From Anagrus nilaparvatae (taxonomy: Eukaryota > Arthropoda > Insecta > Hymenoptera > Mymaridae): a stretch of DNA of 64,000 nucleotides. The notes beneath the pieces are model-generated. The model searched no databases. It saw only the letters and a program-made list of their open reading frames with translations, and had not been told where the DNA came from. Each line of letters begins with the position of its first letter. Position 1 is the stretch's first letter. Positions 1 through 64,000 of this stretch are shown piece after piece. Location: assembly GCA_022575985.1 (NCBI GenBank), contig JAKSXM010000007.1, positions 32,614,501 to 32,678,500 of the forward strand, given 5' to 3'. A program made the translations under genes and the position numbers.

Positions 1-569
1 ATAATTTTTATATTCAAATTTTGTAATTCTTTAACTAAGTTTTTTTTGTGTTAAATAAATAAGTTTTTTTTGTGTTAAAATTTTAAATTTTTCGAGTATC
101 ATTTAAAATTTTTTCATTATACTCCTAAATTCCTGTCATCAAACGAACGAGTCCTTATTTTTCTAAATTTTCACCGTCCACGTGGAGCAAAAAGGAACAA
201 AAGTAAGTAAAATTTTCAATTCATTTATTAAGAATTTTATTCAAAATTCCAAACAAAATTTTCTTAATTCTATTCTCATGCAGATTGAAGAATCGTGCTC
301 GCGACCTAACTAAATTTTTTTATTTCTTTAATTTTTTAAATTAAAATAAATTATTACTAAATAATTTAACGTTTTTCTTCTAATTCAATTTATTAAATTA
401 CGGGACATAATTGAAATTTTAAATCGTGAGTAGTGAGAGAAATTACGGCACTGGGCCTAGAAACCCAGTACGTGGCTCGAAAAAAATACACACACTCATA
501 ATCTAAATTTTTAATATAAAAAAAATTCTAATTAAATAATTATAAATTATCTGCTAACCTAACATAACA
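1..569. other. AT-rich DNA, no gene seen
   Basis: No coding region or RNA gene is recognised. There is a short direct duplication of a T8-GTGTTAAA motif near 40-80. A small hairpin around 448-470 has the stem ACTGGG/CCCAGT. Neither is enough to assign a function. Confidence 0.4.
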
Positions 570-1012
570 ATACAATTAAAATGAACATTGCGTATTATTA
601 AATTCGCGCGAGAACGAAATATATACAGTAGAATTCTTCTTAAGGGCCTGAAGTCGTCAAGGTGAATTGGAAATTTATAAATAAATCAACCTTTCGTTAT
701 TATTATATACCTAAAATTATTAATTAACTTTTAAGATTTTTATAAATGCAATAAAATAAAAAAAAAATGAACAACTTATTAATAAATCTGCAAAACACGT
801 TCTAATTAAAAAAAGGTAAAATAAAGTAGTTTATAAAATTATTATTCTGCATACTTTTTTCTGTTTGGTGGTCCTAAAATTTTTTCTTAATACCTTAAAA
901 ATTAATTTTTTTTTCTTAACCAATTACATAGCTCGCTAAAAAAGCATCAAAATAAAAACCAAAACCAAATCTATGATAAAGAAAGGTCTATAATTAAAAA
1001 ACAACCACATTA

Positions 1013-1440
1013 CCTAAGGCAGTAGTCTATAATTAAAAGACTACACCACAAGCCTAACACTAACATAACCTAATGCAGTGGTCTCAAAAATACTAACAAA
1101 ATCACTACACAAAAAGCCTTACACTAACATAACCTAAGGAAGTGGTATATAATAAAAAAAACTACACAACAAGTCTTATACTCACATAACCTAAGACAGC
1201 GTTCTGTGACATAAAAAATACATGAAATCTTTACACCCACATAACCTAAGAAAGTAGTCTGTAATAAAAAAATTACATAATAAGCCTTACACCCACATAA
1301 CCTAAGGAAGTAGTCTATAATAAAAATACTACACCAAAAGCCTTACACTACTGTAGTATAACCTATAGCAGTGCAGGCAGAAAATTGTTAGACAATAAAT
1401 TCTTTGCACTAACATACCCTCAGGAAGTGGTCTGTAATAA
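1013..1440. repeat. Tandem repeat, unit about 55-64 bp, ~8 copies
   Basis: The phrase ACTAACATAACCTAAGGAAGT recurs in diverged form. CCTAA-type anchors start near 1013, 1069, 1133, 1190, 1245, 1301, 1362 and 1418, a spacing of 55-64 bp. Units also share GTAGTCTATAATAAAA and ACTACACCAAAAGCC. The CCTAA core resembles the insect telomeric pentamer, but units this long are not telomeric arrays. Confidence 0.8.
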
Positions 1441-1540
1441 TTTAGGGGGGTTGAAAAATTGACGCTTTTAGGGGGGGGGGTGGAAAAGTGACGATTTTAG
1501 GGGGGGGGGTGAAAAAGTGACGTTTTTAGGGGGGGGGATG
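1441..1540 (+). repeat. G-run minisatellite, ~29-bp unit, four G tracts
   Basis: Four units of roughly TTTTAG(6-10)TGAAAAAGTGACG follow each other. The G tracts lie at about 1445-1450, 1471-1480, 1500-1509 and 1529-1537. An inverted copy with C tracts lies at about 61735-61845. Four long G tracts on one strand could form a quadruplex, though the ~20-nt loops make it a weak one. Confidence 0.8.
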
Positions 1541-1790
1541 AAATGGACTTAGAATATTTTCGATTTAAAGACTTAGAATAATTTGAAATGGGAGCTAGGA
1601 CCTGATCGGGCCCTGAGCAGGCCCTGATAACAACAACAACTTAGAATATTTTAAGCTTATGGATTTAGGATATTATATATTTCAGGATTTATTGTAATTT
1701 CGGTTTTTGGATTTATTACTGTTATGAGTGAACATTTCCATGCTCGTTGGTTGTGTAGTTACACAAACCGGTTATGATTTTTTTTTTCAA
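1541..1790 (+). repeat. Dispersed repeat next to the G-run array
   Basis: This unit runs from the G-run array to about 1775 and is repeated inverted at 61490-61735. Shared landmarks include AACATTTTCCATGCTCGTTGG in approximate form, the TTCGGTTTTTGGATTTATTA stretch, and a CAGGACCTGATC / CAGGCCCTGATAA palindromic motif. Having the same modules in the same order in both places makes this one repeat family. It has no recognisable protein. Confidence 0.75.
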
Positions 1791-1829
1791 AAATATTTTC
1801 ATTAAAAAATCTTAAACTATAGTTTAAGA

Positions 1830-2265
1830 TAGTATACTTTTTTTTTTTTATTTGGAGGTAATACCTCATTTATTTCCACTAAAGTACTTATATTTGAAAG
1901 TATGATTTTTACTCGATATCTCGAATCTGATAAGTAATTTTTTGAAAATTTTTTTCTTAAAAAAATACAAAAAACACCTTTTTTTTTTCTTTTTGGACGT
2001 AGTACCTAATTTATTTCTATGAGAGTACCAGTTTTAGAAAGTTCGTTTATAGTAATTTTTTTGATCTGATACCGAATTTTTTCAAATTTTTTTTCTAAAA
2101 ATTAAAAAAACAAAAACATTAAAAAAACATCAATATTTTTTTTTTGGGTGCAATACTTCAATTAGTTCCATTAAATTACTTATATTTGAAAATATGGTTT
2201 TTACTCGATATATCGAATTTGATTGTTAATTTTTTGAAAATTAGTTCCAAAATTTTTGATTAATA
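1830..2265. repeat. Three diverged tandem copies, unit ~150 bp
   Basis: Units begin near 1840, 1990 and 2140. Each contains a T-rich run, a GG(A/T)(G/C)GTAATACCT-like phrase, ATTTATTTCCA, ACTTATATTTGAAA and a TACTCGATAT(C/A)TCGAAT segment, followed by TTTTTTGAAAATT. Divergence between units is high. No function is suggested. Confidence 0.65.
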
Positions 2266-2966
2266 AAAAAATACTTTTAAAAGTTAATAGAAATGTATGT
2301 ATGATTGCATGCTTGTAATCGGTGATATCAGTGGCATATTAATATATTAAGATCATTGTTTGAGGAACCTTAGTGCCAGCTAGTTGGCAGGGTATTTTTT
2401 AATTTGTTACCTAATATAAATGTTGATAGTTAATTAACAAAGTTTTGGGAATAATAATAACAAAAGGTTAATTTGTTTATGAACTTTTTAAAAAGTTCAC
2501 CTTCAGTACTACGGGTGGCCCTTAATTAAGCAGAATTCTACTTTATGTATTTCTTTCTCACGCGTTCTGAATAATACGCATTGTTTATTTTAATTGTATA
2601 CTGATTGTCATTGTTTCAATTAAAAAAATTTTTCCATATAAATAATCTTGAAGTCTTTCTCGATTTTTCCCTCGCTTCAAGTTTTTTCCAACTCAAAATT
2701 CTCAAAAATTTGCTTGAAAATGTTATATTATTAAGTAAGTATATAAATTATTAAATTAATTTTTATTTAATTAAATATATTGCAAGTTATTTATTCCTCT
2801 TTACAAAACTACATGCGGCGTGTAAAATGTTAATGAAAATTACACGCTGGAATTTTGAGTGTAGATTTAAAATTAAAATTAAATATGAAAAAAAATCCAT
2901 GGAAGGGAAAGCCTCGTTTTTTAAAATTTATTTATGAAAAAAGACACGTTAACATCCATTCGAATG

Positions 2967-4340
2967 TCATCCATTAGAGATCCATTGCAAGCAATAGCAA
3001 TATTTTTAATGAAATTACGAAGTGCATGCGGTGATAAGTTTATTGATGCAATTTTATGAATTAAAGACCATCAATAAATCTCAAATTGCTGGAAATCAGT
3101 AATGCAGGCTTTCGAAAGAGATATTTTTAACCAAGGAAAGTTTTGTGTAAAGTCATGTAACAGGGAAGATCTTATTGATAGTTATACTATTAATATTTCA
3201 AAGCGACTGCATGAAATTAATGATCAGCTTATAGTCAATTGCAATGGTACTTATAGTTTTCATGGTAAAAGTAAAAATAATTTTTACTACAGAAAATTTT
3301 ATTCTGGAAGAAAAAAGACACATTTATATAAGCCATTTACAATATGTACATCTGACGGAAATGCTAAAAATATAAAGGGTGCTTTTTATAGAAAGGAAAT
3401 TGATGCAACGATTTTAAGGAAAGTTCTTGAAGAAAAATTTGTTTGGAAAACTCATTAAGATCCAGCGATATATTTGTTTTAGATACAGGGTTGTGAGACC
3501 CTACTCAAGAATTAGAAGACATGGGTTACGTGGTATTCATGCCAGCGTTGAATGGTAAAAGATCCTGTTTCCTACGTAGGAAACTAACTATTTAAAGTAT
3601 GTAACGAAATTGTGATGGGTTGTAGAAGCAATCCATGGAGCTTTAAAAATGATATTTAAGTTTTTATGCATTGCAATATGTAATAGAATTATTACGGATC
3701 TATAACTTATATGTAAAATATCTTTTTTTTAATTATAAATTCAACAAGCATTTGCACTCTGATATTAATATGACTGATAAAATTATTTATTATATGAAAA
3801 TAAGATTAAGAGTAAAAAATGATTGGCTAAAGAAATTCAAGATAATAATTGGAATAGAAAAAAAAATTTTTAACCAATAGATTCGTCACAAATCGTATAC
3901 TTTTCAATATTGACAATTAAACAATTAAAAATATTATTTATAGAATCTTGCCAACTTATTCAAGCTATATATTATTTAGCGCAGATAATTAACGATGGTG
4001 GCACAATAGAGGGTTGATATTATAATTATTAAGGTCGAAACATTCTTAGATATGAAATTCAATATCGACACAAAAATAGCAAGCATTACGACTGCTACTA
4101 AGAATATATTTCAAATAAAAATGAGGTTGACCGAATAAAACAATATGCTTGTGACTGAGCAAATGTGTTACGGACATGTAATACAATATTTTTCTTAAAC
4201 CATGCAAGATTTGAGTCAAAAATTAGGCAATCAGTATAATTTATGAATAATATATTCGAAAAAATAGATATTGAAGACATTATTCCATTTGAGGAGAGAG
4301 AAAATGAAAATGAAAATATAAGTAAAGATTCAAGATTAAT
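2967..4340 (+). pseudogene. Degenerate DDE (DDE_Tnp_4-like) transposase gene
   Basis: This is a broken gene for an RNase H-fold DDE endonuclease of the DDE_Tnp_4 type, probably with a C-terminal Cys/His domain. In order, the visible parts are an N-terminal helical segment (2967-3100, two stops), a catalytic N-terminal block (3102-3455, with KPFTICTSDG), a DIFVLDTGL*DPT block at 3468-3500 and MPALNGKR. After a frameshift near 3595-3600 come VTKL*WVVEAIHGAL (3601-3645), a helical C-terminal part to about 4000, and a NHARFESKIRQ block near 4198-4230. The first catalytic Asp, expected before GTY, is an Asn codon at 3243-3245. The second Asp (3402-3404) and the Glu (3625-3627) remain. Stops and a frameshift show it is dead. 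Family assignment is from remembered conserved blocks. Confidence 0.75.
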
Positions 4341-4344
4341 TAAT

Positions 4345-4865
4345 TTAAAATAATCATGAAATTTAATTTATAAATGTAAAAGAAGAGGATCCTAATGAAA
4401 GCGGTGAGCCATACATTTAGTATTTATCAAGATAAAACAAATTACACATTTAAGAATTATTAAGTATATATATTTAATAACCTCTTTAATAAATTGTAAT
4501 CTTATTAAATTAATATTATAGTAACATAGTTATATAAGATAAGTAAAATATAAATCTTAGATTAAGTTGTCTGGTATTATATTGATGTAATGGGAACGCT
4601 TATTAAATTATAAAATATTTTTCAGATTTCAAAAATTAATATAATTTTGCTTATTATTTATCATACATTCTGATAAATAAGTAAAGTGGTACGGTTAATG
4701 TTAATGTTAATATCCATCCTAGAAAAAAAATTTTCACCCATTTGTGGGCCTTTTCTTAAAGCGCCCTAGAGTAAAAATAAGTAAAAGTTATGGTTAAGCA
4801 GCCTTAAAGGTCTTTCTTGATCTCATAGGCTCTGCTTGTTTAGCTCATGGCTGAAAAATTCAAAA
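4345..4865. other. AT-rich DNA, nothing recognised
   Basis: No coding frame, inverted repeat or RNA gene could be supported here. The next piece (from 4868) is a duplicated repeat unit. Confidence 0.4.
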
Positions 4866-4867
4866 TA

Positions 4868-5357
4868 CCGTTTTTTTTTATTTTTCGGTATATTCCCGAA
4901 TCTTAAACAAAAAATTATCAATAGCACATTAAATCAATTAAAAAAATATGTAAAATAATAGAGCTTTACGTTTGAACATTAATGTGCTCGAGAAAATTCG
5001 AATTTTTCGTTTATTAAAAAAGCAAGTTTTAAGTGATTGAAGGGCACGCGAAAAGCGAATCGGGTTCAAAAAAGTTATTTACCAAATATATGCGTATTTT
5101 TCTTGAGAAAATAACGTAGGGTATAATGAAAAAGTCATAACGATAAAATCTTATTTAAAAGAAATTGTCCCAAAAAAAATCAAATTTCGTTTTATTGATT
5201 TTTTGACATTTTCCGATTCGATAACAAAAAATTATCAATAGGGCGTTAAATAAATTAACATGCTGAAACAAGCATGTGCGAAAAAAATGGAGCCTTAAGT
5301 TTGACTTCTTGACACTTTTCTTAGGAAATTCATATTTTTCATTAAAAAATAAACGTT
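4868..5357. repeat. Two diverged direct copies of a ~180-bp unit
   Basis: Copy 1 (about 4868-5045) and copy 2 (about 5178-5357) share a TTCC(C/G)(A/G)AT phrase, ACAAAAAATTATCAATAG, a TTAAAT(C/A)AATTAA phrase, AGAGC(C)TTA(C/A)GTTTGA, and ATTCATATTTTTC-like ends. They lie just downstream (on the minus strand) of the HUWE1 exon, in what would be its intron. Copy 2 abuts the splice donor. Confidence 0.55.
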
Positions 5358-5379
5358 ATAATAATGTTAAAATTCTTAC

Positions 5380-5756
5380 CTCTGCTGAAAAAGTTAATTC
5401 ATATCCTAAGTCTGAAACATTATTTTCAGTTAAGTAGACAAGACCTTTATAAAAAGAATAATCTTCGCTTTCCATATCAGTGTGTCTAACAAGAATTCCA
5501 AGTATATGTTTATAAAAAGATCGAGTAAAATAGCACTCTAAAAGCTTATTATCATATATTGCTTTTGCTATAACACGCCCAACGAATTTATAATAACATA
5601 GATGATTAGGATTACAATGTGATGAAGAATTTATCATGTACGTTACACGGTCACCAGGGCTCACCGTGAATAAAGCATACATGGGATTGAAAATTTCTCG
5701 TGATATAATCACATACCACTCTCTTAATAAACCTCCAGCATCTTGACCTTCTTCAC
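5380..5756 (-). CDS. HUWE1: HUWE1 HECT-domain exon (isolated internal exon)
   Basis: This exon encodes about 125 residues of the HECT domain of HUWE1, a very large E3 ubiquitin ligase acting in nucleus and cytoplasm. Recognisable phrases on the minus strand are [89 protein letters not shown] and [10 protein letters not shown]. The frame is open throughout. It is preceded by a polypyrimidine-poor but valid acceptor (TTTGCAG, AG at 5758-5757) and followed by the donor GTAAG (5379-5375). The phase fits a split Gly codon at the 5' end. The catalytic Cys lies in a later exon not seen here. No neighbouring HUWE1 exon was found in the window, so this is either an exon between introns several kb long or a detached copy. 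Confidence 0.93.
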
Positions 5757-6350
5757 CTGCAAATTTTATAATAATTTAATTTAATTAGTTTATTTATGTT
5801 CTTATTAACCAAATTTGTTTTAAAGAAAATATATGTATTATATATTAAAGAAATGAAGGCCATTTATAACTAAGAACTACAAAAGGAATTAATTGATCTG
5901 CCAAATTATTTATGTTTTAAAAAAGAAAAAGCTGAAACATTGATTTCTCAAACAAGCGTAGTTCAAATTAAGTTTTCAACGGCAGGATTCAATTTGTAGG
6001 AAAATAATTTTTAATATTTAGAAGTTAAATAAGCATTTAAGAAACAAATCGAACAAAATTAAAACCACTGTAAAACAGTGAGAAGTGTCTCTAGAAGACT
6101 AAAAAATGGAAACGGAATTTCCGACAAAAAAAATTAGGGGTCCGAGTTTGAAGAGCCAACCATTTTAACTAATAATGTAAAAAGTAGTAGTAGTTTATTT
6201 TTGTCAAATCATATACATAATTGTAACAAGACATACATAGAAATACAAAAAGTTTACAAAAATTTACAAAAAATTTAAATTATATATAAGAAAGGAGTTT
6301 TTTTTTTCTTTAGTAATCCCATATCCTATCTTATCTTATATATATATAAA
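5757..6350. other. Non-coding DNA between HUWE1 exon and Helitron
   Basis: AT-rich sequence that would be the upstream intron of the HUWE1 exon. A short AGTAGTAGTTTATTTTTG block near 6185 precedes several AAAAAGTTTACAAAAATT repeats, but no element could be named. The segment 6300-6350 is T-rich with a TATATATA run that serves as the target of the next Helitron. Confidence 0.4.
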
Positions 6351-7653
6351 TTTTTAATTTTGTATGCTTGTTTGTCCGAAATGGATAAACTAGAACGTGA
6401 TCAAAGTCAGAGACGCAGGGTTTACGGCGAAAGATGGCAAAAATTACCGGTCAAAACATAGGCTAGGTTTCGTTTCGATTGATAACGACAAAAATTTGTT
6501 AAGTTGAAAAAACTGGATTTTCAAGGATCAAAGGCTATTGCCGGATAAATATAGTGATTTGGCCCCCCTCCCTAATCTTAAAAAAATTATTTGCATCTGA
6601 AAAGTATTATAAAAACTAACCGATCGCCGTTGGAATTAGCTTCCTAGCCCATATTAGGCGCCCTTAAACCTTAAAAAACCTTAAAAATCGTGTTTTTTGC
6701 GTTTTTTTTTGTTTCTCCGCACTGTGTTGAGCTATTAATCTGAAAGTTGCGTAGAAAAAAAGGGCACAGAGTGTATTTTCAATCTTCATTGGTTTTAGAC
6801 CTTTGAGACCATTTTAAGACCCCGAAAATTTATTTTTAATTTTCGAAAAATTGGTTTTTTGAGCATAAAAAAAAATAACCAGCGTTAAATTTCTTCAAAC
6901 TGACCTAAAAAGTTGAAAAAAAGTATATTTTACTAATATCAGTCTTGTCCTAGAGGGGGAGCTCATCTCCACACCTTCAAAACTCAAAAAACGCGTTTTT
7001 TTGCCTCTACACGATTAAAATGCAATAGAATTGGAAAAATTCGTTTTGGAACCTCCCTAAATCTTTTTGAGCATCTATTTATACGTTTTAACTAAAATAT
7101 ATTTCATTAATTATTGTTTTTAGACCCTTATGACCACTCAAGACCACCTTAAGAGCCCAAAAATTGATTTTACATTTTCGAAAAATCAGTTTTTTTGAAA
7201 TTAAAAAATTATACCTGCCTTTAATTCTTTCAAATTGGACTAAAAAGGCAAAGAAAATTATTTTTTAACGATATCAGTCTTGTCCTGGAGGGGGAGCTCA
7301 TCCCCACCCCTTCAAAACTCAAAAAATGCGTTTCTTTGCCCCTACACGATTAACCCATTGATTCCTAAGAAGAAACTGCATTTGACAGAGCTGTAAAACC
7401 TATTCCATTTAGAGCATTTGACTCAAATTAGTAAAATAAAACACAAAAATAATTTCAAAATGGCGGACGTTTATAAATGGCGGACTAATATGGTGGTCAG
7501 AAAAAATTAAATTTTGATATTTTTTGATAAAAATTTGTGTGAATGGTATTTTTTGGGTGCTAATTACGAATATATAGTTATTTATCAAAAATTTTTAAAT
7601 GGCGGACATTTATAAATAGCGGACTAATATTGTTGCGGCCAATAGCTATAATA

Positions 7654-7806
7654 GAAAATACTTAGACATGGGAAAGAATATTACTCATTCTCGAGCGTAT
7701 AAATATAAATGCTTTTAGGTTGGCGGCGTTAGCCGCCATCCTAAAAATATTTATATTTATATGCTAGAGGATGGGTAAATATTCTTTCCCACGTCTAAGT
7801 ATGTTT
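7654..7806. mobile_element. ~150-bp hairpin MITE
   Basis: A nearly complete palindrome. The left arm (AATACTTAGACATGGGAAAG onwards) pairs with the right arm ending CTTTCCCACGTCTAAGTATG. The short loop near 7728-7740 carries GGCGGCGTTAGCCGCC, itself a perfect hairpin. Arms of about 70 bp have few mismatches. It lies inside the left arm of the 6531-11038 foldback. Confidence 0.8.
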
Positions 7807-7807
7807 T

Positions 7808-8203
7808 TTATAAATTAGTGATAAAGAATTTATCATTATTTATACAGGTACACGTGTAACAAGATCAAATTTCTATAGGACTTTTAAATTCTGACAATAA
7901 AACGTCAACCCCATAGCACCGCTGTTAATAATATACGTTCAATCCCCTCTCCTAAATATAAAAACTATGCCTAGAAAGCGATCGATAATTACATTCTTAA
8001 CTTTTGAATAAGCGTGTTTTTGTACCTTTTTTTTTGTTTCAAAGCCGTGGAAGAATGTGAAAATTGAATAATAAAATATTATATGCTAATGCGCACGCTT
8101 ATTGCAGGATTTAAAAGTACTATAAGAATATGATCTTTTCCACGTGTAGTTGTGTATAAATAATGATATAATTCTATGTTACTAATTTATAAAATTATAT
8201 TTT
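7808..8203. mobile_element. ~395-bp MITE with ~90-bp inverted ends
   Basis: Left end (TATAAATTAGTGATAAAGAA, then ATCATTATTTATACAGGTAC, then ACTTTTAAATTCTG) reappears inverted at about 8108-8200. The inner part contains no gene. It directly follows the previous hairpin MITE, suggesting an insertion hotspot. The target-site duplication is not certain. Confidence 0.65.
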
Positions 8204-8500
8204 TCTATTTTTTCATGTTGAATATTCGCGGTAAATAATGTTTTACGTGATATTGTAATTATTTGATTTATCGGCCCCCCGTTTTAGGGCCCCTTCTCTC
8301 ACGTTAAACTTTCACCGGCTCTATAAAACCGATTCATGTTCTCATTCTGTGGTCGCGTCGGCGGTCGCGCTCGTAAGACAATTTTGGTCATGCACCGCCC
8401 AGCGTATTAAACATAAAGTTATCAGAGAACTAAAAACAGTGCTTAAATTTAATTTAATTAATTCAAATCAATTCATTTTTCTTTAACGCCAGCGATCAAT
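8204..8500 (+). other. GC-richer island with a TATA-like core
   Basis: Between two MITEs lies sequence with unusually high GC for the window (about 8270-8400). It contains CGGCCCCCCG, TATAAAA at about 8321-8327, and a CGCGTCGGCGGTCGCGC block 30-45 bp downstream. The spacing resembles a TATA core promoter with a start near 8352, but no open reading frame follows before the next MITE. It could be a stranded promoter or part of the interrupted insertion. Confidence 0.3.
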
Positions 8501-8502
8501 AA

Positions 8503-9008
8503 GGCTGATTCCAGACGGAGCTCTGTTAAACGTGCGGTTAGCTCAAATCTGTAGTTATACCTGTGGTTAGATTTTGTTGCCAACCTATGCGTCAGACCTA
8601 CGCGAGATAGCTTCCTTATCGATGAGAAGTTTATTTAATTATTTTCTGCTCCTAAAAATACGTAAATAAAACTTTAGAAATAAAGAATAAGAAAAAAAAA
8701 TAATAAGTTAAATTATTTTGTATTTTTATGTAGTATATAAAAATAATTTTAATATTATTATGAATAATATTATAATAATAAAAGTATAATTAACTTTTTT
8801 TTCATATAAATAAAAAAGAGTAAATATAACTTTTTCAGTTTTATTTACGTATTTTTAGGAGCAGAAAATAAATTAAATAAACTTCTCGTCGATAAGGAAG
8901 CTATATCGCGTAGGTCTGACATTTAGGTTGGCAACAAAATCTAACCGCGGGTATAACTACAGATTTGAGGTAACCGCACGTTTAACAGCGCTCCGTCTGG
9001 AATCAGCC
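8503..9008. mobile_element. 506-bp PIF/Harbinger-like MITE, TAA duplication
   Basis: Inverted termini GGCTGATTCCAGACGGAGC and their complement are flanked by TAA on both sides (8500-8502 and 9009-9011). Arms of about 180 bp contain GTTAAACGTGCGGTTA, GGTTAGATTTTGTTGCCAAC and AGGAGCAGAAAATAA. A 3-bp TAA target and a GG-starting terminus are typical of PIF/Harbinger. The superfamily call rests only on this. Confidence 0.75.
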
Positions 9009-9011
9009 TAA

Positions 9012-9180
9012 CTATATTTATACAGTCCACTAATCTAACATTTAATTATTTGTATATAATATATTCAATAAGTGCGTTTTAATAATTATTTTATTATTTT
9101 AATCACGTGTGAATTTATTTATAAACCCAAACCAATTTTCCTACAATTTCCCCAAATATTTCCTCCAAAATATTACAAAT
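9012..9180. other. Spacer inside the foldback left arm
   Basis: AT-rich sequence between the Harbinger-like MITE and the resumption of the foldback at about 9180 (ATGGTGGTCAGAAAAA). No feature was identified. Confidence 0.35.
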
Positions 9181-11820
9181 ATGGTGGTCAGAAAAACTTA
9201 AATTTTGATATTTTTTGATAAAAATTTGTGTGAATGGTATTTTTTTGGGTGCTAATTACGAATATATAGTTATTTATCAAAAATTTTTAAATGGCGGAAC
9301 CAATATGGCAGTTTCAAAACTCAAAATTTCGAGATTTTTGACGATTTTAAGCCTGAGCAGAAACTGTAAGTTATATAACCATAAAACCGGTTTCAGTTAG
9401 GGCATTTAAACATTTTATGTGGAAAATATAAATTTTTTTCGAAAAAAATTCAAAATGGTAGATAAAGATGGCGGACACGAAAAACTAAATTTCGTTATTT
9501 TTTGGTCAAAATTTGTATACAGGGTATTTTTTGGATGCTCATTACGAAGGTCTATCTATTTTTCAAAAACTCAAAATGGCGGATCTAATGTGGCTACTGA
9601 AAAATGCGAAATTTCGAGATTTTTGACGATTTTGAGCCTGAGAAGAAACTGTAAATAGTATAAGCGTAAAACCGGTTTTATTTAGGGCATTTAAACATGT
9701 TATATGAAAAAATGAAAATTATTTATTAAAATTCAAAATGGCCGATCAATATAGCGGACACAGAAGAAACTTACAGTTTCTTCTTAGTCTCGCCATTTTG
9801 AGTTTTTGAAAAATAGATAGATAAATAAATATTTTTTCACATTACATGTTTAGATGCCCTAAATGAAACCGGTTTTATGGTTATATAACTTACAGTTTCT
9901 GCTCAGGCTCAAAATCGTCAAAAATCTCGAAATATCGAGTTTTTCAACGAACATATTGGTTCCGCCATTTAAAAATTTTTGATAAATAACTATATATTCG
10001 TAATTAGCACCCAAAAAATACCATTCACACAAATTTTTATCAAAAAATATCAAAATTTAATTTTTTCTGACCACCATATTAGTCCGCCATTTATAAATGT
10101 CCGCCATTTTGAAATTATTTTTGTGTTTTATTTTACTAATTTGAGTCAAATGCTCTAAATGGAATAGGTTTTACAGCTCTGTCAAATGCAGTTTCTTCTT
10201 AGGAATCAATGGGTTAATCGTGTAGGGGCAAAGAAACGCATTTTTTGAGTTTTGAAGGGGTGGGGATGAGCTCCCCCTCCAGGACAAGACTGATATCGTT
10301 AAAAAATAATTTTCTTTGCCTTTTTAGTCCAATTTGAAAGAATTAAAGGCAGGTATAATTTTTTAATTTCAAAAAAACTGATTTTTCGAAAATGTAAAAT
10401 CAATTTTTGGGCTCTTAAGGTGGTCTTGAGTGGTCATAAGGGTCTAAAAACAATAATTAATGAAATATATTTTAGTTAAAACGTATAAATAGATGCTCAA
10501 AAAGATTTAGGGAGGTTCTAAAACGAATTTTTCCAATTCTATTGCATTTTAATCGTGTAGAGGCAAAAAAACGCGTTTTTTGAGTTTTGAAGGTGTGGAG
10601 ATGAGCTCCCCCTCTAGGACAAGACTGATATCAGTAAAATATACTTTTTTTCAACTTTTTAGGTCAGTTTGAAGAAATTTAACGCTGGTTATTTTTTTTT
10701 ATGCTCAAAAAACCAATTTTTCGAAAATGAAAAATAAATTTTCGGGGTCTTAAAATGGTCTTAAAGGTCTAAAACCAATGAAGATTGAAAATACACTCTG
10801 TGCCCTTTTTTTCTACGCAACTTTCAGATTAATAGCTCAACACAGTGCGGAGAAACAAAAAAAAACGCAAAAAACACGATTTTTAAGGTTTTTTAAGGTT
10901 GAAGGGCGCCTAATATGGGCTAGGAAGCTAATTCCAACGGCGATCGGTTAGTTTTCATAATATTTTTCGGATGCGAATAATTTTTTTGATATTGGGGAGG
11001 GGGGCCAAATCACTATATTTATCCGGCAATAGCCTTTTTATCAAATTTTTAAAAACAAAACCTAAAAAACTGAAAGCCGAGGAAAAATTTTTTTATAAAA
11101 AAAAAATTTATTCTATTTGGGTATATTTGTTACTTATCCACCTAAATTTTCAAGGCGATCGGCTCAATCTGTCAAAATTTACAATAATTTTTCAAAAATT
11201 ATAAAAAAAAAAAATTAAAAAAGCAAATTATAAAAGTTTAGGACTAATATTATATATATTTCTAATTTTTATCGGCCACAGATGTAGTAACTAAATACAG
11301 TAACTAAAAGAAATTTGAACAGCTATTATCAGGCAGAACCCTTGAATGGGTAGTTGAGGGAAAAAACGACTGTTTATGGATCCTATGGAAGGGTATCGAA
11401 GCCTTGTATTGCTGATCATTAATTTATCCGTCTGGGTTCATATTTCATATGTCCGTAATTTTTATGATTCAAATTAAAATTTAGTAAATTTTAGATAATA
11501 CTTCGGGTAAAAAAAGGTTACTTTACAAAATATTGAGTAACCTAACACAAAATATCTTTGGAAAAATCAAGTTGCAGGGGTCCAGGGGAGTGCAGCTCCC
11601 ATGGTGGCTGCCAGGGCGAGCGAAGCGAGCCAGAGGCAGCTAGTATATTATAAGTGAGATATAAATATAATGTACGTGTATAATAAAATATTTAATACAA
11701 TTTAATCTATTAAAATCAAATCTTTTTATTTATTTTATTTTAAAGCCTCTTATTTAGCCATATATGTAAATATACATATTTTTTTCTTTTTTTATATATA
11801 TATAAATATTTATTTTTATA

Positions 11821-13464
11821 TCTTAATACTATATATATTTGAAAATTTATTTGTTTGTCTGTCTGTCTGTCTGTCTGTCCACTCATCACGCAAGAACCAC
11901 CGAACCAATTGGCATGAAACCGGTGTCAAAATAAAGATAAAAAGTCTGCGGGTAACATAGGCTCTATATTTTCTGATTAGCTGTCGTAGTTTTTGAGATA
12001 ATTAATTTTTAGTATTTTTGAACTTGATAACATTTTTTAAAAATTTTAACAAAAATTGAAATATCTCGAGACTATCGAAAAATTTAGCCATCGCACTTCA
12101 TAGTATTCGATTCAGCACTAATTTTTACGTATTCTCTGAAATTTTTATTCAAAACGGAGGTATCTTTAAAATTTTATAAAATATTTTTAAAGCTGGTGAA
12201 AAAATTTTTTTCATTTTTTTATTTTTATGGTATTTCTTATCATTTATTTGTGGGTCTGTGTATATTATAATGTAATTTATATTCTATATTAAAATGTAAT
12301 TTATGCGTACTTAGTTAAATTTTTATTAAAAACGTACGTTGCTTTAAAATTGAAAAAAAAAAAAAAATAAAATTTTTTACTATATCTTAATACTATATAT
12401 ATTTGAAAATTTATTTGTTTGTTTGTCTGTTTGTCTGTTTGTCTGTACCCTAATGACACAAGAACCACCGAACCGATTGGTATGAAACCGGCGTCAAAAT
12501 AAAGAAAAAAAAAATGCGGGTGACATAGGCCCTATATTTTCTGATTAGCTATCGTCGTTTTTGAGATATTTAATTTTAAGTATTTTTGAACTTGATAACA
12601 TTTTTTAAAAATTTTATCGAAAATTGAAATGTCTCGATACTATCGAAAAATTTTGGTATCGCACTTCATAGTATTCAATTCAGTACTAATTTTTACGTAT
12701 TCTCTGAAATTTTTATTCAAAACGGAGGTATCTTTAAAATTTTATAAAATATTTTTAAAATTTTTTACTATATATTATATATATTCAACTCAAATTTTAG
12801 GGTATAGTATATTATATTATTTGTTTGTTTTTATTATATTATTGTATATTATATATTTGTTTGTTTGTCTGTTTGTCTGTTTGTCTGTACCCTAATGACT
12901 CAAGAACCGCCGAACAACTTGATATGAAACCAGTGTCATAATAAAGAATAAAAGTATTTGGATAACATAGGCTATAGTTTTCTGACTCAGATTTCTTACT
13001 TTTGGAGACATTCAATTTTTACTATTTTTAGGATGTATAAAATTTTTTGTAAATTTGCTTAAAAAGTGAAATACCTAAAAATATGATTAAATTTTACTGT
13101 CACAATTGGTATTACTTAATTTGGCACTAATTTATACGTACTAAGTTAAATTTTTTTATTTTCTCTATTATAACTAGAGAATCAATCAGAACCTATAATT
13201 TTTCATTAATGTTTCACCTACGCTGCTCTGAATAGTTTGAATGTGTTTGCATAATTATAAATTTGTAGAGAAACATGATTTTTTTAAGCAACAGAAAAGT
13301 ATTGAAATAAATGTGAACAGGAGGGACTGAGTCTCATTCGAAAAATCTGAATGTGTTTGCATAATTATAAATTTGCAATGAAAAATGATTTTTTGAAGCA
13401 ACACAAACAGAAGGAAATGTGACACAGGGGGGGGGGCGGAGCCCCCCCCCCCAACTTTTGCTAG
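11821..13464 (+). mobile_element. Helitron family A copy 1 with duplicated 5' end
   Basis: The element starts TCTTAATACTATATATATTTG, followed by GTCTG repeats. It ends with a subterminal hairpin (a G run, GCGGAGC, a C run, 13427-13452) and TTTTGCTAG at 13464, before T in a TA-rich target. These match the 5'-TC / hairpin / CTRR-3' rule for Helitrons inserted at A|T. A second 5' terminus identical for about 30 bp begins at 12385, and GTCTGTTTG repeats occur again near 12865. It therefore looks like a chain of 5' modules sharing one 3' end. No Rep/helicase is encoded. Confidence 0.82.
11850..11880 (+). repeat. (GTCT)n microsatellite in Helitron 5' end
   Basis: A run of TTTG/TCTG tetranucleotides, expanding in each Helitron A copy (also near 12415-12450 and 12860-12890). 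It belongs to the element's subterminal region. Confidence 0.7.
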
Positions 13465-13601
13465 TATATATATAAATATTTATTTATTTATTTATTTATT
13501 TTTTTCATCAATTTATCTATATAAATATATTCTTAATTATCTTTATCATCTAAAATTATTTTAATTAATATTATTAATTTTCTAGCTTTAGTTTCGTTTA
13601 A
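13465..13601. other. TA- and TTTA-rich spacer with TTAA target
   Basis: A TATATA run and (TTTA)n tract follow the Helitron. The segment ends with TTAA (13598-13601), the left target duplication of the next MITE. Confidence 0.5.
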
Positions 13602-14319
13602 GGCGCGATTCTGATTTTTTAATTAAAAAAAACGCACTTTTAATTTTTGAATAACTTTTTTATTTTAATATATATTTTCAAATTGTTTTTTTTAAATGAA
13701 AATACAAGTCTTAAATTACAAGTTTTTTGTATTGTTTTATTTTTTTATTGTTCCGTCTTGTAAATATGGCCCGGCAATTTGAAGGCTTGTATTTTGCGGT
13801 AACCAGGATATCTCCACTCCAGGTACCTTGAAACAAAAAAACCCAACGAGGTCATTTTTAGAACCGTTATACCTAGTGCGGAAACCAACAAAATTTTGAA
13901 ATTTTACAAAAATAAAAAATTGGACCGTAAAAGAAAAAAAAAATCAATTTTCGCGCACGAAATTAGAACTTGTAAGTTAAAAAAAAAGTACAAAAAAGGC
14001 AATTTTATATATTTTTGTTGGTTTCCGCACTGGGTATTTAGTTTATAAAAAAAATAAAACAAAAATCTAGTCAATCCAACCATTATTTTTAGAGCAATCC
14101 TGGTTACCGATTTCAAAAAATGGTTTCGAGAAAAACGTGTTTAAAGTTGTTTTTTCCCATTCACAAACCTGGTTTCCTGCTTACAACAACGTTAATATCT
14201 TTTTAACGGTAACGAATTTTTGTACAAAATTTTTTTTCCATATTCTTGAAACATTTTTACACACGAAAAAAAATCAAAAAAAAAATCAATAATTTTTTTA
14301 AATTTATCAGAATCGCGCC
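13602..14319. mobile_element. 718-bp TTAA-target MITE (piggyBac-like)
   Basis: Inverted ends GGCGCGATTCTGA and TCAGAATCGCGCC are flanked by TTAA at 13598-13601 and 14320-14323. The interior has further symmetry (GTTGGTTTCCGCACT near 14018-14032 against AGTGCGGAAACCAAC near 13876-13890). The TTAA footprint is the piggyBac signature, but a longer terminus would be needed to fix the superfamily. Minus-strand reading frames inside are low-complexity and not proteins. Confidence 0.75.
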
Positions 14320-14323
14320 TTAA

Positions 14324-14885
14324 ATTATTTAGGTGATAATAAAAGCTATTTTCCAAATCACAATTTAACTCTATAGTCTTTATATTTTTCACAATCAATA
14401 ATTGAATGAAATATAGAAATTCTCTGTGCACAATATTCACAATAATCGTCCTCATTCAAAGTGTAAATCTTCTTTTTAATTAAGACTCGTCTATTATAAA
14501 TATTCATTACTCTTAATTGTGATAATATTTTTTTATGATTTATTGGTATCTTAAGATTTAGATAGTTATTATATGATTTTATTTTAAAAAGCCGCAGGTA
14601 TATAGTTAATGATGTACTGGTTTCAATAATCAAAATGTTCTTTTTTACTATAACTTTTGAATTCGTTAATTAGATTTTCTTTTTCTTCATAAATGTTTCT
14701 AGTGTTAAATTATTAAATTATTCCATTTTTCCTATTTTTTATAAAAAGTATTTTTTTTAATCTGGTTAATACAGTTATAAGTTATGTTTAACTTATTACT
14801 ATTTGCTAATTCTATGAGCTTTTTAAAGCAAATTTTAGGTATTCTTTCCTCTTGCATCTCGAGCACGGTTAGCTTGAAAGATCGG
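14324..14885 (-). mobile_element. 3' part of a LINE (minus strand)
   Basis: This holds the C-terminal tail of the LINE ORF2 whose EN and RT regions lie at 24480-27000. Above about 14640 the frame is broken, but FKSYSKKEHFDYWNQYI-like text still fits the linker before the C-terminal domain. The LINE 3' end lies next to the TTAA MITE. Confidence 0.7.
14357..14633 (-). pseudogene. LINE ORF2 C-terminal domain with CCHC motif
   Basis: About 90 residues in frame, ending at a stop just after DCEKYKDYR. The segment LRVMNIYNRRVLIKKKIY followed by CEYC(x7)HSIIDC has the form LR..N..R...C-x2-C-x7-H-x4-C found at the end of ORF2 in APE-type LINEs, where it aids RNA binding. The first Met is not a true start, because the sequence upstream continues in another frame. 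Confidence 0.75.
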
Positions 14886-15007
14886 ATTATGAAAAAGTCA
14901 GGCACTTCGGATTTTATAGCGAAAAATGAATGTTTAACCTATAAGAAAATAGTAATTTTTTGGATTTAAATGTTAAATTTATATTTTTGCGAGTTATTGG
15001 ATAAATC
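14886..15007. repeat. Left arm of a foldback inside the LINE
   Basis: About 120 bp (AGGCACTTCGGATTTTATAG, then AATGAATGTTTAACCTATAA, then TGGATTTAAATG) is repeated inverted at 24371-24475. The pair forms an element inserted into the LINE, and its loop was later invaded by a MITE and the 9-kb hAT-like element. Confidence 0.75.
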
Positions 15008-15318
15008 GTGTCTCTTGGTGAAGGTGAAAATGAGCAAAAATTTGCCTGCACTGCTCGGATCAAGCGATCAAGCTGAAATTTTCAGAAAATGTTGCTTTTT
15101 TAGTCACCTGAAACATGTTCAAACCCATTTTTGAAAATCAGTCATCTTTTTCGAGATATTTATCAATATGTCTCCCATTTAAAATACATAGGATGACTGA
15201 TTTTCAAAAACGGGTTGGAACATGTTTCAGGTGACTAAAAAGGCAACATTTCCTGAAAATTTCAGCTTGATCCGAGCAGGGCAAAATTTCGCTTATTTTC
15301 ACCTCCACCGAGAGACGC
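15008..15318. mobile_element. ~310-bp palindromic MITE
   Basis: The ends GTGTCTCTTGGTGAAGGTG and CACCTCCACCGAGAGACGC are complementary. Arms contain GATCAAGCTGAAATTTTCAG and its complement, GTCACCTGAAACATGTT, and GATGACTGATTTTC, and meet near 15165. It lies next to the left end of the hAT-like element. Confidence 0.8.
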
Positions 15319-15610
15319 ATTTTACCTAGTGATGGACGAGACCACGAGACTGGTCTCGATCTCGTCTCGGTCTCGTATCTTTTTCAAAATTTTTTTTGAA
15401 AAATAATTTATATGAAAAATTTAAATTTAAGTACAAAGAAGTCGTAAGCTTTTATTGCATACTTAATAAATGTATACTTAATTGCGGTAGGATCATGGTA
15501 AGATCAAACTTTTGACAAAAAAAAATGAAATAAAAAAATTTATTCTTATTTTTTTTATACATTCAGTACTAATACGAATAGAAGATAATAATAATAATTA
15601 TTATTATTAA

Positions 15611-17317
15611 TAGTCTTTCTTTGCCAAAACAGCAATGGTGGACAGGTCGGGTCATCGGATCGGCATCAAATTTTTCCCATGTTTTTATAACATAAAGATA
15701 GGAAAATCCTGAAATTTTTAGCCTTCTAGATCTTAAACAGCCCGAGTTATGGCCAATCAAACTCATTAGGCGGCTCTCGACCAGCGTTAGCGCTTTTCGG
15801 GAAAATGGTTAAAAATCATAAATATAAGCATAAAAAAAAATTCTGAAAGAGTATATATGTTGGGAAACCTTCAGTAAATCCATTTCTGTGCTTAGTTTTT
15901 CGGAAAAACCCCGTGAAATTCCGGAAAATGGGAAAATGCGTTTTAAGAAAAATCGCAATATCTCATTTTCCGCCATTTTTTTTTTGAAAATTTTTTTCAA
16001 CCAAAATCTCATCGATCTGTACGAAAAAAAAATTTGATATCGGCCATTAAGGTCGATTTTAGTCTGTTTTAGAATAATTTAACATTTTCAATACTTCTTT
16101 GTTTAATTTTCCGTAAGGGGTTAAAATACTTGACTTTTTTGCTTTCAGAATCGAATAGCCAGGGAAAAAGTAGTCCTAAATAAAAAAAAATTACTATTTT
16201 CGATGAAAATTAACCAAGTTATGGACAAGTAAAGATACTGTCAAAAACTACCAATTTTATACTAATTCCAATTTTAGGCTCTAAAACGACATTATAACTT
16301 GAAAAATGCATAACTCGCTTAAATTTTATCGTAAAAAGAAAAGTTTTGGATTATTATTGAGTGTTTTTTCCTTGGCTATTCTTTTATGCAAGAAAAAAAA
16401 TTAATTTAGTCGTTAAAAAGTTTTTTTTTTGTAAAAAACTAATGTAAAATGTTAAAAACTGTTTTTGATTATTATCATTTTTAAAAAAAAAAATTTTTGT
16501 CAATAAAATTAATTTTTTTATTGGATAAACGAATAGCCAAGGAAAAAACACTCGATAATAATCCAAAACTTTTCTTTTTACGATAAAATTTAAGCGAGTT
16601 ATGCATTTTTCAAGTTATAATGTCGTTTTAGAGCCTAAAATTGGAATTAGTATAAAATTGGTAGTTTTTGACAGTATCTTTACTTGTCCATAACTTGGTT
16701 AATTTTCATCAAAAATAGTAATTTTTTTTTTATTTAGGACTACTTTTTTCCTGGTTATTCGATTTTGAAAGCAAAAAGTCAATTATTTTAACCCCTTACG
16801 AAAAATTAAACAAAGAAGTATTGAAAATGTAAAATTTTTCTAAAACAGGCTAAAATCGACCTTAATGGCCGAAATCAATTTTTTTTTTCGTACAGATCGA
16901 TGGGATTTTGGTTGAAAAAAATTTTGAAAAAAAAAATTTCAAAAAAAAAATGGCGGAAAATGAGATATTGCGATTTTTCTTAAAACGCATTTTCCCATTT
17001 TCCGGAATTTCACGGGGTTTTTCCGAAAAACCAAGCGCAGAAATGGATTTACTTAAGGTTTCCCAACATATATACTCTTTCAGAATTTTTTTTCAAGCTT
17101 ATATTTATGATTTTTAACTATTTTCCCGAAAAGCACTAACGCTGGTCGAGAGCCGCCTAATGAGTTTGATTGGCCATAACTCAGGCTGTTTAAGACCTAG
17201 AAAGCTAAAAATTTAGGATTTTCCTATCTTTATGTTATAAAAACATGTGAAAAATTGGAGGCTGATCCGATGACCCCACCTGCCCACCATTGCTGTTTTG
17301 GCAAAGAAAGACTTTTA
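15611..17317. mobile_element. 1.7-kb near-perfect palindrome inside the hAT-like element
   Basis: The left end AGTCTTTCTTTGCCAAAACA is matched by the complement at 17298-17317. The arms match along their full length (GCCGCCTAATGAGTTTGATT, TTTTCCGGAATTTCACGGGG and CCTTGGCTATTC blocks) and meet near 16430-16500. Mirror-image reading frames at 15809-16012 (minus) and 16908-17117 (plus) are copies of one another through the palindrome, and are not evidence of a gene. Confidence 0.85.
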
Positions 17318-17767
17318 AGTATATTTAAAAAAATGGAATTATTAATTTTTGCTATAAAGTTCGCAGCTGCCCTAATAAATATTTTATATTTTTAAACAGT
17401 TTAACTTAAGGGGCTGTAAACGCTATATTTCTAAATTTTGAGGTTATTCCAGATGAACCGGAAATAAACTCAACGCGGAAATTTCAAATCCGCGCATCAA
17501 CCTGCTTTATTAATTTAAAACTATACTTCATAAAAAAAAAATCAAATGATAAAAAAGATAAAAATTTTCTACTATTTCTATATAAAAATAAAAGCATGCT
17601 TATTTTAAGCTTTAGTAAATTATTATATACTCAAATAACTTAAAAATTTAAAAGTGAACTTTTAATTTTATGTATTTATTAATTTACCAATATAACTAAT
17701 AAATTGATTTATAAATTTTAATTTATATAAATTATATTTATAAAGAGATATTAGTTTTATATAAATT
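17318..17767. other. AT-rich DNA, no gene seen
   Basis: Interior of the hAT-like element. One GC-richer patch near 17455-17510 (CAACGCGGAAATTTC, AATCCGCGCATCAACC) is not part of a recognised feature. Confidence 0.35.
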
Positions 17768-18035
17768 TTATCATTTTGATTGTCTAATTTGGGTTCAATC
17801 ATGCTACGAAACCCAAAAATGTACTTGTACAAAAACATAAATTATTTTTACGTTTATTTTTAGTGCAAGTAAAAAACATACATCAAAATGTTAATTTTTA
17901 TATACATTATATCATTTTGATTGTCTAATTTGGGTTCAATCATGCTACGAAACCCAAAAATGTACTTGCACAAAAACATAAATTATTGTTATGTTTATTT
18001 TTAGTGCAAGTTAAAAACATAGATCAAAATGTTAA
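17768..18035. repeat. Tandem pair of ~137-bp hairpin units
   Basis: Two direct copies start at about 17772 and 17908. Each runs from CATTTTGATTGTCTAATT, through TGGGTTCAATCATGCTACGA and ACCCAAAAATGTACTTG, to TTTAGTGCAAG and ATCAAAATG. Each unit is itself inverted end to end (CATTTTGAT against ATCAAAATG, and TGGGTT against AACCCA). Near identity suggests a recent duplication of a small MITE. Confidence 0.8.
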
Positions 18036-18928
18036 TTAATTTAAAATACTTAAGCAAACTTTAAAAAAACATGCAAAAAAAGTTATTAGCATAAGAATGT
18101 GTTAGTAACCGGAAACTACTTTATATCACATAACTTCTTCAGAAACAAAATTTATAGTAATAGTTATCGGTAAATCATGAAGTTTCCAAACCTGATCTAA
18201 TGAAAACTAAACTAATATGAAATCAACTTTACTATTAAATTATTAATATAATTTCATGCTTTATCAATTTTTTAACAATAATTTATTTAATTATTAATTT
18301 CTGTTTATTACTTGATTTTTTAATAAATCTTAAGTAGAATTAAATAGCCATTTTTTAACACAAATTTTTTAAAGCAAAAATTCATTGTTAATTAATTAAT
18401 TTAAATTTTTACAAAATGTTTTTTTATTTTTATAATTCATAAAAATCTAATCTTTTAATAAGACAAATTTTTAATAACGCCTTTATAATGTATAAATTAT
18501 GTTTGTGAGATCACAGTTTAAAATAAGAGCCAGGCTTAAATCTTCGCATAAATGATAGTGGACTCAAGCATTATATAAAAAATCTTATGCATCGAATCTT
18601 CTATAAGAACGATGAATCATTTCTAATCTCGTTTAAAGTTAGAGGCATAAGATCTTATATCGAAAACCTTATTCAAAAGTCACACAAGCATAAACATTGT
18701 ATTATCCATTCGAAAAATTCAAAAAATAAAAGAGTTTTTATACAGAAAACCTTATTTAATTATTTGAAATTTCATCTTTTTAAGCTAAACTAATACTTAG
18801 AAATCTTCTAATTAATAACCAAAAACCAACATCAAGAGTCTCCTAGAATATTTACTTGATAATCTGTACATGGTTATATTTGAAAAATCTGAATGAAGAT
18901 GCAATTGATAGTTTTCTATTGTACATAC
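18036..18928. other. AT-rich DNA with one unassigned short frame
   Basis: No family is recognised. A 68-codon frame at 18587-18793 (plus, Lys/His/Ser-rich) has no visible domain and an AT-driven composition, so I do not call it a gene. Confidence 0.35.
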
Positions 18929-19051
18929 TATCGGTTTTAAAAAGATATCAACTTCCCCCAACAGTACATTTCATTATTTTCAAATAAATCCTTGAAGAAT
19001 TCACAAAAGTACATCTAAATGGTGGTTCATATCTTTTTTAAACCGATAGTA
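18929..19051. repeat. ~120-bp inverted repeat
   Basis: ACTATCGGTTTTAAAAAGATA at the left pairs with TATCTTTTTTAAACCGATAGT at the right. The intervening ~75 bp includes TGTACTTTTGTG-like and ACAGTACATTTC segments that also partly pair. Probably a tiny MITE remnant. Confidence 0.65.
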
Positions 19052-19199
19052 ATCAGGTATTTATAGTAAATTAATCTAAATTCATTACCGCAATCCCCAT
19101 TATCTCCTATCTCCAACAAATTCAAAGCAGGAATAAAGATTTTTTTCGAAATTCAAATGTTTAAATTTGTCAAAGCTTTTACTAAAAAATAAAAAAAAT

Positions 19200-19803
19200 T
19201 AATCATAGGTTTGATCTTTTGCCCGTGTGATTTTTCTTCATTTTTAGCTGTTAGCATTTCGTCAACAACTTCTCTGCATGCTTCAAAAAAACTTTTAGAA
19301 CTAAAGACGTTGACAAGCTTAAGACCTCAAAGAAAGAGAAATTTTATCAGCATCATAATGGGTTATTGCTTTTGTAGGCAATTCTGATCGCCCAACTTGA
19401 AGAAGACTCTATACATAATAAACATACATTCAGGTTGCTTTTCTAAAACTTTTTTGTCATCTTTTTCAATAAGTTTATAATGTGGAGCTAATTTTGTAAG
19501 TGTACTTGCTAAACCTTTTGCAATAAAGAAGTTCCCATCCATCATATGCTGAATCGATATAGGATGTTTTGCTTACTTTTTACTATTAGTAATTGTATTA
19601 AATGCACCTTGAGTAATGTTTGTCCAACCAGATGTTACAAGTTGCGCAGCTTCATTCTCTAAATTTTCTCCAGATTTTCTTCTACTTTCCATTTCCGCTA
19701 AAGGCAATTTTACTAATCCTGCTCTAATACAATTCATAATATTTTCTAGAACATTTCCAATGTAAAACATTATTTTGAGAAATACTTGAGCCACGTAACT
19801 CAA
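19200..19803 (-). pseudogene. COPB1: Coatomer subunit beta (COPB1) fragment
   Basis: A relic of the middle of beta-COP, the ~950-residue scaffold of the COPI vesicle coat. The first block (19803-19573) has the pattern of the stretch before the linker (LPLAEMESRRKSGENLENEA, AAQLVTSGWTNITQGAFNT). After a stop comes MMDGNFFIAKGLASTLTKLA (about 19543), then KLIEKDDKK and ECMFIM. In a shifted frame follow GRSELPTKAITHYDADKISL and finally EACREVVDEMLTAKNEEK near 19240. The order and spacing match beta-COP, whose equivalents are LLDGDFF, ATTLTK, PITDDD, CR and ML-AK. Several stops and at least two frameshifts make it non-functional. No intron is obvious, so it may be a retrocopy. It lies about 90 bp downstream of the eIF2B-gamma relic, on the same strand. 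Confidence 0.85.
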
Positions 19804-19889
19804 CCTCGTTTTTTAAATTATACCAATCATTTACCTAAATCATATAATTATTTTATTATAAAAAAGAGTATTTTTAATTAAATTTTATT

Positions 19890-20690
19890 TTTTGTTCATT
19901 TTACTGACCACTGTATTAGTAAGACTATACATTTGCATTGCATTTGCTCGTAACCCAGATTTTTCAGTAAGTATATGTGCATAGTAATTTATAATATCGT
20001 CATAAAATACCTCATCTATGATTATTAAACGCAGACATATTTCTTATTGAAGCAATATAAGGCTTTTTTTCTGCAAAGCGGAAAATATCATTTTCTAAAT
20101 TTTTTGACAGATGCATTTTTTTCTTCTATATTTCTTTTAGGTTAATCTAGCCATATTTTAATGATGACAGCAACAATTCACCTTGTAATGTATTAAAATT
20201 TCTAAAAAAAATTAATTGTTTGAGAAAAAATAAAACTATAAATTCCTATTAATTTATAAAAAAATTCCAACATAACGGATGAATGTGCATCTTCTAGTAA
20301 TGTACAGTAAAATTTGAATGTTTTTTTCTCAAATGTGAAACCAAAGCTAAAAATACCATACGTCCAGCTTCATTATTGATTCCAATCAAATATCTTTCAG
20401 GTTTTGCTTACATTTTGGCCCAGGTACGATAAAATCTTCAGGAATCTTAGGATTCTGTAATATAACAAAGCCTATTATACTTGCATTATTTTTTTGATAC
20501 AAGTTTATTGTTTCAGAAATATTGATATTTGTAATTAAATCAGATGTTATAACAAGCATATCTTTGCAAATTTTATCATGAATATATTTTTAAGAACCAG
20601 CAGTACCAATTTCTTCAGATTCAGGAACATCTACAATATATCTAATTCTAATATTATCATAAGATTATATGATACTCCTTAACAGATCAA
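19890..20690 (-). pseudogene. EIF2B3: eIF2B subunit gamma (EIF2B3) fragment
   Basis: A relic of the gamma subunit of eIF2B, the guanine nucleotide exchange factor that recycles eIF2 in translation initiation. On the minus strand it reads VPESEEIGTAGS*KYIHDKI, then DMLVITSDLITNINISETIN, then IVPGPKCK. A one-base frameshift then leads to PERYLIGINNEAGRMVFLAL and LLEDAH. Near 20190 NTLQGELL appears, and near 19930 YYAHILTEKSGLRANAMQMY. These follow the order of the nucleotidyltransferase-like domain and its C-terminal extension (GTA.SL.YI, D.LV.SCDLIT, ..DAH). Missing are the N-terminus and the left-handed beta-helix. In-frame stops and a frameshift show it is dead. Confidence 0.85.
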
Positions 20691-21795
20691 AATTTCTCTC
20701 CACTCTTTTCCAAAAATCCAAAATGTTTTTCTTTTTTTTTTACACAACTTAACTAAAGTAAAATATTTTTTGTATTCTTCTCAATTTTTTTATTTAACTT
20801 TATATAAGCAGATCACAAATGAAAAACACTGTCAATAAAGACTAATCACTAAAGTGCCTAAGATTTAAGAATATAAGATTAAAGTTCCCAAGCACAAAAC
20901 AATATAAGACATTGTACATAATATGAAAGTCTTTGAAGGACATAATTATTGTAAACATATGATTGTTTATTCTTTAAAACCACTGCAAATAAATGAAAAG
21001 CACAAACACCATTTTTCAAACACGCAGAGATTTTATTTTCATATTTGATTAGAAGTTAGGTACTTTTGTTTATCGAAGCCACCGGCAAAAAAACGTGATA
21101 CTGCTTGATCAAGGAATCAAGCATCGAGTCTTTGACTTTGTTACTTGATTTTGCATTTGAAATGAACTAAAATTAAATATTAATATTAAACAAATTATTA
21201 TACTCCAAGCTGGAAAATCATCCTCATATACAGCAAGTCCTGCAGCATGCTATAGTCCTGCATCCATATGTCAACATAATATATTGCCGGCCCGCGAATT
21301 TTAAATCTTTTTTTAATTTTTTATAATCTTTTAAATAAAATAAAATCACCCGAATAATTTTTAATTAATTTTAAAAAAATAGCTATTTATTTACAATTAC
21401 TAAATTTCAATTTTTACCCATTTTATTGCATCATCATATTTACTATATATGTATATATGTAAATATGTATATGTATAATAAAAAAGGATGCGATTACTTT
21501 CATTTTGATCATGTGGTCTGGTCCTAAAACAAAAATTAAAAACCGCCTGGTCTTGCTAATATTGACAAGAGCTGTGGCACAACGAGACATAATCTATTTC
21601 TAAAAATTATAAAAAAATTAATTAAGGTGTCACTTTATTAATGGACTTAAAAATTATTTCTTGAAAATAGGCGAGTTAACGCCTAATCAAACATTCTTGA
21701 GCAGTTAAATATTTCGGAACGAACTTAACATTAGAGGTTGATACCGCATTTTTTGGGGACCATATATGTCAGCATTTACTGTAGACATAGAAAAA
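20691..21795. other. AT-rich interior of the hAT-like element
   Basis: No further exon of the flanking relics was recognised. The patch 21280-21300 (GCCGGCCCGCG) is GC-rich. The part from 21480 includes unassigned sequence leading up to the 21796 hairpin. Confidence 0.35.
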
Positions 21796-21837
21796 GCGAC
21801 CCAAATGACCTAACAAGGGGTCATTTGGGTCGGTCGC
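21796..21837. repeat. Strong 14-bp hairpin
   Basis: GCGACCCAAATGACC (21796-21810) pairs with GGTCATTTGGGTCG (21819-21832) and then GTCGC after a small bulge, around the loop TAACAAGG. It is GC-rich relative to the region and too short to be a MITE by itself. It may be the tip of a larger decayed palindrome. Confidence 0.7.
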
Positions 21838-23035
21838 TACATTGTTAGCCCAAAATATTTATTTTTTTATATTAAAAAAAAAATTCATTTGTCCAAGAAT
21901 ATAGAGTTCTGAAGAAGAATATTAACGCTAATTCATCATAGAATCAAATTTACAAATGAATGAAAAGAAAAAAATTATATACATATTGCTTGTCATAAAT
22001 TATTATAGAAATCAAAAATTAAAATGATTTAACTTATCAAATAACTTTGGAACTGATTTTAATCCTGGAAGCAGGGTAATTTCTATAAAATAAAATATTC
22101 AGGACAGTTTAGACTTTGAAAACGCCCTAATTGTTTCAAATTTTATCCAATGTATAAGTTAATTTAAATAATTTTGTTGAATTTAGAAAATTTTTAATAT
22201 TCAATTAATTTATTTTTACAAATTGGCATATTGTATAAGAATGATCGGAATCAGATAAACAATTTTTTCTTTTTGGAAAAACGTCATTTTTTAATTAATA
22301 TTTTTAAATATTGAAACCAAATTTATAAATACATATAAGTAAGTTTTTGGATACTCTAAGGCTATATCAGTCTAAAATTGTTGTCACAGGTTAATCATTA
22401 GTATTTAATTAATAGTTTGGGCTTGAGGGTACAACATAATTTCAATTTGGCGACTTAGAATAATTTAGGTTCAGGGAATTGAAAGTTGACCATTTTTCTT
22501 TCAACGTTTCAACAAAGTTATATATAAATATACTTTCAGTTATATTTCAATAAATATCTTAAAAATTGATCTCACATTCCTTTATTGAGATTAGGTTTAC
22601 AAAAGGAGTTTTTAACATCATGAAATTAGGAAAAACAGAATTCAATTTTTTTGAAGTTCAATTGAAAAAAGAGTATTGAACTTTTTAAGTCACCTTGCTG
22701 TTATCTTCTACTATTGGACTTTTTACCGAAACCTCCATCCGCTAATCGTACGATGTTCACAATAATTTTATTACTTTAAATAGTGAACCAATAATTAACT
22801 AAGTAGAGATCAGGTTTAATAAACTGAAAAGTAGTTAAAAATCATTGGATATCCAAATAATCTTTTTTTTATGAATTGGAAAATTGTAAATTTGATTTGG
22901 AAATCTTGTTATTAAGTCAGTTAATCTTACTAAAATATTGTCTTTGACTTGAGGATGTATAGAACGTACTAATATTAAAATGAGAAGCTGTTAATTGTTT
23001 TCACAAAAATTTAAACTTATTGTCATTAATTTAGT
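21838..23035. other. AT-rich interior, no gene seen
   Basis: Nothing recognised between the hairpin and the spectrin relic. The sequence is AT-rich with scattered short inverted repeats only. Confidence 0.35.
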
Positions 23036-23039
23036 AAAC

Positions 23040-23780
23040 ACAATTACTACATATCCTTGTATAACTTCATCAGGATAAATTTCTGGATTCTGACAAGTTT
23101 ATTTTGCTTTTTTGCTATCTAAGATTCTGCTTCACCAGCATCTCTAACAAATTGTTCATATGTAATAAACTTGCTTCTAATCTTACTTTCTTGGTATTAC
23201 ACCAACCTTGAATGTACGATCTTCTTTGTCGAACTTCTTCTAATCTTTTGGCTATTGTGGGGAATAAAAATGATTCTAAGAAAGTAATTTTTGTCCATTT
23301 GTGCATGAAGAGATAATAATTTTTCTTCTTGTATCACAAGTAATTTTTCAAATTTGTTATATTTTTTAACTTGCTCTTCTACTTCATCTACATACAGATA
23401 TTCCAAAATTATCATTATTTAGAGCTGCTTCTTGAGTTGTCGATAAATTGTCTAATTGTTTTGCATCTCTTAAAAAATTGCAAATCTATCAATTAATCTA
23501 AATGATTTTTTTTTTCCAAGCTTTGTGAGACTTCTGTCTTTCATCACAGATTATACTGCTTTTATCTAGAAGATGGGTCATTTATATTCAACTACCTGTG
23601 CAAATAAAACAGAGTATTAATTTTGGCATTCAACATTAATTTAAAATAGACATTGACTGCATAATGACCAGCTCGAGCCATTTTATCGAGCCATTCTTCA
23701 AGATCTAGCACAGAATTAAAAATATCTAAGTCTAATATATATCTAATATCTAAAGAGTTTTCTAATTAAAAAAAAATTAA
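23040..23780 (-). pseudogene. Beta-spectrin-type repeat fragment
   Basis: A relic of one or two spectrin repeats (three-helix coiled coils) from a beta-spectrin-like cytoskeletal protein. Reading down the minus strand: LDLEEWLDKMARAG (about 23690), FLRDAKQLDN..TQEAALNND (about 23470), VDEVEEQVKKYNKFEKLLVI (about 23390), QEEKLLSLHAQMD, then AKRLEEVRQRRSYIQGW and KVRLEASLLH (about 23200). In a shifted frame EQFVRDAGEAES follows. FLRDA..L..W, VE..I..H..FEK.L..QEEK and QF.RDA.EAE.W are the hallmark phrases of spectrin repeats, and DVE/FEK/QEEK is typical of the beta family. At least three frameshifts or stops interrupt it. Which spectrin it derives from is not determined. Confidence 0.75.
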
Positions 23781-24232
23781 TAATTTTGGTTAAATTTTGG
23801 CGTTGGATGTGACTGAAAATACTAAAATTCTTTAAAATATAACAATCCCTGTGTCAAAAATCTTTAAAGATCACAGCTAGCTGTTTCACATATTATTTTT
23901 CAGGAAACACTTCTTCAGCAGCTACATTTAAAATTCAATATTAAATATTATAAATGACCTGAATAGTTTTATTAGTTTTTGCCCTATACGATCCATTACT
24001 AACATAAATTCAAAACAAAAACTTTAATCAAAAATCACTTTATTATTTAAGAAAATTGGGATACTTATAAAAATTGGTATTCTTATTTATAAAAACAGTA
24101 GTAATACAATGAATGTTTTTAAATTCATAATCAGTTTTAGAAAATAATAAACTTATTTTTTACTATTTTATTTATATTCGTGTATCAAACAATATACATT
24201 TTTTAAATGCACATAAAGATAACTTACGTTTT
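23781..24232. other. AT-rich interior near the hAT-like right end
   Basis: Apart from the position next to the CGAGAC-rich subterminal region, nothing is recognised. It could be intron-derived sequence upstream of the spectrin relic. Confidence 0.35.
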
Positions 24233-24370
24233 TTTTAGACTGTCTCGAAAATCGAGACGAGACCGAGACGAGACCGAGTCGAGACCTCAATTTTTGAAAA
24301 TTTTCGAGACAGAGATGAGACTGACCCAAAATCTTGTCTCGTCTCGGACTCGTCCATCACTAGTTTTACC

Positions 24371-24475
24371 AAATAATTCGCCAAAATATAAATTTATCAT
24401 TTAAATCCAAAAAAGTACTAATTTCTTATAGGTTGAACATTCATTTTTCGCTATAAAATCCGAAGTACCCGACTT
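24371..24475. repeat. Right arm of the foldback inside the LINE
   Basis: The inverted counterpart of 14886-15007, with CATTTAAATCC, TTATAGGTTGAACATTC and TATAAAATCCGAAGTACC. It lies directly beyond the hAT-like element and its TSD, and is followed by LINE sequence. Confidence 0.75.
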
Positions 24476-24479
24476 AATC

Positions 24480-25700
24480 TACTCTTTTGAGCTATCTGTG
24501 CGAGGATTCTTTGTATAAAATAAAGTAAGTCTCTGAATAATCTTGTAACCTGCATACTATCTATTTCTATGTCTATTCTAATTACATACTCTGGTGTATT
24601 ATTTGGCATCTGAAGAAAATAATTTTAATTTTATGCTGTAGATGATACAAGTGCTTTAAATAATTGTATAGCGGTTTCTAAATTCATAAATTTTAATCTA
24701 TTTATCAGATTTATTGAAGGCTGTATTGCATTTTTACCTTTTGTTTTAAAGTAATCACATGCCTTATCAAATAAACTAGTACGTGAGATAGGAACTCCTA
24801 AATATGTATTTAGGAGTTTTTTTTTTTTTAAATTTCAAAAAATTTTCTAAGTTCTCTGCTCGATTCGGCAAGAAATATCATAATATCTGCGAATGCTAAC
24901 ATAACTATTTTTACTAAGTAATTTACTGATACTCCTTTCATATCTCTGCCAAACAAAAAATTTTCCATGTTAAGAATAGCAAAAATATTAAAGGGCTAAG
25001 GGTTTCACCTTGCAATACACTTATGGTAAACGGGATTTCATCAGAACTGCCCTCTTTACTTTTAATATCAATATTTGTTTTGGTATATAAAATAATAAAA
25101 ATATTTATTATTTTGTGGCTTACTCCAACTTGGCTTCATTTTTTCCACAATTAAGTGTGTGAAACTAAAGGAAACGCGTTCTTTAGATCCACGAAAAGGG
25201 CATAGACCTTCTTTCTGTATTTGTTTTTGAATTATTGCATTTAATACAAAAATATGCTCTGTCGTGCCTCTTCTTTCTATAAAGCCCGCTTGCCATTAGT
25301 ATTTTTTTGTTTTTTTCAGCCCATCTATTGAGTCTTATATGCAAAATCATTATAAATATAATTTCAAAATTGTATTTACCAACGAGATTGGTCGAAACTT
25401 TTCTGGTTGATTTTTATCAACTTTTTTATATAACATCTTAACAATAATTTTTGTCTAAGAATCAGGTATTTTTTTCTCTTTTCTTATTTTATTAAATAGT
25501 ACATATATATACATAAGCCAATTACTTGGCAAGTTTTCAAAAAATTCGTTTGAAACTTCATCCATACCAGGAGCTTTTTTTAATTTACATTTTTTTATTG
25601 CATTTATTAACTCAATTAGTGTCATTTCATCAACTAGCTCCGGGCATGCATTGCCACAAAGAAGTTTAAAACTACTGTCCATGATTCTTGGCAAGAACTG
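24480..25700 (-). pseudogene. LINE reverse transcriptase domain (broken)
   Basis: The N-terminal RT block is open at 25694-25455 (LIELINAIKKCKLKKAPGMD, then EVSNEFFENLP and IRKEKKIPDS). This is the K.KAPG.D..NE..K.LP..W motif that begins LINE RTs. Beyond it the frame is broken. Near 24905-24870 MLAFADIMIFLAES stands in for the catalytic (Y/F)ADD motif, with the second Asp missing by a one-codon loss. LNTYLGVPI appears near 24800, and MPNNTPEYVIRIDIEIDS near 24590 fits the thumb-linker phrase LP.NTP.Y.IR.E. The enzyme is inactive. Confidence 0.8.
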
Positions 25701-26039
25701 GTTTCTAAAATAATCATATTATAATTTTTTATCCATATTATTTGAATCATTTTTTTTGGTCAATATATATATTTAGATTTTCCCAAAATTCCTTTGGGTC
25801 TTTAGTATTTATAATTTGGATAACGATGCTTAGGTTGAAACTTTCTCTTTTATGTTCAATAAGTTTATTATATCTATTTTTAAGTTCAATTAGTTGGTTA
25901 GTTTCTGTCTCCGGAAATTCTAAATTTTTACATGTTTAAAAAAATTTTCTAGATATTTAAAAAATTTTTTACATTCATCATCAAACCACGAATTTTTTTT
26001 TACAAAGCTATATTTATCGTCTGTGGTCATATTTAAATT

Positions 26040-26900
26040 TTTAGCTATTTGTACGATTGTATCAGTAATATTACTAGCCATTTCATAAACCTCAAGATTA
26101 ACCAACCCAACTTTTGGAGAAAGTTCCATGTTAGCACAAAATTCGACTTCCTTACTATCTTTCCATTTAACAGTTTTTCTGTTTTTTTATCAATATTAAT
26201 ATTTAAATATATTTTAATTTGTACTATTAAATGTCCAGATCTAGTTACTTTATCAAGTATAAATAATTCTTTGTTTAAACATAAAGCTAGAAAGTTACAA
26301 ATAATTTGGTCTGCAATAGATTTTCCTTGTTTACCTATAAATATAAAATTCACCGGTTGATCAACTAGAAATCTTCCATTTGACACATATAAATCATTTT
26401 TTTCGCAGAAATTTATAAATTCTTTTCCTCTTGGCTTTAATTTCCTATCCTTGCTTTCTCTTTTTGAATCAAATAACGATGTCTGTATTTGGATTGGATC
26501 TATTTTCCCTTTGTCCACAATTCTCGCATTAAAGTAACCGCCAATTATTATACATCGTACATCTTCATACTTTTTGTTAATAAAATTTATGATTTCATCT
26601 AATTTGCCTAACTTTGGTGTTATATTTACTAAAGGACTTATATATATTAGCCCTAATATTAATATTTTATTTTTATTTGTTATTTTTATAAATATGCGGA
26701 ATTCTTTGTTAACTACTATTTCAATATTTTTATATACACTATCGTTATAAAGGATATCTAGGTCCCTACTTGCCCTACCTTTTACAGCTGTTTTTTCGGC
26801 TACACTGTCTATTATAAGAAACCGACTTGGTATTGATAATTTTTTACGATCCGTGTGCCATACTTCACTAATACATATTATATCTTCTTGTCTTATTTTA
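26040..26900 (-). pseudogene. LINE AP-like endonuclease domain
   Basis: This is the target-nicking endonuclease at the ORF2 N-terminus. Visible in order are ICISEVWHTD (about 26875, equivalent to ETW), KGRASRDLDILY, IILGLIYISP (about 26645), IIIGGYFNAR (about 26545, equivalent to GDFNAR), and, in the 26518-26045 frame, ESKDRKLKPRGKEFINFCEK, DLYVSNGR, GKQGKSIADQIIC and a TRSGHLIVQIKI end (SDH degraded to SGH). Catalytic positions in GDFN and SDH are altered. Confidence 0.8.
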
Positions 26901-27027
26901 TTTGCTATATATGAAAAATTCTCAATAACCGTTGCATTCCTGTATGTATTCGAGCATGTGGGGAGGCTATTTGTTTATCATATTTTTTTATATTCTCTGT
27001 TTCCATGCCAGTACCTGTTACTAGTGA

Positions 27028-27055
27028 CCCTGTATAACCTAACCAAACCTAACCT
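27028..27055. repeat. Short CCTAA-like cluster
   Basis: AACCTAACCAAACCTAACCT contains three CCTAA pentamers of the insect telomeric type within 20 bp. It is far too short for an array and may be chance, or a repair scar. Confidence 0.35.
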
Positions 27056-27159
27056 GTATATCTTCTGCTATACTTGTATGTGTATTAATTATTACCTTTG
27101 TTTCCTTTAGCGTGTGGATGACCGCGTTGTTGCATGTCGGTGAGACACTTGCCGATCTC

Positions 27160-27780
27160 TTTAATTTTGACTGTGTGAGTACGGGACTTGGTTTTTTACC
27201 TCAATATTCAATATTTTGAATTCTTCTCTTACATACTTCAATTTATTAAATTCTTCCCTATCTTCCTTGGAAACTTCATTAGTTACACTTATATTGAATT
27301 TATTTTTTAATATTTCAGATTTTTCAAAAATGGTTTTTTTGCATTTTGTGAAATTAATGTTACTATCACCGGCCTTGTTCCTACCTTAACCCCAATTCTT
27401 TTCACATTTTCAATTGTGTTAACATCAATTTATGATTCTCTAAATATTTTTACTTTTTTATACAGCTCTCTATGCCCTTCTCCTGTATCTTCAATATTGT
27501 AACATACCAGGTTTTTAGCTTTTGAACTTTTTTTAATGTATTCTACTTGCTTCTTTAAATCTAATAAATCACTTTCAATTTTTTGATTTTTTTCTGCGCT
27601 TTTTTCTTTTATCTCAGCTATATCCTCAGTATTTTTTTTTATCTCACTTACTATTTGTTCATTTTCTTTTTTATAATTTGAACTAGATGTGTTAAGTTAA
27701 CCAACAAATCTTTAAACTCGTTATTTGTTGTCTCCGTTATTATTTTTTTCTTCTAATAAATAATGTTTTTAATGTTTAAC
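27160..27780 (-). pseudogene. LINE ORF1 relic
   Basis: Broken frame with KAKNLVCYNIEDTGEGHREL (about 27505), NTIENVKRIGVKVGTRPVIV (about 27415-27355) and SEILKNKFNISV (about 27310). The order NLV.YNI.E, then VKRIG...RPVIV.L, then K.ILKN...I.V is that of the RRM-like ORF1 domain of many insect LINEs, which chaperones the RNA. Before it lies a Lys/Glu-rich coiled-coil-like segment (about 27700-27560). Confidence 0.65.
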
Positions 27781-27789
27781 AAATGGTAA

Positions 27790-28635
27790 ATTAACTATAT
27801 CTAATTTTTACAATAAAGTAAATTTTTTTATAATATTTTTTTTTGTATCGGAAACTTGCATTGATATATTTGCTTTGTAATTTTAGACTCTTGCGACTTT
27901 TGGCTAGGTACCTTTGCTTTGGATCTATTTTTTATATTGTAACTTCTGTAGTTTTGTAAAAAGTAAAGTATATAATTTTATTAATTAATAATAATTTTGC
28001 TTTCAAACTACACTGTATATGCCTTGAATTCGGCTTATTAAAATAAGCAATTTGGATTATTATTTTTTTTGGTGAGTATGTATAAAAAAGGTTTTTAAAG
28101 TCGCTAATTCCAAAAATCTAGGTTTTGCTCCTTTAAAATATGTTTAACAGCCTTAAATTTTAATGCGATAATTATAATGAAATAATTATAAAATATTTGA
28201 AAATTATGAATATACCAAGCTATTTAGAAATTATTAAAGTAATATTGATTAATTAAATATGTACAAAATTTTATTGTTATATAATTAATAATTTACTCTT
28301 TAAAATAATTATATCAAGATTCATAAATAGTAGTATTTCAGTCGAAGAAGCAATCATTAAAGTCTAATTTGAATCCCTAAAACATGCTTTATTTCGTTTT
28401 TCTTTATTTTAATTTAGCTATATCGCAGAAACTAAGTAAATTATTATTAAGTATTTAATAAAATACATTTTTATAAGTTAATGGATATTATGGAGTGAAA
28501 TGGGTCAATTAATTTAAGGGTTCCATAAGTTGCAACTTATGCAAGATTCACAAGATTCCCTTAAAAAAAAAAAGTTGCAACTAATTGTGATTGTGACTCG
28601 CCTTAACAAATTTACTTCAATTTTTTTCTCTTGCT
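27790..28635. other. AT-rich DNA, no gene seen
   Basis: Nothing recognised except a small inverted repeat at about 28527-28580 (AAGTTGCAACTT against AAGTTGCAACTA). Confidence 0.4.
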
Positions 28636-28639
28636 GAAC

Positions 28640-29899
28640 AAAACCATGTTTCACTACAAATTTACAATTATACAAATACACCCAAGCTATTCAGAGCAGC
28701 ATAAGTGAAAAACTAATGAAAAATTATAGGTTCTGATTTATTCTCTACTTATTATAGAGGATGAACAAGTTCCTCTGCATAGTGTTAATTAGTGCTCTAT
28801 ATAGTTGTATGTAAAAAATTATTCTCAAATAAAATAATAATATTATATCTATTAAATGATATTAGATTTAAAATGTATTAAGTCTAAGCTATTAACTAAT
28901 TATTGTTAAGAGGAAGACATTTTTTTTTTAATTAATAAATTTTGAGTAAATAATAAATTTTTTATTTCTTGAGTTTAACATGTAAATATTAACTTTATAA
29001 TGCTTCTTTTGAAAGTTGATGTATCAAATGTTAACTAAAAAAATATTAACTAAAATTGTTAATTGAAAACAATTTTGATTTTTTAGTGAATAGTAGGATT
29101 TATTATTTTAATTTAAAAAAGCTTAAAAATATCGTAGAAAATAAAAAAAATTTTTTAATAACCAAAAAAATAATTTATTAATTTATTTCGTTGTACGAAT
29201 AATAAAATTTCTTTAATTTGTCTCCAGGATTCTTATTTTTACAACATCAAAAAATTATTTTTAAAAATCATAAATTTTTTCAACTATACCAAAAAAATTT
29301 TTTAAATTTTTGAAGAAACGTCCGTTTTAAATAAAAATTTTGCTGAGTGCGTATAAATTAGTGTCCAATCAATTAAAGCCAATTGCGACACTAAAATTTT
29401 ATCATATTTTTTAGATATTTCACTTTTTAACCAAATTTTCAAAAAATTTTATTTATCCCTAATAGTAAACATTGAATTTCTCCAAAAGTACGATAGCTGA
29501 GTCGCAAAACTCTGGCCTATGTCTCCCACAGACTTTTTTTATATTTTAACACTTCATGATAAAACAAACAGGCACACAGGCACACAAATAAATGATTAAA
29601 AATACCATAAAAAATAAAAAAAATTTTTATTTTTTATTTTGAATAAAAATTTAAGAGAATATGTAAAAATTGGTGCCGAATCGAATACTACCAAATTGTT
29701 ACAGTAAAATTTGTCAATAATCTCGAGATATTTCAATATTTTAAAAAATTTTAAAGTATTTTATCAAGTTCAAAAATACTAAACATTAAATAACTCAAAA
29801 ATTACGATATCTGAGTAAAAAATTTATGCCTTATGTCACTCGCAGACTATTTTTCTTTATTTTGATACTGGTTTCACTCCAACCGGTTTGGTGGTTTTT
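28640..29899 (-). mobile_element. Helitron family A copy 3, truncated (minus)
   Basis: The sequence is the complement of the Helitron A body: CAAATTTACAATTATACAAA near 28660, the GATAGCTGAGTCGCAAAACT block near 29490, and TTGATACTGGTTTCACTCCA, with GGTTTGGTGGTT, near 29863-29897. Both the 3' hairpin/CTAG end and the TC 5' end are missing, so it is a dead fragment. Two successive body modules are present (28990-29560 and 29570-29899), like the duplicated modules in copy 1. Confidence 0.7.
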
Positions 29900-30134
29900 A
29901 AATTATTCGGGTACCTTTTTTCACACAAGTCAGTATTTTCTATATTTTCCACCAAACCGAAAGGCAAAGAATGGTTTCCGCTTTTGCCAAAAGAGCGTTC
30001 TCAACAGTCAAACAGGCTTCAAAATTGGAAACAAAGTCATCATTTCTATTGAAAAAAGCGACGACAAAGTAAACATATAAGTCAAATATATCATCGAATC
30101 AAATAAATCAGAAGTAAAAAAAAAAGTAAATATT
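29900..30134. other. Unassigned spacer
   Basis: About 230 bp between the Helitron fragment and the next palindrome, with slightly higher GC (near 29945-30060). A frame crossing it begins in Helitron DNA, so it is not taken as a gene. Confidence 0.35.
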
Positions 30135-32462
30135 TAGCGACTTTTTAGTCGTCTTTCTGATACTTCCGTGGTAAAAGGATTCTGTCAAAAGGATCTTGCG
30201 ACCTCTCATTCAAAAGGCTAGACGATATACTTTGAGATAAAATTACTTTTGGAAGTGATTTCAGTGCATTCTTTTAATTGGTAGACCATAAACCATCCAA
30301 CATAAATTTTTTTTCTTCTTAAATTTCAACTTTGGCAGTGATTTAACTAATGAAAAATAAAACAAATTTTCATTTGCGACCATCCGCGATCAAATATATT
30401 TGGGGCAACATGATCAAATTCTTAAAAAACTGAAATAACTTTTTTTTTTAATTTTGCGATTTTTCCAAAAAGGATCCCGCACAAATGAATAGGAAATGGC
30501 CGTTCGATCAAATTAGGTGAATTTTTTGTATGTTTTAGATTTTATTATTCTGAAAAAAAGTCTCGAAGGACACAAAGCTCTAAAGTATCAACTTTGGCTG
30601 CTACTGAGCTTGAAAGCTCCATAGCTCTATTACACAGGCACAAAAAAAATTCATGTACTAGAGGGTAGACCCCCTGGTATGGGGGTTTTTGGTGTTTTTA
30701 AAACCGAATATGGCCATTAAAATGCAATAAAACTAGCCAATTTGTTTCCAGGGCCCCCATAACCCCCCAAAGGAGTGAAAAAAATTTTTTTTTTTTTTAA
30801 ATGAAAATTGAACTATATACTCATGTTTTTTGGGACGCTTATACCAAAAATGTATGCAAAAATGTTTTTCATCAACGTTTAGCCTTGTAGACGAACCCAG
30901 TGCCCCCATTTATACCCCCTCCCAAACGGGTAAAAATATTTTTAATACAAAAATTAAAACTTAATATGAATTCTTATATTTTTTAAACCAAAAATGAATA
31001 TAAAAAATGTTTTCTACCAATTTTTGGCACTGTAAACTGCCCCAGTCGCCCCATGCACCCCCCCCCCCAAACGAGATATAAAAATTTTTATTACAAAAAC
31101 TAAAACTTAATGTGTATTGTTATTTTTTTTGTGGGGTTGAAACCAAAGATGAATATAAAAAATGTGTTTAACCAATGCTTTGTCCTCTAAGCCACCTCAG
31201 TGTCCCCATTCATCCCCCGATACAAGTAAAAAATAATTTTATTAGGAAAATTAAAACTCAATGTGTACTCTTATGTTTTTTGAGACTCTGTAATCAAAGA
31301 TGAATATAAAAAATGTTTTTAACCAATGCTTGGCCCTTTACACGACCCCAGTGCCCCCATTCACCCCTCCCCCCCCCCTCAAACGTTTCAGGGTCCAAAA
31401 AACATAAGAATACACATTGAGTTTGAATTTTCCTAATAAAAATAATTTCAACCCGTTTGGGGGAGGGGGTTGCTCTACAGGGCCAAGCATTGGTTAAAAA
31501 CATTTTTATGTTCATCTTTGGTTAGAGCATCTCATAAAACATAAGAATACACATTGAGTTTTAATATTTCTAATAATAATATTTTTAACACGTTTTGGGA
31601 GGGGGGTGAATGGGGGCACTAGGGTGGCCTAGAGGACCAAGCATTGGTTAAACACATTTTTCATATTCATATTTGGTTTCAACGCCTCAAAAAAGATAAC
31701 AATACACATTGAGTTTTAGTGTTTGTAATAAAATTTTTTGTATATACATTTGGTATAAGCGTCCCAAAAAACATGAGTATATAGTTCAATTTGAATTTTT
31801 CGAAAAAAAAAATTTTTTCACTCCTTTGGGGGGCTTATGGGGGCCCTGGAAACAAATTGGCTAGTTTTATTGCATTTTAATGGCCATATTTGGTTTTAAA
31901 AACACCAAAAACCCCCAAACCAGGGGGTCTACCCTCTGGTACATGATTTTTTTTTTTGTGCCTGTGTAATAATACTATGGAGCTTTCAAGCTCAGTAGCA
32001 GCCAAATTTGATACTTTGGAGCTTTGTGTCCGTTCAGACTTTTTTTCAGAATAATAAAATCTAAAACATACAAAAAATTCACCTAATTTGATCGAACGGC
32101 CATTTCCTATTCATTTGTGCGGGGTCCTTTTTGGAAAAATCGCAAAATAAAAAAAAAAGTTATTGCAGTTTTTTAAGAATTTGATCATGTTGCCCCAAAT
32201 ATATTTGAGCGCGGATGGTCGCATATGAAAATTTGTTTTATTTTTCATTAGTTAAATCACTGCCAAAGTTGAAATTTAAGAAGAAAAAAAATTTATGTTG
32301 GACGGTTTATGGTCTACCAATTAAAAGAATGCACTGAAATCACTTCCAAAAGTAATTTTATCTCAAAGCATATCGTCTAACCTTTTGAATGAGAGGTCCC
32401 AAGATCCTTTTGACAGAATCCTTTTACCACGGGAGTATCAGAAAGACGACTAAAAAATAGTT
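30135..32462. mobile_element. 2.3-kb palindrome made of ~145-bp repeats
   Basis: Outer arms (GACTTTTTAGTCGTCTTTCT, GTGGTAAAAGGATTCT, CCTCTCATTCAAAAGG) match inverted from 30145 and to 32455. Inside each arm are direct repeats of about 145 bp containing ATGAATATAAAAAATGT, ACCAATGCTTGGCCCT, CCCCAGTGCCCCCATTCA and a poly-C run. They lie at about 30785, 30930, 31075 and 31220 in the left arm and in inverted order to about 31800 in the right. A related inverted half-copy lies at 44210-44640. Confidence 0.85.
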
Positions 32463-32715
32463 AAAAATTGACTTTTTTTTGTCATTAATAGGCTGCTAAT
32501 TAGAGCTGAAGGCATCTGGAGGTCTGAAAACTTCCTATCCTATTTTTTTTAGGTGTACTTTGACCTAATACAATTAGTTTTCAAATATCTTTCGTGGGCC
32601 GATTCACTATATAGATCCTATATAGGCTTTACCTCAGATATTGGCAATTGCTTAGATCTCTTGTACGCCCACCTAAAGCCCCACCATGGTAATCAGATCT
32701 TATAGGACAGAACCA

Positions 32716-32718
<3 letters not shown>
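32463..32718. repeat. Extension of the palindrome family, shared with 44210-44460
   Basis: About 250 bp (AGCTGAAGGCATCTGGAGG, GTGTACTTTGACCTAATACA, GGGCCGATTCACTATATAGA and AATCAGATCTTATAGGACAG) recur inverted at about 44215-44460. There, too, they continue into the GACTTTTTAGTCG block. This is therefore the outer end of the same repeat family, absent from the left arm at 30135. Confidence 0.75.

Positions 32719-32768
<50 letters not shown>
32719..32768. repeat. (AT)n microsatellite
   Basis: About 50 bp of pure AT alternation, the insertion target of the adjacent Helitron. Confidence 0.95.
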
Positions 32769-32770
<2 letters not shown>

Positions 32771-32772
32771 TA

Positions 32773-34275
32773 TCTTACTACTATATATATTTGAAAATTT
32801 ATTTGTGTGTCTGTGTGTGTGTATTATCATCAGGGTCAAACCAGTGATCGAAATTATATAAAACCGGTGTCAAATTAAAGAAAAAATGTCCGCGAGTGAC
32901 ATAGGCCATAGTTTTGCGATTCAGCTATCGTACTTTTGGAGATATTCAATTTTTAGTGTTTTTGAACTTGATAAAATTTTTTAAAATTTTTAACAAAAAT
33001 TATATCTTGAGACAATCGAAAAATTTTACTGTAAAACTTTGTAGTATTCGATTTGGCACCAATTCTTGCATATTCTCTTAAATTTTTACTCAAAACGGAG
33101 GTATCTTTAAAATTTTATAAAATATTTTTGAAGCTGGCCGGAAAATTTTTTTTAATTTTTTTATTTTTTGTGGTATTTATAATCATCTATTTGTGGGTCT
33201 GTGTCTGTATGTGTTTCATCACCAGGGTTGAATCAATGTCAAAATGAAGTGTCAAAATATAGAGAAAAAGTCAGCGGGTGATATAAGCCATAGTTTTGGA
33301 AGTCAGTTACCATACTTTTGGAGGTATTCAATTTTTACTATTTTTGGAAAAAATAAAATTTTTTGAAAATTTGATTAAAAAGTGAAATAACTTCTAAATA
33401 AAATAAAATTTTACTGTCGAAATTGGTATTACTCGATTCCTCACTAATTTATACGTATTCACTTATATTTGCATAAAAAACGGACGCTTCTTTAAAAATG
33501 TGTAAAATTTTTTTGAAGTCTGAAAAATTTTTTCGATAATTTGCAGTAAAATAAAAAAAATAGAGAAAAATTTAGGAAATTTTATAGATTCTTTACTATT
33601 CAGAAAACAAAAACATGATTGTTGTATCATAAATTAATTTTTTTACAAATTAGTTAATCGAGTTTATCATTAACGAAAAATTAGAACCCTCTGAAAAACT
33701 AGATTTTGCATATCCAGGAGTCAAATGTACGATTTTTTATTTAAAAATGACTGTATTATTTGCAATTTATATTGTTTACGCTACAAACTATTATGACTAT
33801 AAAGACGCCCCTCTGAAAATTATTTGATAAATTTTTATTATGAGGTCCTAAATTCTCTAGATCAAAAATTACCGGAAAAATTGCATATCCAGTTAATAAC
33901 GCGAAGTTTAAATTATGAAATCACTAGCTGACTAACATGATTCATAATAGGTCTTGAAGTCTCTAAGTCTAGATTAACAAAATAGTACACGAGATATTAA
34001 GACTAAAATGCTATAGATTCTGTTCGTGCGGGAGAAACACGTCGATTGCATAAAAAATAAATTATCTTTGGGTCTCTCAAATACCTTTTCAAATAATTTT
34101 CCGTAATTAATAATTATAACTTTACTGGGGACAGAACTAGGGTTGAATCTCCTCTGAAAACTCTTAATGTGTTTGCATAATTATAAATGTGCAGTGAAAT
34201 GCTTTTCTTAAGCAACAGAAACAGAAGTAAATGCAATACAGGGGGGGCGGAGCCCCCCCCTCCAACTTTTGCTAG
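32773..34275 (+). mobile_element. Helitron family A copy 2 (~1.5 kb)
   Basis: Starts TCTTACTACTATATATATTTG and ends with a G7-CGGAG-C7 hairpin (about 34241-34260), then TTTTGCTAG at 34275, followed by TA repeats. The body matches copy 1 (GAAATTTTTA(C)TCAAAACGGAGG near 33080, TATTTGTGGGTCTGTG near 33188). It has one 5' end only, although the body is repeated twice. No protein is encoded, so mobility would need a Rep/helicase in trans. Confidence 0.85.
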
Positions 34276-34295
34276 TATATATATATATATATATA

Positions 34296-35338
34296 TTAGA
34301 GTGGACCTATTTTTGGACTTTGTGGAAAAACTTTGCTCCCCGGGTTTTTTTGTGAAGTTTTGGTCATAAAAAGTTCCCAGTTCCAAGGATTTTGCTTTAG
34401 CCTTGCAAAAACACGTGCCTGTAACCACATCAATTTTCCCATTTAAATAACATGGGAATTTTGAGTTTTTAGCTATACAAATTTTCACAAAAGCCAAAAA
34501 GCGTTTTAAAATGCTGATTTTTACTGGAAATCATACTTTTATATGTTGTAGACATACAAACCGCCCTGCATTCATTCCAAAGGGAATTTTGGGGCTAGAA
34601 ACGCAAATGTACATGTTATCTCAATCTTATAAAACAGGGTTTTTCGGTAATTTTCGATAAAAAGCTACAACCTCAAAAATTAACCAAAACACTTCTGGTA
34701 GGTTCACTTTTTTTGGTATAAGTGTCACCTTTCAAACGACGTAAGCCGTGTATTTTAATCACTGTTTCTCTTAGCGCTATAGTCAATTAACCTACTGGTA
34801 ATTTTTGACCCGAAATGACCAATTTTTGAATTTATTTAAATTAATGCCAAAATTGTAAATTTTGACAAAATTGAGTTTTAAAGGCCTTAATAATTTTTTA
34901 CAAGCTTCAAGTTTCCAAAAATTTTTTACTCGTCTCTTTACTTTAATTAGTTTTTAAGATATTACTTTTCAAGGATAATGATAAAAATTTACTTTTTTTG
35001 AAAACCCTGAATTGGGACTCGGTAATTGCGTTTCTAGCCCCAAAATTCCCTTTGGAATGAATGCAGGGCGGTTTGTATGTATTTACAACATATAAAAGTA
35101 TGTTTTCCAGTAAAAATTAGCATTTTAAAACGCTTTTTGGCTTTTGTGAAAATTTGTATAGCTAAAAACTCAAAATTCCCATGTTATTTAAATGGGAAAA
35201 TTGATGTGGTTACAGGCACGTGTTTTTGCAGGGCTAAAGCAAAATCCTTGGAACTGGGAACTTTTTATGACTAAAACTTCACAAAAAAACCCGGGGAGCA
35301 AAGTTTTTCTACAAAGTCCAAAAATAGTTCCACTATAA
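34296..35338. mobile_element. 1.04-kb foldback, TTAGAGTG-type end
   Basis: The left end TTAGAGTGGACCTATTTTTGG pairs with CCAAAAATAGTTCCACTATAA at the right. Arms of about 320 bp are near-identical (CCCGGGTTTTTTTGTGAAG, CCAAGGATTTTGCTTTAGCC and CAAACCGCCCTGCATTCATT). Flanks are TA repeats, so a TA target is likely but cannot be proven. A related left end appears at 58326. Mirrored frames on the two arms are not genes. Confidence 0.85.
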
Positions 35339-35350
35339 TATATATATATA

Positions 35351-35526
35351 CAGCCTGCTAACCAATAGGTACTATCTAAAAAAGTTTCTCAAATAGCTAT
35401 AGCCGCTATAGCCGCTATACTAAAGTATATAATACTGTACATTTACTATAGTAAGTATAGCGGGTATAGCGGCTATAGCTATTCGTGAAACTTTTTTAGA
35501 TAGTATACCTATTGGGTAGCAGGCTG
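35351..35526. mobile_element. 176-bp Tc1/mariner-like MITE
   Basis: Inverted ends CAGCCTGCTA and TAGCAGGCTG are flanked by TA on both sides (35349-35350, 35527-35528). Nearly the whole length folds (ACCAATAGGTACTATCTAAA against TTTAGATAGTATACCTATTG), with TATAGCCGCTATA subrepeats at the tip. TA duplication and the CAG start fit Tc1/mariner MITEs. Confidence 0.85.
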
Positions 35527-35551
35527 TATATATATATATATATATATATAT

Positions 35552-36488
35552 GGGTGGTTTTCACTGTAACTATATATTTTTTTATTGTTTACGGCACAAC
35601 ACTAATTATATTTTTTTTTTAATTTTTTTTGTATTTTAATGTTTATCAATGTCTAAAAACCTAAAATTTTCAGTGGTACTGCTACAAATGTAAAAATAAA
35701 TTCTACGTGTTATTCTTATGGGATTTTTTTATTTATGCAGACGGTGGCGTCATGGACGGTTGCGACATTTTGAATGTATTATTGAAATAACTTTGTATTG
35801 AAGCCATCAAATTTTCTCAAACTCTGGGTATCTTATTTTTCCATCAAAACACATAACTGAACAAGATATATTAAGTAATATATGACATACACTTGGAGAA
35901 AACGACATGGACGGTTGCGACATTTTTTTTTTTGTAAAAGCGTTTTAAAAATTTAATAGGTTTAATTTTCATAGTTAAAGCTTTCATATTTAAAATTTTA
36001 AGTTTTCCACGGTTCATATATGAGTAGTTAAGTAAGAAAAAAAATACAACAGTGCTTTCAAGTGCATAAATATAGAGTGCGCTCCCATAAAAGGTGGGAA
36101 GCTTAAAAATAGCTAAAATTGGGGGACAGACTTATATGTGACGATAAGCTAAGAGAATTGCATGAAAATTTGTTTCGTTGAAAAAAATGAGTTTTTGGGA
36201 CCTAAATACGTCATATGCATCCTACAGAAAAATTTAAGTTCAAATTTTAAGCCGTTTGTTAATACTCAAAGTTTACAGTTAAGCAAAAGGACAGCAGACG
36301 GTGGCGACAATTTGAACACATATGCTCCAGAAAATTTTTTTATTAAGTTACCAATATATGCATAGTAGGTTGTGACTTTAAAAAAATATTATTTATGAAC
36401 TTTTTAAAAGAAAAAAAAGTGTAAAAGAGCTTTAGTTTCGGATATAAATGGAGGGGACACTATGTATACCGTTCCTGCGAAAACCACC
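35552..36488. mobile_element. ~0.94-kb TIR element (GGGTGGTTTTC ends)
   Basis: The left end GGGTGGTTTTCACTG and right end CGCGAAAACCACC-like (GCGAAAACCACC, 36477-36488) are inverted, in TA-rich flanks. The interior contains a direct repeat of ATGGACGGTTGCGACATTTT (about 35751 and 35909), and a diverged GACGGTGGCGACAATTTG near 36298. A second, window-truncated copy in opposite orientation starts at 63599, which independently supports this as one family. Confidence 0.75.
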
Positions 36489-36614
36489 TATATATTAGAG
36501 TGTAGTGAAGAAAAATAACGTATTCCCGAGACCCTCGCATCTTAAAGTTATTTTTTTGGGTAGAAAATGAACATCTGTAATTTTCATGAAATTCGGTTAA
36601 AATTTTTCGGTTTA

Positions 36615-37060
36615 ACGACCGAAATTTACGGTGAAAATCGCGCAATTCAGTTACTTTAAAAATTTTTTTTCTGAAAAAGAATATTTTTTAAAAATATTAA
36701 GAATCGCTGAGCCAGATTTTCAAAATAATGATTTACGAAGCCTACGTAACCTCAAAACTGACGTTTTTGGTATCAAAAATGGCACAATTCGGGTACTTTA
36801 ATAAATTTTTTTTTCTGAAAGTTTATATTTTTTAAAAATATTAAGATTCACTCAGCCAGGATTTCAAAATTATGATTTACGAAGCGCACGTAACCTCAAA
36901 ACTGACGTTTTTGGTATCCAAAATGGCGCAATTCGGGTACTTTAATAAATTTCCTTTTTGGAAAATTTATATTTTTTAAAAATATTAAAATTCGCTCAGC
37001 CAGAATTTAAAAATAATGATTTACGAAGCCTACATAAACTCAAAACTGACGTTTTTGGTA
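36615..37060 (+). repeat. Left-arm direct repeats, unit ~120 bp (~3.5 copies)
   Basis: Each unit has TTCGCTCAGCCAGAATTT, AAAATAATGATTTACGAAGC, CTCAAAACTGACGTTTTTGG and GGCGCAATTCGGGTACTTTA. The inverted counterpart is at about 42770-43320 with four or more units. Confidence 0.85.
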
Positions 37061-37863
37061 AATCGTAAATACCTACAAAAAAAAAAAGGATATTTTCTAC
37101 ATTATATACAGGAAATCGGTGTTAGAACACTTTGAACATAAATTTTAGATACTTCAAGCTTAGTAGAACGATTTATGTTGTTTTTTAAATCTCTCCCATT
37201 TAATTACATAATAAAAAAATAGAAAAACGGTATGAGGTATTTCGCTAAATTTTGTTAGCTGCTTTTCAAATCTAAAATACATTTATGAAGCTTCCAAAAT
37301 TCTTCTAGCAAATTCAAATTTCGGGAAATGGCGTGATATTAGACACTTTTTACGTAGGAAAATCGTATTAGATAGTTTGATGATAGATTTAGATACTTTC
37401 GACTTAAAAGATGAATGTAAGGCGTTCCGTGAACATCTTTTATTTATTTATGAAAATGGAAAATGGATATAAAGAAAATAGGTATTTTGGAAAACATTAG
37501 TAGTACCTTTTATATCTAGAATTGAGATAGGCTTCCAAAGGCTCCACTAATAACATCAGCCTTCGGACAATGGCGATATATATTCTTTAAAAGGATATTA
37601 GCAACTTTTTACGTCGGAAAACGGTATTAGCTACTTTTAAAATCGAAAATTTAGGTAAAATGCTTCAAAAGGCTCTTCTAGCAACTTCAGATATTGGAAA
37701 AAGGTGTTAGATACTTTTTAAGGCGGAAATGGAGGTAGGATGCATCAGAAAGCTCTTCTAGCAACTTCAAACATCGGAAAACGGTTAAATACTTTGGAAA
37801 TTGGTGTTAGATACTTTTTAAGGCGGAAATGGAGGTAGAATGCTTCAAAAAGCACTTCTAGCA

Positions 37864-38418
37864 ACTTCATACTTCGGAAAACGGTGTTAGATACTTTGAA
37901 AAATGGTGTTAGCTACTTTTACAAATCGAAAATTTAGGTAGGATGCTTCGAAAAGCTCTGCTAGCAACTTCAGACATCGGAAAACGGTGTTAGCTACTTT
38001 ATAAACCGGAATTTGAGGTAGGATACTTCAAGAAGCTTTTCTAGCAACTTCATTTTTGCGAAAACGATGTTAGGGACTTTGGAAATTGGTGTTAGCTACT
38101 TTTTAAATCAGAAATTTAGGTAGGATGCTTCGAAAAGCTATTGTTGCTAATTCATAAAACGGCGTTAGATACTGTGGAAAACGGTTTTAGCTACTTTTTA
38201 AATCGGAAATTAAGGTAGGATGTTTGAAGAAGCTCTTGAAGCTACTTTATACTTCTGAAAACGGTATTAGATACTTTGGAAAACGGTGTTAGCTACTGTT
38301 TAATCAGAAATTTAGGTAGAATACTTTAAAAAGCTCTTATAGCAACTTTATACTTCGCAAAACGGTGTTAGCTACTCTTTAAATCAGAAATTCAGGTAGC
38401 ATACTTTAAAAAGCTCTT
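37864..38418 (+). repeat. Exact 555-bp higher-order duplicate, copy 1
   Basis: By eye this segment is identical to 39455-40009, offset exactly 1591 bp, although neighbouring minisatellite units differ by many substitutions. Boundaries are sharp: 37864 (ACTTCATACTTCGG) and 38418 (AAGCTCTT). Confidence 0.8.
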
Positions 38419-39454
38419 ATAGCAACTTCACACTTCGGAATACGGTGTTAGCTACTTTTTAAATCGGAAATTAAGGTAGGATGTTTGAAGAAGCTCTTGA
38501 AGCTACTTTATACTTCTGAAAACGGTATTAGATACTTTGGAAAATGGTGTTAACTACTTTTGAAGTTGTAATTTGAGGAAGGATGCTTCAAAAAGCTCTT
38601 CCAGCAACTTCATACTTCGGAAAATGGTGTTAGATACTTTCGAAAACGGTGTTTCCTACTTTTTAAATCGAAAATTAAAGTAGGATGCTTCAAGAAGCTA
38701 CTGTTGATACTTCATACTTCCGAAAACGGTGTTAGCTACTGTTTAAATCAGAAATTTAAGTAGTATACTTCAGCTCTTCTAGCGACTTTAGATATCGGAA
38801 AACGGTGTTGAATACTTTTAAAATCGGAAAATGAGGTAGGATACTTCAAGAAGCTCTTCTAGCAACTTCATTTTTGGGAAAAAGATGTTAGGGACTTTGG
38901 AAATTGGTGTTAGCTACTTTTTAAATCAGAAATTTAGGTAGGATGCTTTGAAAAGCTCTTCTAGCAACTTCAGACATCGAAAAACGGTGTTAGATACTTT
39001 GGAAAACGGTGTTAGCTACTTTTTAAGTCGGAAATTGAGGTAGGATGCTTCAAGAAGCTATTGTTACTACTTCATATATCGGAAAACGGTGTTAGATACT
39101 TTGAAAAATGGTTTTAGCTACTTTTTAAATCGGAAATTAAGGTAGGATGCTTCATGCAGCTTTTCTAGCAACTTACCTTATAGGAAAACGATGTTAGTTA
39201 CATTTTAAATCGGAAATTGAGGTAGGATGCTTCGAAAAGCTCTTCTAGCAACTTCATTTTTGCGAAAACGATGTTAGGGACTTTGGAAATTGGTGTTAGC
39301 TACTTTTTAAATCAGAAATTTAGGTAGGATGCTTCGAAAAGCTCTTCTAGCAACTTCAGACATCGGAAAACGGTGTTAGATTCTTTGAAAAACGGTGTTA
39401 GCTACTTTTTAAGTTGGAAATTGAGGTAGGATGCTTCAAGAAGCTATTGTTACT

Positions 39455-40009
39455 ACTTCATACTTCGGAAAACGGTGTTAGATACTTTGAAAAATGGTGT
39501 TAGCTACTTTTACAAATCGAAAATTTAGGTAGGATGCTTCGAAAAGCTCTGCTAGCAACTTCAGACATCGGAAAACGGTGTTAGCTACTTTATAAACCGG
39601 AATTTGAGGTAGGATACTTCAAGAAGCTTTTCTAGCAACTTCATTTTTGCGAAAACGATGTTAGGGACTTTGGAAATTGGTGTTAGCTACTTTTTAAATC
39701 AGAAATTTAGGTAGGATGCTTCGAAAAGCTATTGTTGCTAATTCATAAAACGGCGTTAGATACTGTGGAAAACGGTTTTAGCTACTTTTTAAATCGGAAA
39801 TTAAGGTAGGATGTTTGAAGAAGCTCTTGAAGCTACTTTATACTTCTGAAAACGGTATTAGATACTTTGGAAAACGGTGTTAGCTACTGTTTAATCAGAA
39901 ATTTAGGTAGAATACTTTAAAAAGCTCTTATAGCAACTTTATACTTCGCAAAACGGTGTTAGCTACTCTTTAAATCAGAAATTCAGGTAGCATACTTTAA
40001 AAAGCTCTT
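39455..40009 (+). repeat. Exact 555-bp higher-order duplicate, copy 2
   Basis: Partner of 37864-38418. It shares even idiosyncratic units such as CTAATTCATAAAACGGCG and GAAGAAGCTCTTGAAGC, implying recent unequal exchange or conversion. Confidence 0.8.
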
Positions 40010-41351
40010 CTAGCAACTTCAAACTTTGGAAAACGGTGTTAGCTACTTTTTAAATCGGAAATTAAAGAAGGATGCTTCAAGAAGCTACTTGATACTTTAT
40101 ACTTCGGAAAACGGTGTTAGCTACTGATTAAATCAGAAATTTACGTAGTATACTTCAAAAAGCTCTTTTAGCGACTTCAAATATCGGAAAACGGTATTGA
40201 CTACCTTTGAAATCGGAAAATGAGGTAGGATACTTCAAGAAGCTATTCTAGCAACTTCATTTTTGGGAAAACGATGTTAGGGACTTTGGAAATCGGTATT
40301 AGCTACTTTTTAAATTAGAAATTTAGGTAGGATGCTTCTTAAATCGGAATTTGAGGTAGGATGCTTCAAAAAGCTCTTCTAGCAACTTTAAACTTTGAAA
40401 AATGGCGTTTTATATTTTTCAAAGGATATTAACGATTTGTTGCGTAGGAAAACGGTGTTAGATAGTTTCAATATAGAATTTAGAAAATTTCGACTTGGTA
40501 GATTGATGTAAGGCTTTCAAAGAATGACTTTTACTTAGTTAAGAAATCAAAAAACGGCGCTAGATATTTCTGAAAAGGATCTTAGAAACTTTTTACGTAG
40601 GAACACGGTGTTAATAATATTAAAAATAGCTTTTATATACTTCCGGCTTAGTAAAGAGATGTAAAAAAAAAAACGTAAGTTAAACAAAAACGTCAGTTTT
40701 GAGATTATGTAGGCTTCGTACACGTAAAAAAAATGTAAGACAAACTAAATGTATTACGTTACTGAAATATGATTAGTATTGTAAGTTTGTTGAATGGAAA
40801 GATTAAACGTTGAATTGTCAAATAAAAACATTAAACCAACAAATACTTTGTTGATTCAAGCAAAATTAAAATTGTTAAGTTAACCACTTAAATCTTTGTT
40901 GAATCAACATAGCGTTAGATAAACCAACAACCTACAACATTAATATGATTAATTTTAATAGTTAGGTCGATGCTTTTTCTTTTATATTAAAATATTTATT
41001 CATTCTTTCTCTTTCTATCCTATTATGCTCTTCTCTTTCAGCAGCGCGCTTTTGTTTATATTATTATTCAATAAAGAAATGGAATTTCCTAAAAATTTTT
41101 AATGATAGTTTTAACTATTATTTTTAAATATAAATTTCACTGCGGGTATGCATAATTTACTTTTGCTTATATTATTATTCATTATTATTATAATAAAGAA
41201 ATGGGATTTCCTAAAAATTATTTATGATAGTTTTAACTATTATTTTTAAATATGCATTTCGCTGGGTATGTATAATTTACTCTGCATATAATTTCTAAAA
41301 TTATTATCTGTAACATATAGTACTTAAAATTTTTTTATTAAATACAAGTGT

Positions 41352-41425
41352 CCTGTTAGCAGAATGGATAATCACGCTGTCTCGGAAGCCGCGGTACTCA
41401 GTTCGATCCCAGTAGCAGTCAAAAT
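41352..41425 (+). other. tRNA-like segment with A and B boxes
   Basis: TAGCAGAATGG (41357-41367) fits a Pol III A box and AGTTCGATCCC (41400-41410) a B box, at tRNA-like spacing. Flanks that should form the acceptor stem pair poorly, so it is probably a tRNA-derived (SINE-type) module rather than a functional tRNA. It has a homologous partner at 41935-42018 on the other strand. Confidence 0.55.
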
Positions 41426-41557
41426 TTTTCTTCGGTTTTTTTTAACAGATTTTAAATTAATAAATATATACCTATAAGTATACATAAATAAATATAAAAA
41501 AATAATTATAAAAAAAAAAATAATTAATTTAAAAAAAATAAAAAAAATAAAAAAATA

Positions 41558-42629
41558 CACTGAAAAACCGGTACCATTGAATCAATGACTTTAAAGCAAT
41601 TGATATATGCCAATGACGGATATCATAAATTCAATGGCGAGATAGAAATTATTTCAAATATTTAAAGGCTATTGAAGTGATTATAATATACATCACTTCA
41701 ATGTATATTTAATAGAAAATAAATAAAAATTTATTTTTTTTTTAAATTTTATATTTACTTTATTTTAATGATTCCCCCCCCCTGCTTTCTGTTTTTTTGG
41801 TGTTGTTATATTTATTAATTATTTTTTTATTTTTTTTTTATTTATTTTTTTTAATTATTACCTATTACATTTTTAATTACATTTTTGGAATTAATTTATT
41901 TTTTGTAAATTTATTATCAAATAAAAAAACTGCGACATCATCCGGGATCGAACCAAGGACCGTTGTGAACCGTGTTGATCAGCAGGCAGCGACTTTATCC
42001 ATTACACCAGCATGACACTTTGATATAATAAAAAAATTTTGAAGACTATATGTTACAGATAATAATTTTCCCACCCTTTTTTTTTAATACTCAGAGTAAT
42101 TTAAGTATATCTAACAAAATGCATATTTAAAAATATTAATTAAATCTAATCATAAATTATTTTCAGGAAATTCCATTTCTTTATATAATAGTAATAATAT
42201 AATGAATAACAATAATATAAACAAAAACACACCCAGGCGCGCGCCATTAAAAGCCATAATATATAGTCTGAGTAATCGGTAAATACGCAGAAGGATAGAA
42301 AGAGAAAGAATAGTACCTACACATATGCATAATAGGTACTTTTTTTTGTTATTAATAATATTATTGAACTAAAATCAATTTCTATTGATTGAATGTTTTT
42401 AAACGTTAAATCAAAATATTAAAAACAATTATTTTGATTGTATGCTCTCTATTAATTCAATCTTATATTCTCTTTTATTTTGACGAAAATTTACATCAAA
42501 ACAATGACTGCCATATTAATGGCGAGAAGCTATTCGTTTAATAGCCGCGCCATCAAATCAATGATATATTCTATTGGCATATTTCAATCGCTTTTAAGTC
42601 ATTGCTTCAATGGTATCGGTTTTTCAGTG
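41558..42629. mobile_element. 1.07-kb TA-target element, second nesting level
   Basis: The ends CACTGAAAAACCGGTACC and GGTATCGGTTTTTCAGTG are inverted, flanked by TA (41556-41557, 42630-42631). Arms of about 140 bp share TTGAATCAATGACTTTAAAG-like text, ATATGCCAAT and AATGGCGAGA. Its right half contains a tRNA-like module and GGAAATTCCATTTCTTTAT, both inverted copies of DNA in the host element's left half. No transposase. Confidence 0.8.
41935..42018 (-). other. tRNA-like segment with A and B boxes
   Basis: On the minus strand TGGTGTAATGG (complement of about 41999-42009) and GGTTCGATCCC (complement of 41944-41954) are near-perfect A and B boxes. The spacing is longer than in the plus-strand partner, like a tRNA with an extended variable arm. 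Acceptor pairing is poor. It aligns to the 41352 module from TGTC through the A box. Confidence 0.6.
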
Positions 42630-42769
42630 TAAATAAAAAAATAATTTTTTTTAAATAAAATTTTCACTTTGTTTGAATCAACTAAGTAACTATGACAATT
42701 CAACAAATACTTCGTTGGCATATTTCAACAAAGTTATTTGTCAATACAACTTAGAATTTTTTTCCGTGT

Positions 42770-43320
42770 AAATCATTATTTTTAAATTCTGGCTAAGCGA
42801 ATCTTAATATTTTTAAAAAATATAAGCTTTCAGAAAAAAAAAATTTAATAAAGTAGCCGAATAGCGCCATTTTGTATACCAAAAACGTCAGTTTTGAGGT
42901 TACTTGCGCTTCGTAAATCATTATTTTGAAATTCTGGCTGAGCAAATCTTAATATTTTAAAAAAATATTCACTTTCAGAAAAAAAAATTTATTAAAGTAC
43001 CCGAATTGCGCCATTTTTGATACCAAAAACGTCAGCTTTGAGGTTATGTAGGCTTCGTAAATCATTATTTTGATTATCTGGCTCAGCGATTCTTAATATT
43101 TTTAAAAAATATTTACTTTCAGAAAAAAAAATTTATTAAAGTACCCGAATTGCGCCATTTTTGATACCAAAAACGTTAGTTTTGAAGTTATGTAGGCTTC
43201 GTAAATCATTATTTTGAAAATCTGGCTCAGCGATTCTTAATATTTTAAAAAAATATTCACTTTCAGAAAAAAAATTTTTTAAAGTAACTGAATTGCGCGA
43301 TATTCACTGTAAATTTCGGT
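42770..43320 (-). repeat. Right-arm direct repeats, unit ~120 bp (4+ copies)
   Basis: Inverted counterpart of 36615-37060: ACCAAAAACGTCAGTTTTGA, GGCTTCGTAAATCATTATTT and AAAGTACCCGAATTGCGCCA recur about every 120-125 bp. Confidence 0.85.
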
Positions 43321-43458
43321 CGTTAAACCGAAAAATTTTAACAGAATTTCATGAAAATTACAGATGTTCATTTTCTACCCAAAAAAGTAACTTTAAGATG
43401 CCAGGGTCTCGGAAATACGTTATCTTTTTCACTACACTCTAATATATATATATATATA

Positions 43459-44174
43459 CTAGCTGCCTCCGGCTTGCTTTGCTCGCCCCGGCAGCTACCA
43501 AGGGGGCTGCGCCCCCCTGGACCCCTGCGACTTGCTTTTTCCAAAAATATGTTGTTATAGGATACTCAATATTTTGTAAAATAACCCGAAGTCTTATCTA
43601 AAGTTTACTGAATCATAAAAATTATGGGCATATGAACCAATACGGATAATTAGTGATCAGCAATACAAAGCTTCGCTACGCTTCCATAGAATCCACAAGC
43701 AAATCTTGTTTCCCTCATTCTAAAGTTCTACCTGATAATAGCTACTCAAGCTTCTTTTAGTGAATATATTCAGTTACTACATTAGTGGCTGATGAAAATT
43801 AGAAATATATAATATTAGTCCTAAACTTTTATAATTTTCGAAAAATTATTGTAACTTTTGACAGATCGAACCGATCACCTTGAAAATTTAGGTGGTTACG
43901 TAAAAAATATACCTGAATCGAATGTAATTCTTTTTGATACAAAAATTTTTCCTCGGTTTTCTGTTTTTTAGGTTTTTTTTTAAAATTTGATAAAAATTTT
44001 ATCCTTGGAAATCCAGTTTTTTCAACATAAAAATTTCTTGTCGATATCAATCAAAACGAAACCTAGCCTATGTTTTGACCGGTAATTTTTGCCATCTTTT
44101 GCCGTAAACCTTGCGTTTCTAACTTTTATTGCGTTCTAGTTTATCCCTTTCGGACAAACATACAAAATTAAAGA
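43459..44174 (-). mobile_element. Helitron family B copy 2, full length (716 bp)
   Basis: On the minus strand it starts TCTTTAATTTTGTATG (44174) and ends CCGGAGGCAGCTAG (43459) after the hairpin-forming GGGGGGCGCAGCCCCC (about 43502-43517), in TA-rich flanks. It is the intact reference for the split copy at 6351-11643. It encodes no protein. Confidence 0.85.
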
Positions 44175-44204
44175 TTTATATATATATAGGATTATTTATA
44201 TTTA

Positions 44205-44640
44205 TATATTATATTGGTTCTGTCCTATAAGATCTGATTACCATGGCGGGGCTCTAGGTCGGCGTACACGAGATCTAAGCAATTGCCATCATCTGAGGTA
44301 AAGCCTATATAGGATCTATATAGTGAATCGGCCCACGAAAGATATTTGAAAACTAATTGTATTAGGTCAAAGTACACCTAAAAAAAATAGGATAGGAAGT
44401 TTTCAGACCTCCAGATGCCTTCAGCTCTAATTGGCAGCCTATTAATGACAAAAAAAAAGTCAATTTTTAACGACTTTTTAGTCGTCTTTCTGATACTCCC
44501 GTGGTAAAAGGATTCTATCAAAAGGATCTTGGGACCTCTCATTCAAAAGGTTAGACGATATACTTTGAGATAAAATTACTTTTGGAAGTGATTTTAGTGC
44601 ATTCTTTTGATTAGTAGACCATAAACCATAAAAATTTGAT
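44205..44640. repeat. Half-copy of the 30135-32718 repeat family
   Basis: Inverted copy of 32280-32725, from TTGGTTCTGTCCTATAAGAT through CCTATATAGGATCTATATAG and GACTTTTTAGTCGTCTTTCT to GTAGACCATAAACCATA. It stops abruptly at about 44640, so it is truncated. Confidence 0.8.
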
Positions 44641-45530
44641 AAAAAAACTTGAGTTAAAAATAAACAAGTAAATACTCATAACCTCTTTTCAAAATATTTT
44701 TTTTGGAAAATAATCTTTTGCCTACAAAAACAAAATCAAAAAGATTAAAAATGAAATTAAATAATTTTAAAAGATTTATTTTTAAATTTAATATTTTTAA
44801 AATATTAAAATCAAAATTTAATAAAAAGTTGTATTAAAAACAATCTTTACGTTTTGGTGTGTAGAGAAAAAGAAAGATTTAGTTTTCATATTAAAAAAAA
44901 ATTGTTTTATTTTTTTTATATATAACATTTTATTGACAATTATTCAAGAATGAAAATGATTGATATAAGATTGAATCAACATTATACTTTAATGGATAAC
45001 CTTATTAATTGGCTTTAGTTTATTTATTTATTTCGATTTACATAAAATTACAACATTTTCTAAAGTTAGTAATTCAAAAATTGATTGCTCGCCGCTAAAA
45101 TCAGTTATTTTTATCTCCCTAATATACACTTACTTGATCGCTACAAAATTAATATTTATTTTTTTTGACTATTTCATTATAAGTTACTTTTATGTTTAAT
45201 TTAACTTTCTATTAAAATCTAGTATAGAAATTTCCAAAACAAAAATATATTCAGATGACAAAAAATATGCAAGAAAATATATAAACCAAAACTCCAAAAA
45301 AAATAATAAAAACAATATAAACCTTATTTTTATCTTTATGAGGATAAGAAAAAGAGTTTATTTTTTTTTAGCATTTAAAATCTACTATTTATATAGACAA
45401 CTGTATCTAATGTTATAATATTACCTTTTAATTCTCTTTTTGTATAACATTTAATTTTGCAATACTTCTAATAGTTAATGCCATTTCTATACCGTTCAAT
45501 GGAATAACTTATATTTATAGCATGTTATAA
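44641..45530. other. AT-rich DNA, nothing recognised
   Basis: Low-complexity A/T sequence without inverted repeats or coding signals that I can support. Confidence 0.4.
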
Positions 45531-45534
45531 TTAA

Positions 45535-46262
45535 GGTAATGTGGTAATTCAGAAATTTTTCGTTTTTCAAAAATTTTTTTTTTTATTTTCTGAAAGTATA
45601 ACTATTTAAAAATATGGAAAAAAATTTTTAGAAAAATCGGAGCATTATAAGTACTATTTTTAAGCCTACTTTCAATAATTATTGTTAAGTCTTTTATGTG
45701 ATAAAATAACTTTAAACGAGTTTATCTCAAAACCATTTTTTTGTAACTTACTGACACGATTTCTCGGAATTCCGTGGACCGATTTTCTTAAAAAATTAAC
45801 TGCATGTTTAAAATATGTATATTTATAATGTGAACTAGGATCTAGCGAAAATTTTTAATTTTACTATATTTTTTATATGAAAAACTTTAAAAAAAAGCGT
45901 TTTTTTTCAAAATTTTTTTTCAAATGCTCGCCAATTATTTATTTGTGGTGCAAATTCTTAGATTCTAGTTCACATTATAACTTAACTCATAAATTTTAAG
46001 AATTTTCTTTTTTTTTGTGTTTCCGACCATTCAGTCCGGAAAAATCACGTCAGTAATCAGCACACTTTTTTTTTACAAATAAACTTTAACCCCTGTTATC
46101 AACCCTTTATAATTTAAATTATTAATAAAATAAATTTTTTTTATAAACTATAAATATGTATTATTTAGCCCTAAAAAAATTGGTTTACTATATTAAATAG
46201 TTTGTCTACAAAAAAATCACAAAAAACTGCTTTTTTTCGAGCGTCTGAACTACCACATTACC
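45535..46262. mobile_element. 728-bp TTAA-target MITE (piggyBac-like)
   Basis: The ends GGTAATGTGGTA and TACCACATTACC are flanked by TTAA (45531-45534 and 46263-46266). The inner part is mostly poly-A/T, with a repeated CTAGGATC / GATTCTAGTTCACATTATA inverted pair near 45828-45850 and 45960-45980. Target and length parallel the MITE at 13602-14319, but the ends differ. Confidence 0.75.
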
Positions 46263-46269
46263 TTAAGAA

Positions 46270-47040
46270 GTTTAATATATAGAATTATCATAAAGGAACA
46301 TGTAGTGCTATTAATTGTAGTAAATTTTTTCTCAATTAAAAAGGCGTAGCTCGAAATCCAGTCATTTGAATTTTTTACCAGCTTACGTTTTTTTATATCC
46401 TTACCTTCTGATTTAATTTAAATTTAGTTTTTCTGAAGTATTCTATACAAGATACCGATCAAAATGAAAGAAACTTAATGATTGTGCAATTTATTCTAAG
46501 CAATTAAATACACATGAAATTATTAGTGCTGCAACTTTTTAATTATTTTTATTCTTTTTGTTAAGTCGGTAACGTACTTTTTTCTGATAATGAACAAAAT
46601 TATTTAGTATTGATACGATTATTTTGATTGTCTACATGTTTATAAGTTAAATTTTAATTATTATAAGTTTAATTTTGAAATAGCAACTGTAAATGCGTTT
46701 GAAAGCTGAGACGTAATTTGCATAATTTTATAGATGAAAAATTAATTCTTTATTTTAGATATCATGTGAATAAATTCAAATTTTGCTGAATCCTTATTCT
46801 TGGATAATATTTAAGGCCCTCATTTCAAAAATTAAAATTCGTAATGCACTTTTTTTTATCATTTTCTTGCTTAAAAACATTTCAAGAATGTATAAAAATA
46901 TTTTTGAGCAAAAAAAATATATGTTTTTGAGATATTTTGATTTTTATGAGACGGAGTCATATGAAAACATAAGCATTTAAAAACGCGTTTATCACAAAAC
47001 TACTTTTTTAAATCGGTTCCAGTTCTAACTCAAAAACTTA
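46270..47040. other. AT-rich DNA, nothing recognised
   Basis: No family or gene is recognised. A 65-codon plus-strand frame at 46783 is low-complexity and not supported. Confidence 0.4.
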
Positions 47041-47691
47041 TTCAGCTATTCGATCATATACGCGAATATCGTCAAATATCCAAGAGCAACGTGAAAACTC
47101 TCGAATATCTAACGGTAGCGTGAAGACTCTTGAATAACTCGCGTAAAAATAAAAAAGATCTTGAAGTTTGTCGTTATTTTGTCTTAAATTCGTCTTAAAA
47201 ATGTCTTGGAAATGAAACAAATCAAGACGCTCATCTTTAAGACTAAATATCTTAATTTATCTGAACTTTATCTTGAAATTTTTTTTTGCAAGATTTGAAG
47301 GTTAAAATATCATTTTTTTCAATTTTTGATTTTTTATTTTTATTTAAACTTTATCCAAAGAAATAGGAAAAGAAAATTAGGGAAAGAAAAAGTTTGAAAA
47401 TGAGCAAAGATATTTTGAAAAATTTTTTTAGTCAAAGATCTGCTGTTCCCTGTAACTCAATATCCTAAAAAAGGGGAGTGAAATGAAAAAATAATGCACG
47501 CATTCATGTTTTTTACTATTTTTCACATTACAAAAATCTTGAAATTAGCCGAAAATAAGGTATTCTTTAGAAGTCCTTCCAAATTAATTTTTAACTATGG
47601 ATATCACTTTCTTCGTAATTTTTTTCCTTCTTGTTCTTTAAAAATATTCTTTCATTTAATAATATAATTAGAGTTCAAAATAAATTTTGGA

Positions 47692-47696
47692 AAAAC
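47692..47696. other. Copia target-site duplication, left
   Basis: AAAAC immediately before the 5' LTR is repeated immediately after the 3' LTR at 52338-52342. A 5-bp duplication is usual for copia integrases. Confidence 0.9.
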
Positions 47697-47927
47697 TGTT
47701 GAAATATAAGTAAATTTAAATAAGAATATCACTTGATTAAAACGTGATAGATGCGTGTAAGGTAAATGTAAGGTGCGTGGTAGATAATAAGATAGTAAAG
47801 TACTTATAGTTTGATAAGAAATATATGTATAAAAAGAATGTATTTAATGTATATTTTACTAGAGTATTATATTTTGTTAATAAAGATAATAATGTTATAA
47901 TTAAAATGTTATTCAATTATTTTAACA
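47697..47927 (+). repeat. Copia 5' LTR (231 bp)
   Basis: Begins TGTTGAAATA and ends TTTTAACA, the TG...CA form. It contains a TATA box TATAAAAA (47828-47835) and AATAAA (47879-47884), in the order expected for U3 promoter and polyadenylation. It differs from the 3' LTR at one position (T at 47848, A at 52258). Confidence 0.95.
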
Positions 47928-47945
47928 TGGTAGCATTTCGGTGGT
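47928..47945 (+). promoter_or_regulatory. Copia primer-binding site
   Basis: TGGTAGCATTTCGGTGG follows the 5' LTR directly. The first TGGTA is the usual start of an initiator-tRNA-Met-derived primer site, possibly an internal half-tRNA as in Drosophila copia. The tRNA was not matched. Confidence 0.6.
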
Positions 47946-47970
47946 TAATGAATATTTCTTAAACTGAGTA

Positions 47971-48814
47971 ATGAGTGATGATATATATAATAAAAAAGGT
48001 GAAAATGCACAAGATAAAAATAGTGATGACGAAAGTGAAAAATTAAGTTTTTTTGAATTATATAAATTGGCAAAAGAAAAAATAGAACAAGAAGAAATAA
48101 AAGCTAAAGGATTTAAAAACTTTAAAGAAAAAAGTGAAGAAAACGAAATGGCTGACGAAGTAAAAATAGTGCTGCCAATATTTGATGGCAAGGATTATAG
48201 CACATGGAAGAAAAGAATTTTGACATATTTAAAATTAAAAAAATGTGATCACGTAGCAACAAGGAAAATGAATGCTACAGAAAATAAAGATACATGGGAC
48301 GCAAATGATTTGAAAGCAATCAACTATTTATATAGCGCATTGTCAAACCGACAAATGGAATTTATAAGTAAGGAGGAAACGGCTTTTGATATTATAAAAA
48401 AAATTAGATAGCATGAATTTACGTGAGTAAACAGCGTTACAAATATGTGTAAGAAATAAAATAGAAAAATTGAAGTTAAAATATTTTGAAGAATCTGGAG
48501 AATTTTTCAGTATGTTTGAAAAATTAATTATTGAATTAAGAAATGCTGGTGCACAAGTAAATGAAAAAGAAAAATTAAATTACTTATTGAGAACTTTACC
48601 AAGCTCCTTTAGCTACATTGGAGGTCTGATTGATGTTTTAAAAGAAGAGGATCAGACAGTAGATTTTGTGAAAAATAAGATTAAGATGTTTAAAGAAAAA
48701 GAAAATGAAGAAGATACAAAAACTAAAGGTCGCTACGGAAATGCAAGTGCTTTTAAAGCTGAAAGAAAAAAAGAGAAAACTTGCTATAAATGTAATGGAA
48801 TTGGGCATTTTTAA
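47971..48814 (+). pseudogene. Copia gag (frameshifted)
   Basis: Gag forms the virus-like particle. The frame opens with MSDDIYNKKGENAQ, followed by the gag core (VLPIFDGKDYSTWKKRIL, then LKAINYLYSAL). An extra A near 48406 shifts the frame, and the same protein continues in the new frame (with a TAA at 48428-48430) as EKLKLKYFEESG...LLRTLPSSFSYIG. It ends in the CCHC zinc knuckle CYKCNGIGHF, then a TAA at 48812-48814 inside the knuckle, before YDC. Beyond the stop an RG-rich segment (GNFRGQNGN...RGRGG) leads in the same frame into protease. Confidence 0.9.
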
Positions 48815-49060
48815 TATGATTGTCCTCAGAATCAAAGTTCAAGTAATTCATGGAGAGGAAATTTTAGAGGCCAAAATGGAAATCCAAGGGGAAGCAGAGG
48901 ACATCCAAGGCAAGGAGGTACACGTGGGCGGTCATTCACTCATCGTGGCAACTTTAACAATGGATATAGAGGGCGATATAACTCTTATCAACGTGGTCGT
49001 GGAGGCAACTGGCAACAGCAGCATGAAAGGCAAGAAAATGGAAGTAATGAGGGTAATTAT

Positions 49061-50140
49061 ATGGGCAACACTTTTTGTACAGAGGTTAACTGCAGTACAG
49101 GTAATAATATTATAGAAGTAAATAATAGCGAGAAAAATAAAATTGATTGGATTTTAGATAGCGGTTGTACCGATCATATAATAAATAATGATAATTATTT
49201 TACTGAATGTGTAAATTTAAAAGTGCCAAGTAATGTAAAAGTAGGAAATGGGCAAATCATAAAAGCTACTAAAGTGGGAAATATCTTGAGCACATTTATG
49301 ATAAATAATCGTGAAGTTGAAATAAATTTGAAAAATGTTTACTTTGTTAAAGATATGGATAGAAATTTAATTAGTTATGGTAGAGTCACAGAAAATAATA
49401 AAATTATATCAATTGATAATACGGCAAAAATTTATAACAAAAAGAATAATGATTTGATAGCGATATCATATAAAGTAAATAATTTGTATAAAATGAGTAG
49501 TTTTGTCAATACTAAAGATAAAAACGTATTTAATGAAAGAAATGAATATGTTATAGGTAAACAAACGTATCTCACAGAGTTCAATAATAATATGACGGTA
49601 AAAGAAAAATTACATAGAAAATTAGGGCATGTAAATTTTAATTATTTAAATACCATATGTCAGAATAATTTAGTTGATGGTTTACCTGAAAACATAGAAA
49701 ATGAATATTTAAAATGTGGCACATGTATAAGAAATAAAATGCCAAATTACTTTAAAAATAATCGTCAAAGAGCAAACGATATTTTAGAAATTGTTCATAC
49801 AGATTTAAATGGTCCCCAAAGACATACAGGCTTTAATGGTGAAAGATATTTTTTAACTTTTGTCGACGATTACAGCAAGATAGGAAAAGTCTTTACTATT
49901 AAATCTAAAAGTGAAACCTACGGTTGCTTTGTAGAATATATAAATCAAGTCGAAAATTTAACGGGTAAGAAAATTAAAAAGTTACGATGCGATAATGGGA
50001 CAGAATATTTAAATAGACAAACTTATGACCTAATTAGAGAAAAGGGTATATGTATTGATCCTTGTCCACCCTACGTTCATGAATTGAACGGTACCGCAGA
50101 AAGATATAATAGATCCGTAATGAATAATGCAAGATGTTAG
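49061..50140 (+). pseudogene. Copia pol: protease and integrase (frameshifted at end)
   Basis: The frame is continuous with the gag C-terminal part. The protease has IDWILDSGCTDHIIN, with the DSG catalytic motif. The integrase begins with the GAG-pre-integrase HHCC finger (KLHRKLGHVNFNYL to CGTCIRNK). Its core has the DDE triad: VHTDLNG (about 49800), RCDNGTEYLNR (about 49985) and HELNGTAERYNR (about 50090). A one-base deletion near 50132 breaks the frame just after MNNARC. The ATG at 49061 is not a true start. Confidence 0.93.
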
Positions 50141-51321
50141 AAGATGCAAAAATAAATATTAAATATTGGCCTGAAATTGTTAGAACGGCAGTTTATTTGA
50201 AAAACCGAATCTTAGCTAATAGAAAAGCAGATTTGGGCGTTTTAGTTGGATATGAAAATGTTGGTTATAGAGTTTTATTAAACAATAAAATAATTATTGC
50301 TAGGCATGTAGATGTAGTAGAAAATGACGTAAAACTAGTAGGTTTCGCAGGTGAAAATGAAAATGAAAATGAAAACGAAAATAAACTTGTAGAAAATCCT
50401 GTAGAAAATAATGAAAAAGAAACATATACTATAAATGACATTTTGAATATTGATAAAGTAGATAATGAAAACAATTCAGGAAATACACTTAGAAGGTCAC
50501 AAAGACAAACAAGAAAACCTGATTTTTATAGTCCGAGTAAACAGGCTCATTGTATTTATGTAAATTTTGTAAGCGCAGATACCCCTGAAACTTATTATGA
50601 TGCAATAGAAAGTGATGAAAATGAATATTGGCATGAAGCAATGAATAAAGAAATAGATTGTTTAAATAAAAATAATACATGGGAGTTAGTTAGTAAACCG
50701 AGAAATAAAAAGGTAGTAGATTTAAAATGGGTTTTTACAAAAAAGGCAGGAAATATATATAAGGCTAGAATTGTAGCAAAAGGTTTTCAACAGAATAAAA
50801 CATTATTTAATACATATGCTCCTGTAGCAAGGATGCAAACTTTAAAACTTTTGCTAGCCTATTGTGTTCAAAACGGGTTTAAAATTGATCAAATGGATGT
50901 CGAGTCAGCTTTTTTAAATGGGAAAATAATCTCAGAAGTATATGTTAAACAACCCCAAGGTTACAGCGATGGTACAGATAAGGTTTGTAAATTAAATAAA
51001 GCGTTATACGGTTTAAGAGAAAGCCCTAGGGCATGGTACGAATGTTTAGATACTTACCTAAAAGGTTTGGGTTTTATTCGAAGTAAATATGACAATTGCT
51101 TATATAGTATTAAGAAAGAAAATGAAAAAGTATATTTGATAATTTTTGTAGATGATTTACTAATTTGCAGTAAAAGTCAAGAAAAGTTAAGTTTTATTAA
51201 AAATTTATTAACACAAAAATTTAAAATGAAAGATATGGGACAAGTTAAGACATATTTAGGAATAAATATAGAATATAATCATGAAAATAATTTTACCAAA
51301 CAGAGTATATTGAATCATTAG
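50134..51321 (+). pseudogene. Copia pol: integrase tail and reverse transcriptase
   Basis: Continues the integrase (DAKINIKYWPEIVRTAVYLK). Then NRILANR joins directly to KADLGVLVGYE, lacking the roughly 40 residues that normally carry TPYE...K..HLR.FG, so this is an in-frame deletion near 50220. The ENENENEN stretch follows. RT starts at WHEAMNKEIDCLNKNNTWEL, with KWVFTKK, KARIVAKGFQQ, YAPVARM, DVESAFLNG and ALYGLRESPRAWY. The catalytic FVDD box is at 51145-51158. A single-base deletion near 51306 ends the frame at the start of the thumb. Confidence 0.93.
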
Positions 51322-51329
51322 CTAGAAGG

Positions 51330-52079
51330 TATAATTTAGAAAATCAAAAATTGTATAATACTCCAATGGAGCAAAATTTGAATTGTGAACCCGCGCAGTC
51401 TGTGTCAGATAATATTGAATATAGAAATTTAATCGGAGCACTAATGTACATAAGTTCAGGTACAAGATTAGATGTCAGTTACAGTGTAAATTATTTAAGT
51501 AGATTTCACTATTGCTATAATGATACCCACTATAAATATGCACTAAGAATTTTAAAGTATTTATATCTAACTAAAGATTTAAAATTAACATTTAATAAAA
51601 ATGTATATTCGGAAGTAATTGATTGTTTTGTTGACGCAGACTGGGCTGGTGATATTGTAGATAGAAAATCTACAACCGGTTATGTAATTAGAGTGTACGG
51701 AAATGTAATATATTGGAAATCAAAGAAACAAGGTAGTGTAACCAAATCTTCGACAGCTGCAGAATATGTAGCACTGTCAGAAGTTGTAAGTGAATTAATA
51801 TTGATAAAAGATATACTAACTTTTTTTGATATTGGTATTGAAAAACCTATAAGAATATACGAAGATAATTCTGGAGCTATTGAAATAGCTGAATACGGTA
51901 ATTTCACAAAAAATTCTAAGTACATTGAAACGCATTATCATTTTGTAAACGAAGAATACTTGAATGGAAATATAGTTGTAATCAAAATAAACTCAGAATA
52001 TAATTTAGCAGATATTTTTACGAAATCTTTAGGTAGAAGTAAGTTTGAATATTTCAGAAAAGAATTGAAATTGATATAA
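51330..52079 (+). pseudogene. Copia pol: RT C-terminus and RNase H
   Basis: The frame resumes after the 51306 deletion. It contains NTPMEQN, LIGALMYISSGTRLDVSYSV, then RNase H with CFVDADWAGD, RKSTTGYV, SSTAAEYVALSE (catalytic Glu) and IYEDNSGAIEIA (catalytic Asp), KYIETHYHFV and LADIFTKSLGR. It ends at 52079, 27 bp before the 3' LTR. The RNase H part is intact. Confidence 0.93.
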
Positions 52080-52097
52080 AATTATTAATTTAAATTT

Positions 52098-52106
52098 AAG
52101 GAGGTG
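52098..52106 (+). promoter_or_regulatory. Copia polypurine tract
   Basis: AAGGAGGTG lies directly before the 3' LTR and would prime plus-strand DNA synthesis. The final TG may overlap the LTR boundary. Confidence 0.75.
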
Positions 52107-52337
52107 TGTTGAAATATAAGTAAATTTAAATAAGAATATCACTTGATTAAAACGTGATAGATGCGTGTAAGGTAAATGTAAGGTGCGTGGTAGATAATAA
52201 GATAGTAAAGTACTTATAGTTTGATAAGAAATATATGTATAAAAAGAATGTATTTAAAGTATATTTTACTAGAGTATTATATTTTGTTAATAAAGATAAT
52301 AATGTTATAATTAAAATGTTATTCAATTATTTTAACA
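52107..52337 (+). repeat. Copia 3' LTR (231 bp)
   Basis: Same as the 5' LTR but for position 52258. Followed by the AAAAC duplication at 52338-52342. Confidence 0.95.
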
Positions 52338-52356
52338 AAAACGCATCATTGCATTA

Positions 52357-53369
52357 GGGTAATTCCATGGATAAAAAGCACAAAATGATATGCCAGGTCT
52401 CAAAAATAGGAAATTTGGTTTTTTTCGATTAAACAACTTAAAAATAGATGATTCCCCAAATTTGAAGGTTTTCTATAAATTTTGAAGGGTGCTATGCTGA
52501 TTTAAAGTTTTTTAGTCAAATTTCTCTCCTCAGCCACCATTTTTGAAAATCCCGTAAAAAAGCTCTAAAAAACGTAAAAGAAAGAAAAAAAAGTAGGTTT
52601 TCGATGTAAAATTTAATGAAAAATTCGAATTTTCAGTCAGATTTTTCCTACTCTATGTCAATTCGCGGGAAAATTCAAATTTAAAAATGTAAAAAAATCA
52701 AGAAAATCCCATTTTATAAGTTTTCATTTTTTCTATATTTTAATAAACCATTTTAATTAAATTGCTATATATATACCAAAATTATTAGTACTATATACCA
52801 AAATTACTATACCTTTGTAAAATTTTCCGCAGAATTCAAATTTTTGGTCAGATTTTCGTTTGGGAAATCAGCAAAATAAGTAACAAATCAAAATTGAAAA
52901 AAACAAAAATCTGTATTACTCGCTTAAAACAAAAATTACTCTCGGGAAATTTTTTTCAGGAAAATATATGCAATTTTTGAAAATTTTTAGAAAATTTTTT
53001 TTTTTTGCAGGAAACTTTTGAGTTATTTTCACTTAAAGTTTAACACAAATATGAATTTTCCATCGAATTGACATAGAATAGGAAAATTCTGACTGAAAAT
53101 TCGAATTTTTCATCAAATTTTACATCGAAAACCTACTTTTTTTCTTTCTTTAACGTTTTTTAGAGCTTTTTTACGGGATTTTCAAAAATGGTGGCTGAGG
53201 AGAGAAATTTCAAAAAACTTTAAATCAGCATAGCACCCTTCAAAATTTATAGAAATCCTTCAAATTCGGGGAATCATCTATTTTTAAGTTGTTTAATCGA
53301 AAAAAAAACAAATTTTCTATTTTTGAGACCTGGCATATCATTTGGTGCTTTTTATCCATGGAATTACCC
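52357..53369. mobile_element. 1.01-kb palindrome, ATTA duplication
   Basis: The ends GGGTAATTCCATGGATAAAA and TTTTATCCATGGAATTACCC are flanked by ATTA (52353-52356, 53370-53373). Arms of about 320 bp are near-identical (GATATGCCAGGTCTCAAAAA, GGGTGCTATGCTGATTTAAA, TCTCTCCTCAGCCACCATTT and CGATGTAAAATTTAATGA). The inner part is AT-rich. The 4-bp duplication is suggestive but short. No protein. Confidence 0.85.
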
Positions 53370-54480
53370 ATTATTTTTTATAAAAATTGGTCTTGAAATC
53401 AAGTTTTTATTTTTTTGACACATTTTTATTTAAAATTTTATAAGACATTTAAGTTTCACATCGAGTTAAGATGGACTAGATTTTTTTATTTATTTGTTAA
53501 TCACATACTTAGTATAAACTGAAATAAAACTGTTTTTTTAATTCAAAATCGTTGCTATGTGTGACACTAATAAATAAAAAATTGAATAAGTATTTAATAT
53601 AATTTAGCTACGCAACCAAATGTCAATTCATTTAAAATTACTTTTAATTTTTTTAGCAAAAAATTAATTTAATTATTTTTATAAAAAATTTCATTTTTAT
53701 TTTATCAAGTATTTATTTTTTGAAAATCCTATTTATTTAAAGTTTTAATGTTGAAATTTTTTCAAAATCCCTTGATCTGGAAAGTTTTGACGTTGCAAAA
53801 GTAAGTTAAATATATACTCAAAAATATTTGAAGAATGAAAAAAAATATTTTTGAAAAGGAGAAAAAAAAAGAAGAAAAAAGTGATATTGATAAATAATTA
53901 AAAATTAATTTGAAAGATATTCTAAGGAATGCGTCATTTAGTAATTTTCGAATGGTTTCGAGATTTTTGTAGTGAGACAAATAACAGAAAAACTAGCAGA
54001 AAAATATGTATTAATTTTTTTTCTTTTCAGTCCTTTTTTTTTAGGAGATCAACTTGCAGGGAGCAGCGGATCTTTAATTAAAAAATTTTTCAAAATGTCT
54101 TAGCTTATTTTTAAACTTTTTTTTTCCTAATTTCTTTTTATAAAGTATAAATCAAAAATCAAAAATTGAAAAAAATGATATTTTAACCTTCAAATCTTAA
54201 TCCGCTTGGTCATAAAATAAAGTTTCTTCAAATCTTGCAAAAAAAAAATTTCAAGAGAATTTTAAGATAAATTAAGATACAAATTTTAAGATAAATTAAG
54301 ATCTTAGTCTTAAAGATGAACGTCTTGATTTGTTTCATTTCCATGACATTTTCAAGACGAATTTAAGACAAAATAACGACAAACTTCAAGATCTTTAAAA
54401 GATCTTATCAAGATCTTTTTTATTTTTACACGGGAGTCTTTAGGCTACTGACGGATATTCCCGTATATGATCGTATTGAC

Positions 54481-54633
54481 CAAAATCTTGGTGCGTGTTT
54501 TATGTAATTTTAGTGCCAAGTGCAGGAACTAGAAGATCAGAAAAAAAAAGGATTAGAAAATTTTTTATTGACCATATTAGGTGTTTTTTTGTACTTAAGT
54601 CTCTATTTTTCGTTTTTGGCGCACCAAATAGTC
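54481..54633. other. Spacer between foldbacks
   Basis: AT-rich, no recognised feature. Confidence 0.35.
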
Positions 54634-57017
54634 CCCACGTAAAAAATTATTAAGATCTTTTTATGATCTTATTAATATCTTAATAATCTTTTATTAATAT
54701 CTTAATAAGATCTTAATAATAGTTTAAAAATCTATTATTAAGATCTTAATAAGACGAAAAAGAAAAACATGTAGTTTTATTTTTTAAAACCTTATAAGTT
54801 ATTGATTTTACTTATTCAGGTGGAAAACTCACGCGTAAAAGTTAGCTCGGAGCTTCCTGTTCTCGTTGTATGTTCAAGTAAACCAAAAACCTCGTTATCA
54901 CCATAGGTGAAAAATTTTAGACATGTGTGCGACCACGACTAATGTCAAAATTTTTGCGCCTTGGCTAGTTCGTTGAAAAGCTATTTTTTACTCAAAACGT
55001 ACGTTTTCCGTCATTATACGTTTAAGATTTTTAGTCAATTTTAAAGAAGCCTTGAAGCTTTATAAAGATTAATGAAACTGTATTATTCGGGAGTTAAATA
55101 TTACGTCTAAGTATAAAGGGCGTAAAATTTTAGCGCTAGTGAGAACACCAGAACTCCCTCCACGCCCATGGTGCTTAGGATATTATTTGCCTGCCTAGGC
55201 GTACAAAGTTTGCAGAAAGCTCCGTGAAAGTGGGAACTACAAAATTGTATGCAATTTGTGTACATCAAAATTCTGCATAAAAATGATTGTATAAAAATTG
55301 TACGAATTTGAACAATTTTAATACAGTCAACGTAGAGAAAAGTTAATACAAATTGTTCACAATATCTAACCAGATTCGTCAAAAAAGAAATAGAGAAATT
55401 ATATGGAGAAGAAGAAAAATGAAAATTATTCCTTGTAAATTTTGCTCTGATGCAAATTTTATTGTCTCACACGCTAGATACCAGATCTAGATAGTTCCTA
55501 AAATCCTAAAAATAAAAGGACACATCCATATTCTTCATATTTCTATCAAAATTCTTAGTTATATTTCTCAAATTGGTTTTTTCTAGAGAAAATTAATTTT
55601 TTCAGAGAAAAATCAAATTTTTATATTTTAAACTTTTATTCCAGGCATCATTTATTAAAAAAAAAAACTTTTATCAATATTTGATTTTATACAGACTTAT
55701 AAAGCATTCTTCTTAGTTAGCAAATCTAACTTTAAAATACTGATAAAAAAATAAAACTTATGTAAAAACTAGGTTATTCAAAAAATATCATTTTACGATG
55801 AGCGGTCAGTTTGGCTATTCGTGATTAACTGATTATTTTTTTTTATATTTGAATCATTACTTGGTTACATTTTTAATTGTAAATAAACAATTGTCAAAAT
55901 AAAAAAAAATGATCAGTTTATCAAGACGAACCAAACTGACCCCTCGTTGTAAATTAATATTTTTTTTTTTTAATAACCTAATTTTTGCAAAAGTTTTATT
56001 TTTTTATCGATTATTATTTTAAAGTGCAATTCGTGAACTATGATTTTTTCACAAGTCTGATTGAAATTAATTATTAAAAAAAGAAGTTTTAAAAAAAGTT
56101 ATGTCTAAAATAAAAAATAAACAATTCGAGAAATATCACCAAGAATTTTGATAGAAATATGAAGAATATGAATGTGTCCTTTTATTTTTAGGATTTTAGG
56201 AGCTCTAGTGCCGTGATACAATTAAATTTAGAAGGAATAATTTTCATTTTTCTTTTCTTCTTTTCCATATAATTTCTCTATTTCTTTTTTGACGAATCTG
56301 GTTAGACATTGTGAACAATTTATATTAACTTTTCTCTACGTTGACTGTATTAAAATTGTTCAAATTCGTACAATTTTTATACAATCATTTTTATGCAGAA
56401 TTTTGATGTACACAAATTGCATACAATTTTGTAGTTCCCACTTTCACGGAGCTTTCTGCAAACTTTGTACGCCTAGGCAGGCAAATAATATCCTAAGCAC
56501 CATGGGCGTGGAGGGAGTTCTGGTGTTCTCACTAGCGCTAAAATTTTACGCCCTTTATACTTAGACGTAATATTTAACTCCCGAATAATACAGTTTCATT
56601 AATCTTTATAAAGCTTCAAGGCTTCTTTAAAATTGACTAAAAATCTTAAACGTATAGTGACGGAAAACGTACGTTTTGAGTAAAAAATAGCTTTTCAACG
56701 AACTAGCCAAGGCGCAAAAATTTTGACATTAGTCGTGGTCGCACACATGTCTAAAATTTTTCACCTATGGTGATAACGAGGTTTTTGGTTTACTTGAACA
56801 TACAACGAGAACAGGAAGCTCCGAGCTAATTTTTAGGTGTGAGTTTTCCACCTGAATAAGTAAAATCAATAACTTATTAGGTTTTAAAAAATAAAACTAC
56901 ATGTTTTTCTTTTTCGTCTTATTTTAAACTATTATTAAGATCTTATTAAGATATTAATAAAAGATTATTAAGATATTAATAAGATCATAAAAAGATCTTA
57001 ATAATTTTTTACGTGGG
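54634..57017. mobile_element. 2.4-kb near-perfect foldback element
   Basis: The ends CCCACGTAAAAAATTATTAA and their complement enclose subterminal tandem TTAAGATCTTA motifs, then arms of more than 1 kb. Mirror blocks are CTCGGAGCTTCCTGTTCTCG, ATCACCATAGGTGAAAAATT, CTTGGCTAGTTCGTTGAAAA and CTCCACGCCCATGGTGCTTA. The axis is near 55840. The same 91-codon frame appears on both arms (55107-55382 minus, 56289-56564 plus), changed at only a few codons. That reflects arm identity and is not evidence of coding. The flanking target duplication is unclear (TC or less). Confidence 0.85.
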
Positions 57018-58325
57018 TCAATTTTTGGAATTTTTGCTAATTTTTCGTTCCAGCTTTTAAGAAGTCCCTGGGGTATAAAATGGTTTTAAAAATAAAAATT
57101 TTTTTGTTTTGGATGTCTATAATAGGCGGTAGATGTGGAACCGTTTTTTACTTTTTTTTTTCTGTCTCTACTTTTACGCCCTCTATAAAATGTAAAAAAT
57201 TTGGAAAAAAATAGTAATTTTTTTGTATTCTTTGATGGTTTTGTAACAATTTAAAAAAAAATTGAAGTTCTTCTACAATAAAATAACTAAAAAAAAAGAT
57301 GATTTTGAGCAATCTTTGGGTGAAATTATTTATTTTAAATCTGAAATAAATAAAATGATAACGATTTTTGGTATAAAAAAACAAGATATTGTAACAAAGT
57401 AAAAATTTGATTTGTGTTTTATATAAATTTTACTAACAAAGTCTAATAATTTTAATGAATTTTTCTCATGTTTCATTTTAAAAAACTATTAAAAAAATAT
57501 ACGTTACACATCATAAAAAACTCAATACAAGCATAAAGTATCAGGATTCTCTTAGTTACTGAAGTACAATAGCTGAGGCATCCTAAATTGCTCATTGTAA
57601 GAGTTAGATTACTTTTAGAAGTTCATTTTGATCTAAGGATAAAAAAAAAGAAATAAATAACTTTAAGCCTAAAATGACTAGGATTAAACCTCCCCTGTCT
57701 TCGTAAGATGATTACCTCTATCAAACTTTGACAATCTTCCATGTTTAATTTGTAAAAATTTCTCCTGAGTTTCCCTTTTATGGCCAAAAATTTTTAGGAA
57801 TATATCGTTGAATATTTATAATAACTACTCAAAAAAAGATTACACCGATTTATTACTTTAAATTTGTCCAAAATCATATGTATCCTACAAAGATCGCCAT
57901 GTAAAGTAAAAACGTCAAAGCCCGCTGAGGGTTAAAATTAATATTTAGAGTATGCTTAAACCTAAATTGCAAATAATTATATTAATGCATTTTTCTCTTA
58001 TACCGTCAGTAAAATAGCAGTTACAAGATTATTTCTTACAAATATTTAATATTATTAATAAACTGTATAAATTTTAAACGTGTGCCTCAAAATTTGAATT
58101 AAAAAAACAAGTTATCGAACTAATTGCGATCAGGTAGAAATACCTATATACATAAGGTAATCTAAATTATAATCAATAAACATATTATTTAATACTGTCC
58201 ACAACTATTTTAGTTCGTAACAAATTTCTTTTATTACCTTTTCACGTAAATTTTACATATTCGCTAAATACTTCACTAATAAAACAGTATAAGCTCTACT
58301 TCTTTTTTTTGATACAATATACATA
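57018..58325. other. AT-rich DNA, nothing recognised
   Basis: About 1.3 kb with no inverted repeat or coding signal I can support. A GC-richer patch near 57665-57730 (CCTCCCCTGTCTTCG) does not belong to a known family here. Confidence 0.4.
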
Positions 58326-61300
58326 TTAGAGTGTGTCTTATTTTCTTTTTTTCGAGATTCCCCCCCCCCCCCATTTTTTTCGGATGTTTTGGTCATAAAA
58401 ACCACCCAGCTCAAGGATTTTGGTTTTTGATTTTAAAAACCCGTGTCACCGAGCATTTGGAGTTTTCTAATTAAATAACATGGGAATTTTGAGTTTTTAG
58501 CTTTAAAAATTTCTACTAAAAAACATATAGCCCTTGAGCCGGTAACACAAAAAAATGGTATGATCGATTACCGCTTGTAAGGAAAAGAACTAAGCTATTT
58601 TGTACCTATAGAACCTGAATTTAATAATGCTGACCAAATTATTTGTTTACTAAGGGCTTTTCCAGCCTAATTTAATTGTATTAGAAAACCAATTTTCCGG
58701 GTAAATTTAATATGGTCGGCATATGCCTAGATATACTTTAAATTTTAAAAAAATCCATCGGAAAACAAACGCCGACCACGTAGCATGGATAGAAAATGCA
58801 GAAAAATCAAATACTTTTGCTAATTTTCCGAAAGGAAAATAAGTCATTTATTTTTGGTCGGCTTTTTGCTTAGTCATTCATTAAGTATTTAAATTCAAGA
58901 TGTTTAATTACGCCGTCCTTTTTTGAAAGTTTTACTAATCTTTATTCACACGCACTTTTGTAAAATGCATTCATGAGAAATGAAGTTATTTTTTTTTAGT
59001 CGGCAATTTTTTTTTCATAATTAATAAAGTAAAATTATATATTTTAAATGTAGGCCGAACAAATAAATTAGTTATAATTTTCTTAATCTCGCAACAATTT
59101 TTTACAGAAATAGAAAAGTTTTGAAAAATTTTATTTCTTGCAAAAATTTTTTTTATTTGGTCGGCACTTTCTTTTCTTATTAATTATGATATAACTATAT
59201 AGTAAAAAATATATGCCGCCAAAAAAATTAAAGATAAAATGATAAAAAATTGAATATTCAAACATTTTAAATTTATATTGCAATTTCTATAGTAACGCGT
59301 AACTTAAAGTTGCCTTTTTAATAATTTATTAAGTAAAAATGTTCAAATTTATAATTTCGTATTACTATTTAACACTTACGAAATAAAAATTTTTACAAGC
59401 CGACCATTTTTTTTTTTTACTGTTGGAGTTGCAAGTACGCCATTTTGTGCATATTTGACATAATTTGCAAAACCATTATTTTCTGTTCGGCATGTATTTA
59501 AAATATTTTGGTGCGTTGCAAAAAACGTTAAAATAAAGTTGCCGAACAAAATTATTGTCTACAAAAGGTGTAAAAAAAATTATTATCAATACATAAACTT
59601 AAAATTTAGTGCAAAAATGATAAGAATATTTTTAAAATATTTAAGTGATTTACTTGACCAAAGTTTACTGTTCGACGACTACTTATTTCATACTTTTTTA
59701 TCGGTAAAATTGCAACAATGGTATTGCCGAACTAATTTAACCCTTTGAATCAAAATCGTCTTAAAATGTTTAAGGGCCGTTTTTGCATGTATAAGAATGC
59801 ATAAATTTGTCACTGACTCTAGACTATAGTGTATTCAATTTTTTACATTACAGAAAAGGAAAGGTGAATTAATGTCACACGGTTAATAAGAATAATTTAC
59901 ATTCAAACGCACAAATTACTATATAATTTTAAATTTATATTATATAGTTTATTTGACGTTTATTGCAATAAGAAATTCACCTCATGCCTAGAAATTTTTC
60001 ATTTTTCTGGACAATATTTTAAGAAAATAATTAAATGAATTGCTTTTTGTAAATTTTGGTTTAAATCGGAAGACTATTGGTCTGATAAATAATTATTTAA
60101 AATTTTTTTCTTTATTGGCAAATTTTAGTTTCTGAAAATCCCCTTTACGAAATTATAACTGTCCTCATTATTGTTAAGAACTTTATTGCTTTGACCTTTT
60201 TTAATTCAAATAAAAAATGTTTCTAGAAGGATACTTTAAAATTAAATGACGAAACCGTGAAAAAAAACCTTTTTTTCTTACCGAATTGATGATGACATAC
60301 TTGAAGAAAAAAAAGTTAAATAGTATCCAATTTATAGCATAGAATAATATTATAGATTGCTTCAAGTGCGTATGCTTAACTTTATTGTCGTAAAATTAAA
60401 AATAATACATTTTATTATTTTTCGAAAAAATTATATCTATATTAACAAAGAAAAATATGATAATGTGTATAAGTCTTACTTATAAATTAATATAGAAAGC
60501 TTTCATTATTAATTTGAAGCGGAAAAAAATAACTCCTAGTTTTAATAAATGTGATTATAAATGGCCAAATGTGGATTTAAGTAATAAGTAAACATCCACT
60601 AAAAAAGGGTGTCATTATTAAAAATGTTGAATTTAAATACTTAATGACTAAGCAAAAAGCCGACCAAAAATAAATGACTTATTTTCCCTTTGGAAAATTA
60701 ACAAAAGTATCTGGTTTTTCTGCATTTTCTATCCACGGTAGGTGGTCGGCGTTTGTTTTCCGATGGCTTTTTTTTAAATTTTAAGTATATCTAGGCATAT
60801 GCTGACCATATTAAATTTATCCGGAAAATCAATTTTCTAATGTAAATTAATAATGCCGGAAAATTCCTTAGTAACCAAATAATTTGGTCGGCATTATTAA
60901 ATTTTCTATGTGCTATGTAAAAAAAAACTACATTATAATTTTAAAGCGGTAAAAAATGACTTCATTTCTCATGAATGCATTTTACAAAAGTGCATGTGAA
61001 TAAAGATTAGTAAAACTTTCAAAAAAGGACGGCGTAATTAAACATCTTGAATTTAAATACTTAATGAATGACTAAGCAAAAAGCCGACCAAAAATAAATG
61101 ACTTATTTTCCCTTCGGAAAATTAGCAAAAGTATTTGATTTTTCTGCATTTTCTATCCATGCTACGTGGTCGGCGTTTGTTTTCCGATGGATTTTTTTAA
61201 AATTTAAAGTATATCTAGGCATATGCCGACCATATTAAATTTACCCGGAAAATTGGTTTTCTAATACAATTTAATTAGGCTGGAAAAGCCCTTAGTAACC

Positions 61301-61430
61301 AAATAATTTGGTCTGCATTATTAAATTCAGGTTCTATAGGTACAAAATAGCTTAGTTCTTTTCCTTACAAGCGGTAATCTATCATACCATTTTTTGTGTT
61401 ACCGGCTCAAAGGCTAATACTTTTATATGT
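58326..61430. mobile_element. 3.1-kb foldback, TTAGAGTG-type left end
   Basis: The left end TTAGAGTGTGTCTTATTTTC, then GTTTTGGTCATAAAAACC, relates it to the 34296 family. Arms pair from about 58530 (GAGCCGGTAACACAAAAAAA) with about 61425, sharing TACCGCTTGTAAGGAAAAGA, GTCGGCATATGCCTAGATAT and GACCACGTAGCATGGATAG. In the right arm a ~280-bp block (60640-60910) is duplicated at 61060-61330. The right terminus beyond 61430 is missing. Confidence 0.75.
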
Positions 61431-61489
61431 TGTTAAGACATGCAAATTTTCTACTCTTCTGCTCTCTATTTGCAGCTTTTAGATAACAA

Positions 61490-61850
61490 AAAACCGGTTT
61501 GTGCAACTACACAACCAACGAGCATGGAAAATGTTCACTCATAACAGTAATAAATCCAAAAACCGAAATAACAATAAATCCTGAAATATATACTATCCTA
61601 AGTCCAGAAATTTAAAGTATTCTAAGTTGTTATTGTTATCAGGGCCTGATCAGGTCCTGACTCCCACTTCAAATTATTTTAAGTCCCTAATTCCAAAATA
61701 TTCTAAGTCTATTTTACCCTCTCCCCCTAAAAACGTCACCTTTTCACCCCCCCCCTAGAAACGTCAATTTTTACCCCCCTCCCTAAAAGCGTCACTTTTT
61801 TACCCCCCCCCTAAAAGCGTCAATTTTTCACCCCCCCCCTGCCGAGCCAA
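61490..61850 (-). repeat. Inverted copy of the 1441-1790 repeat
   Basis: From ACAACCAACGAGCATGGAAA, through CATAACAGTAATAAATCC and CAGGGCCTGATCAGGTCCTG, to CCCCC/TAAAA(A/G)CGTCA(C/A)TTTTT units, whose C tracts lie near 61730-61845. It mirrors the left-end copy module by module, 60 kb away. Confidence 0.8.
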
Positions 61851-62136
61851 ACTTTTTCAAATACCTCATCAAATGAACATGTTCCATGTTAAAAGCTTGT
61901 GGAAATATATCAAACTCAGATATTTTTAATTATACTATGTCAATAAATTTTATTTATATAAACTGCCTCAAGCCACTCACAAACTTCTCTTGGCAGCTAG
62001 AAATGTTAAACGCTTCTTTGAACTAAGAGAGTTTGGCACAATAAAATTTTTATCCAAATTTCAATAAACGAAAGGGTCATCTGAATAAATAATCTCAAAG
62101 AATATGACGATGTGTCACAAAAATTATTCTCAAAAA
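61851..62136. other. Unassigned DNA upstream of the LINE relic
   Basis: No feature recognised. It could be 5' untranslated sequence of the following LINE. Confidence 0.35.
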
Positions 62137-62352
62137 TGGACTCAGAACAACAACAGTATGTGCAGCAGCAAAATATGCCGGCTGAACTGCAGGAAAATGC
62201 TCCTTTTCAATCTCAGCAACCTCAACAATAACAGGATGGACAACAACAAAATATGTTGGCTAAACTGTATGGAAATGGCCGTCCTCAGTCAAATACCGTT
62301 ACTACGAAAACCTCAATTTAATTACAATCCTACACCAAACCCAGTACCTACT

Positions 62353-62395
<43 letters not shown>

Positions 62396-62450
62396 TCAAC
62401 ATTTCCCTCTATCCCTACTTAACAATTTATTGATAGTGAACTAGAAGCCC
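62137..62450 (+). pseudogene. Gln-rich ORF relic before a LINE endonuclease
   Basis: From a possible ATG the frame reads MDSEQQQYVQQQNMPAEL, then NAPFQSQQPQQ, a stop, and QDGQQQNMLAKLYGNG. A Gln-rich low-complexity protein upstream of an endonuclease could be LINE ORF1 or an ORF2 leader, but no domain is visible, so the assignment is by position only. A CT microsatellite follows. Confidence 0.4.
62354..62394 (+). repeat. (CT)n microsatellite
   Basis: About 40 bp of CT repeats with one TTT interruption, inside the LINE 5' relic. Confidence 0.95.
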
Positions 62451-62529
62451 TAAATAACTCACAGTTTTTAATTCAACATATACAGGAATAGTATCTACCG
62501 GTAAGAAATCATAAACTTCATAAAAATTT

Positions 62530-62830
62530 ATCCTCTCATCAACCCAAACTTTTTAAAGCATATCATTTTAATGCAAGCTCTCTTTGAAATCCAAAGAGAA
62601 TGAATTTTGAAAGTGCAAAATTTTCTTCCGGGGAATTTCATGTAATTTTTGTTACTGAAATTTGGCTGCATAGTTCATTTACAGATGTCATGGCCCAAAT
62701 AGCGGGTTACACTTTAATTAGAAATGATAGACAGGGGTGTAGCTCAGGAGGATAATATCGCTTTATAATAATCGCTTTTTACATTAAAAGTAACATTAAA
62801 TATCGTATTCTTGATAAGAGTCATGAAACT
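62530..62830 (+). pseudogene. LINE AP-endonuclease N-terminal relic
   Basis: Reads FKAYHFNASSL (about 62550), then FHVIFVTEIWLHSSFTDVMA (about 62638), then IAGYTLIRNDRQGCSSGG (about 62699). The order N..SL, then I.VTE.WL, then I.GY...RNDR...GG is the start of APE-type LINE ORF2. Stops occur after SSL and after SSGG, and no RT follows, so this is a truncated 5' piece. It differs from the minus-strand LINE at 24480-27780, whose matching motif is SEVW. Confidence 0.75.
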
Positions 62831-63368
62831 GGTGTCATGAACACATTTTTGGAACACATTAGGCATCTTTCAGGTATTTTTCGCAGTTTTTTTGGCATTT
62901 TTATTCGTAATATGTGTTTTTTTAAGGGTCACTGATCACGAATATGAAACCTTTATTTACAGAAAATATATATTATTATGGTTTTTAGATCGCTGAATTC
63001 AAATCTGAAGTCTAACTGATGATTTTGACATTTGTCAGCTGTCAAATAGCTGTAAAATCGTTCTTTGCAGTTCAAAAACCATATGGAATTTTTTCATTTT
63101 TTTAACATCGAGTTCGTTATTGCAAGTCTAAAATTCTTCCAAAAAATTTGTTAAAGTACGAAATGAATTCCTGGATTTAGTAAAAAAAATCTAATTTTAT
63201 TAAAATCAATTAATTATTTTTGGCTTCAATTTATTATTTTTTACTTTATTATAATCATTAATTTAATAATCCCTTAAAAAAATATATTTTTGACTGTAAT
63301 TTAAAAAGCATATATTATTTTTAAAAAATGAAAATTCTACAATTTTAAAATTAGTTTCTTGTAAATCA
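62831..63368. other. AT-rich DNA, nothing recognised
   Basis: No feature identified. A short TTGACATTTGTCAGCTGTCAAA inverted motif near 63025-63048 may be a decayed MITE end. Confidence 0.35.
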
Positions 63369-63540
63369 AAATTTTTAATTCTTAAAAATATCAAACATTT
63401 ATAATAGAAGGAAATAAATGAAAATGAATTTACGAATATATTTGAGTTTTTAAATAAAAAAACTCAAATATGTTCGTAAATTCATTTTCATTTATTTCCT
63501 TCTATTATAAATTTTTGATATTTTTAAGAATTAAAAATTT
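63369..63540. repeat. 172-bp near-perfect hairpin
   Basis: An 83-bp left arm ending in ATATTTGAGTTTTT pairs with the right arm beginning AAAAACTCAAATATG, around a ~6-bp loop (63453-63458). By eye only two mismatches separate the arms. Such short loops are unstable in replication, so the structure is probably recent. Confidence 0.9.
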
Positions 63541-63598
63541 AAAAATTTTTATTACTCCGATAAAGATGTAAAAATTGTACAGTGAAGACATTATATAT

Positions 63599-64000
63599 GG
63601 GTGGTTTTCACAGGAACGGTATACATAGTGTCCCCTCCATTTATATCCGAAACTAAAGCTCTTTTACACTTTTTTTCTTTGAATAAGTTCACAAATTATA
63701 TTTTTTTAAAGTCACAACATACTATGCATATATTGGTAAAATAATAAAAAAATTTTCGGGAGCATATGTTTTCAAAATGTCCCCACCGTCCGCTGCCCTT
63801 TTGCTTAACTGTAAACTTTGAGTATTAACAAACGGCTTAAAATTTGAACTTAAATTTTTCTGTAGGATGCATATGACCTATTTAGGTCCTAGGTAGTTTT
63901 TCAACGAAACAAATTTTCATGCAATCCTCTTAGCTTATCGTCACATATAAGTCTGTCCCTCGATTTTAGCTCTTTTTAAGCTTCCCACCTTTCATGGATG
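63599..64000 (-). mobile_element. Copy 2 of the GGGTGGTTTTC element, cut by window edge
   Basis: Begins GGGTGGTTTTCACAGGAACG and continues with GTGTCCCCTCCATTTATATC, CAAAATGTCCCCACCGTCCG and TGCTTAACTGTAAACTTTGAG-type text, the complement of about 36070-36488. The element runs on beyond the end of the window. Confidence 0.8.

Follow-up and report, generated by a model that had tools for sequence, protein, structure and literature searches.

The gene-bearing interval at positions 15327–24362 (9,036 bp) is, with high confidence, two nested transposons: a TTAA element with a ready-made gene cargo lies inside an older hAT element. An animal DNA transposon has indeed packed gene fragments here, and it is the nested TTAA element rather than the hAT. 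Such packing by transposons with terminal inverted repeats (TIRs) is well known in plants. An earlier note on this DNA had proposed that unrelated gene fragments were packed in a DNA transposon, which stands, and that the hAT was their captor and carrier, a role that passes to the nested element.

The window is the whole 64,000-nt stretch analysed, from Anagrus nilaparvatae (GCA_022575985.1, contig JAKSXM010000007.1, 32,614,501–32,678,500, forward strand). C62 denotes the locus of the window, and C373 the contig with a sister copy of the cargo. The composite unit comprises hAT ends, a 1.7-kb inverted-repeat element and the TTAA element.

The hAT insertion

The hAT copy, its nested inverted-repeat element and the surrounding foldback are arranged as follows.

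14863–15326: outer foldback (inverted-repeat) element, comprising the left arm, the centre and the start of the right arm (repeat search, arm alignment)
15319–15326 (+): left copy of the hAT target-site duplication, ATTTTACC, 8 bp
15327–15609 (+): hAT left end with TIR TAGTGATGGACGAG and CGAGAC/GTCTCG subterminal motifs, family consensus 1–59 and 126–356
15607–17318: inverted-repeat element of 1.7 kb inside the hAT, with 92% similarity between its halves
17315–17409 (+): hAT copy resumed, family consensus 354–448, last bases CTTAA
24190–24362 (+): hAT right end, family consensus 1095–1278, with the inverted TIR at 24349–24362
24363–24370 (+): right copy of the hAT target-site duplication, GTTTTACC, 8 bp
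24363–24501: remainder of the outer foldback's right arm (arm alignment)

The unit is bounded by a genuine insertion of an ordinary hAT family member. This insertion is real because 14-bp TIRs, an 8-bp duplication, an empty site, family pairs with 8-bp duplications and a transposase-bearing relative all accompany it. The TIR TAGTGATGGACGAG is present at 15327–15340 (+) and 24349–24362 (−), the sole two sites in the window at up to two mismatches; shuffled windows contained a mean of 0.05 sites, and two sites arose in 1 of 100 shuffles. Of the window's 22 CGAGAC/GTCTCG motifs, 14 fall within 49 bp of the unit's left end or 121 bp of its right end, and the flanks ATTTTACC and GTTTTACC agree at 7 of 8 positions. 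When the uninterrupted left arm of the foldback is aligned with the right arm that carries the insertion, a gap of 8 bp opens at the site of insertion, and the left arm serves as a paralogous empty site inside the window. The inverted ends, CGAGAC-rich subterminal regions, near-identical flanks and single hAT-like insertion into a foldback described in the earlier note are all borne out. At the edges of the nested inverted-repeat element, hAT consensus positions 354–356 are repeated as a 3-bp overlap.

The family consensus measures 1,278 bp, of which positions 449–1094 (646 bp) are absent from the window copy. The parts present diverge from it by 4.7% (23/494), a value derived from local alignments; the clock thus covers 494 bp and uses a consensus. 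An old hAT lineage could inflate a divergence of this kind.

A genome search with the exact TIR returned 95 sites, compared with none for the reversed-pattern control. Among 32 other hAT pairs, the duplication matched at 8/8 positions in 30, at 7/8 in one and at 1/8 in one; two of these pairs, L015 and L024, have one duplication in common and possibly represent a single locus that was assembled twice. One relative (L039/L040), which carries the same 14-bp TIR and is flanked by an 8/8 duplication, encodes a Dimer_Tnp_hAT domain (PF05699, E 1.7e-23) and a hAT-like RNase-H match (E 1.1e-5; 26.0 bits, below the cut-off of 27). It is split by a BEL/Pao element, and its ends match the family only partially (78–88%). 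The single hAT TIR match in viral contigs lies within apparent coding sequence and was taken as chance.

A TTAA element with a sister copy

Inside the hAT, the sequence follows the family consensus up to CTTAA and then continues as GGGGCTGTAAACGC. The features of the inserted element are listed below.

17406–24192 (+): TTAA (putatively Kolobok-like) cargo element with left end GGGGCTGTAAACGC and right end deleted, collinear with C373
17406–17409: TTAA target site, common to the hAT consensus and the edge of the cargo element
17755–18036: tandem duplication of 141 bp, single in the C373 copy
18941–19063: 123-bp stretch missing from the C373 copy, by eye resembling a small TIR MITE
21562–22777: 1,216-bp stretch missing from the C373 copy
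24190–24192: CAA microhomology at the joint between the cargo element and the hAT right end

The element aligns collinearly with C373:13204812–13209904 (−) at 2.0% substitutions (103/5,166). The C373 copy is complete (C373:13204299–13209904, 5.6 kb) and reads TTAA-GGGCCTGT...ACAGCCCC-TTAA, with TTAA and an inverted GGGSCTGT at either end. No exact hAT TIR occurs within 341 kb of it, the nearest lying 341 kb off; in the surrounding 40 kb, four sites fall within three substitutions of the hAT TIR, none exact and none closer than about 12 kb. The earlier note had set collinearity of the interior with a normal genomic locus against its own reading; C373 is indeed collinear, but the locus there is in turn a transposon.

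The C373 copy is a sister and not the exact source, since stretches of 236 bp and 1,216 bp found in the window are missing from it. Because the right end of the window copy is lost, the TTAA insertion there has one edge and the C373 copy as its basis. TTAA is frequent in AT-rich DNA. With 40 of 368 candidates scored, a genome search with the interior placed the cargo only in the C62 window and on C373, between different flanks, and never inside a further hAT copy.

Host-gene relics and their parents

The cargo consists of four relics, all on the minus strand and amounting to more than 2 kb of gene DNA.

19216–19754 (−): COPB1 relic, human residues ~471–655, without the parent's 62-bp intron
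19772–20656 (−): eIF2B-gamma relic, human residues ~75–328 and, by eye, part of another exon; introns kept
22889–23096 (−): condensin complex subunit 1 relic; parent C317:17751060–17751267, 88%
23094–23727 (−): alpha-spectrin relic; parent C195:6495891–6496501, 82%; intron kept
23760–23882 (−): additional match to the alpha-spectrin locus; parent C195:6495435–6495541, 73%

COPB1, eIF2B-gamma and spectrin had already been recognized as minus-strand relics; condensin complex subunit 1 raises the count from three to four. The spectrin had been called beta, and it is alpha by its parent exon on C195 (E 4.9e-77 to alpha-spectrin versus 3.4e-32 to beta-spectrin). The eIF2B-gamma and COPB1 relics, previously placed ~90 bp apart, are fused within ~20 bp near 19755–19772, and the condensin and spectrin relics are fused with a 3-bp overlap. 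Within the eIF2B-gamma relic, 236 bp (20424–20659) are missing from the C373 copy. Parents reside on C95, C195 and C317, with the COPB1 parent on C95/C11/C113. Comparison with the parents, as the note had advised, revealed introns kept in eIF2B-gamma and alpha-spectrin; the intron is missing from the COPB1 piece, so DNA is only a possible source for it. Counting substitutions only, relics differ from parents at 99/878, 64/596, 57/537 and 25/208 positions (10.6–12% each). Lesions (a stop and indels) are common to the window and C373 cargo, and the relics decayed jointly before these two copies separated.

Pfam and PDB searches with whole frames of the interior, one of them in a single frame, gave no match because the relics are too broken. 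No relatives of the eIF2B-gamma and COPB1 relics were found in a large protein database, Rfam yielded nothing at gathering scores, and a coding-looking short peptide near 21.2 kb had no PDB match. Outside the unit, a HECT relic lies at 5356–5775; it and a weak LbH_EIF2B match were the only results of six-frame Pfam over the rest of the window (1–15000, 24900–48000 and 52000–64000), a scan that missed all relics inside the unit and is thus no gauge of relic frequency outside it. Traced to a tandem array at ~39.0–39.2 kb, the weak LbH_EIF2B match was rejected (E 0.0073; 16.7 bits, cut-off 54).

The TTAA family

Exact ends of the TTAA family number 24 left and 21 right in the genome, with zero for each control. 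Eight inverted end pairs no more than 10 kb apart (5.6–8.5 kb) were paired from coordinates, and an exact partner within 10 kb is missing for 16 of the 24 left and 13 of the 21 right ends. Four copies have at least 80 bp at the left and ~395 bp at the right in common, at 91–94%. Host-gene fragments are present in three of the four copies read, with PIWI-, PRPF6- and kinase-like sequences as further cargo, the PIWI piece in a copy on C95; the C1 copy has no gene by Pfam. All seven fragments (7/7) share one orientation, pointing from the conserved right end towards the left one. TTAA is duplicated at both edges of C373:13204299–13209904 and C1:32666203–32674656, and the window preserves the left edge only.

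The element termini GGGGCTGT...ACAGCCCC conform to 5'-RR...YY-3' (GG...CC). In the available text of PMC9587614, Kolobok is characterized by TTAA duplication and 5'-RR...YY-3' termini and is contrasted with piggyBac. By target site and termini alone, the family appears Kolobok-like; TTAA agrees with piggyBac as well, and the termini fit Kolobok under that partial account. Six-frame Pfam of the copies L065, L067 and L068 detected no TTAA-family transposase, and one weak HTH_Tnp_Tc3_2 match was obtained (E 0.021).

With slightly more doubt than belief, we propose that this family is a recurrent gene packer in this animal, keeping its ends and swapping its interiors, with exons and introns, including the PIWI piece, facing one way. 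The conserved right end could be a promoter, or the side from which capture proceeds.

Order of events and alternatives

In the proposed sequence, a non-autonomous hAT entered one arm of the foldback and generated the 8-bp duplication. Later, in an order suggested by divergence, a TTAA element with four decayed gene fragments inserted at a TTAA inside the hAT; the exact left edge, the complete C373 copy and the family ends establish this insertion. A deletion of ~1.16 kb would then have removed the element's last 509 bp, the right TTAA and 646 bp of hAT, with the observed joint at the 3-bp CAA microhomology. The cargo would have been put together earlier within the TTAA element, with at least some of it drawn from genomic DNA or unspliced RNA, as the introns kept in two fragments suggest; template switching or end-joining repair inside the element may have linked gene-internal pieces that had little or no homology at their joints. 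Both elements would be non-autonomous, with the hAT mobilized by a transposase like that on C373:13551085–13563855 and the TTAA element by a transposase supplied in trans. Capture had previously been placed before the hAT insertion; the cargo most likely came after it, given a divergence of 4.7% between the hAT parts and their consensus against 2.0% between the two cargo copies.

A transposition-independent route, in which 5–7 kb copied from C373 or from a sister locus patched a break in the hAT, is improbable. It would account for the replacement of 646 bp of hAT by foreign DNA with 4- and 3-bp overlaps at the joints, which match the signature of single-copy animal Pack-TIRs given in the accessible part of PMC8277862, but it requires a chance start exactly at a mobile-element end and target TTAA, and the donor is on another contig. 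Still harder to sustain is capture and delivery of the fragments by the hAT itself. Two good ends and one duplication of the hAT do enclose the cargo, and hAT accounts for 208 of 370 animal Pack-TIRs in the same partial source; however, on its left the cargo is bounded by the terminus of a different family, one that has a target site of its own, a complete cargo copy without hAT ends exists on C373, the 40 candidates scored out of 368 included no further hAT copy with the cargo, and the divergence order is reversed. An ordinary decayed locus between two solo hAT MITEs, the outcome that the earlier note had named against itself, can draw on the HECT relic outside the unit and on an interior collinear with one other locus, yet is practically discounted by the one shared 8-bp duplication in place of two separate ones, the empty site, just two TIR sites in the window, and parents on at least three contigs, the two possibly both on C95 being more than 20 Mb apart.

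Two nested transposons thus remain our reading, and nesting can disguise one transposon as captor of another's cargo. The capture mechanism would become testable in an animal, given eight end pairs, a four-gene cargo shared by two loci, and family members that are loaded differently; cargo-bearing siblings could be compared with cargo-free ones, captures dated relative to their parent genes, and the cause of the one-way orientation addressed. PIWI is part of the host transposon-silencing machinery. If the family is indeed a recurrent packer, copies of host genes such as PIWI, in sense or antisense, could contribute to effects of small RNAs or chimeric transcripts.

Comparison with known systems

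The outer element resembles hAT MITEs in its short TIR, 8-bp duplication, subterminal repeats and hAT-transposase relative, with no essential difference. Gene-capturing Helitrons are similar in carrying several fused gene fragments with introns in one orientation, and an orientation bias of captured fragments is known for them. Helitrons are not known to have TIRs or a TTAA duplication, whereas the TTAA element has both. Kolobok shares the TTAA duplication, and the GG...CC termini fit its 5'-RR...YY-3' pattern (PMC9587614, in part); gene capture by Kolobok did not appear among the literature matches listed.

Plant Pack-TYPE elements, including Pack-hAT, span the CACTA, MULE, hAT, PIF-Harbinger and mariner superfamilies and are likewise non-autonomous TIR elements with captured gene pieces between shared ends (PMC8903248, in part); here, the host is an animal and the family a TTAA one. 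The TTAA element displays Pack-TIR/Pack-TYPE features, with host-gene fragments between TIRs in the complete C373 copy, parents elsewhere, and cargo in two copies at different target sites on C62 and C373 (40 of 368 candidates scored). Unlike the cargo of a Pack-hAT, it is not bounded by hAT sequence, its left bound being the TTAA-element terminus. The animal Pack-TIRs covered in the consulted portion of Tan et al. 2021 (PMC8277862) belong for the most part to hAT and Tc/mariner, are mostly single-copy and have a median duplicated size of 224 bp; neither Kolobok nor piggyBac is mentioned in the main text, and multicopy cases (four in reference genomes; Ssk-FB4 in flies) are attributed to transposition. 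They resemble the present case as TIR DNA transposons with duplicated host sequence and breakpoint microhomology, and differ from it in that here a TTAA carrier holds four gene fragments of more than 2 kb, in two copies, and has relatives with other cargo.

Outer hAT copy in the window

The unit at 15327-24362 is a single hAT insertion in a foldback, as the earlier note had proposed. Its terminal inverted repeat (TIR), TAGTGATGGACGAG, has two sites in the window at up to 2 mismatches, inverted and forming the two ends of the unit (1 of 100 shuffles also gave two sites). The unit's first 49 and last 121 bp contain 14 of the 22 CGAGAC/GTCTCG motifs in the window. The right arm of the foldback is interrupted by the unit, while the left arm is uninterrupted. 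Alignment of the arms places their difference at the insertion point, as the 8-bp duplication ATTTTACC/GTTTTACC, so that everything between the TIRs occupies a single insertion site. The following features were recognized in the window:

15327-24362, outer hAT copy with everything nested inside it
15607-17318, nested 1.7-kb inverted-repeat element
17406-24192, inner TTAA element, Kolobok-like, right end deleted
5356-5775 (-), open HECT-domain fragment of a host gene lying outside the unit (Pfam, E 8.1e-19), which we take to be HUWE1-like
47697-52337, LTR retrotransposon, Copia-type as judged by eye from its reading frames; its terminal 231-bp direct repeats are 99.6% identical
6530-7606/9961-11037, 36489-37060/42877-43448 and 58528-58994/60951-61416, inverted pairs with arms 92-99% alike; long inverted repeats are abundant in the window

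A search of the genome (488.7 Mb, 393 contigs) identified 95 exact TIR sites, 51 forward and 44 reverse, against 0 in the control. Pairing by eye within 15 kb joined 66 sites into 33 pairs, including the unit, and left 29 unpaired. The duplication is a perfect 8 bp in 30 of the 32 other pairs, 7/8 in one and 1/8 in one; L015 and L024, both among the 30, have identical duplications and may represent a double assembly of one locus. The 1/8 case, L041 (C373:14714417-14717931), carries internal deletions and is probably a rearranged or hybrid copy. The 1,278-bp family consensus was built from 24 of the 25 copies shorter than 1.7 kb (L011 was left out), which lie 0.3-3.1% from it. The window copy holds consensus positions 1-59, 126-356, 354-448 and 1095-1278; the interruption at 354-356 is the 1.7-kb element, and 449-1094 are replaced by 17406-24192. 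The outer element is a hAT and an ordinary copy of its family.

A 12.8-kb copy (C373:13551085-13563855), identical in its TIR and with an 8/8 duplication, encodes the C-terminal dimerisation domain of hAT (E 1.7e-23) and shows, slightly below the curated cut-off, a match to hAT-like RNase-H (E 1.1e-5), the two being split by a BEL/Pao retroelement; beyond the TIR, its ends match the family in parts only, at 78-88%. The length of L011, L012, L028 and L033 reflects nested insertions with their own inverted ends, as does one of two inserts in L023, whose second insert is larger; L025 and L041 also hold inserts. Two 2,454-bp copies, L030 (C213:7974475-7976928) and L042 (C373:16187376-16189829), have a common 1,155-bp insert at consensus 293-298 and different, perfect duplications, and this insert is possibly a capture mobilised by the hAT itself.

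The inner element and its sister copy

The earlier note had a non-autonomous hAT packing genes before its insertion. That agent is wrong: the observation was largely right, and what lies inside an ordinary hAT copy is a TTAA element of Pack type. Queried as DNA, 17324-24245 (70 matches, from the best 40 of 368 candidates scored) returned, besides itself, a single collinear locus, C373:13204812-13209904 (-), at 94-98%; the other matches listed were hAT ends, repeats and parent genes. The two copies differ by 103 substitutions over 5,166 aligned bases (2.0%). The C373 copy runs from TTAA-GGGCCTGTAAACGC at 13209904 to ...TGCTTCACAGCCCC-TTAA at 13204316-13204299, a length of 5,598 bp with the TTAAs excluded. 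The closest exact hAT TIR on C373 is 341 kb off, and the surrounding 40 kb contain four sites within 3 substitutions of that TIR, none closer than ~12 kb. The C373 locus is thus an element in its own right, and the inner element is not hAT.

At the left joint the hAT consensus has ...CAACTTAA-ATCAT and the window has ...TAACTTAA-GGGGCTGTAAACGC; the change of sequence coincides exactly with the TTAA and with the element terminus. The right joint, a 3-bp CAA overlap, lies 509 bp before the element's end, and a deletion of ~1.16 kb (509 + 4 + 646) would account for it. The 1,216 bp at 21562-22777 are missing from the C373 copy, and no source was found for them.

If rates were equal, the hAT copy would predate the cargo's arrival, since its parts differ from the consensus by 4.7% (23/494), and from any of the 32 other copies by 4.3% or more, against 2.0% between the cargo copies. 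The duplication, 7/8 here and 8/8 in 30 of the other 32 pairs, suggests this order too.

Parents and decay of the gene fragments

Parents of the relics, by DNA match: relic; parent; substitutions only; changes common to both copies, window-only, C373-only
eIF2B-gamma; C95:27795474-27796442; 11.3% (99/878); 81, 9, 25
alpha-spectrin; C195:6495435-6496501; 10.7% (64/596); 56, 8, 4
COPB1; C95:7090081-7090696 (candidate); 10.6% (57/537); 55, 4, 2
condensin subunit 1; C317:17751060-17751267; 12.0% (25/208)

The COPB1 (E 9.6e-23) and eIF2B-gamma (E 1.6e-11) relics named earlier were upheld, and so was spectrin, as alpha rather than beta: its parent scores E 4.9e-77 against alpha-spectrin and E 3.4e-32 against beta-spectrin. 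The condensin parent matches Cnd1 (E 1.2e-33) and Ycs4 (E 8.4e-26). For COPB1, loci on C11 (99.9% identical) and C113 (94%) are also candidates. The COPB1 region occurs in triplicate (C95:7085500-7095400, C11:132000-141900, C113:6270000-6279900), where C95 and C11 agree at 99.9% along 9.3 kb and C113 at 94% along 3.8 kb, possibly a haplotig plus a true duplicate.

Similar divergence from all four parents fits a single capture epoch. The 25 C373-only changes in eIF2B-gamma are probably inflated by misalignment at a 236-bp gap. The two copies have one stop and several indels in common, besides a few private ones, and the gene pieces were already dead when the copies separated. The spectrin-condensin joint is a 3-bp TTG overlap; eIF2B-gamma and COPB1 meet within ~20 bp.

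GT-AG sites and reading frame were assessed by eye on the relic-parent alignments. The eIF2B-gamma alignment covers one 68-bp intron and the greater part of another, and spectrin retains an intron that has lost 7 bp, which indicates DNA or unspliced RNA as the source of both. The COPB1 relic lacks its parent's 62-bp intron, precisely to within 1 bp; this intron may have been removed by splicing or by a deletion that happened by chance at a short repeat, or the piece may derive from an intron-less source copy.

The TTAA family

Exact genome matches number 21 for the right terminus TTAAGGGGCTGTGAAGC and 24 for the left terminus TTAAGGGNCTGTAAACGCTA, with 0 in each control. Pairing by coordinate yielded eight inverted pairs within 10 kb (5,606, 5,867, 6,667, 6,672, 7,429, 8,188, 8,454 and 8,470 bp). 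Four further possible pairs would cover 27-69 kb; with their ends included, 13 right and 16 left ends are without an exact partner inside 10 kb. Four complete copies were compared: C373, C1 (8.45 kb), C95 (5.87 kb; L067, C95:12361030-12366916) and C161 (6.67 kb; L068). All four have in common at least the last 393-396 bp (91-94%) and, on the left, at least 80-88 bp (80-91%) or longer stretches of lower similarity (70-78%). The C1 and C95 copies have additional common stretches within the first 2.7-3.4 kb (68-78%); the remaining interiors gave no match between copies at the alignment sensitivity used.

Host-gene pieces occur in three of the four copies; in the C1 copy, Pfam found none. In L067, six pieces of 1177-3207 match C62:20929372-20931657 at 81-89%, a parent whose open frames we read as a PIWI-family gene, part of the host transposon-silencing machinery. 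L067 562-863 matches C113:5711849-5712140 (83%), and its peptide, in our reading, resembles a PLK4-type kinase in its DFG segment; L068 990-1464 likewise resembles PRPF6. Among 13 translations of L067 and L068, Pfam detected a PAZ domain in one (E 1.8e-4) and PRP1_N in one (E 3.5e-6), the latter agreeing with the PRPF6 reading; the result names no translation, and the placing of both domains is ours. The PIWI-like stretch is also matched at distances of 0.9 and 2.8 kb from two more right ends (C113:10744213-10744960 and C62:65700540-65701145). All seven fragments, two of them by eye reading of the peptide, have one orientation, leading leftwards from the conserved right end. For independent fragments the two-sided probability of a common orientation is 1/64; those in one element may not be independent.

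Pfam revealed no transposase in the copies scanned; one frame of L067 or L068 gave a weak HTH_Tnp_Tc3_2 match (E 0.021). The family is accordingly named Kolobok-like only, by target site and termini: a TTAA duplication with 5'-RR...YY-3' termini is described as the Kolobok signature, in contrast to piggyBac (PMC9587614).

Comparison with known gene-capturing elements

The surprise is the TTAA family itself. The host genes, alpha-spectrin and the PIWI-like one, are what mark the genome as that of an animal. Among the matches listed from openly licensed literature on hAT, piggyBac and Kolobok gene capture, the excerpts contain no description of an animal TTAA family that packs genes. The closest survey, of 100 animal genomes, reports 370 Pack-TIRs, 208 of them hAT, and none in insect reference genomes, yet Ssk-FB4 in fly populations; the surveyed elements were mostly single-copy, with a median size of 224 bp, and were attributed chiefly to gap filling (PMC8277862).
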